Below, one piece after another: positions 1-64,000 of a stretch of 64,000 bases of DNA. Source of the DNA: Thalassia testudinum (Eukaryota; Streptophyta; Magnoliopsida; Alismatales; Hydrocharitaceae); contig JAZHRO010000039.1 in NCBI GenBank assembly GCA_037157565.1, positions 39,990,001 through 40,054,000 on the forward strand, read 5' to 3'. The notes under the pieces are model-generated. The model did not search any database and was not told where the DNA came from. It saw only the letters and a program-made list of their open reading frames with translations. The translations under genes and the position numbers were made by a program. Within the stretch, counting starts at the first letter, position 1. Each line of letters opens with the position of its first letter.

Positions 1-2356
1 CTGCAGCGGCGACGGCCGCAGTGAGCACGGAGGGGGTGCTGCGTGAGAGAGTGGAGCTCTGCTGTGAGGGCGAGCTCGCCGGGCTGCTAGGGCCGGCCGG
101 CGGAGGGCGCAGGGGGCGTGGAACGACGCAGGAGGGACTGCTGCGGTCTGAGCAGCAGGCGCGCGAGGTGTGACGCGGGCGGCATCGCGAGCGGAGGCCG
201 AGTGGCGCCCTGATTCTGGAAGAATTTCCAGAATCAGACGTCTGGGTTGATAGCCTGACGGCGAGGGCGACGTTTGGAAGACCTTCCAGACGTCTGAAAG
301 GTGAGTTTTTCCATCTTCTTCCTTCCTGTCGACTGACCGTACTGAGGGAGGGAGATGGGTGTGTGCAGGCTCGGTGATTCGCCATCCAACGCGAATCAGA
401 TGTCTGGCTGTTGTACCAGACGGCGGGAGGGACCTCCAGACGTCCGGGGTGACCATCGGACGTCTGGGAGCTAGGCCAGACGTCCCTTCAGACTTCTGGA
501 CGTCTGGGAAACCACTCTGAACAGGTAATTCTCTGATCCACTTTTTAAGACGTCTGGAAGAAGTTCCAGACGTCTGATTTTGCACAGTGTCGTCGTTTTC
601 GACCCGTTTAGGGCCCGTTCGGGTTCCGTTTTCCGCGATTCGAGTTGCGTTCTTTTCAGAATTAATCCCTCTACCCGTCTACAGTAGCTATACACTGTTT
701 TGAGACACTCCTTATGTTTGATCCTTGTGATAGGACCTCCTTCAGTTGCAGTCTTGGGAGTCGCAGAGGCACGCAGGATTCCCGATCACGCCCCCATTAC
801 CCCCGTTGTACCTGGTAGAGTGGTTTTAAGTTATTAATAAAATCTGTTAAAGTATGGAACCATAACTAGAACCAAGGACGTTGCATGAATCCTAGGAATG
901 AGAAATATATGATAGCTCCTAGGTGTTGCATGAATCCTAGGGCTGGAAAACTAGATTGTATGATAGATCCTAGGATATGGCATGAATCCTAGGATGGGAA
1001 AAACTAGTGGAATGTATAATACTGCAGTCTTTGAAAATGGAAAGAGATATAAAGTTGCCTGTAATTTGAATTAACAGCTGCTTGTTGTGAAATAATAACG
1101 TGGTTGAGAACAGGGATTATAAGAATGTGAAACTGGAAAGTGAAACCTGGATGTTTGAGTAAAAAGGATGGAACCCTACGGGGAAGTAGGAGTAGAACTC
1201 CTGGAAAGTGAATGGAATAGTATTGGGGAAGTGAGCTGGCCCTTGAGTACGGAGTACCAAGGAGAGCGACTGTCCCCCCCTGTTTAGTGCAGAGCGGAGC
1301 CAGCCGCCCCAGGGACCCGGGGTTAGGACTGGCCACTCTGTACCGACTTGCTGGCCCTCGCGTACGTAGTACCGAGGAGAGCTACTAATGTGGGGAGGTA
1401 CTAGCTACCCCACGGGCCCCGGGGTTCTGCTAGCCTCCCACACCGACTTGTTAGGCCCGCTGGGGCAAACCAGGGTAGTCAGGCGAGGGTGCGCGGACTG
1501 TGGAGGGGCAAGGCCCCGGTTTGGTTATTGTGGAGGGGTTGGACCCCTGTTACTGAGAGGGCTCTGCCCTGGACTGGTTCCGTGCTGTGCTTTGGGCGCA
1601 CCCGTTAACGGAAACGACTGACCGCGTGCCAGTACGGGTTAGCTACCTGTGCGTTTATCGCGCGTGCCGTAGTCACCGTTACGTCTGTCAGTGACCTTGG
1701 GGTGGTTGACTGAGGGTAGGATCACCACGGGGGACTCTCCCGGCCAGGAGAGCACCACATGCTACTTCTACTTTTTGGAAAAGACTGCAATCAAGATCGT
1801 TCCCACGAGGAACATTCGAGATCAAGAAAAAGATCTGGGGAATAAATGAAATAGTGAGACAATTGAAAGATGTGAATAAAGAAAGTAATAGAACATAATA
1901 GCTACTGTACACTCTACTGTTGTCTTTAGTTTAGTTGCCACTCTACTCAGCGTTTTGCTGACGTGTTACACTCGTTACCTTTTTTAGGACCAGGTGTTGA
2001 GCAGCCAGGGCCAGCGGCTGCAGAGGACGCTGGGTCGAGTAGGGTCCAGTAGAGTTACCACTGTCTTTTGTACCCCTTTGTTTCCGTTATAGTGAGTAGT
2101 TCTTGTTTCCGCTGTACTTTTCTTTACCTACAGTTCATGTTATATGATAAATGTTGTTCTACTGTTGTGGTGGTATATGCTGTAGTAGTTTCTTTCCTTA
2201 CTGCTGTACTTTCTTACTGTTAGTTATATTCATGCTGAATGTGGTTTATTTTTACTACTCTTTTGGTTACTTCCTCGTTGGACGACTAGGTCTTGGGATT
2301 AGTCGAGTCGGTCCGGTTCTCGTGTCTCGTAGGGACTCAGGAATCGGGTCGTTACA
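1..2356 (+). mobile_element. 5' LTR (partial) of a long-LTR Ty3/gypsy element, Tekay/Del type
   Basis: The window opens inside a long terminal repeat that ends CGTTACA at 2356, just before a tRNA-Met primer site. The same sequence recurs in inverse orientation at 5281-6109 and as a near-complete copy at 38391-41124; comparison shows the first few hundred LTR bases lie left of the window. The full LTR starts TGTTACG (seen at the inverted copy) and ends CGTTACA or CGTAACA, a matched terminal inverted repeat. The first 600 bases are rich in the palindrome GACGTC. LTRs above 2 kb with a Met primer are usual for Tekay/Del elements. The short open frames in it are not genes. Confidence 0.88.
881..1008 (+). 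repeat. Three imperfect tandem copies of a 45-52 base motif inside the LTR
   Basis: Copies start near 881, 926 and 978 and share the core GCATGAATCCTAGG followed by an A-rich stretch and a GATAG-CCTAGG segment. The related solo LTR near 39575-39630 has only about one recognisable copy, so the array expanded in this lineage. Confidence 0.7.
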
Positions 2357-2359
2357 AGA

Positions 2360-2371
2360 TGGTATCAGAGC
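2360..2371 (+). other. Primer binding site, initiator tRNA-Met type
   Basis: TGGTATCAGAGC is complementary to the 3' end of plant initiator methionine tRNA and begins three bases after the LTR end. It fixes the LTR boundary and orientation of this element. Confidence 0.93.
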
Positions 2372-2535
2372 AAGGTCGTCCCGAGAAGTGAATCAACTGA
2401 CTGGAAAATAACCAATTCACATGTTTATAGCTAGAGTAGCCACCACAACATATCTCTTGACTTGAGCTCTTAGAGGTTTCGTTAGGTACCATCTGTTTTG
2501 ACGTTTCCGTTTTCTTTCGCGTCTCCTTGCAGGAG

Positions 2536-5286
2536 ATGCCTCGTCGCGGGACCGGTGAGACTGGCCGCGGGCGCGGTCGAGGGCGAGGTCGACGAGGTGG
2601 ACATGCCGTTTTTGACGTCTCGGTGGACCAGCCACCACTCCCAGGCATCCAGGCCCAGGACCTCACCAGACTGATACGAGATATTGTACGAGAGGAGCTC
2701 CACCCACCGCCCCGAGCACCTCCTCCTGGGGCTGCAGAGGGGGAGTCCTGTGTGGGACCACGCGACGGACACGGCACTGGACACGAGGGAGGGGATGGGT
2801 CGTTGCCGCCCCCACCTTCCTCCAACACTTCTGTACACGAGGCACCTTCACCTGGAGGTGCACCAGCACCTCCCCTGCAGCGCCACTTCGAGCTTTTCGG
2901 ACAGTTTCGGAAGCTGAAGCCCCCCTCCTTCAAGGGGGATGAGGACCCGACCGAGGCAGAGGACTGGCTTGAGCAGCTGGAGAAGATCTTCGACACCCTT
3001 CGCCCCCCGGTGGAGTGCCGCGTGGCCTTTGCCACGTACCAGCTGGAGAGTGCAGCACACCGGTGGTGGAGGGCGGTCCGGGGACAGGAGAGGGACGAGC
3101 CGACATGGGACCAGTTCGTCACCCTCTTCTGCGAGCAGTACTTTCCCCAGACGTGGCAGGACCAGAGGAGGTGGGAGTTCCACACTCTTCGCCAAGGGAC
3201 GATGACTGTGAGCGCGTACCGCACACGTTTCTTGGAGCTGTCCCATTTTGCAGCGACAGTGGTAGCCACTGAGGAGGAGCGCCTTTGGAGGTTCACCGAG
3301 GGGCTCCGGCCTGCGATCCGGGGGTATGTCAAACCCCTGAAGCTGCCTACGTTTTCGAGGGTGGTAGAGGAAGCTATGACTTACGAGGAGACCAACCCGT
3401 CCGCGCGAGACACCGACGGCAGGCGGAAGAGGCCCTTTCAGCCAGACTTCTCACAGGGCCGGCTAGAACGGAGACACGTTGCGTCCGCAGGAGAGCCGTC
3501 ACGTTGTGCAGGGCCATCAGTGGCCTTTGGGGGCCCTCGACAGGGGCCAGTCGCCAGCACCAGACCCCCGCCTAGTCTACAGCAGGGACCCACTGAGGGC
3601 GGGAGTCGGGTTCCCCTCTGCTACCAGTGTGGCCAACCGGGCCACGTCAGGAGGGACTGCCCATCTAGGGTAGGAGGTCAGCAGATACTCCCCGCGCAGA
3701 GCACTGGAGGGCGCGCAGGAGGCTACGGTTCCCAAGCGCGAGGAGGAGGACGGCAATCGCGAGGAGGGTACCGGCCAGCACCTACCCGTCCGACGCAGAG
3801 TGTGGCTGCTTCGTTCGCACCTAGAGCTGAGGGGCGTATCAACGCCCTAACACACAGGGACGCCAGAGCTTCGGGATCGGTGGTAGCAGGTATGGTTTCA
3901 GTTTCTGGCAGACTCGTTTACACGCTTTTCGATTCCGACGCTACGCACTCGTCTGTCGCAGCCAGTTTCGCAGTTAGTTTGGACCAGGATTATACACTGT
4001 TAGAGAATCCGTTCGTAATCAGAGGTCCGAGTGGTCAGCTGTTTGTAGCTGAGGAGGTGTACACGGATTGCGAGGTCAGCGTCGGAGGACATAGCCTGCC
4101 AACTGACCTGATTATGATCCAGATGGAGGACTTTGGAGTGATTCTGGGGATGGATTGGCTGTCCGCTTACCACGCCTTGGTGGACTGTTTTGAGAGGAAG
4201 ATTGTCTTCTCCATTCCGAAGTTGCCTTCTTTCGAGTTTCACGGACAGCCAGTGGACGGAGGTTTCAGGTGCATTTCGGCACTTCGGGCGGCGAGACTTT
4301 TGAGCCAGGGGTGTGAGGGCTTCCTAGCTTGTGTGGTGGCAGAGCCCAGCCCTGTGGCAGACTTCCAGAGCATCCCAGTGGTCAGAGAGTACCCTGACGT
4401 GTTTCCAGACGAGTTACCAGGACTACCGCCCGAGCGTGAGATCGAGTTTGAGATCTCACTAGTACCAGGGACCAGCCCCATCTCCACCGCGCCATACAGG
4501 ATGGCACCGCTTGAGCTGCGAGAGCTCAAGTATCAGTTGCAGGACCTTCTGGAGAAAGGTTTCGTGAGGCCCAGTGCATCTCCCTGGGGAGCCCCGGTAC
4601 TGTTTGTGAAGAAGAAGGATGGGACCCTACGTCTTTGTGTGGACTACCGACAGCTGAACAGGGTCACCATCAAGAACAGATATCTGCTGCTGAGGATCGA
4701 CAATTTGTTTGACCAATTGCGGGGTGCCACGGTGTTTTCCAAGATAGACTTGAGGTCTGGATACCACCAGTTGAGGATCTGGGAGGCCGACGTCTCCAAG
4801 ACAGCTTTCCGCACCCGGTACGGACACTACGAGTTTTTGGTCATGCCATTTGGGCTGACCAATGCCCCCGCTGCCTTCATGGACCTGATGAACCGGGTGT
4901 TTAGACCGTACTTGGACCAGTTCGTGGTGGTTTTCATAGATGATGTACTCATCTATTCTAGAGATCGGATGCAGCACGGACAGCACTTGCGGATGATTTT
5001 GGACACTCTGAGGCGACGCAGGCTGTACGCCAAATACAGCAAGTGCAAGTTCTGGTTGAGGGAGGTGACCTTCCTAGGTCATGTGATCTCTGGAGACGGC
5101 CTGGCGGTGGACCCAGCCAAGGTCGTGGCAGCGCTCAGGTGGGAGAGACCGCGTTCAGTCACTGAGATCCGCAGTTTCCTGGGACTAGCTGGCTACTACA
5201 GACGGTTCATCAGAGGATTTTCGCAGATTGCGCGTCCTATGACACAGTTGACCCGGAAGGACGTGCCTTTTTCCCAGACGTCCTAA
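2536..5286 (+). CDS. Truncated gag-protease-reverse transcriptase polyprotein of a Tekay/Del-type element
   Basis: One open frame of about 916 codons from ATG 2536; an upstream TTG at 2527 is a less likely start. Order: an Arg/Gly-rich N-terminus; a gag core (residues about 120-300, with the [20 protein letters not shown] signature); a CCHC zinc knuckle [14 protein letters not shown] at residues 362-375; protease at about 466; and reverse transcriptase from about 650. RT keeps the catalytic FIDD at 800-803 and the MPFGLTNAP motif. The protease motif reads DSDATHS where DSGATHS is usual, so the flap-side glycine of the active triad is lost. RNase H, integrase and chromodomain are absent: the frame runs into inverted LTR sequence at about 5270 and ends at TAA 5284-5286. 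The long open frame suggests a young copy, but it cannot be autonomous. Confidence 0.92.
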
Positions 5287-6109
5287 GCCTGCGGGGGCGT
5301 CTGGCCTAGTTCCCAGACGTCCGATGTCACCCCGGACGTCTGGAAGTCGCTCCCGTCGTCTGGCACTGCAGCCAAACGTCTGATTCGCGTTGGATGCGAA
5401 TCTTAGACCCTGTGCGTACCCATTTCTCTCTCTCAGTACGGACGGTCGTAGGAAAGGAAGAAGGCACGAAAATAACTTAGTTACCAGACATCTGGGCAGT
5501 CCTCCAGACATCTTCACCGTCGTCTGGTTGAAAGCCCAGACATCTGATTCTGAAGAAAATTCCAGAATCAAGGCTCGACTCGCCCTCCGCTCGCGACGCA
5601 CGGCCGCGTCGCGTCTCGTCCGCCTGCTGCTCTAGCTGCAGCAGGCCTCCCGCGTCACCCCAGACGTCTGCTGCTCCCCCTGCCGGCCGGCTCTAGTAGC
5701 CCCGGCAAGCTCGCCCTCCGACCGAGCGCCTCCTCCCTCGCGCAGCACCTCCTCCCACGCTCACCGCGGCTGTCGCTGCCGCCACTCACTCGTGCTCGCT
5801 CTCGTGCACCGGCTGGAAGGAGAAGAGGAAGGGGCGGATGTGATGAGAGTGAGGGAGAGGGTGTGGCGTTTTAAAGCCGCGCGGGGAGGAGAGAGAGCAG
5901 ACAGAGGGCGCAGCTTGCGGCCGCAAGAAAGAGGGAAAAAGAGAGGGGGGTGCGTTCGCAGGTCTGCGCGCTCAGGCGCGCAGACGAAACCGCGCGTGTC
6001 GAAAAAAATCGAATCCCAGACGTCTGGAAGGGGTTCCAGACGTCTGGTCCGACGTCTGGGCCACCTCCCAGACGTCTTAAAAGACGTCTGAAGCCGCGCG
6101 TTCGTAACA
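5281..6109 (-). mobile_element. Inverted LTR fragment of the same Tekay/Del family
   Basis: Read on the minus strand this starts TGTTACG at 6109 and matches the LTR: CAGACGTC repeats, the purine-rich leader and the GGCCGGCC-type segment also seen at 90-100. It then runs through the part equal to bases 1-500 of the window and stops abruptly at about 5281, where it meets the RT frame. A TATA-like TTTTAAA lies near 5870. The outer LTR end (6109) abuts the broken gag of the next element, so that end is a true insertion end while 5281 is a rearrangement breakpoint. Confidence 0.85.
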
Positions 6110-6248
6110 TAGGCCCAAGTTGAGAGTATTGGGTGGGCTTGGGTTGGGGTTGCTGGCAGGCACACAGTGGATACCCGTGTGGTTGTGGTGGTGGTGCTCG
6201 GATCGGGTTGTGAATTGGTGGTGCAGAAGGTTGTTGATAGGTATGTCC

Positions 6249-7289
6249 TTATGAATTTCCTGACCATGAGAAATTTGGATGATTACGCCATCCAGGGTTA
6301 TTGGTTTGTGAATAAGGATTATTATCAATGGTGTGAAGCTCCTCTGAAGCTCCAGAATGTCCAGGGAATTTAGTGTAGGGTGGAATAAAGATTCCTCTAA
6401 CCGATGAAGAATATGGAAAAGAATAATCCGGTAAAGTAGGTTGTGTCACAGATAGATTGTTTACAGTTTCCCTCTCTGTGGGAAACTGAGAAGAAGTTTG
6501 AAGTGCAGGTGGTTGAGAAGAAGATGATGAAGGTTTAGATAGGAATTTCCATACTTCATCTTCTTTCTTCTCTATTAAGCCCACCTTTTCCAGCTGACTA
6601 GCTATTATCTCTAAACCTCTGTTGCTGGATTAGGCTTCATGTACCCCCGTGCATGAGTGGGAATGAGAAGACTTTCTATTAAAAACACTCATCGAAGCAT
6701 TATTAATAGAGTTTTCGGCCATACCTTCGAATAGCTCAAAAGCTGAGTCCTCATCCTGACACAAAAAATTGCCTCTACAAGCGGCATCAACAAAATTCCT
6801 TGTGTCACCATGGAGCCCATGATAGAAGATCTGGACCTGTTGCCAGCGTGGGACACCATGATGTGAACATTTCCTAAATAGCTTGTGGAATCTCTCCCAT
6901 GCCTCGTGCATTAATTCTGTGTAAATGTAGTGATGGCACTCCTCAAGGCGTTTGTGCGGCCTATAGGAAAGTATTTCTTTAGGAACTCATGTTCCAAATT
7001 AAATAAGCCCAAGTTTCTGTTGGTGTAGTCTGTGCAAGAGTTCTAAACCAGAAGGTTGCCTTATCTTTTAATGAAAAGAAGAACATTTTCATCAAAAGAG
7101 TGTGCTGATCATGACTTTGCGGACCCAAAGTTTGAGTAAGATTTTTCAGCTCCTCTAAATGATGAAAAGGGTCCTCAAAAGCAAGACCATGAAATTGAGG
7201 AATAAGTGCAATAAGGTTTGGCTTTATTTCAACAGCATGATCCCCATCGGGATAGCGTACCACAGGCACAAGTTGTCCAACTACAGGAT
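6249..7289 (-). pseudogene. Broken gag of an Athila-like Ty3/gypsy element
   Basis: The capsid (gag) protein of an LTR retrotransposon, in three minus-strand pieces. The piece ending near 6979 includes IKPNLIALIPQFHGL and LLMKMFFFSLKDKA. A second frame across 6979-6915 reads FLKKYFPIGRTNALR. The piece 6911-6630 includes HEAWERFHKLFRKCSHHGVP and the FYHGL motif. The C-terminal part at 6584-6249 includes NPGWRNHPNFSW, the hallmark of Athila gag. Frameshifts lie near 6985 and 6915 and a stop near 6630. Downstream coding sequence is cut off at 6109 by the inverted Tekay LTR, so no pol remains. Confidence 0.88.
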
Positions 7290-7593
7290 TATAGTAATCC
7301 CGTAGTTGACGTCTATGAGGTTGAGGTGGTGCATGAGGTTTTCAAGGTTGAGGTTGGGGGCTTGCTAGAAAATTAACAGCTTGAGCAAGCTGTTACACCT
7401 ATTGGGTAAGGGTGTTCATTTGTAGTTGTGTTTCAAATAGGTGTTGTAGATGAGGCATAGGACCTCTCTTCAGTGGTGGTTGGTTAGGGAAATTAGGGTA
7501 TGGTGGAGGTTGAAACCTATGGTTTGGTGGTTGATCGATTTTCTGCGATGTCTAGTCAAACACTCACAATAAAGCACTGTTGTTGGGTTTTAA

Positions 7594-7611
7594 TCCCCGG
7601 CAACGGTGCCG
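7594..7611 (-). other. Primer binding site, tRNA-Asp type
   Basis: The minus strand reads CGGCACCGTTGCCGGGGA, one or two bases from the TGGCGCCGTTGCCGGGGA site typical of Athila-type elements. It lies upstream of gag and directly after the LTR end at 7618 on the minus strand. Confidence 0.85.
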
Positions 7612-7617
7612 AAAATA

Positions 7618-10600
7618 TGAAACGATCGACCACAGTTCGTATAAAAAGTGTCGTTGTTGTAGTATATGTCACAAATACAAACCGTTGTCGCGTCAATTTT
7701 ATTTATTTACTTAATTTTACCAGCTTATTCTAGGTCGTTCACTGGGAGGTAGTTATTAATATACATCACTCTCTAAGTCAAATATCATTCTTTAATTCCA
7801 AAAAGATTAATTTTATGTACAAATATGAATGAATTAATTAATGGAAGAAAGAATGAAACAATTTATATACAAAAGAATGAACTAAAATGCTTGTAAACAA
7901 CTATCAACAAACAAACATCAAACACTTTAATTAAATACTATATATTATCTATTTACATCTTATAATACTAATACTTACATATCTATACAATAATATGGTA
8001 TAATATAGACTATACTAACTTAACTTAATATATTAACACCTATAGTAACATATGTAGTATGTACAGCGACATATAGAAATGTCGCTAAAACTTAGGAAAA
8101 AGTATATACATAAACTACGGTCAAAATGAGGGTCTACAATGCCATTTATTCTATCTACAGTGACATACTTATTCGTCATTGAAGCTTACAAGTTATTTAT
8201 ATACATATATGAGCTCAAAACACTCTATATACTACATATTCTATGTTATTATAACATTTATCTACAGTATACTATATGTGCTTTATACTTGTATATGCAA
8301 ATTATATATATACACATACATATATACGATCATTATTCTTCTTCTTTCTCTTCTCTTCTTCTCTGCTTAACCGTACAGAGGTGCTAGGCCTCTCTCCCAC
8401 ACTTAGCTGAATTTTAGGTTCTTTCTTCCCTCCCCTTAGGTGATTAAGGCACAATTACTGTTCACTAATAAAAAATTATGATTTTTAATTGGCGAATGAC
8501 CTTTTCGAGGGATACACAGCATCCTCAAGGGGTGGAACCAGACCTCTACTAAGGTCACCCATAATTCATTATTAATCCTCTTAATTCTGATTTAAGCTCA
8601 TTATTGGGCCCATCCAGGCCAATGCACAATGCCAAGGCCCCAGCCTGCACTGCACTCAAGTCTCAATGCCAAATCAATGCCAATGCTTAGACATATGCTC
8701 GTAAGGGAGAGGGGTGTGGATGGAACAGAAAACATTTAAGCACCCTCAGACACTTCTCCACGCCTGATGCAGCGCCCCACAGGCACTACAGCAGAGGTGC
8801 GCACGTCTGATTTCATGATTTTAGCCCTTGATTAGAGGGCCATAAATTATTATAATTTAAAAATAAATTATGGTGTTTTAAAGTATTTACAAAGGGCTAC
8901 TTAATTATATAATTTATTTACGAAATTAATTACATGTACTATATAAATAAATTAGTTAAAGTGTATAATTTATACATACTATTTATTAGATTTATTTCTT
9001 AATTAACATATAAATTAGGCAATTAATGGTCTAATGGATGTTTTACAGTATTAATATATATATTAAAGTATTTAATACACATTTTTATTATATGTTACAA
9101 GTTTTATTTTAATTTATTTACATTTAAAAGTTAATTTTCAGGCTATTTTACATATAAATTAGGTATAAATGGCATAATACAATATAAATATAGTTAAACT
9201 ATTTTAAATTACTTAAAATATTATAATACAAATGCATAGCATAAATTATCTCAGTTATAACTTAATTTACTAATTTATTTTGATTTAACTTAATAACTTA
9301 GGTAATAATTTAATAAATTCAGTATTTATTCTATATACATAATTAAATTATGATACAGGGTTTCCAATACACATAATACATATATAAACATATGTACACA
9401 GTACAGTTAGTAATTACATTTATATACAGAGTTTTACGAGTTTAATTAACTTATAAGTTAATATAAATAATAGATAATTATATAATTAAGATATATACAG
9501 TTTAAATGATCTTAAATATGTATTTTACAATATAATATATATAAGTTATTTACACCTATTATACATCTATTTGACAACATATACATGTATAACTTACTAT
9601 ATAGCTTATATTTTTGGGTATTTTTGGGGTTTTTCTTCTTTTTATTAGTTTTATGTGTTTTATGGAGGTAGGGGATGAGAAAGAAAGAAATGGATGAGAG
9701 AGAGACTGTCTTTTTGTAATTTTTAAGAGTTAAATTCTTTTATTATGTTTTATGGTAGACTGAACCGTCGGCTGGTATGTTCTACCAGGCCGAGGGTTCA
9801 GAATGCCTTAAAACTTTGCACATGTATAGAGAAATAGTTAATCCTAAACGCTGCACCTTTATTTTTTTTCTAGAATTTTTTATAGGATTTTTATTTAATT
9901 ACAAAGTTCATACAAGTAAGGCCTAAGAAGGGTTTTCTAATGTGAACTCAAGGCCAAGAATCCTACTCTAAAGGCTGGAACAATGGTTTAAGCACCTCAG
10001 AACATCCAACAAGACAAAAATGGGGTGTTCAAGCAATTAAACTTGATTTTTCACTTGATTTCTTTCAATTTTTGAATATGGGCAGATAAACACGTGAATA
10101 GTTGACAATAAAAGTTAATTAAGGAATTACAAGCTATCTAAATGAAGTTTAAGGGTATTAACAACACATGAAAGCTTGTACAAGGTAGTATACAACATTA
10201 TAAAACAGGTCAGCCATTTAACAAGCCTAAAACTTCAGCCACTGCACTATCAGATTGGACTAGAGCATCTACTAATCTAAAGCAACAGTAGCCACTGCAA
10301 AAGCATCTACTTCTGAAATCAAGCAGCTGGAGCAGGATCTGATGTCAATTTAGTATGAACTATCCCATACCAGACTTAAGAAAGTCTGATCAGGGATCAT
10401 GCATACTGAATTTAAGTCATGATTTTGGGTTAATGTCAATTTTTATCAAATGGGAGTTGGAAAATCCATGGAAATGTAACAGCTAAAGCAGCACTTTAAT
10501 GTGTTGAATTGGGATTCAAAACCAAAACACTAAACAACCTTAAGATATGATAAGGTTTCAAACCCACTTTAAAATGAATTCGAAGTATCAAAATCTTCAT

Positions 10601-12439
10601 CAAGAACTCTTAAACGACCATCTTTATTTCAAATCAGAGTTAGAACACTAATCTAACTCCTTCCTTATGCTATAGACAGCATGAAGGAAGAGATTAAATC
10701 AGTCAATTTAATCCAAAAACTTGAATCTCAAACCTCTGAAACCTTAAGGAATATCGAAAATTCCATAGGTTAAAAATCAGAATCTCACTAAAAAACAACT
10801 CACAAATACTAGGTAATTCCTGAAATCAACAAAGTTGATTCTCCTTGGCTCTCCCACACATTGAAAACCATCAAAATCTCCAATTAAAACTAAATTCAAC
10901 CATGACTCATCTGGGGAAGAATCTATCATTAAAATCATCTCAGATTCACTGCCATTGACTGAATAACACAAAAATATATCAGTTCACTCGATTAAAAATC
11001 CCTTAGAACTCAAATGGATCAAAATCTCGCGATCTTGCATTGAAAATCAAATTAAAATCAGATCAAGCGAACCGATTCCATTTTAAATCAAGATCAGGGG
11101 TCTTTGTGGATTTTTGAAATGAATGGGAGACCCCTAGACTAATTTGAGTGCAAATCCTCATCTCAAAGCTTGAGAGCAATGAGATGAGGGTTTGCCTCCA
11201 AATGGATAGGTGGATTGCGGATTAAAATTCGAGGGAAATCAGAAAGAGAAATGGAAATATGAAGAGGGAGAAAATAGTGATTAGTGAGGGGGTGAAATCA
11301 TCTCCTTTGATCTAAAATGATTAAAGGATGTGGAGTGCGAATTCTACTCTAAACCTACTCCTAAAACCATCAAACCAGTGGATTTTTAATTTATCTACTC
11401 CTAACTAGGCTACTGTATACTACTTGCTGCTTCTAAACTACTCTAACAAAGTAGGAAATCCTAATCTAATCAGATGAATGGGACCCTTGGATCCAGAGCT
11501 GGCGGCTAAGGAGGAGAAATGGGGGGAGATCTCCAGAGAAGGAAAAGCCCACGAGAGGAGCTTCAAGGTCGTCCTCAGGCGTACGTCATCCTAATGGTGA
11601 GGAGGAAATGGTGGTGAAAAACCACACCACTGCCACTGATGTGGCGAGTGAAAGGATAAGGGGAGTTGGAGGGGACGAAGGGATCGGCCTCAAGGAAGTA
11701 GGAGAGGCGGTCGATCCTTTGCGCACGAGGTAGGGGAGCTCCTTAAGAAGGAAGATGAGTGAATTAGGTCACCTCGCTGTGGGGTTAGGCAAATAGGGCA
11801 AGGGCGGTGGTGATTTGAGGAGAGGAGTGTGCGTAATCCTAGGCCAAAAGTGGACTTTAGGATCAGATCTGGGCGAGGTGGTGATCACACGTGCCAAGTA
11901 GTGCAAACGTTCAAATCAAAGAGAGCCACAGATCGAGTGGTTCAAGGGATGGACGACTACAATGAGCGTATTCTTTGCGGCTACAGTGCACGCGAGCAGC
12001 AGGTGGCCTGAGACTTCTTTTGGAAAAATTATGCTAGAAGCCCCTACACGAAGGGGTATGAAATTTGTAGGGAGGCCCATAAGTGGTAGGAATAGTGACA
12101 GAGCAGTCCCTATAGGCTTGCAACTAGGTCCCTGCAGTTTACAAATAAGTCCTTGGAAGAATGTCTAAGCATGAAATGTGATGCACTAAGGATCTAAATG
12201 AGAATCTTTAAATGCAAGGCCCTAATGATGTCCAAATGCAACCAGGTGTTTAATGAAGCTTAATTGAACATATTAGAAGTTAATTTTACTTTTAATTTGG
12301 AGTTTTGAGCTCATTTGTGTGCTTAATTAGCAATCGGATCACCATTTTACATTTATTAATAGATTATCTCAATAATTGACCTAATTATACATTTTTAGCA
12401 CAAAATTGATGCTTTAGGTCTTTTTCTCTATTTCCTACA
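7618..12439 (-). mobile_element. Long AT-rich LTR of the minus-strand Athila-like element (outer limit approximate)
   Basis: The inner end (CA on the minus strand at 7618) is fixed by the primer site. 7618-9650 is strongly AT-rich and matches, in opposite orientation, 22486-23423 plus 26219-27225. Shared marks include a 20-base run around TTTGTGACATATACTACAAC, the GTCGCTGTACATA motif and CCTCGAAAAGGTC. 9650-12439 has ordinary composition and no recognisable gene. I include it because the minus strand reads TGTAGGAAATAGAG at 12439, a plausible LTR start lying just before unrelated pol sequence. A shorter LTR ending near 9650, followed by some other sequence, is equally possible. Confidence 0.55.
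9761..9800. repeat. Hairpin-forming inverted repeat, 17-18 base arms
   Basis: Arm one at 9761-9777 (TGAACCGTCGGCTGGTA) pairs with arm two at 9783-9800 except for one mismatch and one bulged base, around a five-base loop. It sits at the GC-rich edge where the AT-rich block ends. Confidence 0.8.
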
Positions 12440-12463
12440 CTTAACCCTTTTTATATGTTAATT

Positions 12464-14870
12464 CCCACTTCCTTTCATTGATCAGATTCTCGAAAAACTA
12501 ACAGGAAATCGATTCTTCTGCATTTTGGATGGGTACTCCAGTTACAACCAGGTCGTAATCCATCCTGAGGATCAAGAAAAGACCACCTTCACCTGCCCCA
12601 TCGGAACTTACGCATTCCGAAGGATGCCATTCGGTCTCTGCAATGCACCCACTACTTTTCAGTGGTGCATACTTGCCATATTCACAGATATGGTAGGTGA
12701 ATACCTTGAAGTCTTCATGGACGACTTCTTGGTATTTGGTGAATCATTTGACGCTTGCCTCCTGCACTTGGTCCAGATCCTCAGACGGTGTATCAATGCG
12801 AATTTGGTTCTTTCCTGGGAAAAGAGCCACTTCATGGTACCTGAGGGAATAGTCCTGGGACAACTTATCTCTATGTAGGGGCATCCAGGTTGATCGAGCC
12901 AAGGTGAATTTGATTTCTAAACACCCTATGCCTAGCTCGGTCAATGACATCCGATCCTTCCTGGGGCACGTCGATTTTTACAGTCGATTCATTCCCGATT
13001 TCTCAAAAATCACGTGCCCCCTGACTAATCTTCTATCTAAGGATGTCCCTTTTGAAATCACTAAGGAGTGCACTCAGGCATTTGAAGTCTTGCGTGATCG
13101 AGTTACACAAGCACCTATCTTGCAACCCCTTGATTGGTCTCAACCCTTTGAGATCATGTGCGATGCATCTGATTACGTTGTAGGTGCGGTACTTGGGTAG
13201 AAAATAGACGAGAAACCCGTGATCATTTACTACGCTAGCAAGACAGTTAACGAGGCTCAGCATAACTATACAATTATTGAGAAAGAGCTGCTAGCCATAG
13301 TATTTTCCCTGAAAAAGTTCAGATCGTATCCTTTGGGTTCCCGTATTATCATTTACTCAGATCACTCTGCTGTAAGGCATCTCCTTGCGAAGAAGGGCGC
13401 GAAACCTCAACTAATCCGCTGGAACTTACTGTTGCAAGAATTTGATCTCAAGATTCATGACAAGGCAGGAAAACAGAATGTGGTAGCTGATCATTTATCC
13501 CGCCTTCCTTCTGATATTATCAACCCTTCTGAACCCATTACTGAACATTTTCCCGATGAGCACCTCCTTACTATCAGTACAAGACTTCCATGGTTTGCTG
13601 ATCTAGTAAGCTACTTAGCATCACATCAGATACCGCCCGATTGGCCAAAAGCCAAGAAGGACAAATTACTTTTTGATGCCAAGTACTACCTTTGGGAAGA
13701 CCCGTATCGCTTCCGCATTGGTGCTGATCAAATCATCCGACGATGTGTTCCGGAAGCGAAAATTAAGGACATTTTGTCCTTCTGCCAAGACCAGGCAAGT
13801 GGTGGACACTTCTTTGGTCATAAAACCGCATCAAAAGTCCTCCAGTGTGACTTCTATTGGCCCACGACTTTCAAAGATGCATACAATCACTGTAAGGCAT
13901 GCACTCGTTGCCAGACCTTAGGCAACATGAGTCACTGTGATATGATGCCCTTACAACCGATTCTCGTATGCGAAATCTTTGATATCTGGGAGATTGATTT
14001 TATGGGACCATTCCCTATTTTGGACGGCTTCAAATACATTCTTCTCGCTGTTGATTACATGTCCAAATGGATCGAAGCCATTCCAATCCGAACCAATTAT
14101 CATAAGGTGGTTATCAGATTCATTCATCAGAACATCTTTTCTCGACTTAAGATTCCACGTGCCATAATCTCTGATGGAGAGACCCATTTCACGAATGCTC
14201 AGTTTAGATCACTGATGATTAAATACGAGGTGTCGCACCGAATTTCTACTCCTTATCACCCCCAAACCAACGGACTAGCTAAGTTATCAAATCGGGAGAC
14301 CAAGAAAATCCTTCATGTCACTGTTCGACCTGACAGGAAAGATTGGTCATCCCGACTTCCGGAAGCTTTGTGAGCTTATAGGACCGTCCACAAAACCCAA
14401 TTAGGCAAGTCTCCCTTCAGATTAGTGTACGGGAAGACATGTCACCTCTCTGTCAAATTAGAGCACAAAGCCTATTGGGTAGTACGGAACTGCAATCTTA
14501 ATCTTTCTAAGGCAAGAACCCACAGAAAGCTTCAAATGAGCGAGATCGATGAATTACGCCACGATGCATATGAAAGCTTCAAAAGAGCGGGTTAAGACCT
14601 TTCACGACAAGCACATATCCAGAAAGATCTTTTTCCCTGGTCAGAAAGTTCTACTCTTTTACGCCAAACTTAAATTTTTCCCAGGAAAACTCAGATCAAA
14701 ATGGACTGGACCATACCTTGTCTGATGAATTCTGGAAATGGAGCTATCGAAATCAGTCAACTTAGCCACGATTCAGAACTTTTTGTCGTGAATGGTCAGA
14801 GACTCAAACCATTCACTGAACTCACCGATACAAATTTAGCTGAGATATCTTTTACTCTCCATTCTCCCTG
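12464..14870 (+). pseudogene. Degenerate Athila-like pol: reverse transcriptase, RNase H, integrase
   Basis: The recognisable part starts mid-RT at FPLPFID (about 12465). It continues through DGYSSYNQVVIHPEDQ, FRRMPFGLCNAP, the catalytic FMDD (about 12716) and EGIVLG. A frameshift near 12877 leads to RAKVNLISKHP and SFLGHVDFYSRF, then RNase H with CDASDYVVGAVLG, a stop at 13198, and YYASKTVNEAQHNYT. Integrase keeps its HHCC finger (13800-13915), DFMGP and SDGETHF, but the residue 36 after the second Asp, normally the catalytic Glu, is Lys (GLAKLSNRE). A TGA at 14371 replaces an expected Trp; homology continues to about 14870 (LVYGKTCHL, LEHKAYW). Protease, gag and early RT are missing on the left, so no product can be functional. 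Confidence 0.93.
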
Positions 14871-16488
14871 AGCACATTGCACCCGGCTAATGGCGTTAAA
14901 CTCAGCGCTTAACAGGAGGCAACCTGTCATTTTGAAAAATCCAAAACCCTTCCTGACACATCTTATGCTCAAGTCATATTGCACTTTAGGGTTCATCCAT
15001 TAGAACAACTGACTCCACCTCTGGTACCCATACTCGAGCTTGAAATCGTCCGCAACAGTCACCCTGACCCAATCACCCACCCAACACCTGTTCTAATGAA
15101 TGACTAAGTTGAACTCGAAGCCACCTAATTTATAATGAGGACATCGCAAATCGTAGGCATGGAGGGGTATGAAAGTGCAAAACACCGTGAAAATCACTTC
15201 ACAAGAAAGGGTTTCATCAAAAAAAAAATCACATATTCCAAAAATACCAAAAAAATAAAAAAAAATTTGACAAAGAACAAAAATATGAGAGGAGAGGAAA
15301 TTTTGATGGCATATCAGATTTTGAGGAGAAAAAGGGAGAAGATAAAAATGTCAAAAATGAGCACAATTTGAAAAGAAAAGAAAAAGAGACAGTCATTAGC
15401 AAAATATTAAGGAATTGACTTAGTTCTAGACCAAATCAAAAGAAAGAAAATGAAAGGCAAAACGTGCTAAAAGAAGAGATTAGTAGGAACACCGATTTTA
15501 GGCCTCTTGGGCTGTAATCCTAGGCTTAAAAATTCAAGTACTCGCTAAGATCTGGATAATCCTCAAGAGATTGGGGAAAATGCAAAGCTTAAGTTTTAGG
15601 TCTAAGGCTTAGGGATTATTCGGCCTCGTTAACTGACCTCTGGTTTGCGAGACAAGGTAACCTAACCACCCCAATCCACACACAGTTTGGTTCAGTGCGC
15701 TTAAGTATCAAAATCATGCAAATGCGTTAAACTTGTTATGAAAAAGTTACCTAGATTAGGAGCGGCTGATCAACACAAGTTGATTTGGATGAGTTCCCGA
15801 CGCGAAGAGGCGGAGAATTCCCATCGAAAATGCGCAATAACATATCGTCTCCTTGGTGCTTGTCTCCTAGGATATCTACAAATCCTATCGGGGGCATGTA
15901 AGCACCCTTTGCTGGTTCAGATGCCATGGGAGGCATTATCTCGAAATGTCGATTTCCAGGGTCTAGATTTAGCTATAGAACACCATGGGCGGAATTATTT
16001 CGAAATCCCGAAAGCCAGGATTTTGGGGGTTGCCATAGGTGGTGCTATCTCGAAGCATCGAAAACCAGGGACCCAGCAAGGATTGATGGTGGGGACTAGG
16101 AATTCGATACAGACCGTGTTATAAAGCTAATCCGAAGCTAGAAATAAAATGAAAAGAGAGAGAAAACTCTCCAAAAATAAAGAAAAATTCCTCTATCTCT
16201 CTCTGACAAAAACACACTGCAAACTGAGCCTAGGCTAAAACATGTTACAAGCACGGGTGCTTTAACCGCGGAGTTCAACGAAACCTTCGCGGCAGACTCA
16301 GGCTAGAGCCGGTCAGGTCCGATCCTAGTTGGTACTTGAGTACTTCTAGGCCTACTATCAGCATTCTAACCTAATCTAAAAAAGGAAGCACACATCAAAG
16401 TTTTAAGCATCAAAAGATTTATGGTCTTGAATCAAAGTCAATACATTGAAATTTTGCTAAGGGACTAGCAAAAGCTAGGCATGGGGTA
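14871..16488 (+). other. Post-pol non-coding spacer of the Athila-like element
   Basis: No credible gene. A-rich runs at 15215-15420 and scattered stops fill the space between the end of integrase homology and the LTR start at about 16489, as is common in Athila elements. A G-rich stretch (ATGGGG) at 16481-16486 could be a remnant polypurine tract. Confidence 0.6.
15924..16076 (+). repeat. Three dispersed copies of a ~43-base motif
   Basis: Copies begin CCATGGGAGGCATTATCTCG at 15924, CCATGGGCGGAATTATTTCG at 15983 and CCATAGGTGGTGCTATCTCG at 16033. Each continues with a GAAA-TCGA segment and CCAGG. Spacing is about 59 and 50 bases. Confidence 0.7.
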
Positions 16489-19149
16489 AGATGGGAACAC
16501 CATCATGTTCTATAACTAGCTCATTTTGACCAAATTAAGTCAGTAAATGCTCCTACATAACCGCTAGAGAGTCACAAGTCTTTACATAATCATTTTGAAG
16601 GAAAAATAACAAACAAGGGTTAAAACTATAATTTTACCTCCTTATCATGAATGCAGTACAACCACGGGTTTTCTCAAGGGTTGAATGAAGGTCAAATGGT
16701 CATAAAAGATAACAAGTGGGTTAAGACAGATAGAAAAGAGTTTGCGCATGTTCTAAGAATTAAATGACTTTTGAAATCCTAAAAACATACTCGCTTAATT
16801 AACTGAGGTTCTGATCAGTATAAAATTTACCTAAACCCTCTAAAATTCATAGAAAAATATTTTTTAGGGTTTGGAACCTTCAATTTGACCATCAGAATCG
16901 GTTTTACCCTAGAACAGAGTCACAGACAGACATTTGCCGTAATTTGGGTTGTTGCATAAATTACCTAGACAAACTTGGTCAAAATCAAAATCCAACTTCA
17001 CCATTGGATTCATTAGGTCCAAATTATACTTGTACCAAAATTTGGATCCAAGATGAGTTTGTCTTGAACTAGTTTGCAAATTGATCCTGTCTAATTACAT
17101 TTCTACCCTTAACTTTCAAAACCCTTTCAAACAGGTGCCCAACTTTGTAGTTGTTTTCACAAAAAGGTCCCTGCCGTACAGAACCCCTAATCCTACAACT
17201 CCGGTGACAATCAATCGAGGATTTCTCCTTCATTGATGGATGAAACCTCCTTAAAATTGAACCGAATATTCCTCCTGAAATCCTCTTTCAATTAGACCGA
17301 TTCTTGTGCTTCAAATCTTTACCAATTTATCATGCGAACGCAAGAGAAAATTGGTTTCCAACTCTGGCATCCTTCCAAGCTTGAAAGTTTGGCTTCCAAG
17401 CTCTAATCAACCCCCTGATACCAATATAAAGACTCCCAAGGCCTGCCTGGTTGTTCCAAGCTTGAAGTCGACCAGAGAAACCCTCAAATTCCTCTCTCTT
17501 CCTCCGGCCGATTTGCTCTTCAAGCTCCGACGACTCTCCCTGCCTCCCTTCGTCGTATGAACACAATACCAGGGGTAGACTCTTCCTCCTTGCCTTCTTC
17601 CACGTCGTGCAGCACCTGTCGGCACCCCTATCTCATTCATCCTCGCCGTCCACCTCTCATCAGAGCAGCTTCGTCTCCGGTGCCGGCCATACCTCAACCG
17701 GCGCCAACTCCACTCCCCTTTGTCTGCCTCCCCTCCTAAACAACTCCTTCTCTTCCACTCTTCATTTTCAAACACACGCCACTCCATTTCGACCGCTGAC
17801 TCACCCCACCGTCCTCCGTCTTCCACCTCACTATGCCCCACCGCCGACCTTCGACTCGCTCGACCGCCACTACGCTCCACCAATCTGGCCGCCGTTCATC
17901 CCTACACCTCCGCCGTGTCCCAGAGAGCAAATGCCCTTTGGTATTCTAGGCTATTAGTCTCTCCAATGCCCCACCGAACACACCCACTCTCACGCACACA
18001 ATCTGATTCTGCCACGCATGCACGGACCTTGCCACTCTACTCAACCTCCACCGTTGCACTCACCGTGGTCCAGCGAAGGTCCTGAGCAAGTTTAATTGGG
18101 CCGCGAGGCCACTTGTTCGGTTTCAGGTGGTCCAGCCTCCTCTGCCATTGCCGCAATAGCAGCTAGCTTGGTTGAGCTCTCATCAGGCTGCAGTTCTAGG
18201 ACTTCGACTCCAGGAAGAGCGGACTACCTCCAAGAGCATCCTCACGTGGTCAATTACACCCTTTGACCGCTCCCTACGTGTGAATTGGGCGAAGGAAGCA
18301 GTTGCAGGCACACGCAAAGAAGGAGGGACATTTAGTCGCACATCGTTCGTGGAAGAGCTGAGGCGCACGCATAAATTGAATTTCTGCTTTAGGCTTATCG
18401 CTTCAGATACAAGGGTGAGGTCCCTCACACCCCTCACGTGTGTTGTCCGCGACCTCTCCTCCACGGACTTGGTACACTCAACCTGCCTAAAACCCACACC
18501 TCAGCTACCACCCACGCCGATAGCCCTTGCGTGGGGATAGGGGGTTTTGCTGCAGAAAGTATTGGCGACAATTAGCCAATTCGAGAAGCCCCCCTCCCTG
18601 TGTGAAGAGGCTAAATAGAAGGAGAGGACCCACAGCAACAGAGGAAGAAAGAAAGAGGAAGAAGAAAAGAAGAAGAGAAGAGGAGCCGCAGTAGAAGAAA
18701 CAGAGAAGAAAAGAAGAGAAGAGGAGCCACAGTAGAAGAAATAGAGAAGAAGAAAAGAAGAATAAGAAGAAGCCACAGAAGAGAAGTAGAGCAAAAGAGA
18801 AGAGAAAAGAAAGAAGAAAAAAAAATCTTAGCACTGTAGCACAGGGCCACTTAAGACATTTAATACTTTGATTGCATATATTTGAGACATTGATTTAAGT
18901 GTTATTCGTGAGGAGTAATTGGTGATTTAAATCACCATTTTACTCCATTCTTTTTGCATATTGATTCTGACATTACTCTTATTGCAATATTTATTCTTGA
19001 TTTAAATTGTGATCTTGAGCTTTAAATTCCATATTGCTTCCTGTGTTCGACCTCGGAACCTTTTTTGAGTAATAAAATTAATTTATTTAAGTGCTATTTT
19101 GGCTATACTACAACACGACAATCTTCAACACCAATTTAGCGTGCGAACA
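16489..19149 (+). mobile_element. Complete LTR (2.66 kb) of the Athila-like family
   Basis: The start (GATGGGAACACC at about 16491, with the initial T apparently mutated) and the end (GCGAACA at 19149) match the two ends of the solo LTR 23424-26213. The end is followed within four bases by a tRNA-Asp primer site. It serves as 3' LTR for the pol to its left and 5' LTR for the gag to its right. The 3' portion carries the CCTGTGTTCGACCTCGGA stretch typical of this group. Open frames between 17300 and 18540 are low-complexity LTR sequence, not genes. Confidence 0.85.
18607..18828 (+). repeat. Purine (GAA/GAG) rich tract with ~41-base units inside the LTR
   Basis: The plus strand is almost all purine. 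A unit beginning GAGGAGCC.CAGTAGAAGAAA recurs at about 18680 and 18721. The leucine/phenylalanine/serine-rich frames on the minus strand here are translations of this tract. Confidence 0.75.
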
Positions 19150-19152
19150 TTT

Positions 19153-19170
19153 TGGCGCCGTTGCCGGGGA
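19153..19170 (+). other. Primer binding site, tRNA-Asp type
   Basis: TGGCGCCGTTGCCGGGGA is an exact match to the tRNA-Asp primer site found in Athila-type elements. It begins four bases after the LTR end. Confidence 0.92.
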
Positions 19171-20137
19171 GCAACGGGCAATTTAGAACTCTTGATTACA
19201 ATTCCTGATTCAGATTCTAATTTGCTATATCTCTTTTGCTGTGGTTATTTCAGGAGAGATATATTGAAGGAAGATCAACCGCACAGTAAACACGCCAGGG
19301 GCAGGTAAGTTCTAACCACTCTCCCTCTTAAGCCCCTCATTCTGAAAAGGATAAAAGAAAAAAATCAATTAGGGCTACTTGCATTCTATCCGTAGATAAT
19401 TCATTAAGTTGTCTGAATTAAAACACTTTATTTGGACAACAAATCCTGATTTGTGCATCCACTTAAAGCTTAAGGTATCTAGGGTTATCGCATTCCTGTT
19501 TGAGCCCTAGGTACCACATTTGGACAAATTAAATCGAACCAAATTAGAGCCAATTAAGGATTCAAGTTTAGGGTTTTTAGAGACACACTTGCTTAATCAA
19601 GAAATCATCTTCCTAAACAATGTGTGCCTAGATCTTGATTGAACTGATCTATTCAAGAAAAACCCTAAAATCAGGCTCTTAAAGTCATTTGAACACTAAA
19701 AGAGGGACTTAAATTTTCAAGGACAATACAGGTGAAGTTGACCCACCTTGTTGGGTCAACCAATCTTCAAATTAGGTCACTTTTGCACTCAACACATCTT
19801 AAAGTTCAAGTGAAATTCTAAAGCACCCTTGCTCTTAATTAAAACTGGTAGACTCAAGTGAAATTCTGGTCTACCTGGAACATCAGTGACAAGAGAGGTC
19901 GGGTAGGGGAAACCCTGTAACCCGTGGGGATGCTCTACCGTGTAGGGATCTGTGGGACTCTCCCTCTCTGGCTGCCAAGGTAATTCTCAGGTGGATGGCT
20001 TTCTGACTAAGGGGTATCATCTGCGCCAAACCTCTATAGTCATCCAAAATTTTTGGGTGCCTTGATTGGATCCATCACACTCTACCTCTCATCTACTCCA
20101 TCGGTGCATGTTCGGGAGAAGGTCTCTATGATCATCC
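19171..20137 (+). other. Untranslated leader between primer site and gag
   Basis: No open frame of note; several AATTAGG and AGGGTTT stretches. Its position and length fit the long leader seen before gag in Athila elements. Confidence 0.55.
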
Positions 20138-20985
20138 TTGAGGCCTCCTTTAGTCACTCATTCACGTCGAGGCCAAGCCTCAACTTCTTTGTTTGTGCAA
20201 CAACCCAATCCTATTGATATCTCTTCCGATTCATCTGAACCTGATTCTCGTTCATCTATCATCATGGCACAACCCGCAAAAGAAAATAATCTTGAAAATC
20301 AACTTCAGCGCCTCAATGATCTATTCCAAGCCTTTATGAACCCACCACAGCGTCCAATGATGCAAGATCACTACAATCCCACTGCAGTGGCAATCAAACC
20401 TCGAGTACAAATCCCCACTGGAGGTCCTGACACTGAACTCAAGCCCAACATGATTCATGTCATTCCCGAATTCCATGGGCGTATTTCTGAAGATCCCTTC
20501 CAGCATATCAAATAACTCAAGCATCTAGCCCAGACCTTCGGGTCAAAAGCTCAAAATCGGGATATTCTACTCATGAAAATGTTCTCCTTCTCTCTCATTG
20601 ATAAAGCTTCTCACTGGTACCAAACCCAAACGCGTCCGATCAATACCTGGGTGGAACTGCAATCCGAGTTTCTGAGAAAGTTCTTCCCTGTTGGTCGGAC
20701 AAATGCTTTACGGCACCTTATCACACATTTCACACAACAAGCAGAACCACTTCATGAAGCATGGGATCGTTTCCTGGATCTCATGCGAAAATGCCCCCAT
20801 CACGGAGTTCCTAAATGGGAACAAGTCCCGTCTTTTTACCAGGGACTCCATGAGGATATTAGATTATTCGTCAATGCGACCTGCGGAGGAAACATCATGG
20901 GTCAACACAAAGGCACCGTGTGGGAGATTCTCGAGAATATGTGCGAGAACTCCATCAACACGAGAGCACCGTGTGGGTCCACATA
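20138..20985 (+). pseudogene. Athila-like gag, truncated and fused to LTR sequence
   Basis: One frame with a single internal stop (TAA 20513-20515). No ATG fits the 5' edge; the first in-frame ATG is 20264 (MAQPAKENN). Core motifs are LKPNMIHVIPEFHGRISEDP, LLMKMFSFSLIDKASHWY, FLRKFFPVGRTNALR, HEAWDRFLDLMRKCPHHGVP and SFYQGLHEDIRLFVNATCGG. At about 20985 the frame passes without break into sequence homologous to LTR position ~17560. The rest of gag, all of pol, the spacer and the first ~1.1 kb of the 3' LTR are therefore deleted; the open frame to 21361 is a chimera. Related to the minus-strand gag at 6249-7289 but not closely. Confidence 0.9.
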
Positions 20986-22485
20986 CTATAAGCAGCAGGT
21001 TCATCTTCCCCAGGTTCTTCTGCACCTCGCTATACCTACGAGGGGCTCTCTCTCCCTTCAAGCATCGCCATTCTACCTCCCGGAGCCACCTTCGTCTCCG
21101 GCATCGGCCAATCATAGCTGGTGCGATCTCCGAATCTCCGTCGTCGACAACTATCCTCATTCAACACTACACCTCCCACTAATCCACTTCACATACTCAG
21201 CATGCACTTCAGAACGCTCTCACACCCGCGCCATCGTCGTCTCCCTCATCTCTGGCGTACCTCCGGCGACCTCGCAAACCCGCTACACTGCATCAAAACA
21301 CCCCCCACCTATCCAAAAACAATCACTATGCTCCACTTACCAAAACCCCTCAAGTAATTAAGGGGATTGGTTGCTCACATACTCCACCCTACTCTAGCAC
21401 CTACGCACCTTCGTCTCAAGGTTGTCAAACCTCCTCACACACACACATCACACCGCACCCACAAACGCACTTAGCGCTCCCCAACGATCCTTCTGCGCCT
21501 ATTTGATGTGGCCGCGAGGCCATTCTCATGATTTCAGGTGATCGCCAGACCTCCGACGTCGCCCTCGACTTCTCCGACGTAGCTGCAGTCCTCCGACCAC
21601 AACTCCTCCATATTTCACCCCTAGGTGTTGCGGCTAACTCCTAGGCTTCGCTCTAGGGCCCCAATTGAAGTCTTCGTCTGCAGCTGCTGCCTCAATCAAA
21701 GCCTTCACCAGCTACTGCTATGTTGTGATGAAGAGGGGACCAGATAGTCCCACATCGTGGAAATGAAAAGTTGCTCATGTGCATAAAGGTGTTTTGTGCC
21801 CCTGACCCCTCGCTCAAGACACGGGATTCGGGCCCCCATACACCTCACACCCGCTTACCTGCCTGAGCACTCCTCGCTTGCGACCCACGCCCGCAAGCCT
21901 AGTCCTGTTCATGCCCGGTTACCCACCTGATTACCCGGTTAAACCCAGGATTCTGAGAAAAGAGGAAGAGGAAATAGAGAGGGGGGTTTACCCTTCATTA
22001 CTCTCTACACTTAGCTGATCTTGAGGCCTTTGCCTCTTCTGTTGAAGCTGAACCCTGAGCACTTAAGGCATCTGATAACTTGTGCCTTCATCTGATATCT
22101 TCTGGTGCTTCAAGTGCTATATACTGTTGGTTCATATAATCTAGTTGTCGTGGAATATTTGATTGAGAATTACTGTTCAAATATTTGAGATAACTGAGCA
22201 TAACTTCAAAGGGTTAATTGGTGATTCAAATCACTATTTTAACCCATTCTTCTTGCACTTTGCTACTGGATTTCATTTATACATCATTTTGATTAGTTCT
22301 AAATGAAGTTTTGATCGTAATTGTTTATATTTATTGTGATTAGTGAGATTGAATTGCTATTACTTACTCCCTGTATTCGACCTCGAACTCTTCTTTGATT
22401 CTAAATTATAAATTTAATTATTTTCGAGCGAATGAGGTTTTGCTACAATAAAAAGATTTAAAACTCCTTAATAGCCCGTTTAACA
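20986..22485 (+). mobile_element. 5'-truncated LTR of the Athila-like family
   Basis: Aligns by eye with 17560-19149. Shared marks are the CTTCGTCTCCGG segment, GGCCGCGAGGCCA at 21506 (compare 18101), AGTCCCACATCGTGG, the GATTCAAATCACTATTTTA block, and the TTCGACCTCG stretch near the end. The likely end is TTTAACA at 22485, where AT-rich LTR sequence of the other family begins. Confidence 0.78.
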
Positions 22486-23423
22486 CCTAATACTATACAT
22501 ATGTATTTATATATGTATAGTAAAAAATATTATGCCTGTAATTGCATTCAATTATATAGTTACAATAAATAATTATGTTATTAAGTTAACTAGGTAATTT
22601 ATTAATTTAAAAGAAAATAAACTAGTAATTTAAGTTAATACTGAGATAATTTATAGTGTATAGTTGTAATATATTATACTAAGTATTTCTGACTTATTTA
22701 AACCATATTTATATTGTATTATAGTATTTTTAGCTTATTTATACGATAAATCATCTAAAACATGTAACTAATTGTATATAAATAAAAATAAAGCTTCTAA
22801 AATATAATAAAAATCTATAATAAATAATTTATTGTGTATACCAAAACTGTATTAAGTTAATTTGATGATTAATTAACTAATTCAAACTTTAATTAATGAA
22901 TTAAACTCTAATTTAACTTGTATAAACAGTCAACTTTACCTAATTTAATTATATAATAAACTAACTTACCCTTGTAAAGAAACTACCTAATTATGTAGCC
23001 CTATGTAAGGGCTTTACAATCCCAAAATTTAATTTCAACTTATATTAAATTATGGCCCTCAAATCGAGGGACAAATATTGCAAATTAGACAACACCAATG
23101 CGTTGCAGCGCTGATGACTGCTCCCTTTAGTCCCACATCGTGCGTTGAGAAGTGTGCGATGCGAGATAAAAGGAATTTGTGAATATGGCATCTCAGTCAT
23201 CAGGTGCCGGGCACCCTCTCATACACATACCTTTCTTTTTCTCTCTCGATCTAACATGAGCATGAATATACGAGTGCAATGCATGGGCTTGGTTGGGCTC
23301 ATTAACGAGAATTAAATCAGATATAATACACCTAATAACTAAACTAGTTTGGCCCCAGTAGAGGTCAGGTCCCACCCAGAAATGGGTACTACGTATCCCT
23401 CGAAAAGGTCACCCGCTGCTCAC
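22486..23423 (+). mobile_element. AT-rich LTR, second copy, left part
   Basis: Opposite-orientation counterpart of about 8500-9550: shared GGCCCTC-AATC-AGGG segment near 23050 and CCTCGAAAAGGTC at 23397. Interrupted at 23423 by a solo LTR and resumed at 26219. No gene. Confidence 0.72.
23419..23423. repeat. Target site duplication, left copy (CTCAC)
   Basis: CTCAC here and at 26214-26218 flank the solo LTR exactly. Confidence 0.85.
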
Positions 23424-26213
23424 TGTTCGAGCGATATGTTGGTGTTTTAAAATTGCTTTATTGTAGTATAGTCGAAATCGTTTTGAAAATAAATAATATT
23501 TATTACTCGAATGAAAGTCTGAGGTCGAACACAAGGAGTAAATAGGAATTTACACACTAATCTTAAATAAATGTAATTAAGCACAAAATTTAAGCCAAAT
23601 AAATTACTCAGGAATGATAATTAATGCAGAACATGAGTATAACAAGAATTTGATATGATAAAAAGAGATCTATAACAAAATAATGGTGATTTAGATCACT
23701 AATTATTTAGTATAGTTATATGTATACTAAGGTAATTAGTAATGCCACAGGACCAAATCAATCAAATATCCGCACAGTAGCTTGAATGCTACAGTAATCA
23801 GACATCTCCATGGGAGATCAGACACCTCAAATGTTCAATTGCTACAGTGCCTTCTTCTTTGTTTCATCTTTTGCAGCTCTTCTCTTCCCCTCTTCTTCCA
23901 TGACCCTGTTCTCCCTTCAGTTCTTCTCTGCTTTCTCTTCTTCAAGCCTTCTTCTTCTTCCCGTCCCCTCTTCTTCAAGCACAGGGGAAAGGGTCTTCAG
24001 ATTTTACCTAAGTGTTGGCCAACTTCTAAAGAGCAAAACCCTCCCCTACGCCGCGCACTATCCTTTCTCTTTCTCTCCTTGGGTTTCCTCCTTTACTCCG
24101 CCTTCACAAGGCCATGCACAGTACTAGGTTATCGGGTATCGAACCTAGAGCACACCCGGGTCTAGGGCTGCGAGTGTGGGTCGCAGCCGAGGAGTGCGCG
24201 GGCATGGGCAAGTTATCGGGTCTACACTAGGTTCGCGAGGGCAATGTCGCGGACGAAGCATGTGAGGGCGCGGGGACCTCACCCCCTGTGTGTCACTTGA
24301 GGCGATAAGCTCATGTGACAAAAACAACTTATGCGGCTTCAACTGCTCCTCAGTCCACAATGTGGGACAAAATCCCACCGTCCTTCTCTGCATGCGACTG
24401 CAGCTGCTTCTTCACGTGATTGTGGTGAAAGGCTCAATCAAAGAGACAAATTGGCTCCTTAGTTTCACTCTTGGAGATGTTCCACTGCGCCTGGAGCTTC
24501 GCTTGGGGCCTGTAGGTGCTGGAGCAGCTTCAAGCTTTACTCAAAGCTTCATTAATGGCGGTTGAGGCAGAGAGGACCTGAAAAGAAGAATACGGCCTTG
24601 AGGCCAAGTTAGAGAGGTTCAGGAACTTCGTAGGGATGCAGCGAACGTGTGGGTAGCGGTGGCATGCTGTGAAAGTTTGTATAGGTGGCTGCCAAACATG
24701 GAATAGGTCAGAGATGATGGGTTTGTTCAGCAGGGAGTTCAGGTAGACAGGAAGGCGAATAGAGATAGGGGTTTTGTGCGCGGAGGGACGGCGGTGCTTT
24801 TGGGAGTTGTGGCGAGGCGTGTGGATGAGTGTAGCACGTGGAGGACCTCGCCGGAGATGCTGCCGAAGATGAGGAAGACGGAGGTGAGCGACGATATTGA
24901 GGGGTTTATTTTTGGTTTTTGGTAAAAGAAACTAATCTAGGGCCTTAAGGGAACTCAATTACTTATGCTAAGTGGACGAAAGGGAGAGGATAGCACCGGC
25001 GTTGGTAGGCCGGAGCTGGGGAAGAAGGTGCTCCGATGATGGGAACGGCGGACGACAGAGGTAGAAGGGCTCCTGTTGGTACGGCCAAGAGCAGACGAGA
25101 AAGAGAAAGAGAATCCGGACACTGGTTTTGTGACCGGATGACGAAGAAGGTCAGGAGGGGTCGCCGGAGCTTGTGGAACTTTGTGGCCAGAAGAAGAAGG
25201 AGGAAAAGAGGGTTTCACGGTCAGAATCAAGCTTAAGAGCACGACCATGCCCTAGGGATCTCTTTATAGGGCTCAGGATGGGGTTTTGAGCTTGGAAGCC
25301 AAGCTTCTAAGCTAGGAATTGTCACCAGAGTAGGAAACCCAAATCTCTCATGCATTCGCATGAGAGATTGGGAAGGTTATGGAGCCCATGGACGGATTTA
25401 GAAAGAAGAGGACTCCTCAAAGAATCTTCCTTCCAATTTTGGAAGGAATTGATTGAACAGAGAATGAGTTCTCGTCAATCAAACATCACCAAAGAAGGAT
25501 TCCTCCATGATAATGGTGGAGGGACCTATTTACAAAGAGTGACGACAAAAATAGGGGCCTTTTGTAAGGATTTTAAAAGTTAGGGGCATGTGTGTGAGAG
25601 AAAAGACTAAGATTGGACCAAATTGCAAACTAAGTCAACATGATCTTATATTGGGCCCAAATTTTGGCACAAACCTAATTTGGATGCAAGGAATCCAATG
25701 GTGAAATTAGATTTAGGTTTTGACCTCATTTGATTGGGTAATTTATGTAAAAACCTAAATTAGGGCAAAAGTCAATCTAAGACTCTGTTTGGGTCAAGAC
25801 GAGTTCTGATAGTCAAATTGAGGGTACCAAACCTTAGAGAATATTTTTATATGAATTTTAGAGAGTTTAGGTAAATTTTGTCTTAACCAGAACCTCAGTT
25901 AATTAAGCAAGTCTAATTTTAGGGTTTCAAAAATCATTTAATTCTCAAAACACGTGCAAACCCTTTTCTGTCTGTCATAACCCACTTATTAGCCTTTTAG
26001 GATCATTTGACCCTTAATTACCCTCTAGGGAAACCCGTGGTTGTACTACATTCAAGATATGATGGTAAAATTACAGTTTTAACCATATTTTCTTGTCTTT
26101 CCCTCAAAATGGATTTACAGTGAATTATGGCTCTCTGGCAATTATGTAGGAGCATTTACAGGCTTAATTAGATCAAAATGAGCTAGTTATGGCTCATGAT
26201 GGTGTTCCCATCA
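23424..26213 (-). mobile_element. Complete solo LTR (2790 bases) of the Athila-like family
   Basis: Reads on the minus strand from TGATGGGAACACC (26213) to GCTCGAACA (23424), matching both ends of the 16489-19149 LTR. It has a perfect 5-base target duplication, so it is the product of insertion followed by LTR-LTR recombination. Its insertion point cuts the AT-rich LTR in two. Open frames inside (23782-24165, 24955-25248 and others) are LTR translations; none matches a known protein. Confidence 0.93.
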
Positions 26214-26218
26214 CTCAC
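26214..26218. repeat. Target site duplication, right copy (CTCAC)
   Basis: Second copy of the 5-base duplication, directly after the solo LTR. Confidence 0.85.
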
Positions 26219-27225
26219 TAAACCAATTTTTGGGTTGAAGTTAAACCAAGCTGGTCTCAACCGGCTGAGAAGAGAAGAAAGAGAAGAAATGCAATTAAGT
26301 GTAGAGCCCTTCCCCCTATGCCTTAGTGTGGCTATGTTTGTGTGTATGTGCCTGTGTTGTCTATGTGTGTGTGTATAAATATGTAAAGTACATAGGTATG
26401 TATATATAAGTATATAGTATATAAAGTATATGTATATTAATAATATAATGTAATGTAAATAAATAATGTATACCGTAAATAATAGAGTATAATATATATA
26501 AGCGTATAAGTAGTAGTGTTGTTTGAGCTCTTATGTATATATAATACTTAGAGTTTTGGTGACAGATTCATCCGTCACTGTACATATATATGTATGTTAG
26601 TATAATTAGTTTTTGTTTTAGTAATGTATATATGTTACTAAGCCTACACTGACGTTTATGTATGTCGCTGTACATAGGATTATATGTTAGTATAGATAGT
26701 ATTTTACCTTATGTTATGTATATAATTTCTAAAGTTTTAACGACACTTGTATATGTTACTATATAAATAATATATGTAACTATAGATATTAGTATGTTAT
26801 GATATAGTATAGTAGTATTATTAACTTTTTTTGTACCTATACTTAGGTATTAACTATATTAGTTGTAAATAATTAACATAAAGTAGTTATACATAATTTT
26901 TAATGCTTGTTTATGTACAAATGTTTTCAAGCATTGTAATATGTTTTAATTCATTCTTTTGCATATAATTAACCAATGAATGCAATTATTTGATTCTTTC
27001 ATTCATTTTTGTAAATAAAATCAACATTTTTGGAATAAAGAATGTTTTTGGACTTAGAGAGTAATGTATATCAATAACTGTCCCCTAGTGAACAACCTAA
27101 AATAAATCAGTAAAAATTAAGTATATAAATAAAATTGATGTGACATCGGTTTGTATTTGTGACATATACTACAACAACAATTTAAAACCCCTTTTTAGTG
27201 CAAACCGGTCGTAGACGACAAAATT
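26219..27225 (+). mobile_element. AT-rich LTR, second copy, right part
   Basis: Opposite-orientation counterpart of about 7618-8420, including the GTTTGTATTTGTGACATA segment near its end. A TG-rich microsatellite lies at 26336-26372. No gene. Confidence 0.75.
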
Positions 27226-27227
27226 TT

Positions 27228-27245
27228 TGTCATCGTTGCCCTGGA
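27228..27245 (+). other. Degenerate tRNA-Asp-type primer site
   Basis: TTGTCATCGTTGCCCTGG sits where the primer site should be after the AT-rich LTR; CGTTGCC is intact. The following AGTGCTTTATTGTGA also matches sequence beside the primer site at 7594-7611, supporting homology. Confidence 0.65.
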
Positions 27246-28252
27246 CAAAAATCCGACAATAGTGCTTTATTGTGATTGATGAATGTCGTAGAAAGTCTAA
27301 TTACTATGCCACCCTTAAGTATTCTGAATACTCGCGAATCCTTTACACCAGTAGACAATGTAACCCTTAGGATCAAATTTCATATTCACTGTCCATCCTA
27401 TCACTGGTTACATATTTTTTATTTTCTCCTTGTATCATTAAGACGAGAACGAAGACTAGATCTTTTCGCAAAGGACAGTTTTCTCTTTCACATATGAGTT
27501 TGATCAAACCATGTACGACCATGCATGAAATTTTGTTCCTCCCAATATACATGGAGTAAGCTTGAGTCTCCCAATCTACTATGTACACTTTCAATAGCAA
27601 ATCTACATAATCAATTTAAGAGATCATGTGTATTTTGTGCCCTTATACGCACAATAGCTTTTCAATCTCGACACCAAAGTGGGTACATCAACTATCGATC
27701 CACCAAATGTGAATATTCAAACATACAGTCACATATCCGCCTTAAGTCAGAGGATACGCCTTTTCCGTGATAGTGATAAGGGAAGTATTTTCAAATCTCT
27801 ATTTAGTTGAGTCAACTCCTTGAATTAACTTGCATGATAGCTCTAAATCTCTATGCCCAAGCAGAGGATATGCATTAAGGGCATCAATCAGGCAGCAGTC
27901 ACTTGAGAAGATTTCCATCTCTTGCCAGACCGGAGACAATAGTTGGATATTATGATGGCTATTGATGACTTATCGAAATTCTCAATCAAAATCATTTGGA
28001 TCTTTGATACTCGTCATCAGCATATCTAACATAGATACAATACATTCTCCTAATTGTACTGAGGAACCTATCTAATCGTGTGTCCACGTGTTCCGACAAT
28101 CATATTTGAATCACTGATTGAGTGATTTGACTCAAGTTGGTTTGCTCAGGACACACAACTCCAACGTGAGGTGTATGGAAAGACTCAACTCATGGATTGA
28201 GAAGTAGAAGACCTCGTAGATAAGATAGTTAACATACCTCAGTATCTATTAT
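27246..28252. other. Stretch without recognisable gene
   Basis: Only the first ~80 bases resemble the leader beside the minus-strand primer site. The remainder shows no protein homology in any frame that I recognise. Confidence 0.5.
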
Positions 28253-29149
28253 CAAGGAATTAAATCTCATGATATATCGTCAATATATCGCATATTGCCA
28301 GCCTCTAACATATCAATACAGGTGAAATATCATTTTTCCCATATATTGAGCGATATATCACCCATATCGATATCACTAATATATAGAGATTTTGGAGGCC
28401 CTTCTTCACAAAATTTCCAATATTTCAGTAATATTTGATGATACCTATCGAGGCAGATCTACCAACAATGCTTCCATTTGCTCTTTGTAGCTTTTCATTG
28501 GTTCCTTACCCTCTCCACTGCATTTCTTCACTCTCCCCTACTACTACAACTTCTCTTCTCTTCCTACATGAAACTCTTGGGCATGTTTTGGAGTCACCTT
28601 TCATCTCTCAACAATGTAATTACCCTCAAGTCCTTAAGTGATTTTGTTTTCTTGAATTTATTTGCATTGTTAGCTTTAAATCACCATGTTTAAATCACAG
28701 TTAGTGTTCATCCTAAACTTGAATCTTTAGATATACTCGATTATTATCTAGATTAGTGTTGTCTACACATTAACTTACTAAGATCATTAATTAAACTCCA
28801 ATTTGGAGATGATTTTGTAGCCTAAATTACAATATTTAAAACATGATTACTGTTCATACCGAACTTGAATCTTTAGATATACTCGTTTATTGGCTAGCTT
28901 AATGTTGTCTACACATTACCTTACTAAGATCAATAATTAAACTCCAATTTGATCATGATTTCGTGGCCTAAATCTCATCTTAAAGCCACGTTAATTTACT
29001 CTTCATTCGAGGTTATTCATATTAAATTGTGAAGAGATCTTTTGTCGAACCATGATTACCAGTTTGAAATGTCAATCTATGTCTTCTAGGTGTTCAATCA
29101 TGTTAGGAAAAAGAAGATATTCAAGGGATGAGGATCTGCATAAATTGGT

Positions 29150-32100
29150 TGGAATTATGGTACTCCCATAAATGGAGATAAAGCAAAGCCACAATGCAGC
29201 TTTTTTGGTAAAAAGATGATGGAAGGAGGTATCACAAGGTTGGAGCAGCACTTGGTAAGCTGGCACAAGAACGTGGACAAGTGTCGTAGTGTTCCTGAGG
29301 AAGATAGATTGTTAGCAAATTTAGAAGAAAAGAAAATTAAAGATGTGGAGAAGTCAAGGAGAGACGTGATGTTTCATGAGAGAATGTGGAGAAAAGAGTA
29401 TGTTGATATAGATGAGTCTGAAGATGCTTTCGATAGTTAGTATCCTAGTGATGTTAAAGCTCCCGCATAGAAATGAGCATATAGGACTGCTATTAGAGAA
29501 TCTCTAAGGAGTGAACTTGAGAGGTGAGAAGAAGAAGAATTTGCCTGTGGAAGGCTATTCTATGAGCAAGGAAGTGGAAGTGCCCGTGCAATCATCCTCG
29601 AGCATCCTACAAAATAACAAAGGGGGATAAAAGTTGGGAGCTCAGCTACTATGAGATATGTACCTAGCACAAACAAGAAACAAAAGGCCATCAAGGGTAT
29701 GTTTGGAAATGTAAGAGAAAAGGTGGGAAGGCCATCATCTCTAGACTTTTCTTTTCACATGTGATTCCAACACATGTAGTAAGCGAATCATTTTTACGAC
29801 ACGCTATGGATGGGGTTTCCCAAGCAAGAGCAACGGTGAAGTCTCCTACCCCTCATGAGATCATGAATAAGTACTTGTCCAGGGCAAAGGATGACATCAA
29901 CAAACGCATAGATGGGTTGAAGACGTTATGGCCGTATTATAGAGTTTCCATTATATGTGATGGGTGGACTAGTTTCACAAGAAGGCAAATAATAAATTTC
30001 TTTATTGTGATGGAAAGACCATCTTTTTGAAATATCTAGATGTATCTAATTAAGTAAAATATACAAGTACGTATACCATTTGATGGTGGATATATATTGT
30101 GAAGGAGGTTAGAATTGAAAATGTGGTGCAAATTGTTATCGATAGCAGTAGAAATTTTAAGAAGGCTGGAAAGAAATTGATGAAGTCAGCAAGTATGGAG
30201 TTTTTTTGACCCTTATGTAGCCCATTTCATTGATTTGATTTTGAAGGACTTTAGAAAGAGGAAGTTGATAAGTGCACTTACTCAAGATCCATGGTCAATC
30301 ACAACTTTTATTTACAATCACTTGCAAATACTAACAATGATAAGGAAGTTCTGTAATGGCGAACTGGTGAGACTAGCCATCACTCGATTTGTAACCAATT
30401 ACACTACATTACAGAGTATTATGGACAACAAAGTTGGATTAAAGTAGATGTTTATCTCCAATGATTGGTATAGCGTAATAGAGATTGGGAAGAAGGTGGA
30501 GGAATTGGTGACCTCCATAAAGTTCTGGGATAATTGTTCACAAGTTGTAAATATTATGAAACCCCTTGTGGTTATACTAAGGATGATTGATACTGATAAA
30601 AAATCAACCTTGGTAGCTATGGAGACGATGAAGTAAAAGGTCAAGGAAAATACTGGGAAGTTGGCTCGACAATTCATAAAGATAATTGATGAGAGATGAC
30701 AAGACATGGTTTTACATCTGCTTCATAAAGTAGGTATGAATTTTCATGACTATTAAGTTTCATAAATTTTTCATAATAGCCTTGCAGTAATTAGTCTTAA
30801 ATCCTAATTTTGCATCATATTATCTAAATTCGAAATATCACTACAAATATGGACTTCGTAGTGATCACGAGTTCTTCAAAGTGGTGCAAGTAGCTATCTC
30901 TAAGCACGTGGAAGATGTCCAATAACAAATAAATTATACAAATAAGGTGATAAATTATTTGTACTTCTAGCCTATGCTGTTACACATTTTACTTGTATTA
31001 TTATAGAAGAAATAATATGATTTTAATTTGTTGTTCTTTATAGATAGAATATGTTAGAGATGAGTTTCTATCTTTCAGAACAAACAACACCATACATAAA
31101 AAATAGATAGTAGAACATACATTGGGAAGAAGGTGGAGGAATTGGTGACCTCCATAAAGTTCTGGGACAATTGTTCACAGGTTGTAAAGATTATGGAACC
31201 CTTTGTAGTTATGCTAAGGATGGTTGATACTGATAAAAAAATCAACCTTAGCAGGTATATACATGCAACTATAGAAATGATGAAGTAAAAGGTCAAGGAA
31301 AATAATGGGAAGTTGGCTTGACAATACATAAAGATAATTGATGAGAAATGGCAAGACATGCTCTCACATCCGCATCATAAAGCAGGTATGAATTTGCATG
31401 ACTATTAAGTTTCATATATTTTTCATCATGGCCTTGCAGTAATTAGTCTTAAATCCTAATTTTGCAGCATATTATCTAAATCCGAAATATTACTATAAAT
31501 ATGGACTTCAAAGTGATCATGAGCTCTTCAAAGTGATGCAAGTAGCTATCTCTAAGCTTGTGGAGGATGTCCAACAATAAATAAATTATATAAATGAGGT
31601 GATAAATTATTTGTACTTTTAGCCTACAACGTTATACAGTTAACTCATATTATTATAGAAGAAATAATATGATTTTAATTTATTGTTCTTTATAGATAAA
31701 ATATGTGACAGATGAGTTTCTATCTTCAGGACAAATAACACCATACATGCACGATATAAAATTCTTTCCTAGTATGGTGATGGTTTAAATATAAAGATAT
31801 CTTTGTTAATTCATTTCACAATACACAAGGTATATAAATTAATAAGTTCACTTTTATTTTTCTATTGTAGCTAAGTGTTGTCACTTATATGGCACTGATG
31901 CTCTTGACCTTCTCTAAGTTGCCATAAAAATCTTATTTCATGCAGCATCCACAAGAGGGTTTGAAAGAAACTGGGGCAACTTTAACTTGATTCACTCACA
32001 AAGGTGAAATCACCTCAGTAGTGACATGTTGATAGACTTGGTGTTTGTCCATTACAACATTAAATTAAGGATGAAACATATACGAGAGGGAGAACATAAG

Positions 32101-32298
32101 GAAGAGTACATGGACTTGACTGATGTTACGTATCCTTTTGGAGAAAGAGATGATGTTTTACAAGCATGGTTGAATAGCAATAAAGAACCATTACTTGATA
32201 AAAGTGATGGTCCCGATCTTGATGTAGCAGAAAAAATGGGTCCGGATGTAGACGAATTGTGGGTAGTAGGCCTAATGAAGAGTAATCCATGGCATTGA
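29150..32298 (+). pseudogene. hAT transposase pseudogene (BED finger, DUF659, dimerisation region)
   Basis: The enzyme that would excise and reinsert the hAT element. Recognisable parts in order: a BED zinc-finger-like segment at 29150-29270 (WNYGTPINGDKAKPQC and GGITRLEQHL, with the second Cys of the C-x2-C pair replaced by Phe); a basic linker; DUF659 at 29761-30030 (VKSPTPHEIMNKYL and ICDGWTSFTRRQIINF); a middle domain at 30290-30660 (SITTFIYNH, MRKFCNGELVR-like, KFWDNCSQVVNIMKPLVVIL); and the C-terminal hAT dimerisation region at 31935-32075 (FERNWGNFNLIHSQR then LIDLVFVHYNIKLRMKH). Stops and frameshifts separate all parts. A Tyr/Gly/Ser-rich tail follows to about 32930. Confidence 0.9.
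30484..31748 (+). repeat. Tandem duplication of a ~0.63 kb transposase segment
   Basis: 30484-31098 and 31121-31748 are near-identical, both starting ATTGGGAAGAAGGTGGAGGA and ending near CACCATACAT, with a period of 637 bases. Each copy carries the FWDNCSQVV-type coding segment followed by the next exon-like segment (YYKYGL). Confidence 0.9.
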
Positions 32299-32950
32299 AG
32301 AGAGTTCAGGTGAGAAGGAAGATTCACCTTTAGGAACAACAAATATGATAATGATGGAGGGGATGCCGATGCCAATGTAATGATGGTTGAACTTGAATCT
32401 CAGCAGCAAAAAAGTAGTGAAGGTGGGAGATATCGTCCTAATGGGGATAAAGAGGATGTTGGACATGAATACCAAGAGAGACACACTATACATGGAGACT
32501 CCTTGTCAAGTCCAGCTCATGACCATGATGCAGGGTATGGCTCAAGTTCTATGATGTTTATCTTTAAGTTCATTGGGATCCCTTAATCTAGCAGATTCGA
32601 TGTTTGGAGGTGGCCTTACATCACCATCATTAAGTTTCTATGGTTGTGGATCTCATTACACCAACCCTCTCCATGATGAGGAACAAAGTTCATATGGTTT
32701 CTTGCCTAACTACCATTCAACATCACCAATATCTTAAGACTCTCAACCAGAGCCAAGTCAACCTCCATCTTATTATGGTTCCTATGGCTCTGGATATAAT
32801 GGTGCACAAAGTCATACTAGCCAAAGTGATCCTGCAATACAAGGGTATGGAATATTCCTAGAATATTTTGTATCCAAGGGTCCTCAACCATCTTATTATT
32901 CTCAGCCTTCCCTATATGCTACGCAACTTCCTCCATGATCACCACGAACT

Positions 32951-34133
32951 CATCATGACTCAAAAAGAATAGGTAAAACCTAACTCAAACTTGATCAGAT
33001 TCGGGTATAGGTTTTATCCAAAACACCTGACGAGGTTTGGGTATGAGTATGAAACTATATCCAATTACCCAACCCAAGTACCAAAATAAAATTCTCATTT
33101 ACCTGAGATATATAAGTTCTACCCTAAGTTCATCATTCCTCCAACCCTAATCTCCTTTACAGTTCCCTCCATGATTTTAAGGTTGGGAATGCTTCTAAAG
33201 CTTCTATTGAATGTTTATTTCGAGGATGGGGCCTTTATTTGAAATATATTTGTATTTTATCTTTCTTTATTTTTTATTTTTGGTGTATTCCTGTTGAAGG
33301 ACTTTTTTATAATAATTTCAATAAAGATCAATAAATTGAAGTAGCTTGGGTTCCTATGTTTCAGCCTTGTAAAAAAAAAAAAAAGAATCATGTTATAATT
33401 TTTTTTTCTTGAATCTAATTTGGGTACAATTTAATTTGTAAGATTAATTTATAATTAAATACTTAATGAGTAAATAAACACATGATGGATAGATGGATAG
33501 AAGTATGTATTTAAATTTTTATATCAAATAAATAAATAGGAAGGATATAGATATAGATTTTATAAATAGATATATATGTGAATTTAGCCAAACTCAATCT
33601 ATTTACATCCCTAATTATGTCACCCTTCTTGATTGTCAAATCTATTTGACCGAGTTCAAGAGCATTCGATAAGTGAGCTAGCTTTAACTAAAAAACAACA
33701 CACATGCGTAGTGCTTAAGGGGCAACATGCAAGATTCGCACCCAATAATATACGACAAGCTCATAAGAAAGGCAACAACAGGGAAGGGTAATGTCACATG
33801 GCCGAATGGAAGGTCTAATCAAGTTAAATCATGCAATTAAAATGAAAGAACAAGAACCCAAAAACCCTACTTCCTACTGCATCATGGACAAAAGGTGATG
33901 ACACCTGCATGAAGGTAGATTGGGCGCATGCTTCCTCCCCCACCTTAATAGAGGAACAACCATGATCAGGGATGCAAGAAGATTGAAGGTGGCGATTAGG
34001 GTTTCCAAATTGATTAGCCACAAATTGCCCCCAACTCTTGCCCGTTCCCATCATTAGACCGCCCATCTCGATGCCCATGTTGGTCCAATTTCTTAATTTT
34101 ATTTATTCGCTGTAGTAGGTGATGATAGATACT
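32951..34133. other. Stretch without recognisable gene; A14 tract at 33371
   Basis: Repetitive GGGTTTGGGTATGAG-type sequence at 33030-33050, AATAAA motifs at 33318 and 33330, and an A-rich run at 33371-33384. No coding homology seen on either strand. Confidence 0.5.
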
Positions 34134-34688
34134 CAATGTTTTAAAAATTAAATCGATTATTGAAACGGTCAAGTAATGATTTAATATTTTAATGATTTAA
34201 CTAACAATTTATATTGATTGAATAGTGATGACGTCAGTAAAATATTAACATATAAAAAAATTAGAAAAAATTAAATCATAAGAACTTTAGATTGCTCACA
34301 TTGGTTCAACCAACTTTAACGGGATTGAATCCGTGTTTAATAAAAATTCATTGAAGATATATAGTAGAAAATGTTATTTTGTAACTATAATTATACAAAA
34401 ATTAATGTGCTTTTATAAAAACTAAACAAAAAAAAAAGGTAGATTCGAAATTAAGAGTTTAAAGTTGTTTGAATCTTTGTTTCAAGTTTTAAAGTCACAT
34501 ACATTTTTTAACTTTTAGGAGAATGGTCAAATTGGATGATCGATTTAACAAAATCAGCCAGTTTGATTTTAACTAGTTTACATTGATTTTAACTTTTAAT
34601 ACCCGAATCGATCGATTTGACCGATAAGGCACCAATTTCTGATTGAGTCGATTGAATCGACTAATTTGATTCAATTTTTAAAACATCA
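34134..34688. mobile_element. Candidate AT-rich miniature element (hAT-like)
   Basis: The ends are inverted repeats: ATGTTTTAAAAATTAAATC on the left, and on the right ATGTTTTAAAAATTGAATC read from the other strand (one mismatch). The terminal form CAATGTTTTAAA resembles the CAAGGTTTTAAA ends of the elements at 47150 and 47469. No clean 8-base target duplication is visible. No coding capacity. Confidence 0.55.
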
Positions 34689-34789
34689 TACAACAATAGA
34701 TTTAAAGAAAATGCATTGCCACTAAAGAGTTGACTCAATGATACCTATTAGCATCCAAGAGATTACAAAATCAAATGCTGTCCACACCC

Positions 34790-34803
34790 GGTGAACTTTT
34801 AAT
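34790..34803. repeat. 14-base target site duplication, left copy
   Basis: GGTGAACTTTTAAT, repeated exactly at 35697-35710. Confidence 0.93.
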
Positions 34804-35696
34804 TTTTCTTTTTGAGCTAAACTTTTCATTAAAGTGAAAGTACATGATACAAGAGACGTAAGGAAAAGATTTAGAAACCTAACCCTCAAAAGGGAAAGAA
34901 AAATGTCCAGTAGAAACGGAGATCACCCAAATGCAAAAAACAAAGACTAAGAAATAAAGGAAAAAGAAGAAAGCAATTCAAGATCGGGAATTGGACTATC
35001 TCCCAAAGGAGATTGACCCCACGCTCGTAAAATAGCAAGCGTCAACGAGAAAAAAATCTCAAAGAATTGTACTGACCGTGTAAAGCACAAGGTCACACGT
35101 GAATCCCAACACAAGACAAGCAAAACTAAAAAAAAAAAACAAAAAGAAAGGAAACAACCACCACAACGAAGCAACAAAACATGGCCACAACACACACACA
35201 CCGGACAACCACCGACCAAGCGCATGTCAACCGATCACTGGCCGAATGCCCGTCGACCGACCTTGCATCAAGTCAGTGACAAAACGCCGCACCGCCCATC
35301 GTCGGCTTATGTCCCCCATCTTGGCCACACCGCCCCTCAACCGCAAATCCGCGACATAGCTCCCCAGCACCGCACCCTCCACCGTCGACTCGCACCACCT
35401 ATCAACGATCAAAGAAGCCACACCGACCGGAGCTCAATCGAGGAGCCCACACCACCACCGCACATGCCACCCACCACCTCTCGCCACCGCTGCCGACACA
35501 CACATGTTGAAGCCATGCATGTCACCCACGCCGTAGTAGGAGCATCCCTAAAGGAGGAGGAAGGCCAGAAGGAGGGAGGGGCCTTGATCAACCCCATAAA
35601 GCCAATCAAGGCCCTACTATAGTAGCAGCTTTGACCGCAGAGAAGAAGGAAGAAGAAGACAAAGAGGAGCGGCTTTTTGAGAGGCAAAGGAGTAAA
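34804..35696 (-). mobile_element. LINE-derived (non-LTR) insertion, 893 bases
   Basis: Flanked by an exact 14-base duplication, the mark of target-primed reverse transcription. Read on the minus strand the 3' end is ATCATGTACTTTCACTTTAA, TGAAAAGTTTAGCTC and a short A-rich tail, a form typical of plant LINE 3' ends. The other end begins with CTC-rich then GGTGG-rich, GC-rich sequence resembling a LINE 5' leader. No ORF1 or reverse transcriptase motif is present, so this is either internally deleted or a non-autonomous relative. The open frames here (35099-35622 and minus-strand ones) show no homology I recognise. Confidence 0.88.
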
Positions 35697-35710
35697 GGTG
35701 AACTTTTAAT
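35697..35710. repeat. 14-base target site duplication, right copy
   Basis: Second exact copy of the LINE-type duplication. Confidence 0.93.
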
Positions 35711-37237
35711 GAGTCAGCCTACAACGCATTGCAAATCCAAGAAACTTTAGACGAACTTATGCTTATCACCTCCGTCAAAACTCAACGTCTCCTCCAGAAC
35801 AATCTCCAGCATATGGCGTTCCCAATCATGGTCCTGTAAATCTCAACGTTTTAGCAAACCAATCTTCTGGCATTCAGTGTCGGAAGAATCACATATAATC
35901 AACCATATATAGCCATTATCAACTGAAAGACGATGTGTTTCATCTTATGCAGAATTACTTTACGTGTCAACCCAAACGCATATGACGTATGGTATAATAT
36001 AGGGATTTTGTCGTTAGAAGGTTTACGTCAAAGTCCGGAAAAGTTTCTATACGATCACATAGCTAAATCATCGAGTCCCCAAAGGAGGAAAACAAAGAAA
36101 CAAATGTGAAATCTTATAGAAACACCGACAGGACTTTCTTGTAGGAATGACAGCTATCAGTTGAAGCGCAAATAGAAAGCAATCTATTTGAAAGATGATT
36201 TGGCTACCATATTACAAATAACGCGTAAGAGTGATCTCAAAAACCGAGGCAGAAAAAGAAACAAAAATAGATTATACTATGACATTAGGGATTCTAGAGA
36301 CGGAGGAGCTTGCAGAAGCAATGATGAACCATAGATCGCCTTTCCTACCCGGTGACCCACATAAATATTTAAGAGAAACAAATTGTCAATGCCAAAAGCC
36401 ACGTGACTTTCCTAGCCCCCCTTACCTGCAGGGAAACCCGCCACCGGACGCGAGACAATGCCAAAAGCCTCTTTTGTCATGTTTTGCAAATCGAACGGCA
36501 CAGAGGGCAAGCATCCATTTTGACCTCAGATTTCGCTTGAAATTTACTTTACTCGATATTTAACTGCAAATGGAGTATTATAGAGACCCCGAAAATCGCA
36601 AACTTTCATGATGCGGTTGAATTTCCAAAATGCAATTATTCTCTCTAATCTGGGTGGATTTTATATTCCCACATTAACATTGGAACAGCAATGGCTAAGC
36701 AGCTCACATGTTACACGATACCCCATTTTTATACAAAAAAGGGCAAATAGTTGCACGATTCACACAGCAAAAGATCCAACCCAGTTCTATGCTAACCATG
36801 AGCCAATGCATGCCTCCCATCTATGCTTCGAACCATGTAAAGGCAAAGGCTCACGATAAAAAGCAAGATTAGCCCCTTCTACAAAGGTATGAAAGAATTA
36901 TAAGCCTGAAAACCAAACTTAATGCAAGAATCTCAGCTAATCTACCATACTCAATCATCACTCAAGATAACCAAGTTCTATCAACTCAAAAAGCCAAACT
37001 AAACCGTGATATATGGATAAGTCCCACCAGATTTCTGTAAAACAAAAATGCCAGTGAAATTTCGACGTCAGATGACCTAACACAAATTTCTCTGCAAAAC
37101 GCATCCGACATCTCCAGCAAATAATGCAAACATATCTAATGGTATCACACAACGTGGAAGATAAATTTACACGGTAACCTACAGAGTCTAAGCAGCCTCC
37201 ATGTGCCCGATGCTTAGGAAGTCCACATTTGGACAAA
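35711..37237. other. Unique sequence 3' of AP4M, including its probable 3' UTR
   Basis: No repeat termini and no recognised protein. The part next to 37238 should be 3' UTR of AP4M; I could not place its polyadenylation site. The plus-strand open frame 36231-36563 has no recognisable motif. Confidence 0.5.
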
Positions 37238-37336
37238 TCACAAACGTGCAACGTATGAATTTGCTTGTGTAACATACCGTACCCATCTGTAGGGATTGTG
37301 GGATTTTGATTTCTTTGCGATCTGTAAATAACGTAC
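37238..37336 (-). CDS. AP4M: AP4M terminal coding exon
   Basis: 33 codons including TGA at 37238-37240. The acceptor upstream is a T-rich stretch ending TTTTTGCAG. Phase 0: it joins the Gln codon (CTGCAG) that ends the exon at 54414. Encodes VRYLQIAKKSKSH and the conserved mu C-terminus ending SYVARL. Confidence 0.95.
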   Translation of the reverse strand, partial: VRYLQIAKKSKSHNPYRWVRYVTQANSYVARL

Positions 37337-40300
37337 CTGCAAAAATTTAAGTTGATAAAAAAAGGACTCATAAAATTGTTCCATTTCTAGGAATCCAATG
37401 GTGTATGGGAATACGTTGCTATTTCCTTCCTCATAATATAACTAAACCATCATAATAAATAAGCATTCTCAAAAAGTAATTTTCAGAACTTGTGGCTTAG
37501 AAACATAAGCGATACTGGAGCTTATAATGTAATGGATTTCTACCGCAACATTGTTCACAGGATCTGCAGAAAAACTGCAGAGGAAGAACACCTGTGGTAA
37601 GTGGTACCAATCTTCTGAAATGATGGATGAAATATTCAATATGCTGATTACTGGGAGACAAACCGGAGAGGCCCAACAGTTCAGTTGCCCCACTTGCAAG
37701 ACTAACAAATTATCACTTACTTGAGCGTCTTCCGAATTTCATTGCAAAGGGGACAAATAAACATAAGCACCCGAATTGACGATCTATCTTCAAGTAACTG
37801 GGTTCCACTTTTAGAGCATAGGCCTCTTTCAAATATGCATCTAGGATCAATTACAACTATCAAATGTCAAAAGGATGTTATCGTTGGCTGTAGATCTCTA
37901 CAAGTAACATCTAGCAAATTGCAAACCTGCTGGGTTCCTTCTAGAAGGACCAAATATATAAAGTTTGTGTTTCAACCCCTTTGAAAAAGTGTCCCCCCGG
38001 GGAACGCACTCCACTGAAGTTCACCCGCCATGAATGAGATACTTGAATTCCGGTTCCGGTTCTTTTCAGATTTGGTTCCAACCCAACGCGGAAATGGCAG
38101 AGCAAATGTAATACACTTCGCACCTATCATAGCTAACTGAATCCCAGGAAAGGGAAACACTCACACTGTAAATGAAACATGAAACGCTCCCTGATCTTGG
38201 AATACGCTGCCTTAACTTAAAGAATGCTAACTAGGGAAACCTCTTGCCCCTGAATTACAGGTCAGGTCAGAGGCCCCTGCTATACCTTAGAGTCATCACT
38301 CCAACTCCCCTTCCTGAAAGGTAGCGAAGAACTAGGGGAATGGATTGATTAAGGAGGGTCATTTATGAATGGAATCCACTGCTATGCACATGGGTCACCT
38401 TGAGTCTTTTAAGACATTTGGATTATGGGTTAGACGTATGGTCAAACATCTGGATACCTTCCCAGACGTCTGGAAATAAAAAATTTTGAGAACGAACTCG
38501 CATCTGCGTACATGCTGTGCGCAGACAGTACACTTCCCTCGTTTTTTTCCTTCTCTCTCCTTTCGCTCGACGAAAACCCTAAACCCACACCTTATATAAC
38601 GCCCCCTCCTCTCCCTCGTTCCACCCCACTTTCCTCCTTCCCTCCAATGAGAGCAGCAGAGCGAGCGAGGAGCGATGTGAGCGGAGAGGGGGAGCAACGT
38701 GAGGAAGAGAGGAGAGCAAGCTTGCGAGCTCGCGTGGGAGTTCGTCGGTGAACTCACGGCCGGTCGACGCGTACGCAAGGCGGAGTGCGTCGGAGAGGAC
38801 CTCCCCGACACTGCTACAGCCAGAGCAGCAGGCGAGAGGGTGCGGCGTGATCACGCGCGGCACGAGAGGGTGGAAGCAGATTCTGGTTCTAGGGTTTTCC
38901 GAGAATCAGACGTCTGGAGCGATGTCCAGACGACGTAGCCGACGTCTAGAGGTTCTAGATGACTGAGAAGTAGATTTCGCGAAGGTACGTCTTCATTGCG
39001 AATACGACCATGCAGGCTGCTCCGTCGAAGTACTGTTTCATGTCCGATTTGAAAAGATTTGGTTGATTCGCGCAGGAGTTGCTTTGGGAAGGTGCGGGAC
39101 ACGCCTTCCCACGCATTTCAGATGTCTGGGCGAGGCACTAGACGACGGAAAGCGTTTCCAAACGTCCTGAGAGGTGGTCGGAGTCTGGAACTGAGTCCAA
39201 ACGGTCCAGTGGAGTTCCTGGACGTCTGAGGAGTAGCGCAGGACTTAAGGTATGGCACTTGACACTTTTAAGACGTCTGATTTGAGTCAGAATCGCTGTT
39301 TTTGACCCGTTTATGATCCGTTTGAGGTCCGATTTTCGCAATTAAGATACCGATGTTTCCTGTATGAATTCCCCTACTTGTTGGAATACTTTCTACACTG
39401 TTCTGAGTATTCTCCTGTGATTGATCCTTGTGATAGGGCATCGTTTCGTTGCGAGTTCGAGGCTTGCTGAGACACGTAGACCTATCGTTTAAGCCCTCAC
39501 TACTTCTGGATTTACTGGTAGAGTGGCTTACCCTAATTTAAATTCAAACCTGAATACATGTATGAATTGAATGATTAGATCCTATGGTATGACATGAATC
39601 ATAAGACTAGAAATACTGGAATGTTTGTATTGAATGAATGGATTGCAGTCTTAAATGAGTAGATAGAATGATAACAATTGCCTGTAAATGAATAATAGTT
39701 GCCTGCGAAATATGTAGTGCTTGTGCTAAATAACTGTTGTAACTTTCCTATCGCACACGTGAAATGACATAATATGAACTGCATGTATATAATTTGAAAA
39801 TGAAAAATGAATGTTGGAAACACGAGCTACCTGTGAATAACCTGAAATGTGAACAATAGAATTACATGTTACATGTGTAGAACCTGAGAATGGAAATATA
39901 GATGATGAAACCTAGTATGGAAAGACGTGAGGAATATGAGCAAGAATCCTACGTGAAATTAGGAGTAGAGCTCCTGGAAATAAATGAAATGAAACTGAGA
40001 ATGTGAGTGGGAAAGTGAGCTGGCCCTTGAGTACGGAGTACCAATGAGAGCGTCTGTCTCCTTGTTTAATGCAGAGCAGAACTAGCCGCCCTTGGGTTGG
40101 GACCCGGGGTTAGGATTAGTTACTCTATACCGACTTCTTAACCATCGTGTACACTGTACCGGGAAGAGCTACTAGTGTCGGGAAAGAGCTAGCCACCCCA
40201 CGGAACCTAGGGTTCAGCCAGCCGCCTTACACCGACTTGTTAGGCCCACTAGGCAAAGCAAGGTAATCAGGTGAGGATGCGCGGACTGTGGAGGTGCGAG

Positions 40301-43300
40301 ATCCCTGTTTGATTCTTAAAGGCTAGACCCCTGTTACTGAGAAGGTTATACTTTATATTGGTTCAGTGCTGTACTTTGAGTGCACCCGCTAACAGAAACG
40401 ACCGACCGCGTGCCAATGCGGGGTAGCTATCCGTACGCTTATCGCGCGTGCTGTAGTCACCATTACGTCTGTCCGTGACCTTAAGGTGGTTGACTGAGTA
40501 TAGAATTACCACGGGAGACTCAGTCAGGAGAGCACCACGTGTGCCTTCTACTCTTCGGAAAAGGCTGCAATCAAAATCGTTCCCACGAGGAACATTCAAG
40601 ATCAAGAAAGAGACATGATAAATAAACCAAGTGATAAAAAGAATAATTAGCTAAAGAGAGTATTTGAAAAATAGCTACCTGTCCACTTTTACTGCTTTAG
40701 TTAGTTGGTTGCCACTCTACTCAGCGTTCGTTGATTTCGTGTATTCAATCCTTTTCAAGCCTAGGTGTTGAGCAGCCAGATCCTACGATTGCAGAGGGTG
40801 CTGGTTCAGTAGAGCCCAGTAGTTGTAGCTCTTCTTGTACTCGTTTGTAGTAGTAAGTAGCTTCTTGTACCTTTATATTCTGTACTCTTTCGTTCTGTAC
40901 ATTATATTCCTGTACCCGTTTACTTTTCTACTGTTGTGGTGGTGTGTACTGTAGTAATTTTACTTCTTTACTGCTGTACTTTTGTCACTGTTAGTTACTT
41001 GTATGGTGAATGTAATTTACTTTATTACTTTTTGATTACTTTCTCGTTGGACGATTGGATCTAAGAATCAGTCGAGTCGATCCGATCTCATATCCTGTAA
41101 GGATTCAGAAATCAAGTCGTAACAGAAGAGGAGGAAAATTTGATGAGTGGTAGACTACCAGATAAATTTACTCCGCTACCTAGAAGGTTAACAACTCATC
41201 AACAAACAGGAAAGATTTTTTGCCAAATGAACCTTTAGCCACAGTGTGGATCATACATCCAAATTTTATGGTTACATTCATGAGAAATCAAACATGGATG
41301 CTAAGTTGCTAACATGAGAAACCTCTGATATATCTTTTTTGACTCATCGATATCGTTATTTAAAACTTTTGGCTCAAACTGAAGCACAATAGCTTGAGTG
41401 GACCAGAGTGCATGAAACCCATTTAAGCAAGGATCACATAAACTTCAACCTATAGGTTTCCAATAAAACTACTCCTCCCACCACTGCACCCTGTGGGTGG
41501 TCTTTGCATGGCAACATATAAGAAGGCATAAAGAAAATGCAAACAGAAGGGCCTGATGTTGTACCTAGCATAACTGTTCAAATACCTGTAACATTTGCAT
41601 TAAACGGAGATGCAGAAAGGTTCAGACAGTGTCCATTCTAGACTTCTCTTAATATTCATAGGTTCCCAATGATCCTGCCTTCATTCCATTGATCATTTCT
41701 GACTGATTCAGTTAAGCGCTCCCTATGCTTACCGAAATGAAGGGGACCATCCATTACTAGGGCAGTGAAGTGCCTGCCTTGTTAATGGGCAGGTCTATAT
41801 ATGACAGCCACATTCATTCCCGGAATCTGTTCCTTTACATGATATGAATACCCTCGCTTGCATTGGCTGCAAGCAGGCACTGTAGGTGTGTCTTGACCAT
41901 GCACTCCTGTGTTGTGTAACGTTAGATGCATTCTAGAGGTGGTCAAGTGATGAATTGAGTTAATTGACCTAAAAAAAAATCGAGACAAAGGTTCAATGAA
42001 TTAATGTGTCAACCATTTGGAACCTGCATGTTTAAGGTACCTTGTAGCCAATGACCATTTTGTCAAATTCCTTCGTACTCATAACCACAGTGCAATGCCT
42101 ATTTCATCTCTCTCGTTAAAAACAAGCAGAGAGCATGTTCTCAACATCTTGCTGGTACAACCACTAAGCCTGATTTCCCTCCTAAACCAAAGTTCTAAAT
42201 GCTGACTTTGATATTATTTCAATGATTTTGGAAATATTCATTTTGAAGGCATGCCAATATAATGTTAGAATTTCAAGGAATGTCCATAACCTCGATGCTC
42301 CAAGAAATAGGCATTTCCAAGGCACGCTGAAGGAATGCTAAGGAATTTTTGGAGTTTTATCAAGATGATTATAATTGCATTGATTCATATAGTTATGCCA
42401 CCGAAACTTGGTAAATATTTAAGAATTCCATCAAAAAAATTTAAGCATAAAAAAAAAGTAGGACCTAAGATCTAGCAATCACTCTGTAAAACATATAAAT
42501 CAATCTATGAAGATTTGCAGAGGCTGGATCAGTTGGAGATGAGGGCTGGCGAAGATTTACTGTTCACGTGAACAGTAGAATGAACAGAAACTTACCGTTG
42601 CCATGAGAAAATAAAAGAAAGGGAAGTTTTAGAAATAGAAAATATTATTGCAACTCAAGAAATCAAGTAGGTATTGCTCTCATTTAAAAGAAAAGCAATC
42701 ATAATCTTATTTCTAAAAATAGAAAATAAAAAATCAAATTCAAGCAACCAAACATGACAAACCAAATTCTAATTATTTCTAAAATAAAATCTACCACATA
42801 TGGCAACAAATAACTTGACATACAAGCAAACTCAACTCCTAAAAATCTTAAGGCCATGGTGGCCAACTCTTATAGACCTACTACTGTCATGTGGTAGTCC
42901 ATATGACATTCTAAAAAATCTCCACACTCCCAAGTCAAACTTCGAGAGGGGTGGACTTACCTTCAAGCTTTTTGTGGTGATAGAATGATGAGCAATCCCC
43001 TACACAATATTTGACACACTTTTCTTCGAGAAAATCTCCTCTTTTGGAAGAGGATAAAAAATCAAATATGAGGGCTCCATTGGTGAAGCACAAAGATCAC
43101 AAACCTCTTTATAACTTGATAGATCTCCTTCTCCCTCTCTTTAACTTTAGCCCCATCTCATGATTTTAATCTCTAGTTCTACCATCTTTTCTTATGAGGG
43201 AGAGGGTGGCCGTGTGACTCTATGTCCAAGACTCGGGCTCTATATCTCGACATTTCTTGGTATGCTAGATGATTCCATGCCCCATCATCTCATGATTTTA

Positions 43301-46300
43301 ATCTCTAGTTCTACCATCTTTTCTTATGAGGGAGAGGGTGGCCGTGTGACTCTATGTCCAAGACTCGGGCTCTATATCTCGACATTTCTTGGTATGCTAG
43401 ATGATTCCATGCCCCATCAGTTTGGAGCGAGCATAAGGTACTCGATTTCTCCGTGCCTCAATGCCGGTGGCTTTTACACCACGTGAGCTTGGTGTCTTCA
43501 GGTGTGTATAAGGCCACCAAACGTAACTATGAGAAGTTAATGCATAATCTTAATTTTGTAGTCTTGCACAAGTTCCACGTACATGAGCAACCTCTTGTGC
43601 GTGTTGAGATCTCCCTCATGCGTGGATTGCTAGAGGCCTAAGGAAGCTTGCTCTGATACCATGTGAAGGCTTGCGAAAGCTAGATCATGTGGAGATGAGG
43701 TCTGCTAAAGATTTGCTGTTTATGTGAGCAGTAGCATGAACAACTTACAGTTGGAGTGAGAAAATAAGGGAAAGAGGAGAGGAGCTTTAGGAATAGAAAA
43801 TATTATTGCAACTCAAGAAATCAAGTAGATATTGCTCTCCTTTTAAAGGGAAGCAATGTTGATCCTATTTCTAAAAATAGAAAACAAAAATCAAGTCCAA
43901 TCAACATATGGCAACAAATAACTTGACAAGCAAGCCAATTCAGCTCTTAAATATCCTACGGCCATAATGGCTAGCTCCTATGGACCTACTACCACCACGT
44001 GGCAGTCTACGTGATATTCTAAAAAATCACCACACAATCAATCATAGATCTAGCAATCTTTAGATTAATTAATCCTAGCATTGATCTACTGAAAACCTAT
44101 GGATCTACAATGTAATCCTTAACACCTACGGAGTGGTATCCAATATTTGTAAATGGGCATATAAACCTTGGGTGTTAGTTCATGTATCCTATTCTCATGT
44201 AAATAGTGTAACACACCGCTTCTCTTCTTTGTGCTTTTAGTGAAGAACAAAACCGTAGTTGTTAGTGGGCATTAAGGCCTTGTGGAGCTTGCGCTCCAGT
44301 GGTTTTTCCTGTGAGGGGTTTTCCATGTAGAATCATAGCTCTCATGTATGTGCTGAGAGCTAGGGCTTCTCAAGGAAATCTACTTTCCTAGTGAGAAGTA
44401 GCTTGCTTGCGTCTCAACTGTCTCCCCCGAGGGTGTGTGGTGGTCCAAGTGGTCTTGTTATGCCTCAAACCACCTCAGATCCTCGCTCTAGTATGGGTGC
44501 CGCTAAGGTTTTGACAGAGCTCTGACAACCATTCTTTCTTCAGTGACCACTCATTCTTCTCAAAACCTCATACAAGTCCCTACAGGGTGGCCTCCTGCCA
44601 CCGTAGCACCCTCTTGTTGTCGATTCTAACCTAAGTGATGCTGCTCCTCACCGTTACCACTCCGACAAAGCTCCAGCAACCACTGTCGACGCTTAAGCGA
44701 GTTACTTGGGCTCCAGTCAAAACTCCATTTTAGGGGTTTGGCCATCGGAGCTCTCGTTTGTGTTTTTGTGCTCTAAATTTGACTCAAAGTGCTAACCTCT
44801 ATAGTCATGATTTGATTTCAACTCTGTCCATTGTTTGGGTTGCTCTTGGTATTTCTTGGCTTTGGAAGCACCCACCTTTAGTTTTGATGGCAACACCTAA
44901 AGAAAAAATGGATATCGGACTGCTAAAGGGCCAAGATACCATGGATATTCAAATTACTATTGCCAAGTTGACGAAAGATAGCTACCTTTCGTGGTATGCA
45001 GCTGTCAAGATGGCCATTGCGGGAAGGGGGGATCAGATGTGTCAACAACACTAGGCCTAAATCCAATCCAACAGATAAATCATGGGAGAAATGGTACTTG
45101 GAGGATAGCCAAGTGAAGATGTAGATAGTTAATTTGGTCTTCACGAAGATTTAGTCTCTGATTTTGAGAAAGAAGACAGCTACAGAGATGTAGGAAGTGC
45201 TTAAAAGCATGCATGAACAGAAAAAAGAGGTTTGTGTGTATCATCTCATGAGAGAGATCTACAATCTTCACTAGGGCAATCTGTCTATTGCTAGCTACTA
45301 TGGCATGTTGAAACCCAAGTGAGAGGACTTGGATTACTATGCTATGAGACTTAAAAGTACACTACTAACCAGAAACTTTTTTGGGAGCGTGAGTGGAAAA
45401 AATTGACATTTACCTTCTTAGCAAGACTCAATCTCGAGTTTGAAGGCATAAGCAACCAGATCCTTAACTCATCAAAAAATTCCACCTTGAAGAAGTTTAC
45501 GCTGAGGTGCAAGGTCATGAATTCTGAGCTCACAAGTGCTAATGATAGCAACAAAGATATGGAGCATTTGATCCTTGTGAGTCAAGATTCAAGCAGTAGT
45601 AGGGCCAATCAGGACAATACAAGGTCCAGCGGAAAGTGCACCTACTATCACAAAAGCAATCATACTATAGACTATTATTGGGACCTGCACTTAGAGAAGA
45701 CCAAAGGGAAATTTAACCATAAATTTGCTAGCAAAACCCAAAATGTGAAGCCGATTGCAACCATTGCTTTTGAGGGCTCTAGATTAGGGAAGATTTCTAA
45801 AGAAGGAACAAAGCTGACTTTTCCTAACTTAACCATGAATCAGATTCAAGAATTACAAGGGTTGTTTTCTAAAGCATTGTCAACAAAAGAGGAGAGTTCT
45901 GATGCTAGGTCCCCCAACCATACTCTTGTAGCTCGGGGAAAGTCAAGTAATGGTTCTTTGGCTTCAAGCTCTAGTAAGGACGATTGGATATTGATAACAG
46001 GGTATGAAATGCAATTTTTTCCAACAATACAAATCTGATCATGATCAAGTTGCTATGGGCCAATGGTTTTAACATTACTGTTGCAGGGAAAGGGCACATA
46101 TCCATCTTAGATTGTTTTCTTCTTAGTCATGCTCTTCATGTTCCTGATCTTCCTTTTAATCTACTATCTGTGAGCAAAATTACAAAAGAAATTCCTGCAT
46201 ACTTATATTTGATGTTGATTGTTGTGTTGTAGGATTTGGTGATGGGGAGGAAGATTGGGATTGGTTTGATCTATGACGGACAGTACAAGCTTCCTTCTAG

Positions 46301-49300
46301 AGTTGCAACTGCACTTGTCATAGTTCTGTTAGATCACAAACAACATACAAAAGAAGTGGATCGAATTCTCAAATGGCATTATACAGTGGGACACCTCAAT
46401 TTGTTTGATTTACAAAAACTATTTCCGACTTTATTTTATGAAATTATTGTTCACTCTAACTGCAAAGTGTGTCAACTGGCTAAACATTGCTGCATCCTTT
46501 TTTTGAATTTAAAACTAAAAGTGACTGCTTTTTCATTAGTGCATTTTGATGTTTGATGACCAGGTAGTGTTAAATCTATTGATGGGTTCCAAATATTCTC
46601 TCTTTTATTGACAATTGATCACATTGCACCTTAATTTCCTCGATGAAAATTCATATCAAAGTGTCCAAAATTATGCAAATGTTTATTTTCATGGTTGAAA
46701 ATCAATTTAACATTGCAGTAAAAGTCTTTAGATCTAATAATGCTTGAGAGTATCTTGACAAATCTTTGGTCGACTTCTTCAGCAATAAAGACATCCATGA
46801 GACCTCCTATAGCTATACTCCACAACAAAATGGAATTACAAAGACAAAGAATAGCACCTGCTAGCTACTAGACAAGACACGAGCACTACTCCAGAAAAAT
46901 ATTCCCACGAAATTTTGGGCAGAAGTTGTTTTGGCGAGTGCATTCTTGATCAATAGAATGCCCTCTAGGATACTTGGCAGAAGAACTATTTTTTTCATGT
47001 TAAGGCCTGAATCTCAACCATTTTCTCTCACTCTTGGAGTGTTTGGATAAGTTGCTCCTTTTGAGTAAGTTGGATCCAAGGTCTATAAGAGGTATTTTCC
47101 TTCTCCCCCACTCAGAAAGGATATAAATGTCTTGATCCTATTACAAGAACATGATTTAAAAAAACAAGCCTCGAGGCAATCGAGGTGTACACCTCAAGGC
47201 GAGGCGACCCAAAATAGCCTTGAGGCGGTAGCCTCAGTTTACAGGCATGAAGCGTGCGCCTCACTTAGTCGAGGTGCGTTGAGGCGGTGCAAGGTGGTAA
47301 GGTGCAACTGAGGCGTCGCCTCAGGCTGTTTAAGTTGTCATATGCTTGTCACATGACATCTTTTAGGGTTTAATGACGACTAATTGTTTGATCATTATGA
47401 TTACTATCTTATCTGAATTTGCTTGTTTCTGTCCCTTATTTTTTATAGATGTCTTATTAGATAGTAATCAAGGTTTTAAATATCGATATCAATATCATAT
47501 CGACAAGTTAAAAAAGGAATATATCAGGGATATATCGCTGATATATGTGAATTCTAGGAAAATCATTCAGAAAGGCATAAAATATCACAAAATTTAAATG
47601 TTAACATTTTTACAAATAATATATCATGAAATGATGCTTAAAAAACATGCATATGTGTTATATCAGGGATACATCACCGATATCGATGATTTTTTTACAT
47701 GTGTGCATGCGTGTGCATGCATGAGCATGCATGTGTAGGTGTGTGTGTGTGAGCCACTGATTGGTTGGTTGACTCGGGTGCTCGACATAGATTTGATAAT
47801 GCCAGATACTTCTTTAGGCCAAAACTAGTTCCATCTGGCAGAACTATATTAGTTTCTAATGCGAGGCATTCGCCCATTATAGGTCAAGGAAAGGTACAAG
47901 ATGTACCTCACACTCACAGTACGACTGGAGAGTATGCTACAAGATGCACCTTACAGTACGACTGGAGAGTGTGCTTGTTGTCGATTTCCTTCTGAGTCTA
48001 ATGCTATTAGTAGAATTATGAAGCAGTTTAATTGCAAGTCACCATATGTAGGCCATGTTTTACTTCCATCAGGTGTCTCTTCCTCTACTTATTTGTAACA
48101 TCTCTGGTTCAGTTATCTCCACACTATCTAAGCTTTGACTGATGCTACATCAGGATGTCTAAAAAACATATATATCACCGATGTATGTGTGTCTTATAGA
48201 CCTCCCTTCCAACAGCTCCCAAAATCCCTTTTAGCAGCTCACCTCCCTATTCCACCAGCTCCCAAACCTCCCGCCCAGCAGCTCACTCCTGCCCAGCTTT
48301 CAAATTTCAAACCTCCCGCACAAAACCCAGCGCCAACAGCGCTTATATCGGCAATATCTCCCCGTATCAGCGATATATCACTAATATCCGGGAAAAAAGA
48401 TACTTCGGATGTATAGATATCATCCAACCCCATCAATAGCGATATATAGACGATATATCGCCGATATATTGCGATATTTCAAACCATTACAGTAATTCAA
48501 CGATGTTAAGAAATTTCACAAAAGACTTGAAGGTAGCAGCAAAATTGAAGAATTAGCACTTGAAATGTGGAAATTTATATAAGATTGAGGTATCAGAGCT
48601 ACTGGTGTCAGTTCATGGACCCTATATATTACATTTTTTTTGTGGTCTTCTACAATCCATGTTTGTTTAGTTTTTCGATAGTAGCTTTGTCAGAATTCAG
48701 AAACACGTCAAGTTATTTTATGTTTTAGGCAACATGATAGTGCAAGAAGGTAGGCGATGGTTCTTTACTTGAGATGGAAATTAATGTTTATTTTTAAGGA
48801 GCCCTGTTACTAAGGATCTTCATCTTCAAAACTTTTTTTGTTGCAGAAGTCTCTTCTGAGGTAGGACTTTATGTCATGGTATTAATATTCACAGGTTATG
48901 TTTTCCTTGAAGAGAATTTAACAAGGTAGTAACTGGTAAGCATTAAGACCATCTCTCAATTAAGTACAGAATCCAAGTTTATTCGTGTATGACTATGGCC
49001 AATATTTCATTTGAGCTGCCATAAGTGGAATCATAAATGAGTGATTTGGATTTTCCTACCTATGCAAATTTTTCTAAGAGTTCATATGAAGATATTTTTC
49101 TAACAATATACATTAACAACCAATAACAAATGTTTCACTAGGTGACTAGAGTTGCACTATGTGGTGAACTACTACTTCATGCAATACTTTAGATGGCTAC
49201 TTTCGACTAGCCGTCCTCTTCAAAAAAGGGAAAAAAACCCGTACGAAACACAATCTTTGAAAGGAAGATTACCATCCAACACACATATCTCATTTGGACT

Positions 49301-52300
49301 TCAACCTTTTCTAATACTTCTTGGATCATGCTGTCAAATACTATGTGACAAGTGGGCTTAATTCTAGCTTGATAGAGGGGTTGGGGGGTTATATGCTATA
49401 GGGTGCTTATATAAATCATTTTGTAATTTATTTTTGTGGGGTTATAACTTGTGATGGAAAAAAAAAAGTTATGAAAGTGTTATTTACGTTATTATTTCCT
49501 TATTAGCACTTAACAAGTATATATCATATCATTTTTCTATATTTTTTATGCAAATCCTGAGGCTTAAGCCTCGACCGCCTCGAAGCTTATGCCTCACTTC
49601 GATGAAAGCAAACCGCTTCGATACCACCTCTCGTTTTTTAAAACCTTGAGTAAGAAATATGTTTCCCCCAATGTCACCTTCCTTGAAATTGTGCATTATT
49701 TTTCTTCCCTCAATCCTCTTCAAGGGAAGAGTGCTATCACTCAAGAAGAAGACTTTGGGGCAATACTGTCAAGGCGCTCGCCTAGGCGCACCTAGGCGCC
49801 AGGTTGAGGCGAGGCGAGGCCCTAGCGCCTCGACAAGACTCGCTTCTCCTGATTTGCCTGAGGCGCTGCCTAGGCGAGCGCCTGGGCCAAGGCGCTAGGC
49901 ACCCCAGGCAAGCGCCTAAACCAAGTTTACTGATTTTTCATTTTTTTAAATACTTTTAAGGATTTTAATTTCTTTTCACCTAACTATTAGGTAATATCTC
50001 TTAGTTAAACACACACATATGCGTATGTATATGCACATATGCATATGTACATACACGCACACATATTTTGTATGTCTGTATATGTATGTACATACATGTC
50101 AACTTATACATACAAATATATATGTGCATACACATGCATGCATGTGCATAACATATAAATATAATGTGTACATTTACATGTGTATATGTAAATGTACGAA
50201 ATTGTATGCACACATGATATGTATCAATGTGCATATGTATGTGCATTATGCTTGTTTGTCTAATCACTTATATATCTTGTATATTCTATATATGCAATTA
50301 TAACATACCATATTTTAGTTACTGTGTATATATGTATGGCTACATGTGTGTGTGTATTAACACCTCATTTTTCTCAGGTGAGCACCTAGCGCCTCAGGCA
50401 TTTTGGACCCCCAACGCCTTTTAGCGCCTCTCGCTTTTGACAGCCTTGCTTTGGGGTTCTTGGGCTCACAGATATGGATCATGTGGATGAGAATGATAAC
50501 AAGGGAAAGAAGAGGATAGTGGTGTAAACAAGAGTTATGGAAGAATGTACAATAAGAGACAATGAGGACAAGAATCTAACTATAAGACCCATCCCAATTC
50601 TTCTTTAGTCCCTGCACCAAATCCAGATCTAGATCTAGGATGTGACACTGAAGGTCAGGACTTAAGGTTGCATGCTCCTTTAATTGTCTTAGAGACCGAT
50701 GATCATAATGAGATTGAGAGTGTAGGTATTGTGGAAAATATCTCAAGTAAATGCTGGAGACATGCCTATTGCTCTCAAGAAAAGAGTTAGAGAATGTACA
50801 AAATACCCTATAAACAAGCATGTGGCTTATTCTAAATTGAGTCCCAATTATAGATTTTTTTATCCTCACTTGCCTCCTCTGTGATCCTAGGAATGTTGTT
50901 GAGGCACAACATGACCCCAAGTGGGTAAATGCTATGCGGGAGGAGGCAATTGCTCTAGTAAAAAATCATACTTGGGATATTGTTAATACTCCCAAGGATG
51001 CTCATATAGTTGGCTAAAAATGGATGTACACTCCCAAATACAAAGTCGAAGGGCAAATTGATAGATACAAAGGCCACTTGGTGGTAAAGGGATTCACACA
51101 CAAGTATTGAATTAATTATTGTAAGACCTTTTGCTCCTATAGCTAAAATGAATTCTAGTCAAGTCATTCTAACTATTGTTATCCATTACTCAAGGAAGCA
51201 ACACAAATTCGATATAAAAAATGCTTTCTTGAATGGTGACTTGAAAAGAAATCATCTATATGAGTATGCCTCCAAGATATGAGCAATAAAAGAAACTACT
51301 GTAAGCTAAAAAAAGGCACAACTTCCCAAAGCATGAGTTGAATGTCTTCGCCTTGCAATGGGAAATCAAGAGTATAAGGGAATGGTGATTGTACCGTCTT
51401 TGTGAAGCAAAATGCAAGCAAAAATACCTTGCTAATTGTGTATGTTAATGACATAATTGTCATTGGAGATGAAGAAATTGCTATAATTAAGAATCATCTT
51501 GCTAGCCAGTTTGAAATCAAAGACTTGGACAGGTTGAAGTACTCTCTTGGGATAGAGATTGCAAGGTCTAGGGACAGTCTCCTTAGGTGTCAAAAGAAGT
51601 ATGTTCTTAATTTGTTCAAAGAACTAGGGAAACTTGGCTGTAGACATACTCCCACACCTATTGATACAAATCATTGCTTGAGTTCGAATGATGGGAAGCA
51701 ATTAGATGAGCCAGAGAAAAATAGATACCATAAGATTGTAGAAAAGCTGATTTACCTTACTTTAACTCGACTTAATATCACTTATGCAGTTAATGTTGTC
51801 CGTCAATTCACGCATGGCCCAACGAATACTCATCTCGTAGCTGTCAATCATATCCTCCATTATCTAACGAAAAAATCAAAAGAGGCATTCTATTCTCCAA
51901 GGGAGACTCGATGTCGATTGGACACACTCTGTGGATGATAGATGGTCTACCACTGGATATTGTATATACCTTGGTGGAAATCTTCTTATATAGAGGAGCA
52001 AAAAGCAAACCATCTGTGCAAGATCCAGCACGGAAGCTGAGTACAGAGCTATAGGTATAGGAGTTACTGAAATGTTGTGGTTGAAAATCCTACTTGTTGA
52101 TATTAGTATTCAACCCGCGACACCCATGAAGCTCTATTGTGATAACAAGGCCGCCATCAATCTTGCCGACAATCCTATTTTGCATGATGAAACAAAACAC
52201 GTCCATCTAGATATATACTTCATTCATAAGAAGATTGATTATGAAGATCTATGCCTTTCATACTTGAGATCAGAGGATCAAATTGCAAATATCTTCACTA

Positions 52301-52593
52301 AAGGCCTTGCTCCGATGCAATGTGAGAAGAATGTGAGCAAGTTCAGCATCTTCTAACATTTTGCCCAACTTGAAGGGGAGTGTTGAGTGGTGTCCAATAT
52401 TTGTAAATGAGTATATGAACCTTGGGTGTGGGTCCATGTAAGTTATTCTTATATAAATAGTGCAACACACCCCTCTCTTTGTGCTTTTCATGAAGAGCAA
52501 AACCCTAGTTGCTAAGAGAAACTAGGTCCTTTGTAGAGCTTGTGCTCTAGTGGGTTTTCCCATGAGGGGTTTTCCATGTAAAATCATAACTCT

Positions 52594-52624
<31 letters not shown>

Positions 52625-54875
52625 GCACTCTTCAATCTACAAGACCCATAATAGAAACAATCACTTGAGAGATTGTAGTTTAACTCTATCTTATAGAACA
52701 ACATATAACTCCTATTTGGCTTTAGAAAAGTTAAAGTACCTCAAAGATCTAAGAAAAAGGAAGAAAACCTTAAAAGAGCTTTTCTCACTCTAAGATCTAA
52801 GAAAAAGGAAGAAAACCTTAAAAGAGCTTTTCTCACTCTAGCAAATAAGCAGCAATGACAATGGATAAAAGTAGACTACCACGGCACCTATGTCGACTTT
52901 AAAATATAGAAATGGTACAAAAATTGCACTGTCCCACCCATTTCAACCATTAACAAACAATTGAAATTTAACAAAATATCATTAACACCTAAATTTTGAT
53001 ACAAGACATTTGTTGATATGCCCTATATCAGAAAAAGGACATTTTTCCAGCATGCCCATGGCATGCTGAACACCATCGTAAATAGATTCTGGATCTCTTA
53101 CACACCTCAGATACATTCTCAATCTAATGTCTATGTGAGGCTTTCTTCCCTGCCGAGGGATTTGGCAACCTAAGAACAAACAGAAATACCTGACAATATT
53201 ATTTTCAATATCTTCATGTTTAGATACTCCAAAACATTAACAAGTGCTTTTCGTTTCCAACATTGAACCATACCATTCCTCGTGATGCTAGGCCCATATC
53301 CAACTGGCCCATGCATTCAAGTACCATTTGAAAATTTCCCAAGGAAACAACTATTTAGAGATTGCTGGAATAGGGAACCTGGACTTTAAAGACAAACTAA
53401 ATCTAACTACTAATAGTTTCCTTGCTTCAAGAACCATTTGGAGAATTTCATTGCTTGTATCTCTACTTTAGGGAAGCTTTGGGCCTCAACTATGTAATCT
53501 TGGCCTCCTTTTTGGGCCTTTTTTAATACAATTTCCGAATAACCACCCCTCCCCCTTTCAAAAAAAAAAAAAGTTTCAGCTGGTAACAAGCTAACCCCCA
53601 AATGATACCTGGCAAATTCAAGGCTAACTATATCCTTATCAGTGATTTAAATGCCATCGGCATGCCAACGAAATAACAATTTTTGGAGATATACCATGTC
53701 GACATGCTCAAGTTATCGAAATGCAGGTATTTCGCAGCCATGCCGACTGCCAACGGCATGCTGCTGCTCCTACTGTTGTTACTGCTCTTGTTGCAACTCT
53801 GCTACTGTTGCTGTGTAGGTCACGTATCGACATATTACATATGAAATAAAAGATAATTTAGGACTTAAATGAAAATATTTATCCATTGAAATTATTATTT
53901 CTAAAATTTTAATCATTTTGACTACTTCTGTCATTTTTCTCGGCATGTGTCGACATGCCCTTGGTATGCCGGCGAAATGCGCATTTAGATATTTATCAAA
54001 ACGACATTAAAATCGATATTTCAAATTAAGATCGGGTCCAAGTTGGTAGGAAATGAAAAATATGGGAGGACAATAGCTCTTTTTTTCTTTCCCAAGGAAG
54101 GTCAAGTATTTTTTATAACCAGTACTTCAGAACCAATACAAATAATGTGAAATATTTGAAGGTGATTTATGGCTGTATATGCCTGCTCTGCCCATGTCCA
54201 GTTGGACATTCTAAATTATTTGATTGTTATTATGCATTAATATTTTTTTGTTGGTTTTAAATTCATAATCATTTAAATAAAGTCTAAGACTGAATAACAT
54301 AAACACTGAATGAACCTTGTAAGGGGCGATATGGTAATTTTTTCTTAAAACTATAGCACAATGTTCTAGATAATTTTGGTTTATGGACGGGTGAAGCATT
54401 AGGGTTATAGTACCTGCAGCCGAGAAGCATTGTACATAGGTATAGTGAAGGACATATTGACTGGCCCAGCCTCCTTCGTGAGATTCCCTGCATTTAATTA
54501 AAAAAATGCAGAGATAAGCACGCCATGAACGAGTAAATGTAGCTAGTGTGGTAATCTAGTAATGTCATGAAATTTTCACTTGTACCATGAGATTCCTGTG
54601 AAAATGTTAGCTTTGCACGAAGTGTATGCTCAGAGCCACCTACTATCTACAGCAGAATTTGTAGATATCCAAGTTACAATAGTGGCAAAAGCTAATGTAC
54701 CAAAGAAAAACCTTATTGACAAAAAGAGCTTCTGTAATTCAAATAAAGAAAGGGAATATGCTATGCAGATTGATATAAGAGCAAAACCTTTTTCAAGCTC
54801 CATTCCAATTTTTTGTTTCCTTCTTTGAAATCAGTTGTCTGTCCTACAGCCCCAGGCTCTAGTTCAAAGCTAACT
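37238..54875 (-). CDS. AP4M: AP-4 adaptor complex subunit mu, C-terminal exons (partial gene)
   Basis: The medium subunit of AP-4, a clathrin-type adaptor that selects membrane cargo (vacuolar sorting receptors among others) at the trans-Golgi network. Four coding exons on the minus strand encode the end of the mu homology (cargo-binding) domain: 54875-54788 (VSFELEPGAVGQTTDF to LEWSLKK), 54646-54586 (IVGGSEHTLRAKLTFSQESH), 54487-54414 (NLTKEAGPVNMSFTIPMYNA to SRLQ) and 37336-37238 (VRYLQIAKKSKSH, then NPYRWVRYVTQANSYVARL, stop TGA). Reading phase is kept across every GT-AG junction and no stop interrupts it. The sequence agrees closely with my recollection of plant AP4M. Upstream exons (about 340 residues) are not in the window. 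The last intron is 17,077 bases and full of transposons. I see no damage in the exons themselves. Confidence 0.94.
38391..41124 (+). mobile_element. Solo LTR of the Tekay/Del family
   Basis: 2.73 kb, same orientation as the LTR at 1-2356 and colinear with it, ending CGTAACA at 41124. No primer site follows (GAAGAGG instead), so it is not attached to an internal region. The 5' end is diverged; TG at 38391 is my best start. The flanking five bases (GCACA left, GAAGA right) do not match well, so either the start is misplaced or the flanks have changed. It lies in sense with the plus strand, antisense to AP4M. Confidence 0.82.
38593..38599 (+). promoter_or_regulatory. TATA box of the LTR promoter
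   Basis: TATATAA in a GC-rich context within the U3-like part of the solo LTR; the inverted LTR copy has TTTTAAA at the equivalent place. If active it would transcribe antisense to AP4M. Confidence 0.55.
41125..42505. other. Intron stretch without recognisable element
   Basis: No LTR, terminal inverted repeat or protein homology seen on either strand; short open frames only. Confidence 0.5.
43154..43417. repeat. Exact 132-base tandem duplication
   Basis: 43154-43285 and 43286-43417 are identical as far as I can read. The 108-codon open frame at 43160-43486 exists because 132 is a multiple of three; I do not believe it is a gene. Confidence 0.95.
43650..43661 (-). other. Primer binding site, tRNA-Met type
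   Basis: The minus strand reads TGGTATCAGAGC immediately after the LTR end, fixing the element's orientation. Confidence 0.93.
44887..46038 (+). pseudogene. copia gag and protease remnant
   Basis: ATG 44887 opens MATPKEKMDIGLLKGQDT and reads to LSWYAAVKMAIAGRG before frameshift. Gag resumes at 45403 with FLARLNLEFEGISNQIL. The zinc knuckle at 45637-45690 reads CTYYHKSNHTIDYYWDLH: the second and last cysteines of CX2CX4HX4C are both Tyr. The protease motif near 45983 is DDWILITGYE, having lost the catalytic Asp of the usual D-[ST]-G. No function is possible. Confidence 0.85.
46041..47149 (+). pseudogene. copia integrase remnant, 5' part
   Basis: GAG-pre-integrase segment at 46236-46556 (WHYTVGHLNLFDLQKLFP and CKVCQLAKHCC). 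The core at 46690-46860 reads FRSNNA then a stop where FRSDNG is usual (catalytic Asp to Asn), and QQNGITKTKN where QQNGVAERKN is usual (catalytic Glu to Lys). FWAEVVLASAFLINRMPSRI follows near 46910. GYKCLDPITR at 47120-47149 is where the hAT-type insertion begins. Confidence 0.85.
47142..47149. repeat. Left flank of hAT-type element, possible 8-base duplication
   Basis: TACAAGAA here against AGTAAGAA at 49649-49656: five of eight bases agree, consistent with an old duplication. Confidence 0.5.
47150..49648. mobile_element. Non-autonomous hAT-type element inside copia pol, itself containing another
   Basis: Terminal inverted repeats are CATGATTTAAAAAAACAAG on the left and CAAGGTTTTAAAAAACGAG read from the right. 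Both are followed by GCCTCGAGGC-rich subterminal repeats (47166-47330 and 49558-49600). Copia protein reads ITR on the left and YVSPNVTFLE on the right, so the host frame resumes after it. Without the nested element its length is about 1.47 kb. No transposase seen. Confidence 0.78.
47469..48488. mobile_element. Nested hAT-type miniature element with GATATATCG subterminal repeats
   Basis: Left end CAAGGTTTTAAATATCG; right end read inversely AATGGTTTGAAATATCG (three mismatches in 17). Flanks are ATAGTAAT (47461-47468) and ACAGTAAT (48489-48496), an 8-base duplication with one mismatch. Subterminal GATATATCG motifs match those at the left end of the 28253 hAT element, its likely transposase source. 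The interior at 47765-48060 resembles a copia protease/pre-integrase segment (VDSGAR, LVPSGRTILVSNARHSP, IMKQFNCK), possibly captured sequence. Confidence 0.78.
49649..49752 (+). pseudogene. copia pol remnant between two hAT-type inserts
   Basis: Reads KKYVSPNVTFLEIVHYFSS then LNPLQGKSAITQEEDFG, the segment after the integrase C-terminus of plant copia elements. It proves that both flanking insertions landed in one original polyprotein. Confidence 0.8.
49753..49760. repeat. 8-base target site duplication, left copy (CTTTGGGG)
   Basis: Exact copy at 50449-50456; the 8-base length is diagnostic of hAT transposition. Confidence 0.9.
49761..50448. mobile_element. 688-base non-autonomous hAT-type element
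   Basis: Inverted ends are CAATACTGTCAAGGCG and, from the right, CAAGGCTGTCAAAAGCG. There is an exact 8-base target duplication CTTTGGGG. Subterminal arms are dense in AGGCG/CGCCT repeats (49770-49915 and 50380-50430). The middle (50010-50350) is TATGTACATA-type low complexity. Removing the element and one duplication restores the host copia frame (EEDFG joined to VLGLTDMDHVDE). Confidence 0.93.
50449..52356 (+). pseudogene. copia reverse transcriptase and RNase H remnant
   Basis: RT starts near 50890 (EAQHDPKWVNAMREEAIAL) with many stops to 51400. The open part 51402-51938 carries the catalytic box as YVNDIIV instead of YVDD (Asp to Asn at 51447), then IKDLDRLKYSLGIEIARS and RYHKIVEKLIYLTLTRLNIT. 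RNase H follows with ARSSTEAEYRAI, LYCDNKAAINLADNP and HVHLDIYFIHKK, ending TAA near 52356. The polypurine tract and 3' LTR follow directly. Confidence 0.9.
52381..52634 (+). mobile_element. 3' LTR of the copia element
   Basis: Starts TGTTGAGTGGTGTCC right after AAGGGGAG. Homology to the 5' copy is good to about 52590; beyond that a TG/CG microsatellite has replaced the sequence. Confidence 0.8.
52593..52627. repeat. (TG)n-(CG)n microsatellite
   Basis: Alternating purine-pyrimidine run of TG followed by CG units, capable of Z-DNA, within the copia 3' LTR. Confidence 0.95.
52744..52839. repeat. Exact 48-base tandem duplication
   Basis: 52744-52791 and 52792-52839 are identical copies beginning AAGATCTAAGAAAAAGGAAG. 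It lies in the AP4M intron. Confidence 0.95.
53640..54030. mobile_element. Candidate miniature inverted-repeat element
   Basis: Both halves carry inverted copies of CGGCATGCC and CATGTCGACATGC-like palindromes (53655-53720 and 53940-53985). Its outer ends CAGTGATTTAAAT and, inversely, CTTAATTTGAAAT are weakly similar. No convincing 8-base duplication. A related palindrome CAGCATGCCCATGGCATGCTG sits at 53049-53069. Confidence 0.45.
54414..54487 (-). CDS. AP4M: AP4M penultimate coding exon
   Basis: 74 bases: two bases completing a Gly codon plus 24 codons (NLTKEAGPVNMSFTIPMYNA then SRLQ). The acceptor is AAATGCAG on the minus strand at 54488 and the donor GTACTATAA at 54413. Confidence 0.95.
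54586..54646 (-). CDS. AP4M: AP4M internal exon
   Basis: 61 bases: 20 codons (IVGGSEHTLRAKLTFSQESH) plus one base of the next Gly. Acceptor CTGCTGTAG, donor GTACAAGTG. Confidence 0.94.
54788..54875 (-). CDS. AP4M: AP4M internal exon, most upstream one visible
   Basis: 88 bases: the last base of an Arg codon plus 29 codons starting VSFELEPGAVGQTTDF. Acceptor TTTATTCAG, donor GTTTTGCTC. The exon before it should encode the FP...VQMPLP segment of the mu domain, and I could not find that on the minus strand up to 57638. Confidence 0.93.
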
Positions 54876-56309
54876 CTGAATAAATCAATAAGCAACAGCA
54901 GGTCAGTGGATTGTCCAAAATGCATCAAACTAACAGTAGATGTGGTCATAAAAAGTACACAAGAATCAGACTTTTTTCCATATTGCCGTAGACAACTCCC
55001 CTTGCATTGTCCTTGGAAACTTAGCCACGTTCCTGATTTCTATTAATTTGAAATTTCGATTAAGTAAAGCCAGAAAATAACCCCATAAAATCCAACTCCA
55101 TAACATATCTGAGGAACATTGCCATCTATCATACACAATCTATTTTGTATGTCAACTTTTGGAAAATTGCTATTTATCAATTGAAAATTTTCAATTCATC
55201 TTATTAAATAAAATAATAATGGATCATCACTTCACCTCTTTTATCTCTTATGACATCGCAACTAATACGGGAGCCTTAATCCATCTAGAGTACTCGTATT
55301 GGAATAATTGGGCATGGCAAAGATGGATACATGTATGGATTGGGTACTCCATCTTGCCCTTGAGGCTATTCTCCAAAGATAATCATTCCAGACCCTGTCA
55401 TGCCTTGAATCCCTCCAACATTTGTCCCCCATGGCAACCAGAAGTTCCACCTGTTTCACCCTTACATCTGTACCATGTGTGTTGGCAAAGGAGTGTTGTA
55501 CAAACTTGTCATTTCCATACACATGGCTGAACACCCAGGTACTCAACCATAAACAAACATAAATGAAGACCTATACATGCATGCACACACAAACACACTC
55601 ACCTGCTCATCCACGGAAGCACAGACATGCAAGTCCACCAGACCACCACCACCCCCCCCCCCCCCCACTCTCCAAAATAAAAAACAAAAAAAAACAAAAA
55701 CGAAAAAAAGGTTTAGCTGATGCTTATTTTATTTTATATTTTTACATCTGAGCGGTTCTTATTCCTTTATGTAACATGTTACTCTGCAAAAGGACAGTGA
55801 ACATGCATATAACATGTTGCTCTACAAAAGTACAGCCAACATGCATGTACAGTTCTTATTCCTCTTCGCAACACCAGTCTATTCTTCTCAGAGACAGTTC
55901 TGGAGTGAGGAAGATCTACTGGATAAATTGCATTCACAACATGGGCTAAATCACGAGCTAATTAATACATTGATCAAAATCTATTATACATGTACTTTTA
56001 AGAATTATTGATCAAATCATGGAACCTCCACAAGGAATAGTTTATTTCCAATACACAAAAAACAGAAAACAGATTTTTAAAAAACTATAATGGTTGCAAC
56101 AGGAACCAGCACATCTAAGAAAGCAATAATATTAAGTGCCAGGGTAAAAAATCCAACAATAATTTGTCAACATTAGATCTTCAAGCAACAAAATCTGGAC
56201 TTTATACTCATGCATTACATGAATTGGTTTATTACATGCGTGAAACTATAAGGAGGCAGCTTCAAAAGTCAAGCAGGAAACTTCACAGTGTTATAATTGC
56301 ATATGATCC
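54876..56309. other. Probable AP4M intron sequence without recognised gene
   Basis: No upstream AP4M exon and no transposon termini seen. It includes a run of 15 C residues at 55652-55666. Confidence 0.45.
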
Positions 56310-57000
56310 TTGAATAGCTCCCAAGCTCTCCAATTCCATTCTTTTAGCTATTTGCCAACTAATGTGTACCGGATCCAATTCTTTAGCTGGTCCTTAAACC
56401 ATATCAAGTGGTTCCCACTTGTACAGAGATCCAAAATTTCACGTTACACATTCTCCACATGCAATCCTTCCCATCGAATGAAAGCCCTATTCCTCTGCAA
56501 TCATGGTGGCCAAAGGATCACCTTTATCCAAGCTCTCAATTTTGCAGCATCGCCTGTCTCCCTTCTACGAGCCTCCCACAAGTGGTCCAAAGAAGACTGA
56601 GTCAACTGCCCCCATGGTAACCATGCCAAACAAACATAAAAATGCAAAGAACGAGTGGTCAGTTTTTCAGATCCACATCCTTCTTTCCAACCCCCAATCT
56701 TCACATCAGAAGGAGCATGTAACATCACCTTTCATTTCCCAGCTACTCATGCACCCTGTGGTCACCAATTTGTCCATGAGCAACCAGCCAAAAAAATGAT
56801 TTTGAGCTAGACTTTCGATTTTCAAGTAATACTGCAATCTGATAGGTTGTCACCAAGTAGGGCCGGCTCTACGGAAGAGAGTACACCTGACTTATAGAGA
56901 AATTTCTATTGGGCCTTACAAAAGCATCTGGTTCATCATCTCTCAGGCCAAAATATCTCAAAGCTGACACTAAATATCTGCAACTCAACAAGTCTAGTGT
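56310..57000 (-). pseudogene. LINE ORF2 C-terminal (zf-RVT) remnant
   Basis: Minus-strand frames read SSKSFFWLVAHGQI near 56820 and, at about 56640-56480, CLAWLPWGQLTQSSLDHLWE followed by WIKVILWPPWLQRNRAF. These resemble the zf-RVT domain that follows reverse transcriptase in plant LINEs (FFLW-HG pattern and W-x-RN motif). Several frameshifts; no RT catalytic box and no target duplication found. More uncertain than the other element calls. Confidence 0.5.
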
Positions 57001-57638
57001 TGGAACAAGCACTTCCCCGAGTAAGGTACCCAGATGCCTACCCTACTCTGAAGGTGCATCCAGCTGCTGCCAAAACTTTGTCCTTTAATTTTTCCTACCT
57101 GTAAAGCTTCATAACCAATTCTAATAAAACTACAATACACGTCCAACCATCTGTCCAGATGGAAAAGACTTTTCCATGGCCAATCATTGAGAAAAATGAG
57201 TAACAACCCTGTAAATGACAACCACAAGTCCCTTCCAAAATGGAGAACCCTTCTCAAAACAAATTCAAAGATCATTACTTCCCACCAGATTCAAAGTCCT
57301 GCCACAACAAGCAAATTGAACTTGGCTTCAATGCTCATTTCAATTTGCTAACAACTTAACCATCCACCTTGCAACCAGACCGCTGAACAATACAACCAAG
57401 CCAACATACCCAAATACCTGCAAATACCCTCCCAAAAAACCAATGAATAGAGGAACCTATAGAACAAGCTCCCTCCATAAAGATTTCTACCTCACCAATC
57501 TAAACTTAATCTCCACCTTCATAGCCAGTTGAAACACCTACAAAAGGGCAGGCCCCCTCCACCCTCCCCCCCCAACACTAGGGGGGTTTTTTCCTACCCT
57601 CTTTTGTTCTTTGCAGCAAAGACCTTTTTCTAATTATG

Positions 57639-59403
57639 TGTGAGGATTTGTGCGCTACGGGAGCATGGAGGCTCTTCCACGTGAAGAGAAAACGCAGCAG
57701 CAGGCTGCTGCAGTTGATGGCGCATGCTGAACAGAGAGAGAAAAGAGAGTGCAGCCAGTGGTGCAGGAGAAGAGAGGTGAGAGAGAGAGAGAGAGTTGTT
57801 TTATTTGTAGCGAAGATAATGTATTCAACTCAAAGAAACTTATATAGGTTCTCTCTATACATAGAGAGCAAATCCTAATCTCAAAACAAGAAACAAATCT
57901 AATCGAATCTCCTAAAAATAGGAAACATCAAATCCACTTAACAACTTGCCTAAAAGACATATCACTATACTAAAAAAGTAAACTTGGACTCTAGGTAAAG
58001 ACAAATAAATCCCTTAGGGCCGACGCCCCTTGGTAGACCAAAACCTGCCATGTGGCATTGCCACGTAGCCTGATAGACTTGCCACATGACCCGACAGATC
58101 AACTACATGGCCTTTATTCTCCACACTCTCCCTTAAGTCAAGGTCGGGAGGACGATGATTTGCTCTACTTGTCTAGTTGCTGATGCAGCCAGATGTTCAA
58201 CCATCTTCTTTTGATGTAACTACAAATCCTCTTGCCACCTCCATAATCATTGCTTCTTTGGCAACCTTTGAAGCCGTAGCTATTGGAGCAATCATCTTGT
58301 CTTTATATAACTTGATAGACTCTCTTCTCCAACTTCTTCATCGTGTCCTTGGACTTGGGCTCCTCCTTGAGTAGGACATCAACTTATCCTGTCCTCCCAC
58401 GAAGATCTTGAACGCTTGAGCCCATAGGAAATAGCGCGAGGCATCCTGAAGCTTGATCGTGGTGCCTTAAACTATAACATTTTCTTCCCCGACATTAATT
58501 TGATTCTCGCTCTCAGCCATCTCTGTCTTCGAAAAACGAGCCTTCCTCTACTTGTACGCTTCACGTAAGGCACTAGATGCATGAGGGAAGCCATCCACGG
58601 AGTCCTCTGCATGTCTCCTTGGCCCTTGTGTAAGGCGCCAAGGTCCTTCAAGGAATTCTTTGAAAGAACTCACAAACCAACGAAAATGCCTCGACACACA
58701 AGGCTCTGATGCACGTGAGAATCACACACAAGATATGGCCTTCTTGTGTGTGATCTCTTGCCTTCCTCATGGGTGGAAGAAGGCTATCCGTTGAGAGAAA
58801 AAGACAACACATGGCTGCAGTCCATCAGAAAAGTCACGCACAGACTGTTGTGCGTGCCGTTTCTCCTCTTCTTCGTTCCATGTGCGTGGAAAAATCTCCG
58901 GGAAAAGCCTAAATCGATGGCTGTGATACCATGTGAAGATTTGTGCGCTATGGGAACGTAGAGGCTCTTCCACATGGAGAGAAAATGCAGCAGCAGACTG
59001 CTGCAGTTGATGTTGGCGCATGCTGAACAAAGAGAGAAGAGAGTGCAATCGGTGATGGAGAAGAAGCGAGGAGAGAGAGGAAGTTGTTTTATTTGTAGAA
59101 AAGGTAATGTACTCAACTCAAAGAAACTTACATAGATTCTCTCTATATAGAGAGAGCAAATCCTATTCTCAAAACACAAAACAAATCTAATCAATTCTCC
59201 TAAAAATAGAAACATCAAATCCACTTAACTTGCTTAAAAGGCACATCACCATACTAAAAAAGCAAACTTGGACTCTAACTAAAGCCAAATAAACCCCTTA
59301 GGGCCTACACCCATTGGGTGGACAAAAACCTACCACATAGACTGACAGACTTGCCACGTGGCCCAATAAATCTGCCACATGCATTTGGCCTTTATTCTCC
59401 ACA
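57639..59403 (-). mobile_element. Second small non-autonomous LTR retrotransposon with gag remnant
   Basis: LTRs at 57639-58125 (487 bases) and 58932-59403 (472 bases). On the minus strand they start TGTGGAGAATAAAGGCC and end CTTCACA; a Met-type primer site variant follows (58920-58931), and AAGGGAGAG precedes the 3' LTR. Flanks are TTATG and ATATG, four of five matching. The internal minus strand near 58480-58385 reads TTIKLQDASRYFLWAQAF then KIFVGGQDKL, a piece of copia-type gag. The LTR ends and purine tract resemble those of the 42506-44034 element, so they may be relatives. Confidence 0.88.
58920..58931 (-). other. Primer binding site, variant tRNA-Met type
   Basis: The minus strand reads TGGTATCACAGC, one base off the usual TGGTATCAGAGC, directly after the LTR. 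Confidence 0.85.
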
Positions 59404-59540
59404 ATATGAATACAATATTTTAGGGTAATGATTACTTTTTAGATTGATCTAATATTTTGGGATCATGATTTATATATGGAAAAGAGTTATATATGGAGGG
59501 CAATAATAATCGAAAACTCCAACTTCAATACACCTACACC

Positions 59541-59683
59541 TGTTAGAGTTATTATAGTCAGGAGCTCTTATGTTATTTTTATTTTCCCATTGGGTCTTCC
59601 TTATAATTTATCCAACACCTCTCTACATATAAAGAGGGTTCAAGTTTCTGTTGATGAATAATACATCTTATTCTTTTCCAACA
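59541..59683 (+). mobile_element. 5' LTR (143 bases) of a second Ty1/copia element
   Basis: TGTTAGAGTTATTATAG to TTTTCCAACA, with a TATA-like ACATATAAAGAGG at 59614-59626. It is followed at once by TGGTATTGAAGTGGGG, a variant Met-type primer site. The 3' LTR lies beyond the window, so the start is inferred from the TG and typical length only. Confidence 0.65.
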
Positions 59684-59699
59684 TGGTATTGAAGTGGGG
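59684..59699 (+). other. Primer binding site of the second copia element
   Basis: TGGTATTGAAGTGGGG, abutting the LTR end; TGGTAT matches the initiator tRNA-Met complement and the rest is changed. Confidence 0.65.
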
Positions 59700-62600
59700 T
59701 AAGTCCTAGGCGCTTTGCGCCTGATACTTCCACCATCAAATAAACCTTAGAAGTGGAGAGAAGCCTCTCTATTCTCTCTATCTGGTGGCAACCACAGCCA
59801 CTTGAATCATCGTCGCCAACCGCAACATCACCAAGGACGAGCAGCAGCATCGCAACCCCTCCCCAACAGCATTGCCACTGACAGCAGGAGCAGCAATGCT
59901 GCCACAACACCTAAAGGGGGGGCTACAACAACATCGCCACCCACAGCAAGGAAAACAGTGCCACTGGAGGTGTTGCTACACCCTCCCTCATCACCTCTTC
60001 TTGGGTCTCTAGCGGCACACTGAAGAAGCCCAAATGCTTCTTCATGTCTGTAGCGTGTCTCGAGTCACAAAAGATCATTTTTTTTGGATTGAGGCACTCT
60101 AAACAACAGCCTCCAAGTTATGATTTTTTATGATCAAGGCTTGTTCTGGTCCGATTTTTGATATTATTGGCTTTTTATGACTCCACATGGTAACGTATGG
60201 ACCCTCTGCTCCTCTTGAAGTCAAGCTGATGACTTTCTCGGCTTCTCTGGTGATCCAAGGCACCTCTATGAAATTTAATGATGTCCAGAATTACCTACTT
60301 TAGTCATAAGCATTCAAGATATTCATTGATGGATAGAAGAACCTAGTTCCCAATCTATAAACTTTGAGCAATGGGAATAGGACAATTACTTAATTATGAA
60401 TTGGATGATAAACAATATTGAGCTTCAGATTGCAGCAAATTTGCTCTACAAGAAGATCACCAAGGAGATATTGGACATCGTGGCAAAGAAATACTCATAA
60501 AGATCTAATCATGCCCGACTTAGTGACATCTATCGTAGGATTTGGTTTACATCCCATGGTAACGATATTTGGTTTACTATACTGAGATGGAGGCTCTATT
60601 TGAGGAGCTGAACGTATTCCAACTATCATGCTATGATACACAAATAGGATAATGGCAGGCATGGCAGGTGTAGCTCTATCTTGACAATCTAAGTTCTAGA
60701 CCCCTATCTGCTCGTGATCAAATTCTAGCCCTCAAGGTTATCCCTGATCCAGAGATGGTGTATAGGAAGCTCCAGAAGATTTCTCCTGACACAAGGATGT
60801 CTGCACCAATTGTTGCTCCATCTAGTGCACCACCTACGGAGACCTTTGGCTTTGTAATTACTAGTGGACGCAGTGGTTCTGGAGTCGATCCTGATCACGG
60901 TTGAAGGAGTGGTCATACATATGAGCCATCTGTTGACGGCTAGAGGACGAATCATTCTTCTGACAAGATGTTGGGCCAAGTTTGGCCGACCTAGTCAGGC
61001 CAACTCTGTTGTGATTCAGAGGGGGTCTACCTCTCCTGGACTACCGTCTCTGTCTACTGATGACTGTGCACGCCTTACACAGCTTCTTCGACAAGCAATT
61101 GGACCATCTACTCCTTAAATTACTATTGTGTCCCTTGTTGCTGCGGGTATGTCAGCCAATTTAGCTATTGCTACACCCACGTCTTCCTGGGTGATAAATT
61201 CAAGTGCTTCAAACCAACTCACAGGTAAGAATGATTCACTTACTTCTATGTGATAGCCATCTACGGTTACCTCAATTTGTTTGGCAAACGGATCTTATTC
61301 TCCTGTTATTACAATTGGGGATGTTCACTTACGACTGTTACATGTTTACTATGCCTCTGAGTTCTCGTTAAGCTTGTTATCTGTTTATGGACTATGTAAG
61401 GAACTTTTCTATCAAGTGATTTTTAATGAGTACTTCGTCTTTTTTCACAACATCCCAATGGGGAAGACAATTAATGGAGGGATTAAGAAAAATGGTCTCT
61501 ACTACATTGATACTCAACTTTTTATAGGTGTTGCATCTATCTCTGCCAATCCTAAACTCCAACATCATCGTTTGGGTCACCCATCAATTTCTAAGCTTCG
61601 CCATATGTTTCCAGAGTCTTCTGTTCCTACCACTCTTGACTGTGAAACCTACCAACTTGGCAAACATCACCAAGTGTCTTTTCCCTCCAAAAAAAATAAA
61701 GAGTCTGCCACCTCTTCAATTGGTCCATTATGATATTTGGGATTCTTGTGGTCTTCATTAATGATTATAATCGTCTTTCTTGGACTTTTTTGTTAAAGTT
61801 AGAGATTAGTTTTATTATTCCAAAATTTTTTAATAAAATTCAAAATCTCTATTCCACGAGCATCAAAATTTTCCTCAGTGATAATGCACTTGATTTATAA
61901 AAATGGATGTTCAGGAGTTTTTTGTCGACAATGGTACCATCCACCAGATATCTTGTGCTCACACATTCCAACAAAATGGTGTTGCTAAGCATAAACTGTG
62001 CCATATTATTGATTTTTTTTAAAAGGTCATATTCTTGATGTTGCTCATACCTTAATGATTACCATGAATGTTTTTAAGCATTTTTGGGGGGATGTTGTTC
62101 CCACTACCACATATCTAATTAACAGTGTTCCTTCTATTCTTAATGGAGATACACCATTCCTCTTTCATCCTGATGCTAATCTTTTCGCCTTACAATTGCA
62201 GATTTTTGGATGCACATGTTTTGCTTGCTTGTGTGGAGTTCCTAAGAAGCTCTCCCCTAGATCTATCAAATGTGTGTTTCTGGGACATTCTAAATCTCAG
62301 AAAGGCTATTGCAATTTTGATATGGTGGTGAACAGATATTGTGTCTGCCGATGTCTCCTTTTTTAAGAAGGTGCCTTTCTACTATGATGAGGGCTCTTCT
62401 CTTGGTTGGTTTACCCATACCTATGAGCAATGCCATAAGGACCCCATGTTTGTTCCTATGTTGTCTATGCAGGTTGAGGCTCCTGAGAAGCGACCATTTC
62501 ACTTACCACTCCCGACGACATTTAACGCAGATGTTCTTACCCAGTAGTAGAGTAATTACCCATTACTCTCAGAAAGGCAGTAAGAAATTGTACTTTACAT

Positions 62601-64000
62601 CCTATATCTCATCACACTACTATTAATCATCCGAGTCCTACATTACAGAAATTCTCTACAGTGTTATCTGCTATGGTAGTTTCTAGAAACTATCATGAGA
62701 CTACATAGGATCCTGATTGGAGGCAGGTCATAGATGAGATGGCAACTCTTACTACCAAAGGCACATGGGAGTTGACTAATCTTCCTAAAGGTGCAAAGAT
62801 GGTCGACTACAGATATGTCTATATTATGCAGTATAAACCGAATGGGATTGTTGAACGGTTGAAGGCTAGGCTAGTTGTGGAGGGCTACACTTAGACCTAT
62901 GGCATTGACTACTTCTATACCTTTTCTCCAGTAGCATGCCCCAACTTAGTTCATGTTATCCTTTTTGTGGTAGTTAATAAGGCACAACTGTTACACCAAC
63001 TAAATGTGAAGAATACCTTTCTTTACGACAATCTCCAAGAGGAAGTCTACATGATTCAACCACCAGGATATATAGTTGAGGGGGAGGTGTGTCATCTACG
63101 AAAGGTTATCTATGACCTAAAACGGAGCTCAAGAGCATAATTTAAGAGGCTTAGCTCAAAAATTCAGAAAATTGATCTCCTCATATCTACCTCTGACCAT
63201 TCTATTTTTGTGAGGTGCAGGGAGTCGAGCATTATAATTTTAGCAGTCTATGTCGATGACATGGTTCTTACAGGTGATGCTATCATAGGCATACAAGAGA
63301 CTAAGGACTTCCTACATATCACTTTTGTTACCAAGGACTTGAACACCTTGAGATATTTTCTGGCATTAAGGTTGCCAAAAAACTTGCATGGGATGGTTCT
63401 CTCACAGAGAAAGTAGGCTCTAGAGCTTTTGGAGGAGACAAGTCAGCTTAGAGTAAAACTTTCTTCCATTCAAGTGGAGCCACAAGGGAGGCTAAGTAAG
63501 GAAAATGATCTGCTATTTGAAGACAAGAGGTACAAAAGCATTGTGGGCAAGCTTTTATATCTGACTGTGACCAAACCCGCTATCAATTTTGCTATGAATA
63601 GAGCGAGTCAATTTATGAAGAACCTTCATTATAGTCATTGGCAGACCATCTATCTTAACGTCAAGTATCTTAAGAGAAATCCAAGAAAAGGTCTCTACAT
63701 AAAGAACAATAGGTATGTGGATCTGCATTCATACTCTAATGCAGACTATGCAGAGCCAATGGAGGACAGAAGATCGGTTGTGGGCTATGCTACCTTTCTT
63801 GTTGACAATCCTATTACTTGGAGAAATATGAAACAGATGGTAGTTGCTAGGTCTAATGCAGAGGTCGAGTACCGCGTCATGGCTCATACTGCATGTGAGG
63901 TTATGTGGCTTGTACCTTTCTTGGATGATCTGGGGATCCAGGCTTTATTTCCTATGCCTATGTTTTGTGATAATCACTCAGCTACGTTCATTGCTTCTAA
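59700..64000 (+). pseudogene. Degenerate copia gag-pol, running off the right edge
   Basis: Weak gag at 60200-60850 (FEQWEQDNYLIMNWMINNIE and LALKVIPDPEMVYRKLQKIS). The protease near 61185 reads SWVINSSASNQLTG, with the catalytic Asp replaced by Asn. Pre-integrase at 61281-61733 is largely open (NGLYYIDTQL, HHRLGHPSISKLRHMFP). Integrase core is poor; its C-terminus at 62055-62340 includes HFWGDVVPTTTYLINSVPS and IKCVFLGHSKSQKGY. RT at 62700-63415 keeps an intact YVDD box (AVYVDDMVL, 63247-63273). RNase H continues to the edge (ARSNAEVEYRVMA, FCDNHSATFIAS). Stops throughout make it non-coding today. It lies on the opposite strand to AP4M and may sit in an upstream intron of it. Confidence 0.88.

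Follow-up and report, generated by a model that had tools for sequence, protein, structure and literature searches.

Structure and identity of the AP4M gene

The 64,000-nt window (the whole stretch of DNA that was analyzed) contains four minus-strand exons that join in frame to encode the last 107 residues and the stop codon of a plant AP-4 mu subunit (AP4M). AP4M is the mu subunit of the AP-4 vesicle adaptor and has a role in vacuolar sorting. The four exons are exon 10 (54788..54875, 88 nt), exon 11 (54586..54646, 61 nt), exon 12 (54414..54487, 74 nt), and exon 13 (37238..37336, 99 nt including the stop TGA), with the acceptors TTCAG, TGTAG, TGCAG, and TGCAG and the donors GTTTTG, GTACAA, and GTACTA. 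Their joined translation, VSFELEPG...SYVARL*, carries no lesion. When the six-frame ORFs of the window were searched with a profile built from 172 full-length AP4M homologues, all four exons were recovered, with E values from 1.6e-18 to 4.7e-9, and the runner-up scored E 3.3. Neither the profile nor tblastn found upstream AP4M exons inside the window. The remaining exons lie beyond it, on the adjoining chromosome, and a truncated gene or pseudogene, considered at first, was dropped as a reading once they turned up there. The complete gene spans 43,164 bp and has 13 exons encoding 451 aa with a single stop; all 12 introns are GT-AG, and three of them (17.1, 10.1, and 8.0 kb) make up 84% of its intron sequence. 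An earlier note on this DNA had thus placed its four exons correctly, but these are only 4 of the gene's 13.

The best protein match of AP4M, 88.9% identical across 451 aa, is a Tasmannia protein whose record is named clathrin adaptor complexes medium subunit family protein; the Magnolia sinica entry "AP-4 complex subunit mu-like" is 87.6% identical, co-linearly over 451/451 residues. The tail contains the Mu homology domain PF00928 (88.2 bits against a cut-off of 31.6). In PDB it matched AP-1 mu first (E 1.4e-11) and AP-4 mu next (E 8.4e-10). In the gene tree, AP4M groups among magnoliids and monocots, with support of 92/94 for the adjoining assembly protein. The identity proposed in the earlier note is borne out by the domain together with an alignment that stays co-linear with AP-4 mu proteins from end to end, and its description of phased, lesion-free exons by the GT-AG introns and the uninterrupted translation. 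The note also held AP4M to be the only host gene in the window; this agrees with the 28 distinct long non-AP4M ORFs, which have Pfam domains of transposable-element (TE) type or none, although such a survey would overlook any gene whose exons are all short. Rfam and tRNA scans gave no matches. A Ty3 gag piece had six hits, 29-34% identical.

Transposable elements in introns 12 and 9

Intron 12 (37337..54413, minus strand, GT-AG) is 17,077 bp long, exactly the length first claimed for the last intron, and it is one of three large introns in a 43-kb gene. Of the "six or more" elements reported in it, five are supported, spanning by their coordinates ~12 of the 17 kb. The first is a Ty3 LTR piece (39271..41124, plus strand) resembling the stretch that precedes a Ty3 ORF at 2461-5286; it is 68-75% identical to parts of 568-2356 and 79% identical to an LTR-like sequence at another genomic site, and a search for its left edge and a target-site duplication (TSD) found neither. 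The second is a TRIM-like LTR element of 1.5 kb that lacks a long ORF (42506..44034, minus strand; TSD CAATC/CAATC); it has an internal 132-bp perfect tandem duplication at 43154-43419 and a primer-site motif at 43650.

The third element is a decayed Copia element (44125..52610, plus strand), whose LTRs lie at about 44125-44352 and 52382-52603, the edges being approximate. The LTR pair is 80% identical in a 223-bp BLAST core and 78% identical over 237 aligned sites (K2P 0.275). An RVT_2 domain scored above and gag_pre-integrs below the cut-off, and no convincing TSD was found for this element. Two hAT-like insertions (no strand assigned) lie inside it, as the claim of two elements nested in a third had it: one at 47150..49648 with a degenerate 8-bp TSD (5/8) and one at 49761..50448 with the exact 8-bp TSD CTTTGGGG at 49753-49760 and 50449-50456. 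With its length made up of TE sequence in an intact gene, intron 12 has the make-up of a TE-expanded long intron.

Intron 9 (minus strand) totals 10,055 bp, the part in the window being 54876..64000 and the whole reaching 64930 in extended coordinates. It contains a direct-repeat LTR-like pair at 57639-59403, for which a TSD was sought and none found, and a Copia remnant at 61257-63416.

Constraint on the exons

The AP4M tail keeps 19/19 invariant columns and has one private residue in a comparison with 187 of 190 homologues, three having been dropped for gaps. We simulated neutral decay of the tail for four distances between 0.05 and 0.1375 per site, the upper one equal to half the divergence of the Copia LTRs, and at each distance none of 5,000 runs showed so few unseen residues. 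Two weaker measures leave room for a short neutral decay: at a distance of 0.05, 53% of the runs were stop-free and 12% had the 19 invariant columns intact. Across the full protein, two invariant columns out of 120 are altered (R21H and E307V) and seven residues are private, a level equalled or exceeded by 13 of 144 homologues. In methylated TE DNA, LTR divergence may overstate neutral time. Residue conservation nevertheless suggests that the exons have not decayed neutrally since the Copia insertion and, with the complete ORF and consensus splice sites, it upholds the view that the gene remained functional while the intron grew.

AP4M fragments elsewhere in the genome and CACTA-type carriers of class II

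At least 46 other loci carry AP4M pieces, all of them fragments, among the 94 of 180 candidates scored; in 43 of the 46, one or more in-frame stops interrupt a match. An intact AP4M elsewhere, which the earlier note had named as counting against its reading, was not among these scored candidates. All seven introns from 5 to 11 are missing wherever a fragment spans their sites (26 of 46 loci examined).

The AP4M piece is common to two related carrier classes, I and II. In class II, the copy L046 has CACTA-type terminal inverted repeats at both ends, L044 has an intact left and an altered right CACTA end, and C11 has an intact right and an altered left end. The 3-bp TSDs TTA, ATT, and CCT occur in 3/3 class II copies for which the two ends were determined, and these three copies are CACTA-type transposons. 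For class I, the CACTA-type terminus was seen at one right end only; in the one copy with flanks read, the right flank is CGA, the left end is indistinct, and the nearest candidate is preceded by CAA. No ORF longer than 162 aa was found in three carrier copies, one of them partial. Two other carriers were considered and set aside: an LTR retrotransposon, as the LTR-like stretch of L043 looks like a later insertion and seven loci showed no primer-site motif, and a Helitron, given the CACTA ends and the 3-bp duplications.

Interpretation of the locus

Based on these results, the locus is very probably the 3' part of the one intact AP4M found, among the matches scored, in the 4.26-Gb assembly of a flowering plant. 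On this reading, old retrotransposons and hAT-like elements built up in the introns, chiefly introns 5, 9, and 12, and purifying selection preserved the 13 exons throughout. The full 43-kb pre-mRNA would be transcribed, its exons would be recognized via exon definition, and the heterochromatic TEs in its introns would be read through, a process helped in Arabidopsis by IBM2/EDM2. Since intron-free AP4M fragments exist elsewhere, introns 5-11 appear to be spliced at the predicted junctions; as none of these fragments extends past exon 12, they give no information on intron 12.

It is unlikely that AP4M is functional and that intron 12 serves as a switch, with the balance between the full-length form and one truncated at the C terminus depending on chromatin state or TE poly(A). 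Retention of intron 12 would add V-L-stop after exon 12 and remove the last 32 residues, the in-frame stop being the third intron codon, and in the available text of PMC10241880 intronic TEs act comparably in Arabidopsis RPP7 and PPD7, where their poly(A) or chromatin state affects transcript forms. We consider it highly improbable that the locus is a recent duplicate or dying copy that only looks intact, having lost its function lately to another, working AP4M: copies derived from AP4M are indeed numerous in the genome, and 86 of 180 candidates lay outside the scoring, but the other 46 loci are fragments, the sole complete exon set seen is at this locus, and its residue conservation speaks against such a loss. 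Equally improbable is an assembly join of unrelated sequence in intron 12: joins do tend to fail in repeat-rich sequence, but the entire gene lies on one 114-Mb contig, the 164 kb used holds no N, and TE boundaries with exact TSDs occur within the intron.

An intact, TE-expanded AP4M is thus the preferred reading, and it illustrates in detail how a host gene under constraint has been stretched to 43 kb, with an intron TE timed against exon decay. Exon-poor gene finders could split such a gene.

As the AP4M piece in the CACTA carriers lacks introns 5-11, its source was probably RNA, namely reverse-transcribed spliced mRNA. This piece would have been taken up by a CACTA lineage that lacks any long transposase ORF; the lineage would later have gained a second, genomic AP4M piece and spread to at least 46 loci. 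Feedback on the single 43-kb gene by small RNAs or transcripts of these copies is unlikely.

Comparison with known systems

In the accessible part of PMC8626473, introns of Chloranthus spicatus are lengthened chiefly by LTR elements: the mean for orthologues is 3,681 bp, compared with 153 bp in Arabidopsis, and 876/2,184 orthologues, conserved genes, exceed 20 kb. AP4M resembles these genes in being conserved, longer than 20 kb, and LTR-lengthened in its introns, although that text does not name it among the long-intron cases. Long introns are also documented in Magnolia biondii (PMC7917104), and gymnosperms have TE-rich introns, many >20 kb (PMC9364684), in the portions available; both are other lineages than this plant. 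Since Chloranthales, magnoliids, and gymnosperms are all on record as having long introns filled with TEs, the AP4M case is of a known kind, and an intact gene stretched by old transposons over 43,000 bases is ordinary for some large plant genomes.

The side finding on the AP4M carriers matters more than the long-intron gene itself. Like them, Pack-CACTA (PMC8903248) and soybean Tgm-Express1 (PMC1947982) have CACTA ends and host fragments of more than one gene, but in the available parts of these reports their captures are chromosomal DNA, with introns in Tgm-Express1, whereas the AP4M piece is without introns 5-11. The literature searched, accessible in part, shows no clear case of DNA transposons capturing intron-free genes, which does not prove absence, and the accessible main text of a 2026 review has no word starting with "intron" or "spliced". 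Genomic gene pieces on DNA transposons are thus already known, while the AP4M piece instead suggests spliced RNA as its source. In the literature available, cut-and-paste transposons capture chromosomal DNA; here, a probable spliced-RNA route into DNA transposons can be studied.

Structure and identity of AP4M

The 3′ end of AP4M was reconstructed from four minus-strand exons at 54788-54875, 54586-54646, 54414-54487, and 37238-37336, which, joined in frame across three GT-AG introns (141, 98, and 17,077 bp), encode the C-terminal 107 residues and stop codon of a plant AP-4 mu protein. The earlier note's claims of perfect phase and of a 17,077-base last intron thus hold at exact coordinates. 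The initial query was an Arabidopsis AP4M sequence, and database homologues were used afterwards. Comparison of the joined exons with plant homologues corroborated the AP-4 mu assignment (93% identity to Opuntia and 91% to Magnolia over the tail), and the tail matches PF00928 with 88.2 bits. A profile built from 172 full-length homologues recovered all four exons (E ≤ 4.7e-9). For a profile of the 344 upstream residues, no match in the window had an E value below 8.6; the window therefore contains just the gene's 3′ quarter.

The window corresponds to C44:39990001-40054000 in a 4.26-Gb genome of 237 contigs. Using tblastn with the Magnolia protein, we located the other nine exons, in order, in the adjoining 100 kb. 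AP4M spans 43,164 bp (37238-80401 in continued window coordinates), and its 13 spliced exons give 1,356 nt and 451 residues with one stop. Introns 1 to 12 measure 1775, 605, 3298, 112, 8023, 352, 173, 99, 10055, 141, 98, and 17077 bp, and three of them hold 35,155 of the 41,808 intron bases. The closest match is a Tasmannia protein (88.9% across 451 residues). In a 41-row tree, AP4M falls inside a starred magnoliid and monocot group (100/98), next to an assembly protein with support of 92/94, not starred.

Constraint on the protein

Among 187 of 190 homologues (three were left out for gaps), the AP4M tail alters none of 19 invariant columns and has a single private residue. Neutral decay of the tail exons was simulated at distances of 0.05 to 0.1375, the latter being half the divergence of the Copia LTRs in the 17-kb intron, and one or no unseen residue was obtained in 0 of 5,000 runs at each distance. 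Two further measures from the same simulation are weaker: going from the largest distance down to the smallest, the probability of a stop fell from 0.79 to 0.47, and that of keeping all 19 columns increased from 0.002 to 0.12. The residue measure says that constraint went on after the intron grew, as expected from the proposal that the gene probably stayed functional meanwhile. Across its full length, AP4M departs from 2 of 120 invariant columns (R21H and E307V) and has seven private residues; 13 of 144 homologues match or exceed it in such changes.

AP4M fragments elsewhere in the genome

A genome search with the Magnolia protein gave at least 109 matches, with 94 of 180 candidates scored. 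After eight at the gene were set aside, at least 101 remained, at no fewer than 46 loci on 25 contigs, for instance L044 (C24:133669001-133679000), L046 (C64), L043 (C16), and L045 (C15); all locus and match counts are lower bounds. This search also served as a check for an intact AP4M elsewhere: among the candidates scored, none of the 46 loci is complete, and 43 have one or more in-frame stops within a match, the three stop-free ones being short. By residues held, 21 loci are class I, 9 class II, and 16 unclassified, of which at least five (L021, L026, L032, L034, and L036) go with class I by DNA comparison. When one class II stretch served as a DNA query, at least 41 matches were obtained at 40 places (40 of 70 candidates scored); 38 are known loci, and the two new ones, by our mapping of the query, appear to lack most or all of the AP4M part.

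Three class II copies read end to end are 7.5-8.2 kb long. CACTA-type sequence is present at both ends of L046, at the left end of L044 (right altered), and at the right end of the C11 copy (left altered), and 3-bp flanks match in all three (TTA, ATT, and CCT). In the three copies that were checked for ORFs, one of which is partial, none is longer than 162 aa. For class I, the right end was read in one copy and is of CACTA type (CGA), and the nearest candidate for the left end of that copy is preceded by CAA; because of the sequence shared with class II, we infer that class I belongs with the CACTA carriers. Weak matches below Pfam cut-offs were observed to an ABC transporter in class II copy L044 (3326-3649 and 3805-4095) and to Gaa1 in class I copy L043 (1034-1330), all in AP4M-sense coordinates; these elements may have captured further host-gene pieces, ABC-transporter-like and Gaa1-like, respectively.

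Of the 46 loci, 26 were examined, left from 30 after removal of two that are the gene and two duplicates. Class II copies contain all or part of CDS 555-1200, from the middle of exon 5 to the middle of exon 12. Class I copies fuse a genomic AP4M piece to CDS 814-1191; in the longest, this piece is continuous from intron 1 to exon 3, with exon 2 and intron 2 included, and other copies keep less of it. We read the class I join as having a putative 4-nt microhomology. In unbroken alignments, to which the test was confined, the intron is absent from every copy spanning junctions 5/6 (6 of 6), 6/7 (7 of 7), 7/8 (22 of 22), 8/9 (26 of 26), 9/10 (26 of 26), 10/11 (24 of 24), and 11/12 (9 of 9). Extra sequence at the junctions never exceeds 4 nt, and no copy split at these junctions appears in the list of alignments. 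The exactness with which seven introns are missing points to passage through reverse transcription of spliced RNA; the transposons may have taken up either the cDNA itself or a retrocopy's DNA. The intron-free fragments also indicate that introns 5-11, two of which now measure 8.0 and 10.1 kb, were spliced at the predicted sites; ending within exon 12, they are uninformative on the 17-kb intron.

An identical 10-nt stretch at the start of exon 8 is missing from both classes (seven copies shown), and both continue past exon 12 into the same non-AP4M sequence (five copies shown); they therefore have a single common origin. Mean divergence is 0.119 between the gene and class I (16 loci), 0.135 between the gene and class II (7 loci), and 0.221 between the classes.

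Transposable elements in the AP4M introns and the window

The 17-kb intron contains a Ty3 LTR piece (39271-41124), a minus-strand 1.5-kb LTR element with TSD CAATC and a primer-site motif, and a Copia element with RVT_2 (43.2 bits, cut-off 31.6) and a below-threshold gag_pre-integrase (26.5 bits, cut-off 28.4). Two insertions interrupt the Copia element, one flanked by the exact 8-bp TSD CTTTGGGG and the other by a degenerate one (5/8), beyond which, on our reading, Copia sequence appears to continue. We take both to be hAT-like from the 8-bp TSD and their ends, traits known from hAT elements. The nesting of two elements in a third therefore stands as the earlier note described it, and five elements are supported rather than six or more. 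The second nested insertion contains an imperfect TG/CA-rich palindrome (50024-50197). A 132-bp tandem duplication at 43154-43419, being perfect within an old LTR element, is probably recent.

The Copia LTRs are 80% identical over a 223-bp BLAST core and 78% over 237 sites with slightly wider ends (K2P 0.275). We prefer neither of two rates for dating them. At 1.3e-8, the K of 0.275 corresponds to ~11 million years. The rate of 1.51e-9, adopted for magnoliids in the Chloranthus paper (PMC8626473), gives ~90 million years.

A LINE-like remnant lies in intron 5, with two matches to RVT_1 and one to zf-RVT, none of which reaches its cut-off (E 8e-6 to 2e-4). Intron 9 holds an LTR-like direct-repeat pair (57639-59403; 0.8 kb apart, K2P 0.150 over 463 sites), for which a TSD was sought and not found. 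Elsewhere in the window, a Ty3 element (2461-5286) has, besides a primer-site motif at 2360, a 941-aa open frame (gag, protease, and RT), whose gag piece found only distant relatives in a protein search (six matches, best 34%). A DUF659 ORF at 29668-30027 (39.8 bits, cut-off 34.7) is probably a hAT transposase remnant.

Comparison with known long introns

In Arabidopsis, premature polyadenylation in intronic TEs is reported when heterochromatic marks or IBM2/EDM2 are lost (PMC10241880). According to the Chloranthus spicatus genome paper, long genes and introns, chiefly from LTRs, are prevalent in Chloranthales and magnoliids, and 876 of 2,184 C. spicatus orthologues exceed 20 kb (PMC8626473). 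The long TE-filled introns of AP4M follow the same pattern, and similar long introns are described for Magnolia biondii (PMC7917104) and gymnosperms (PMC9364684). AP4M with its TE-expanded introns is a further case of an already known kind of gene.
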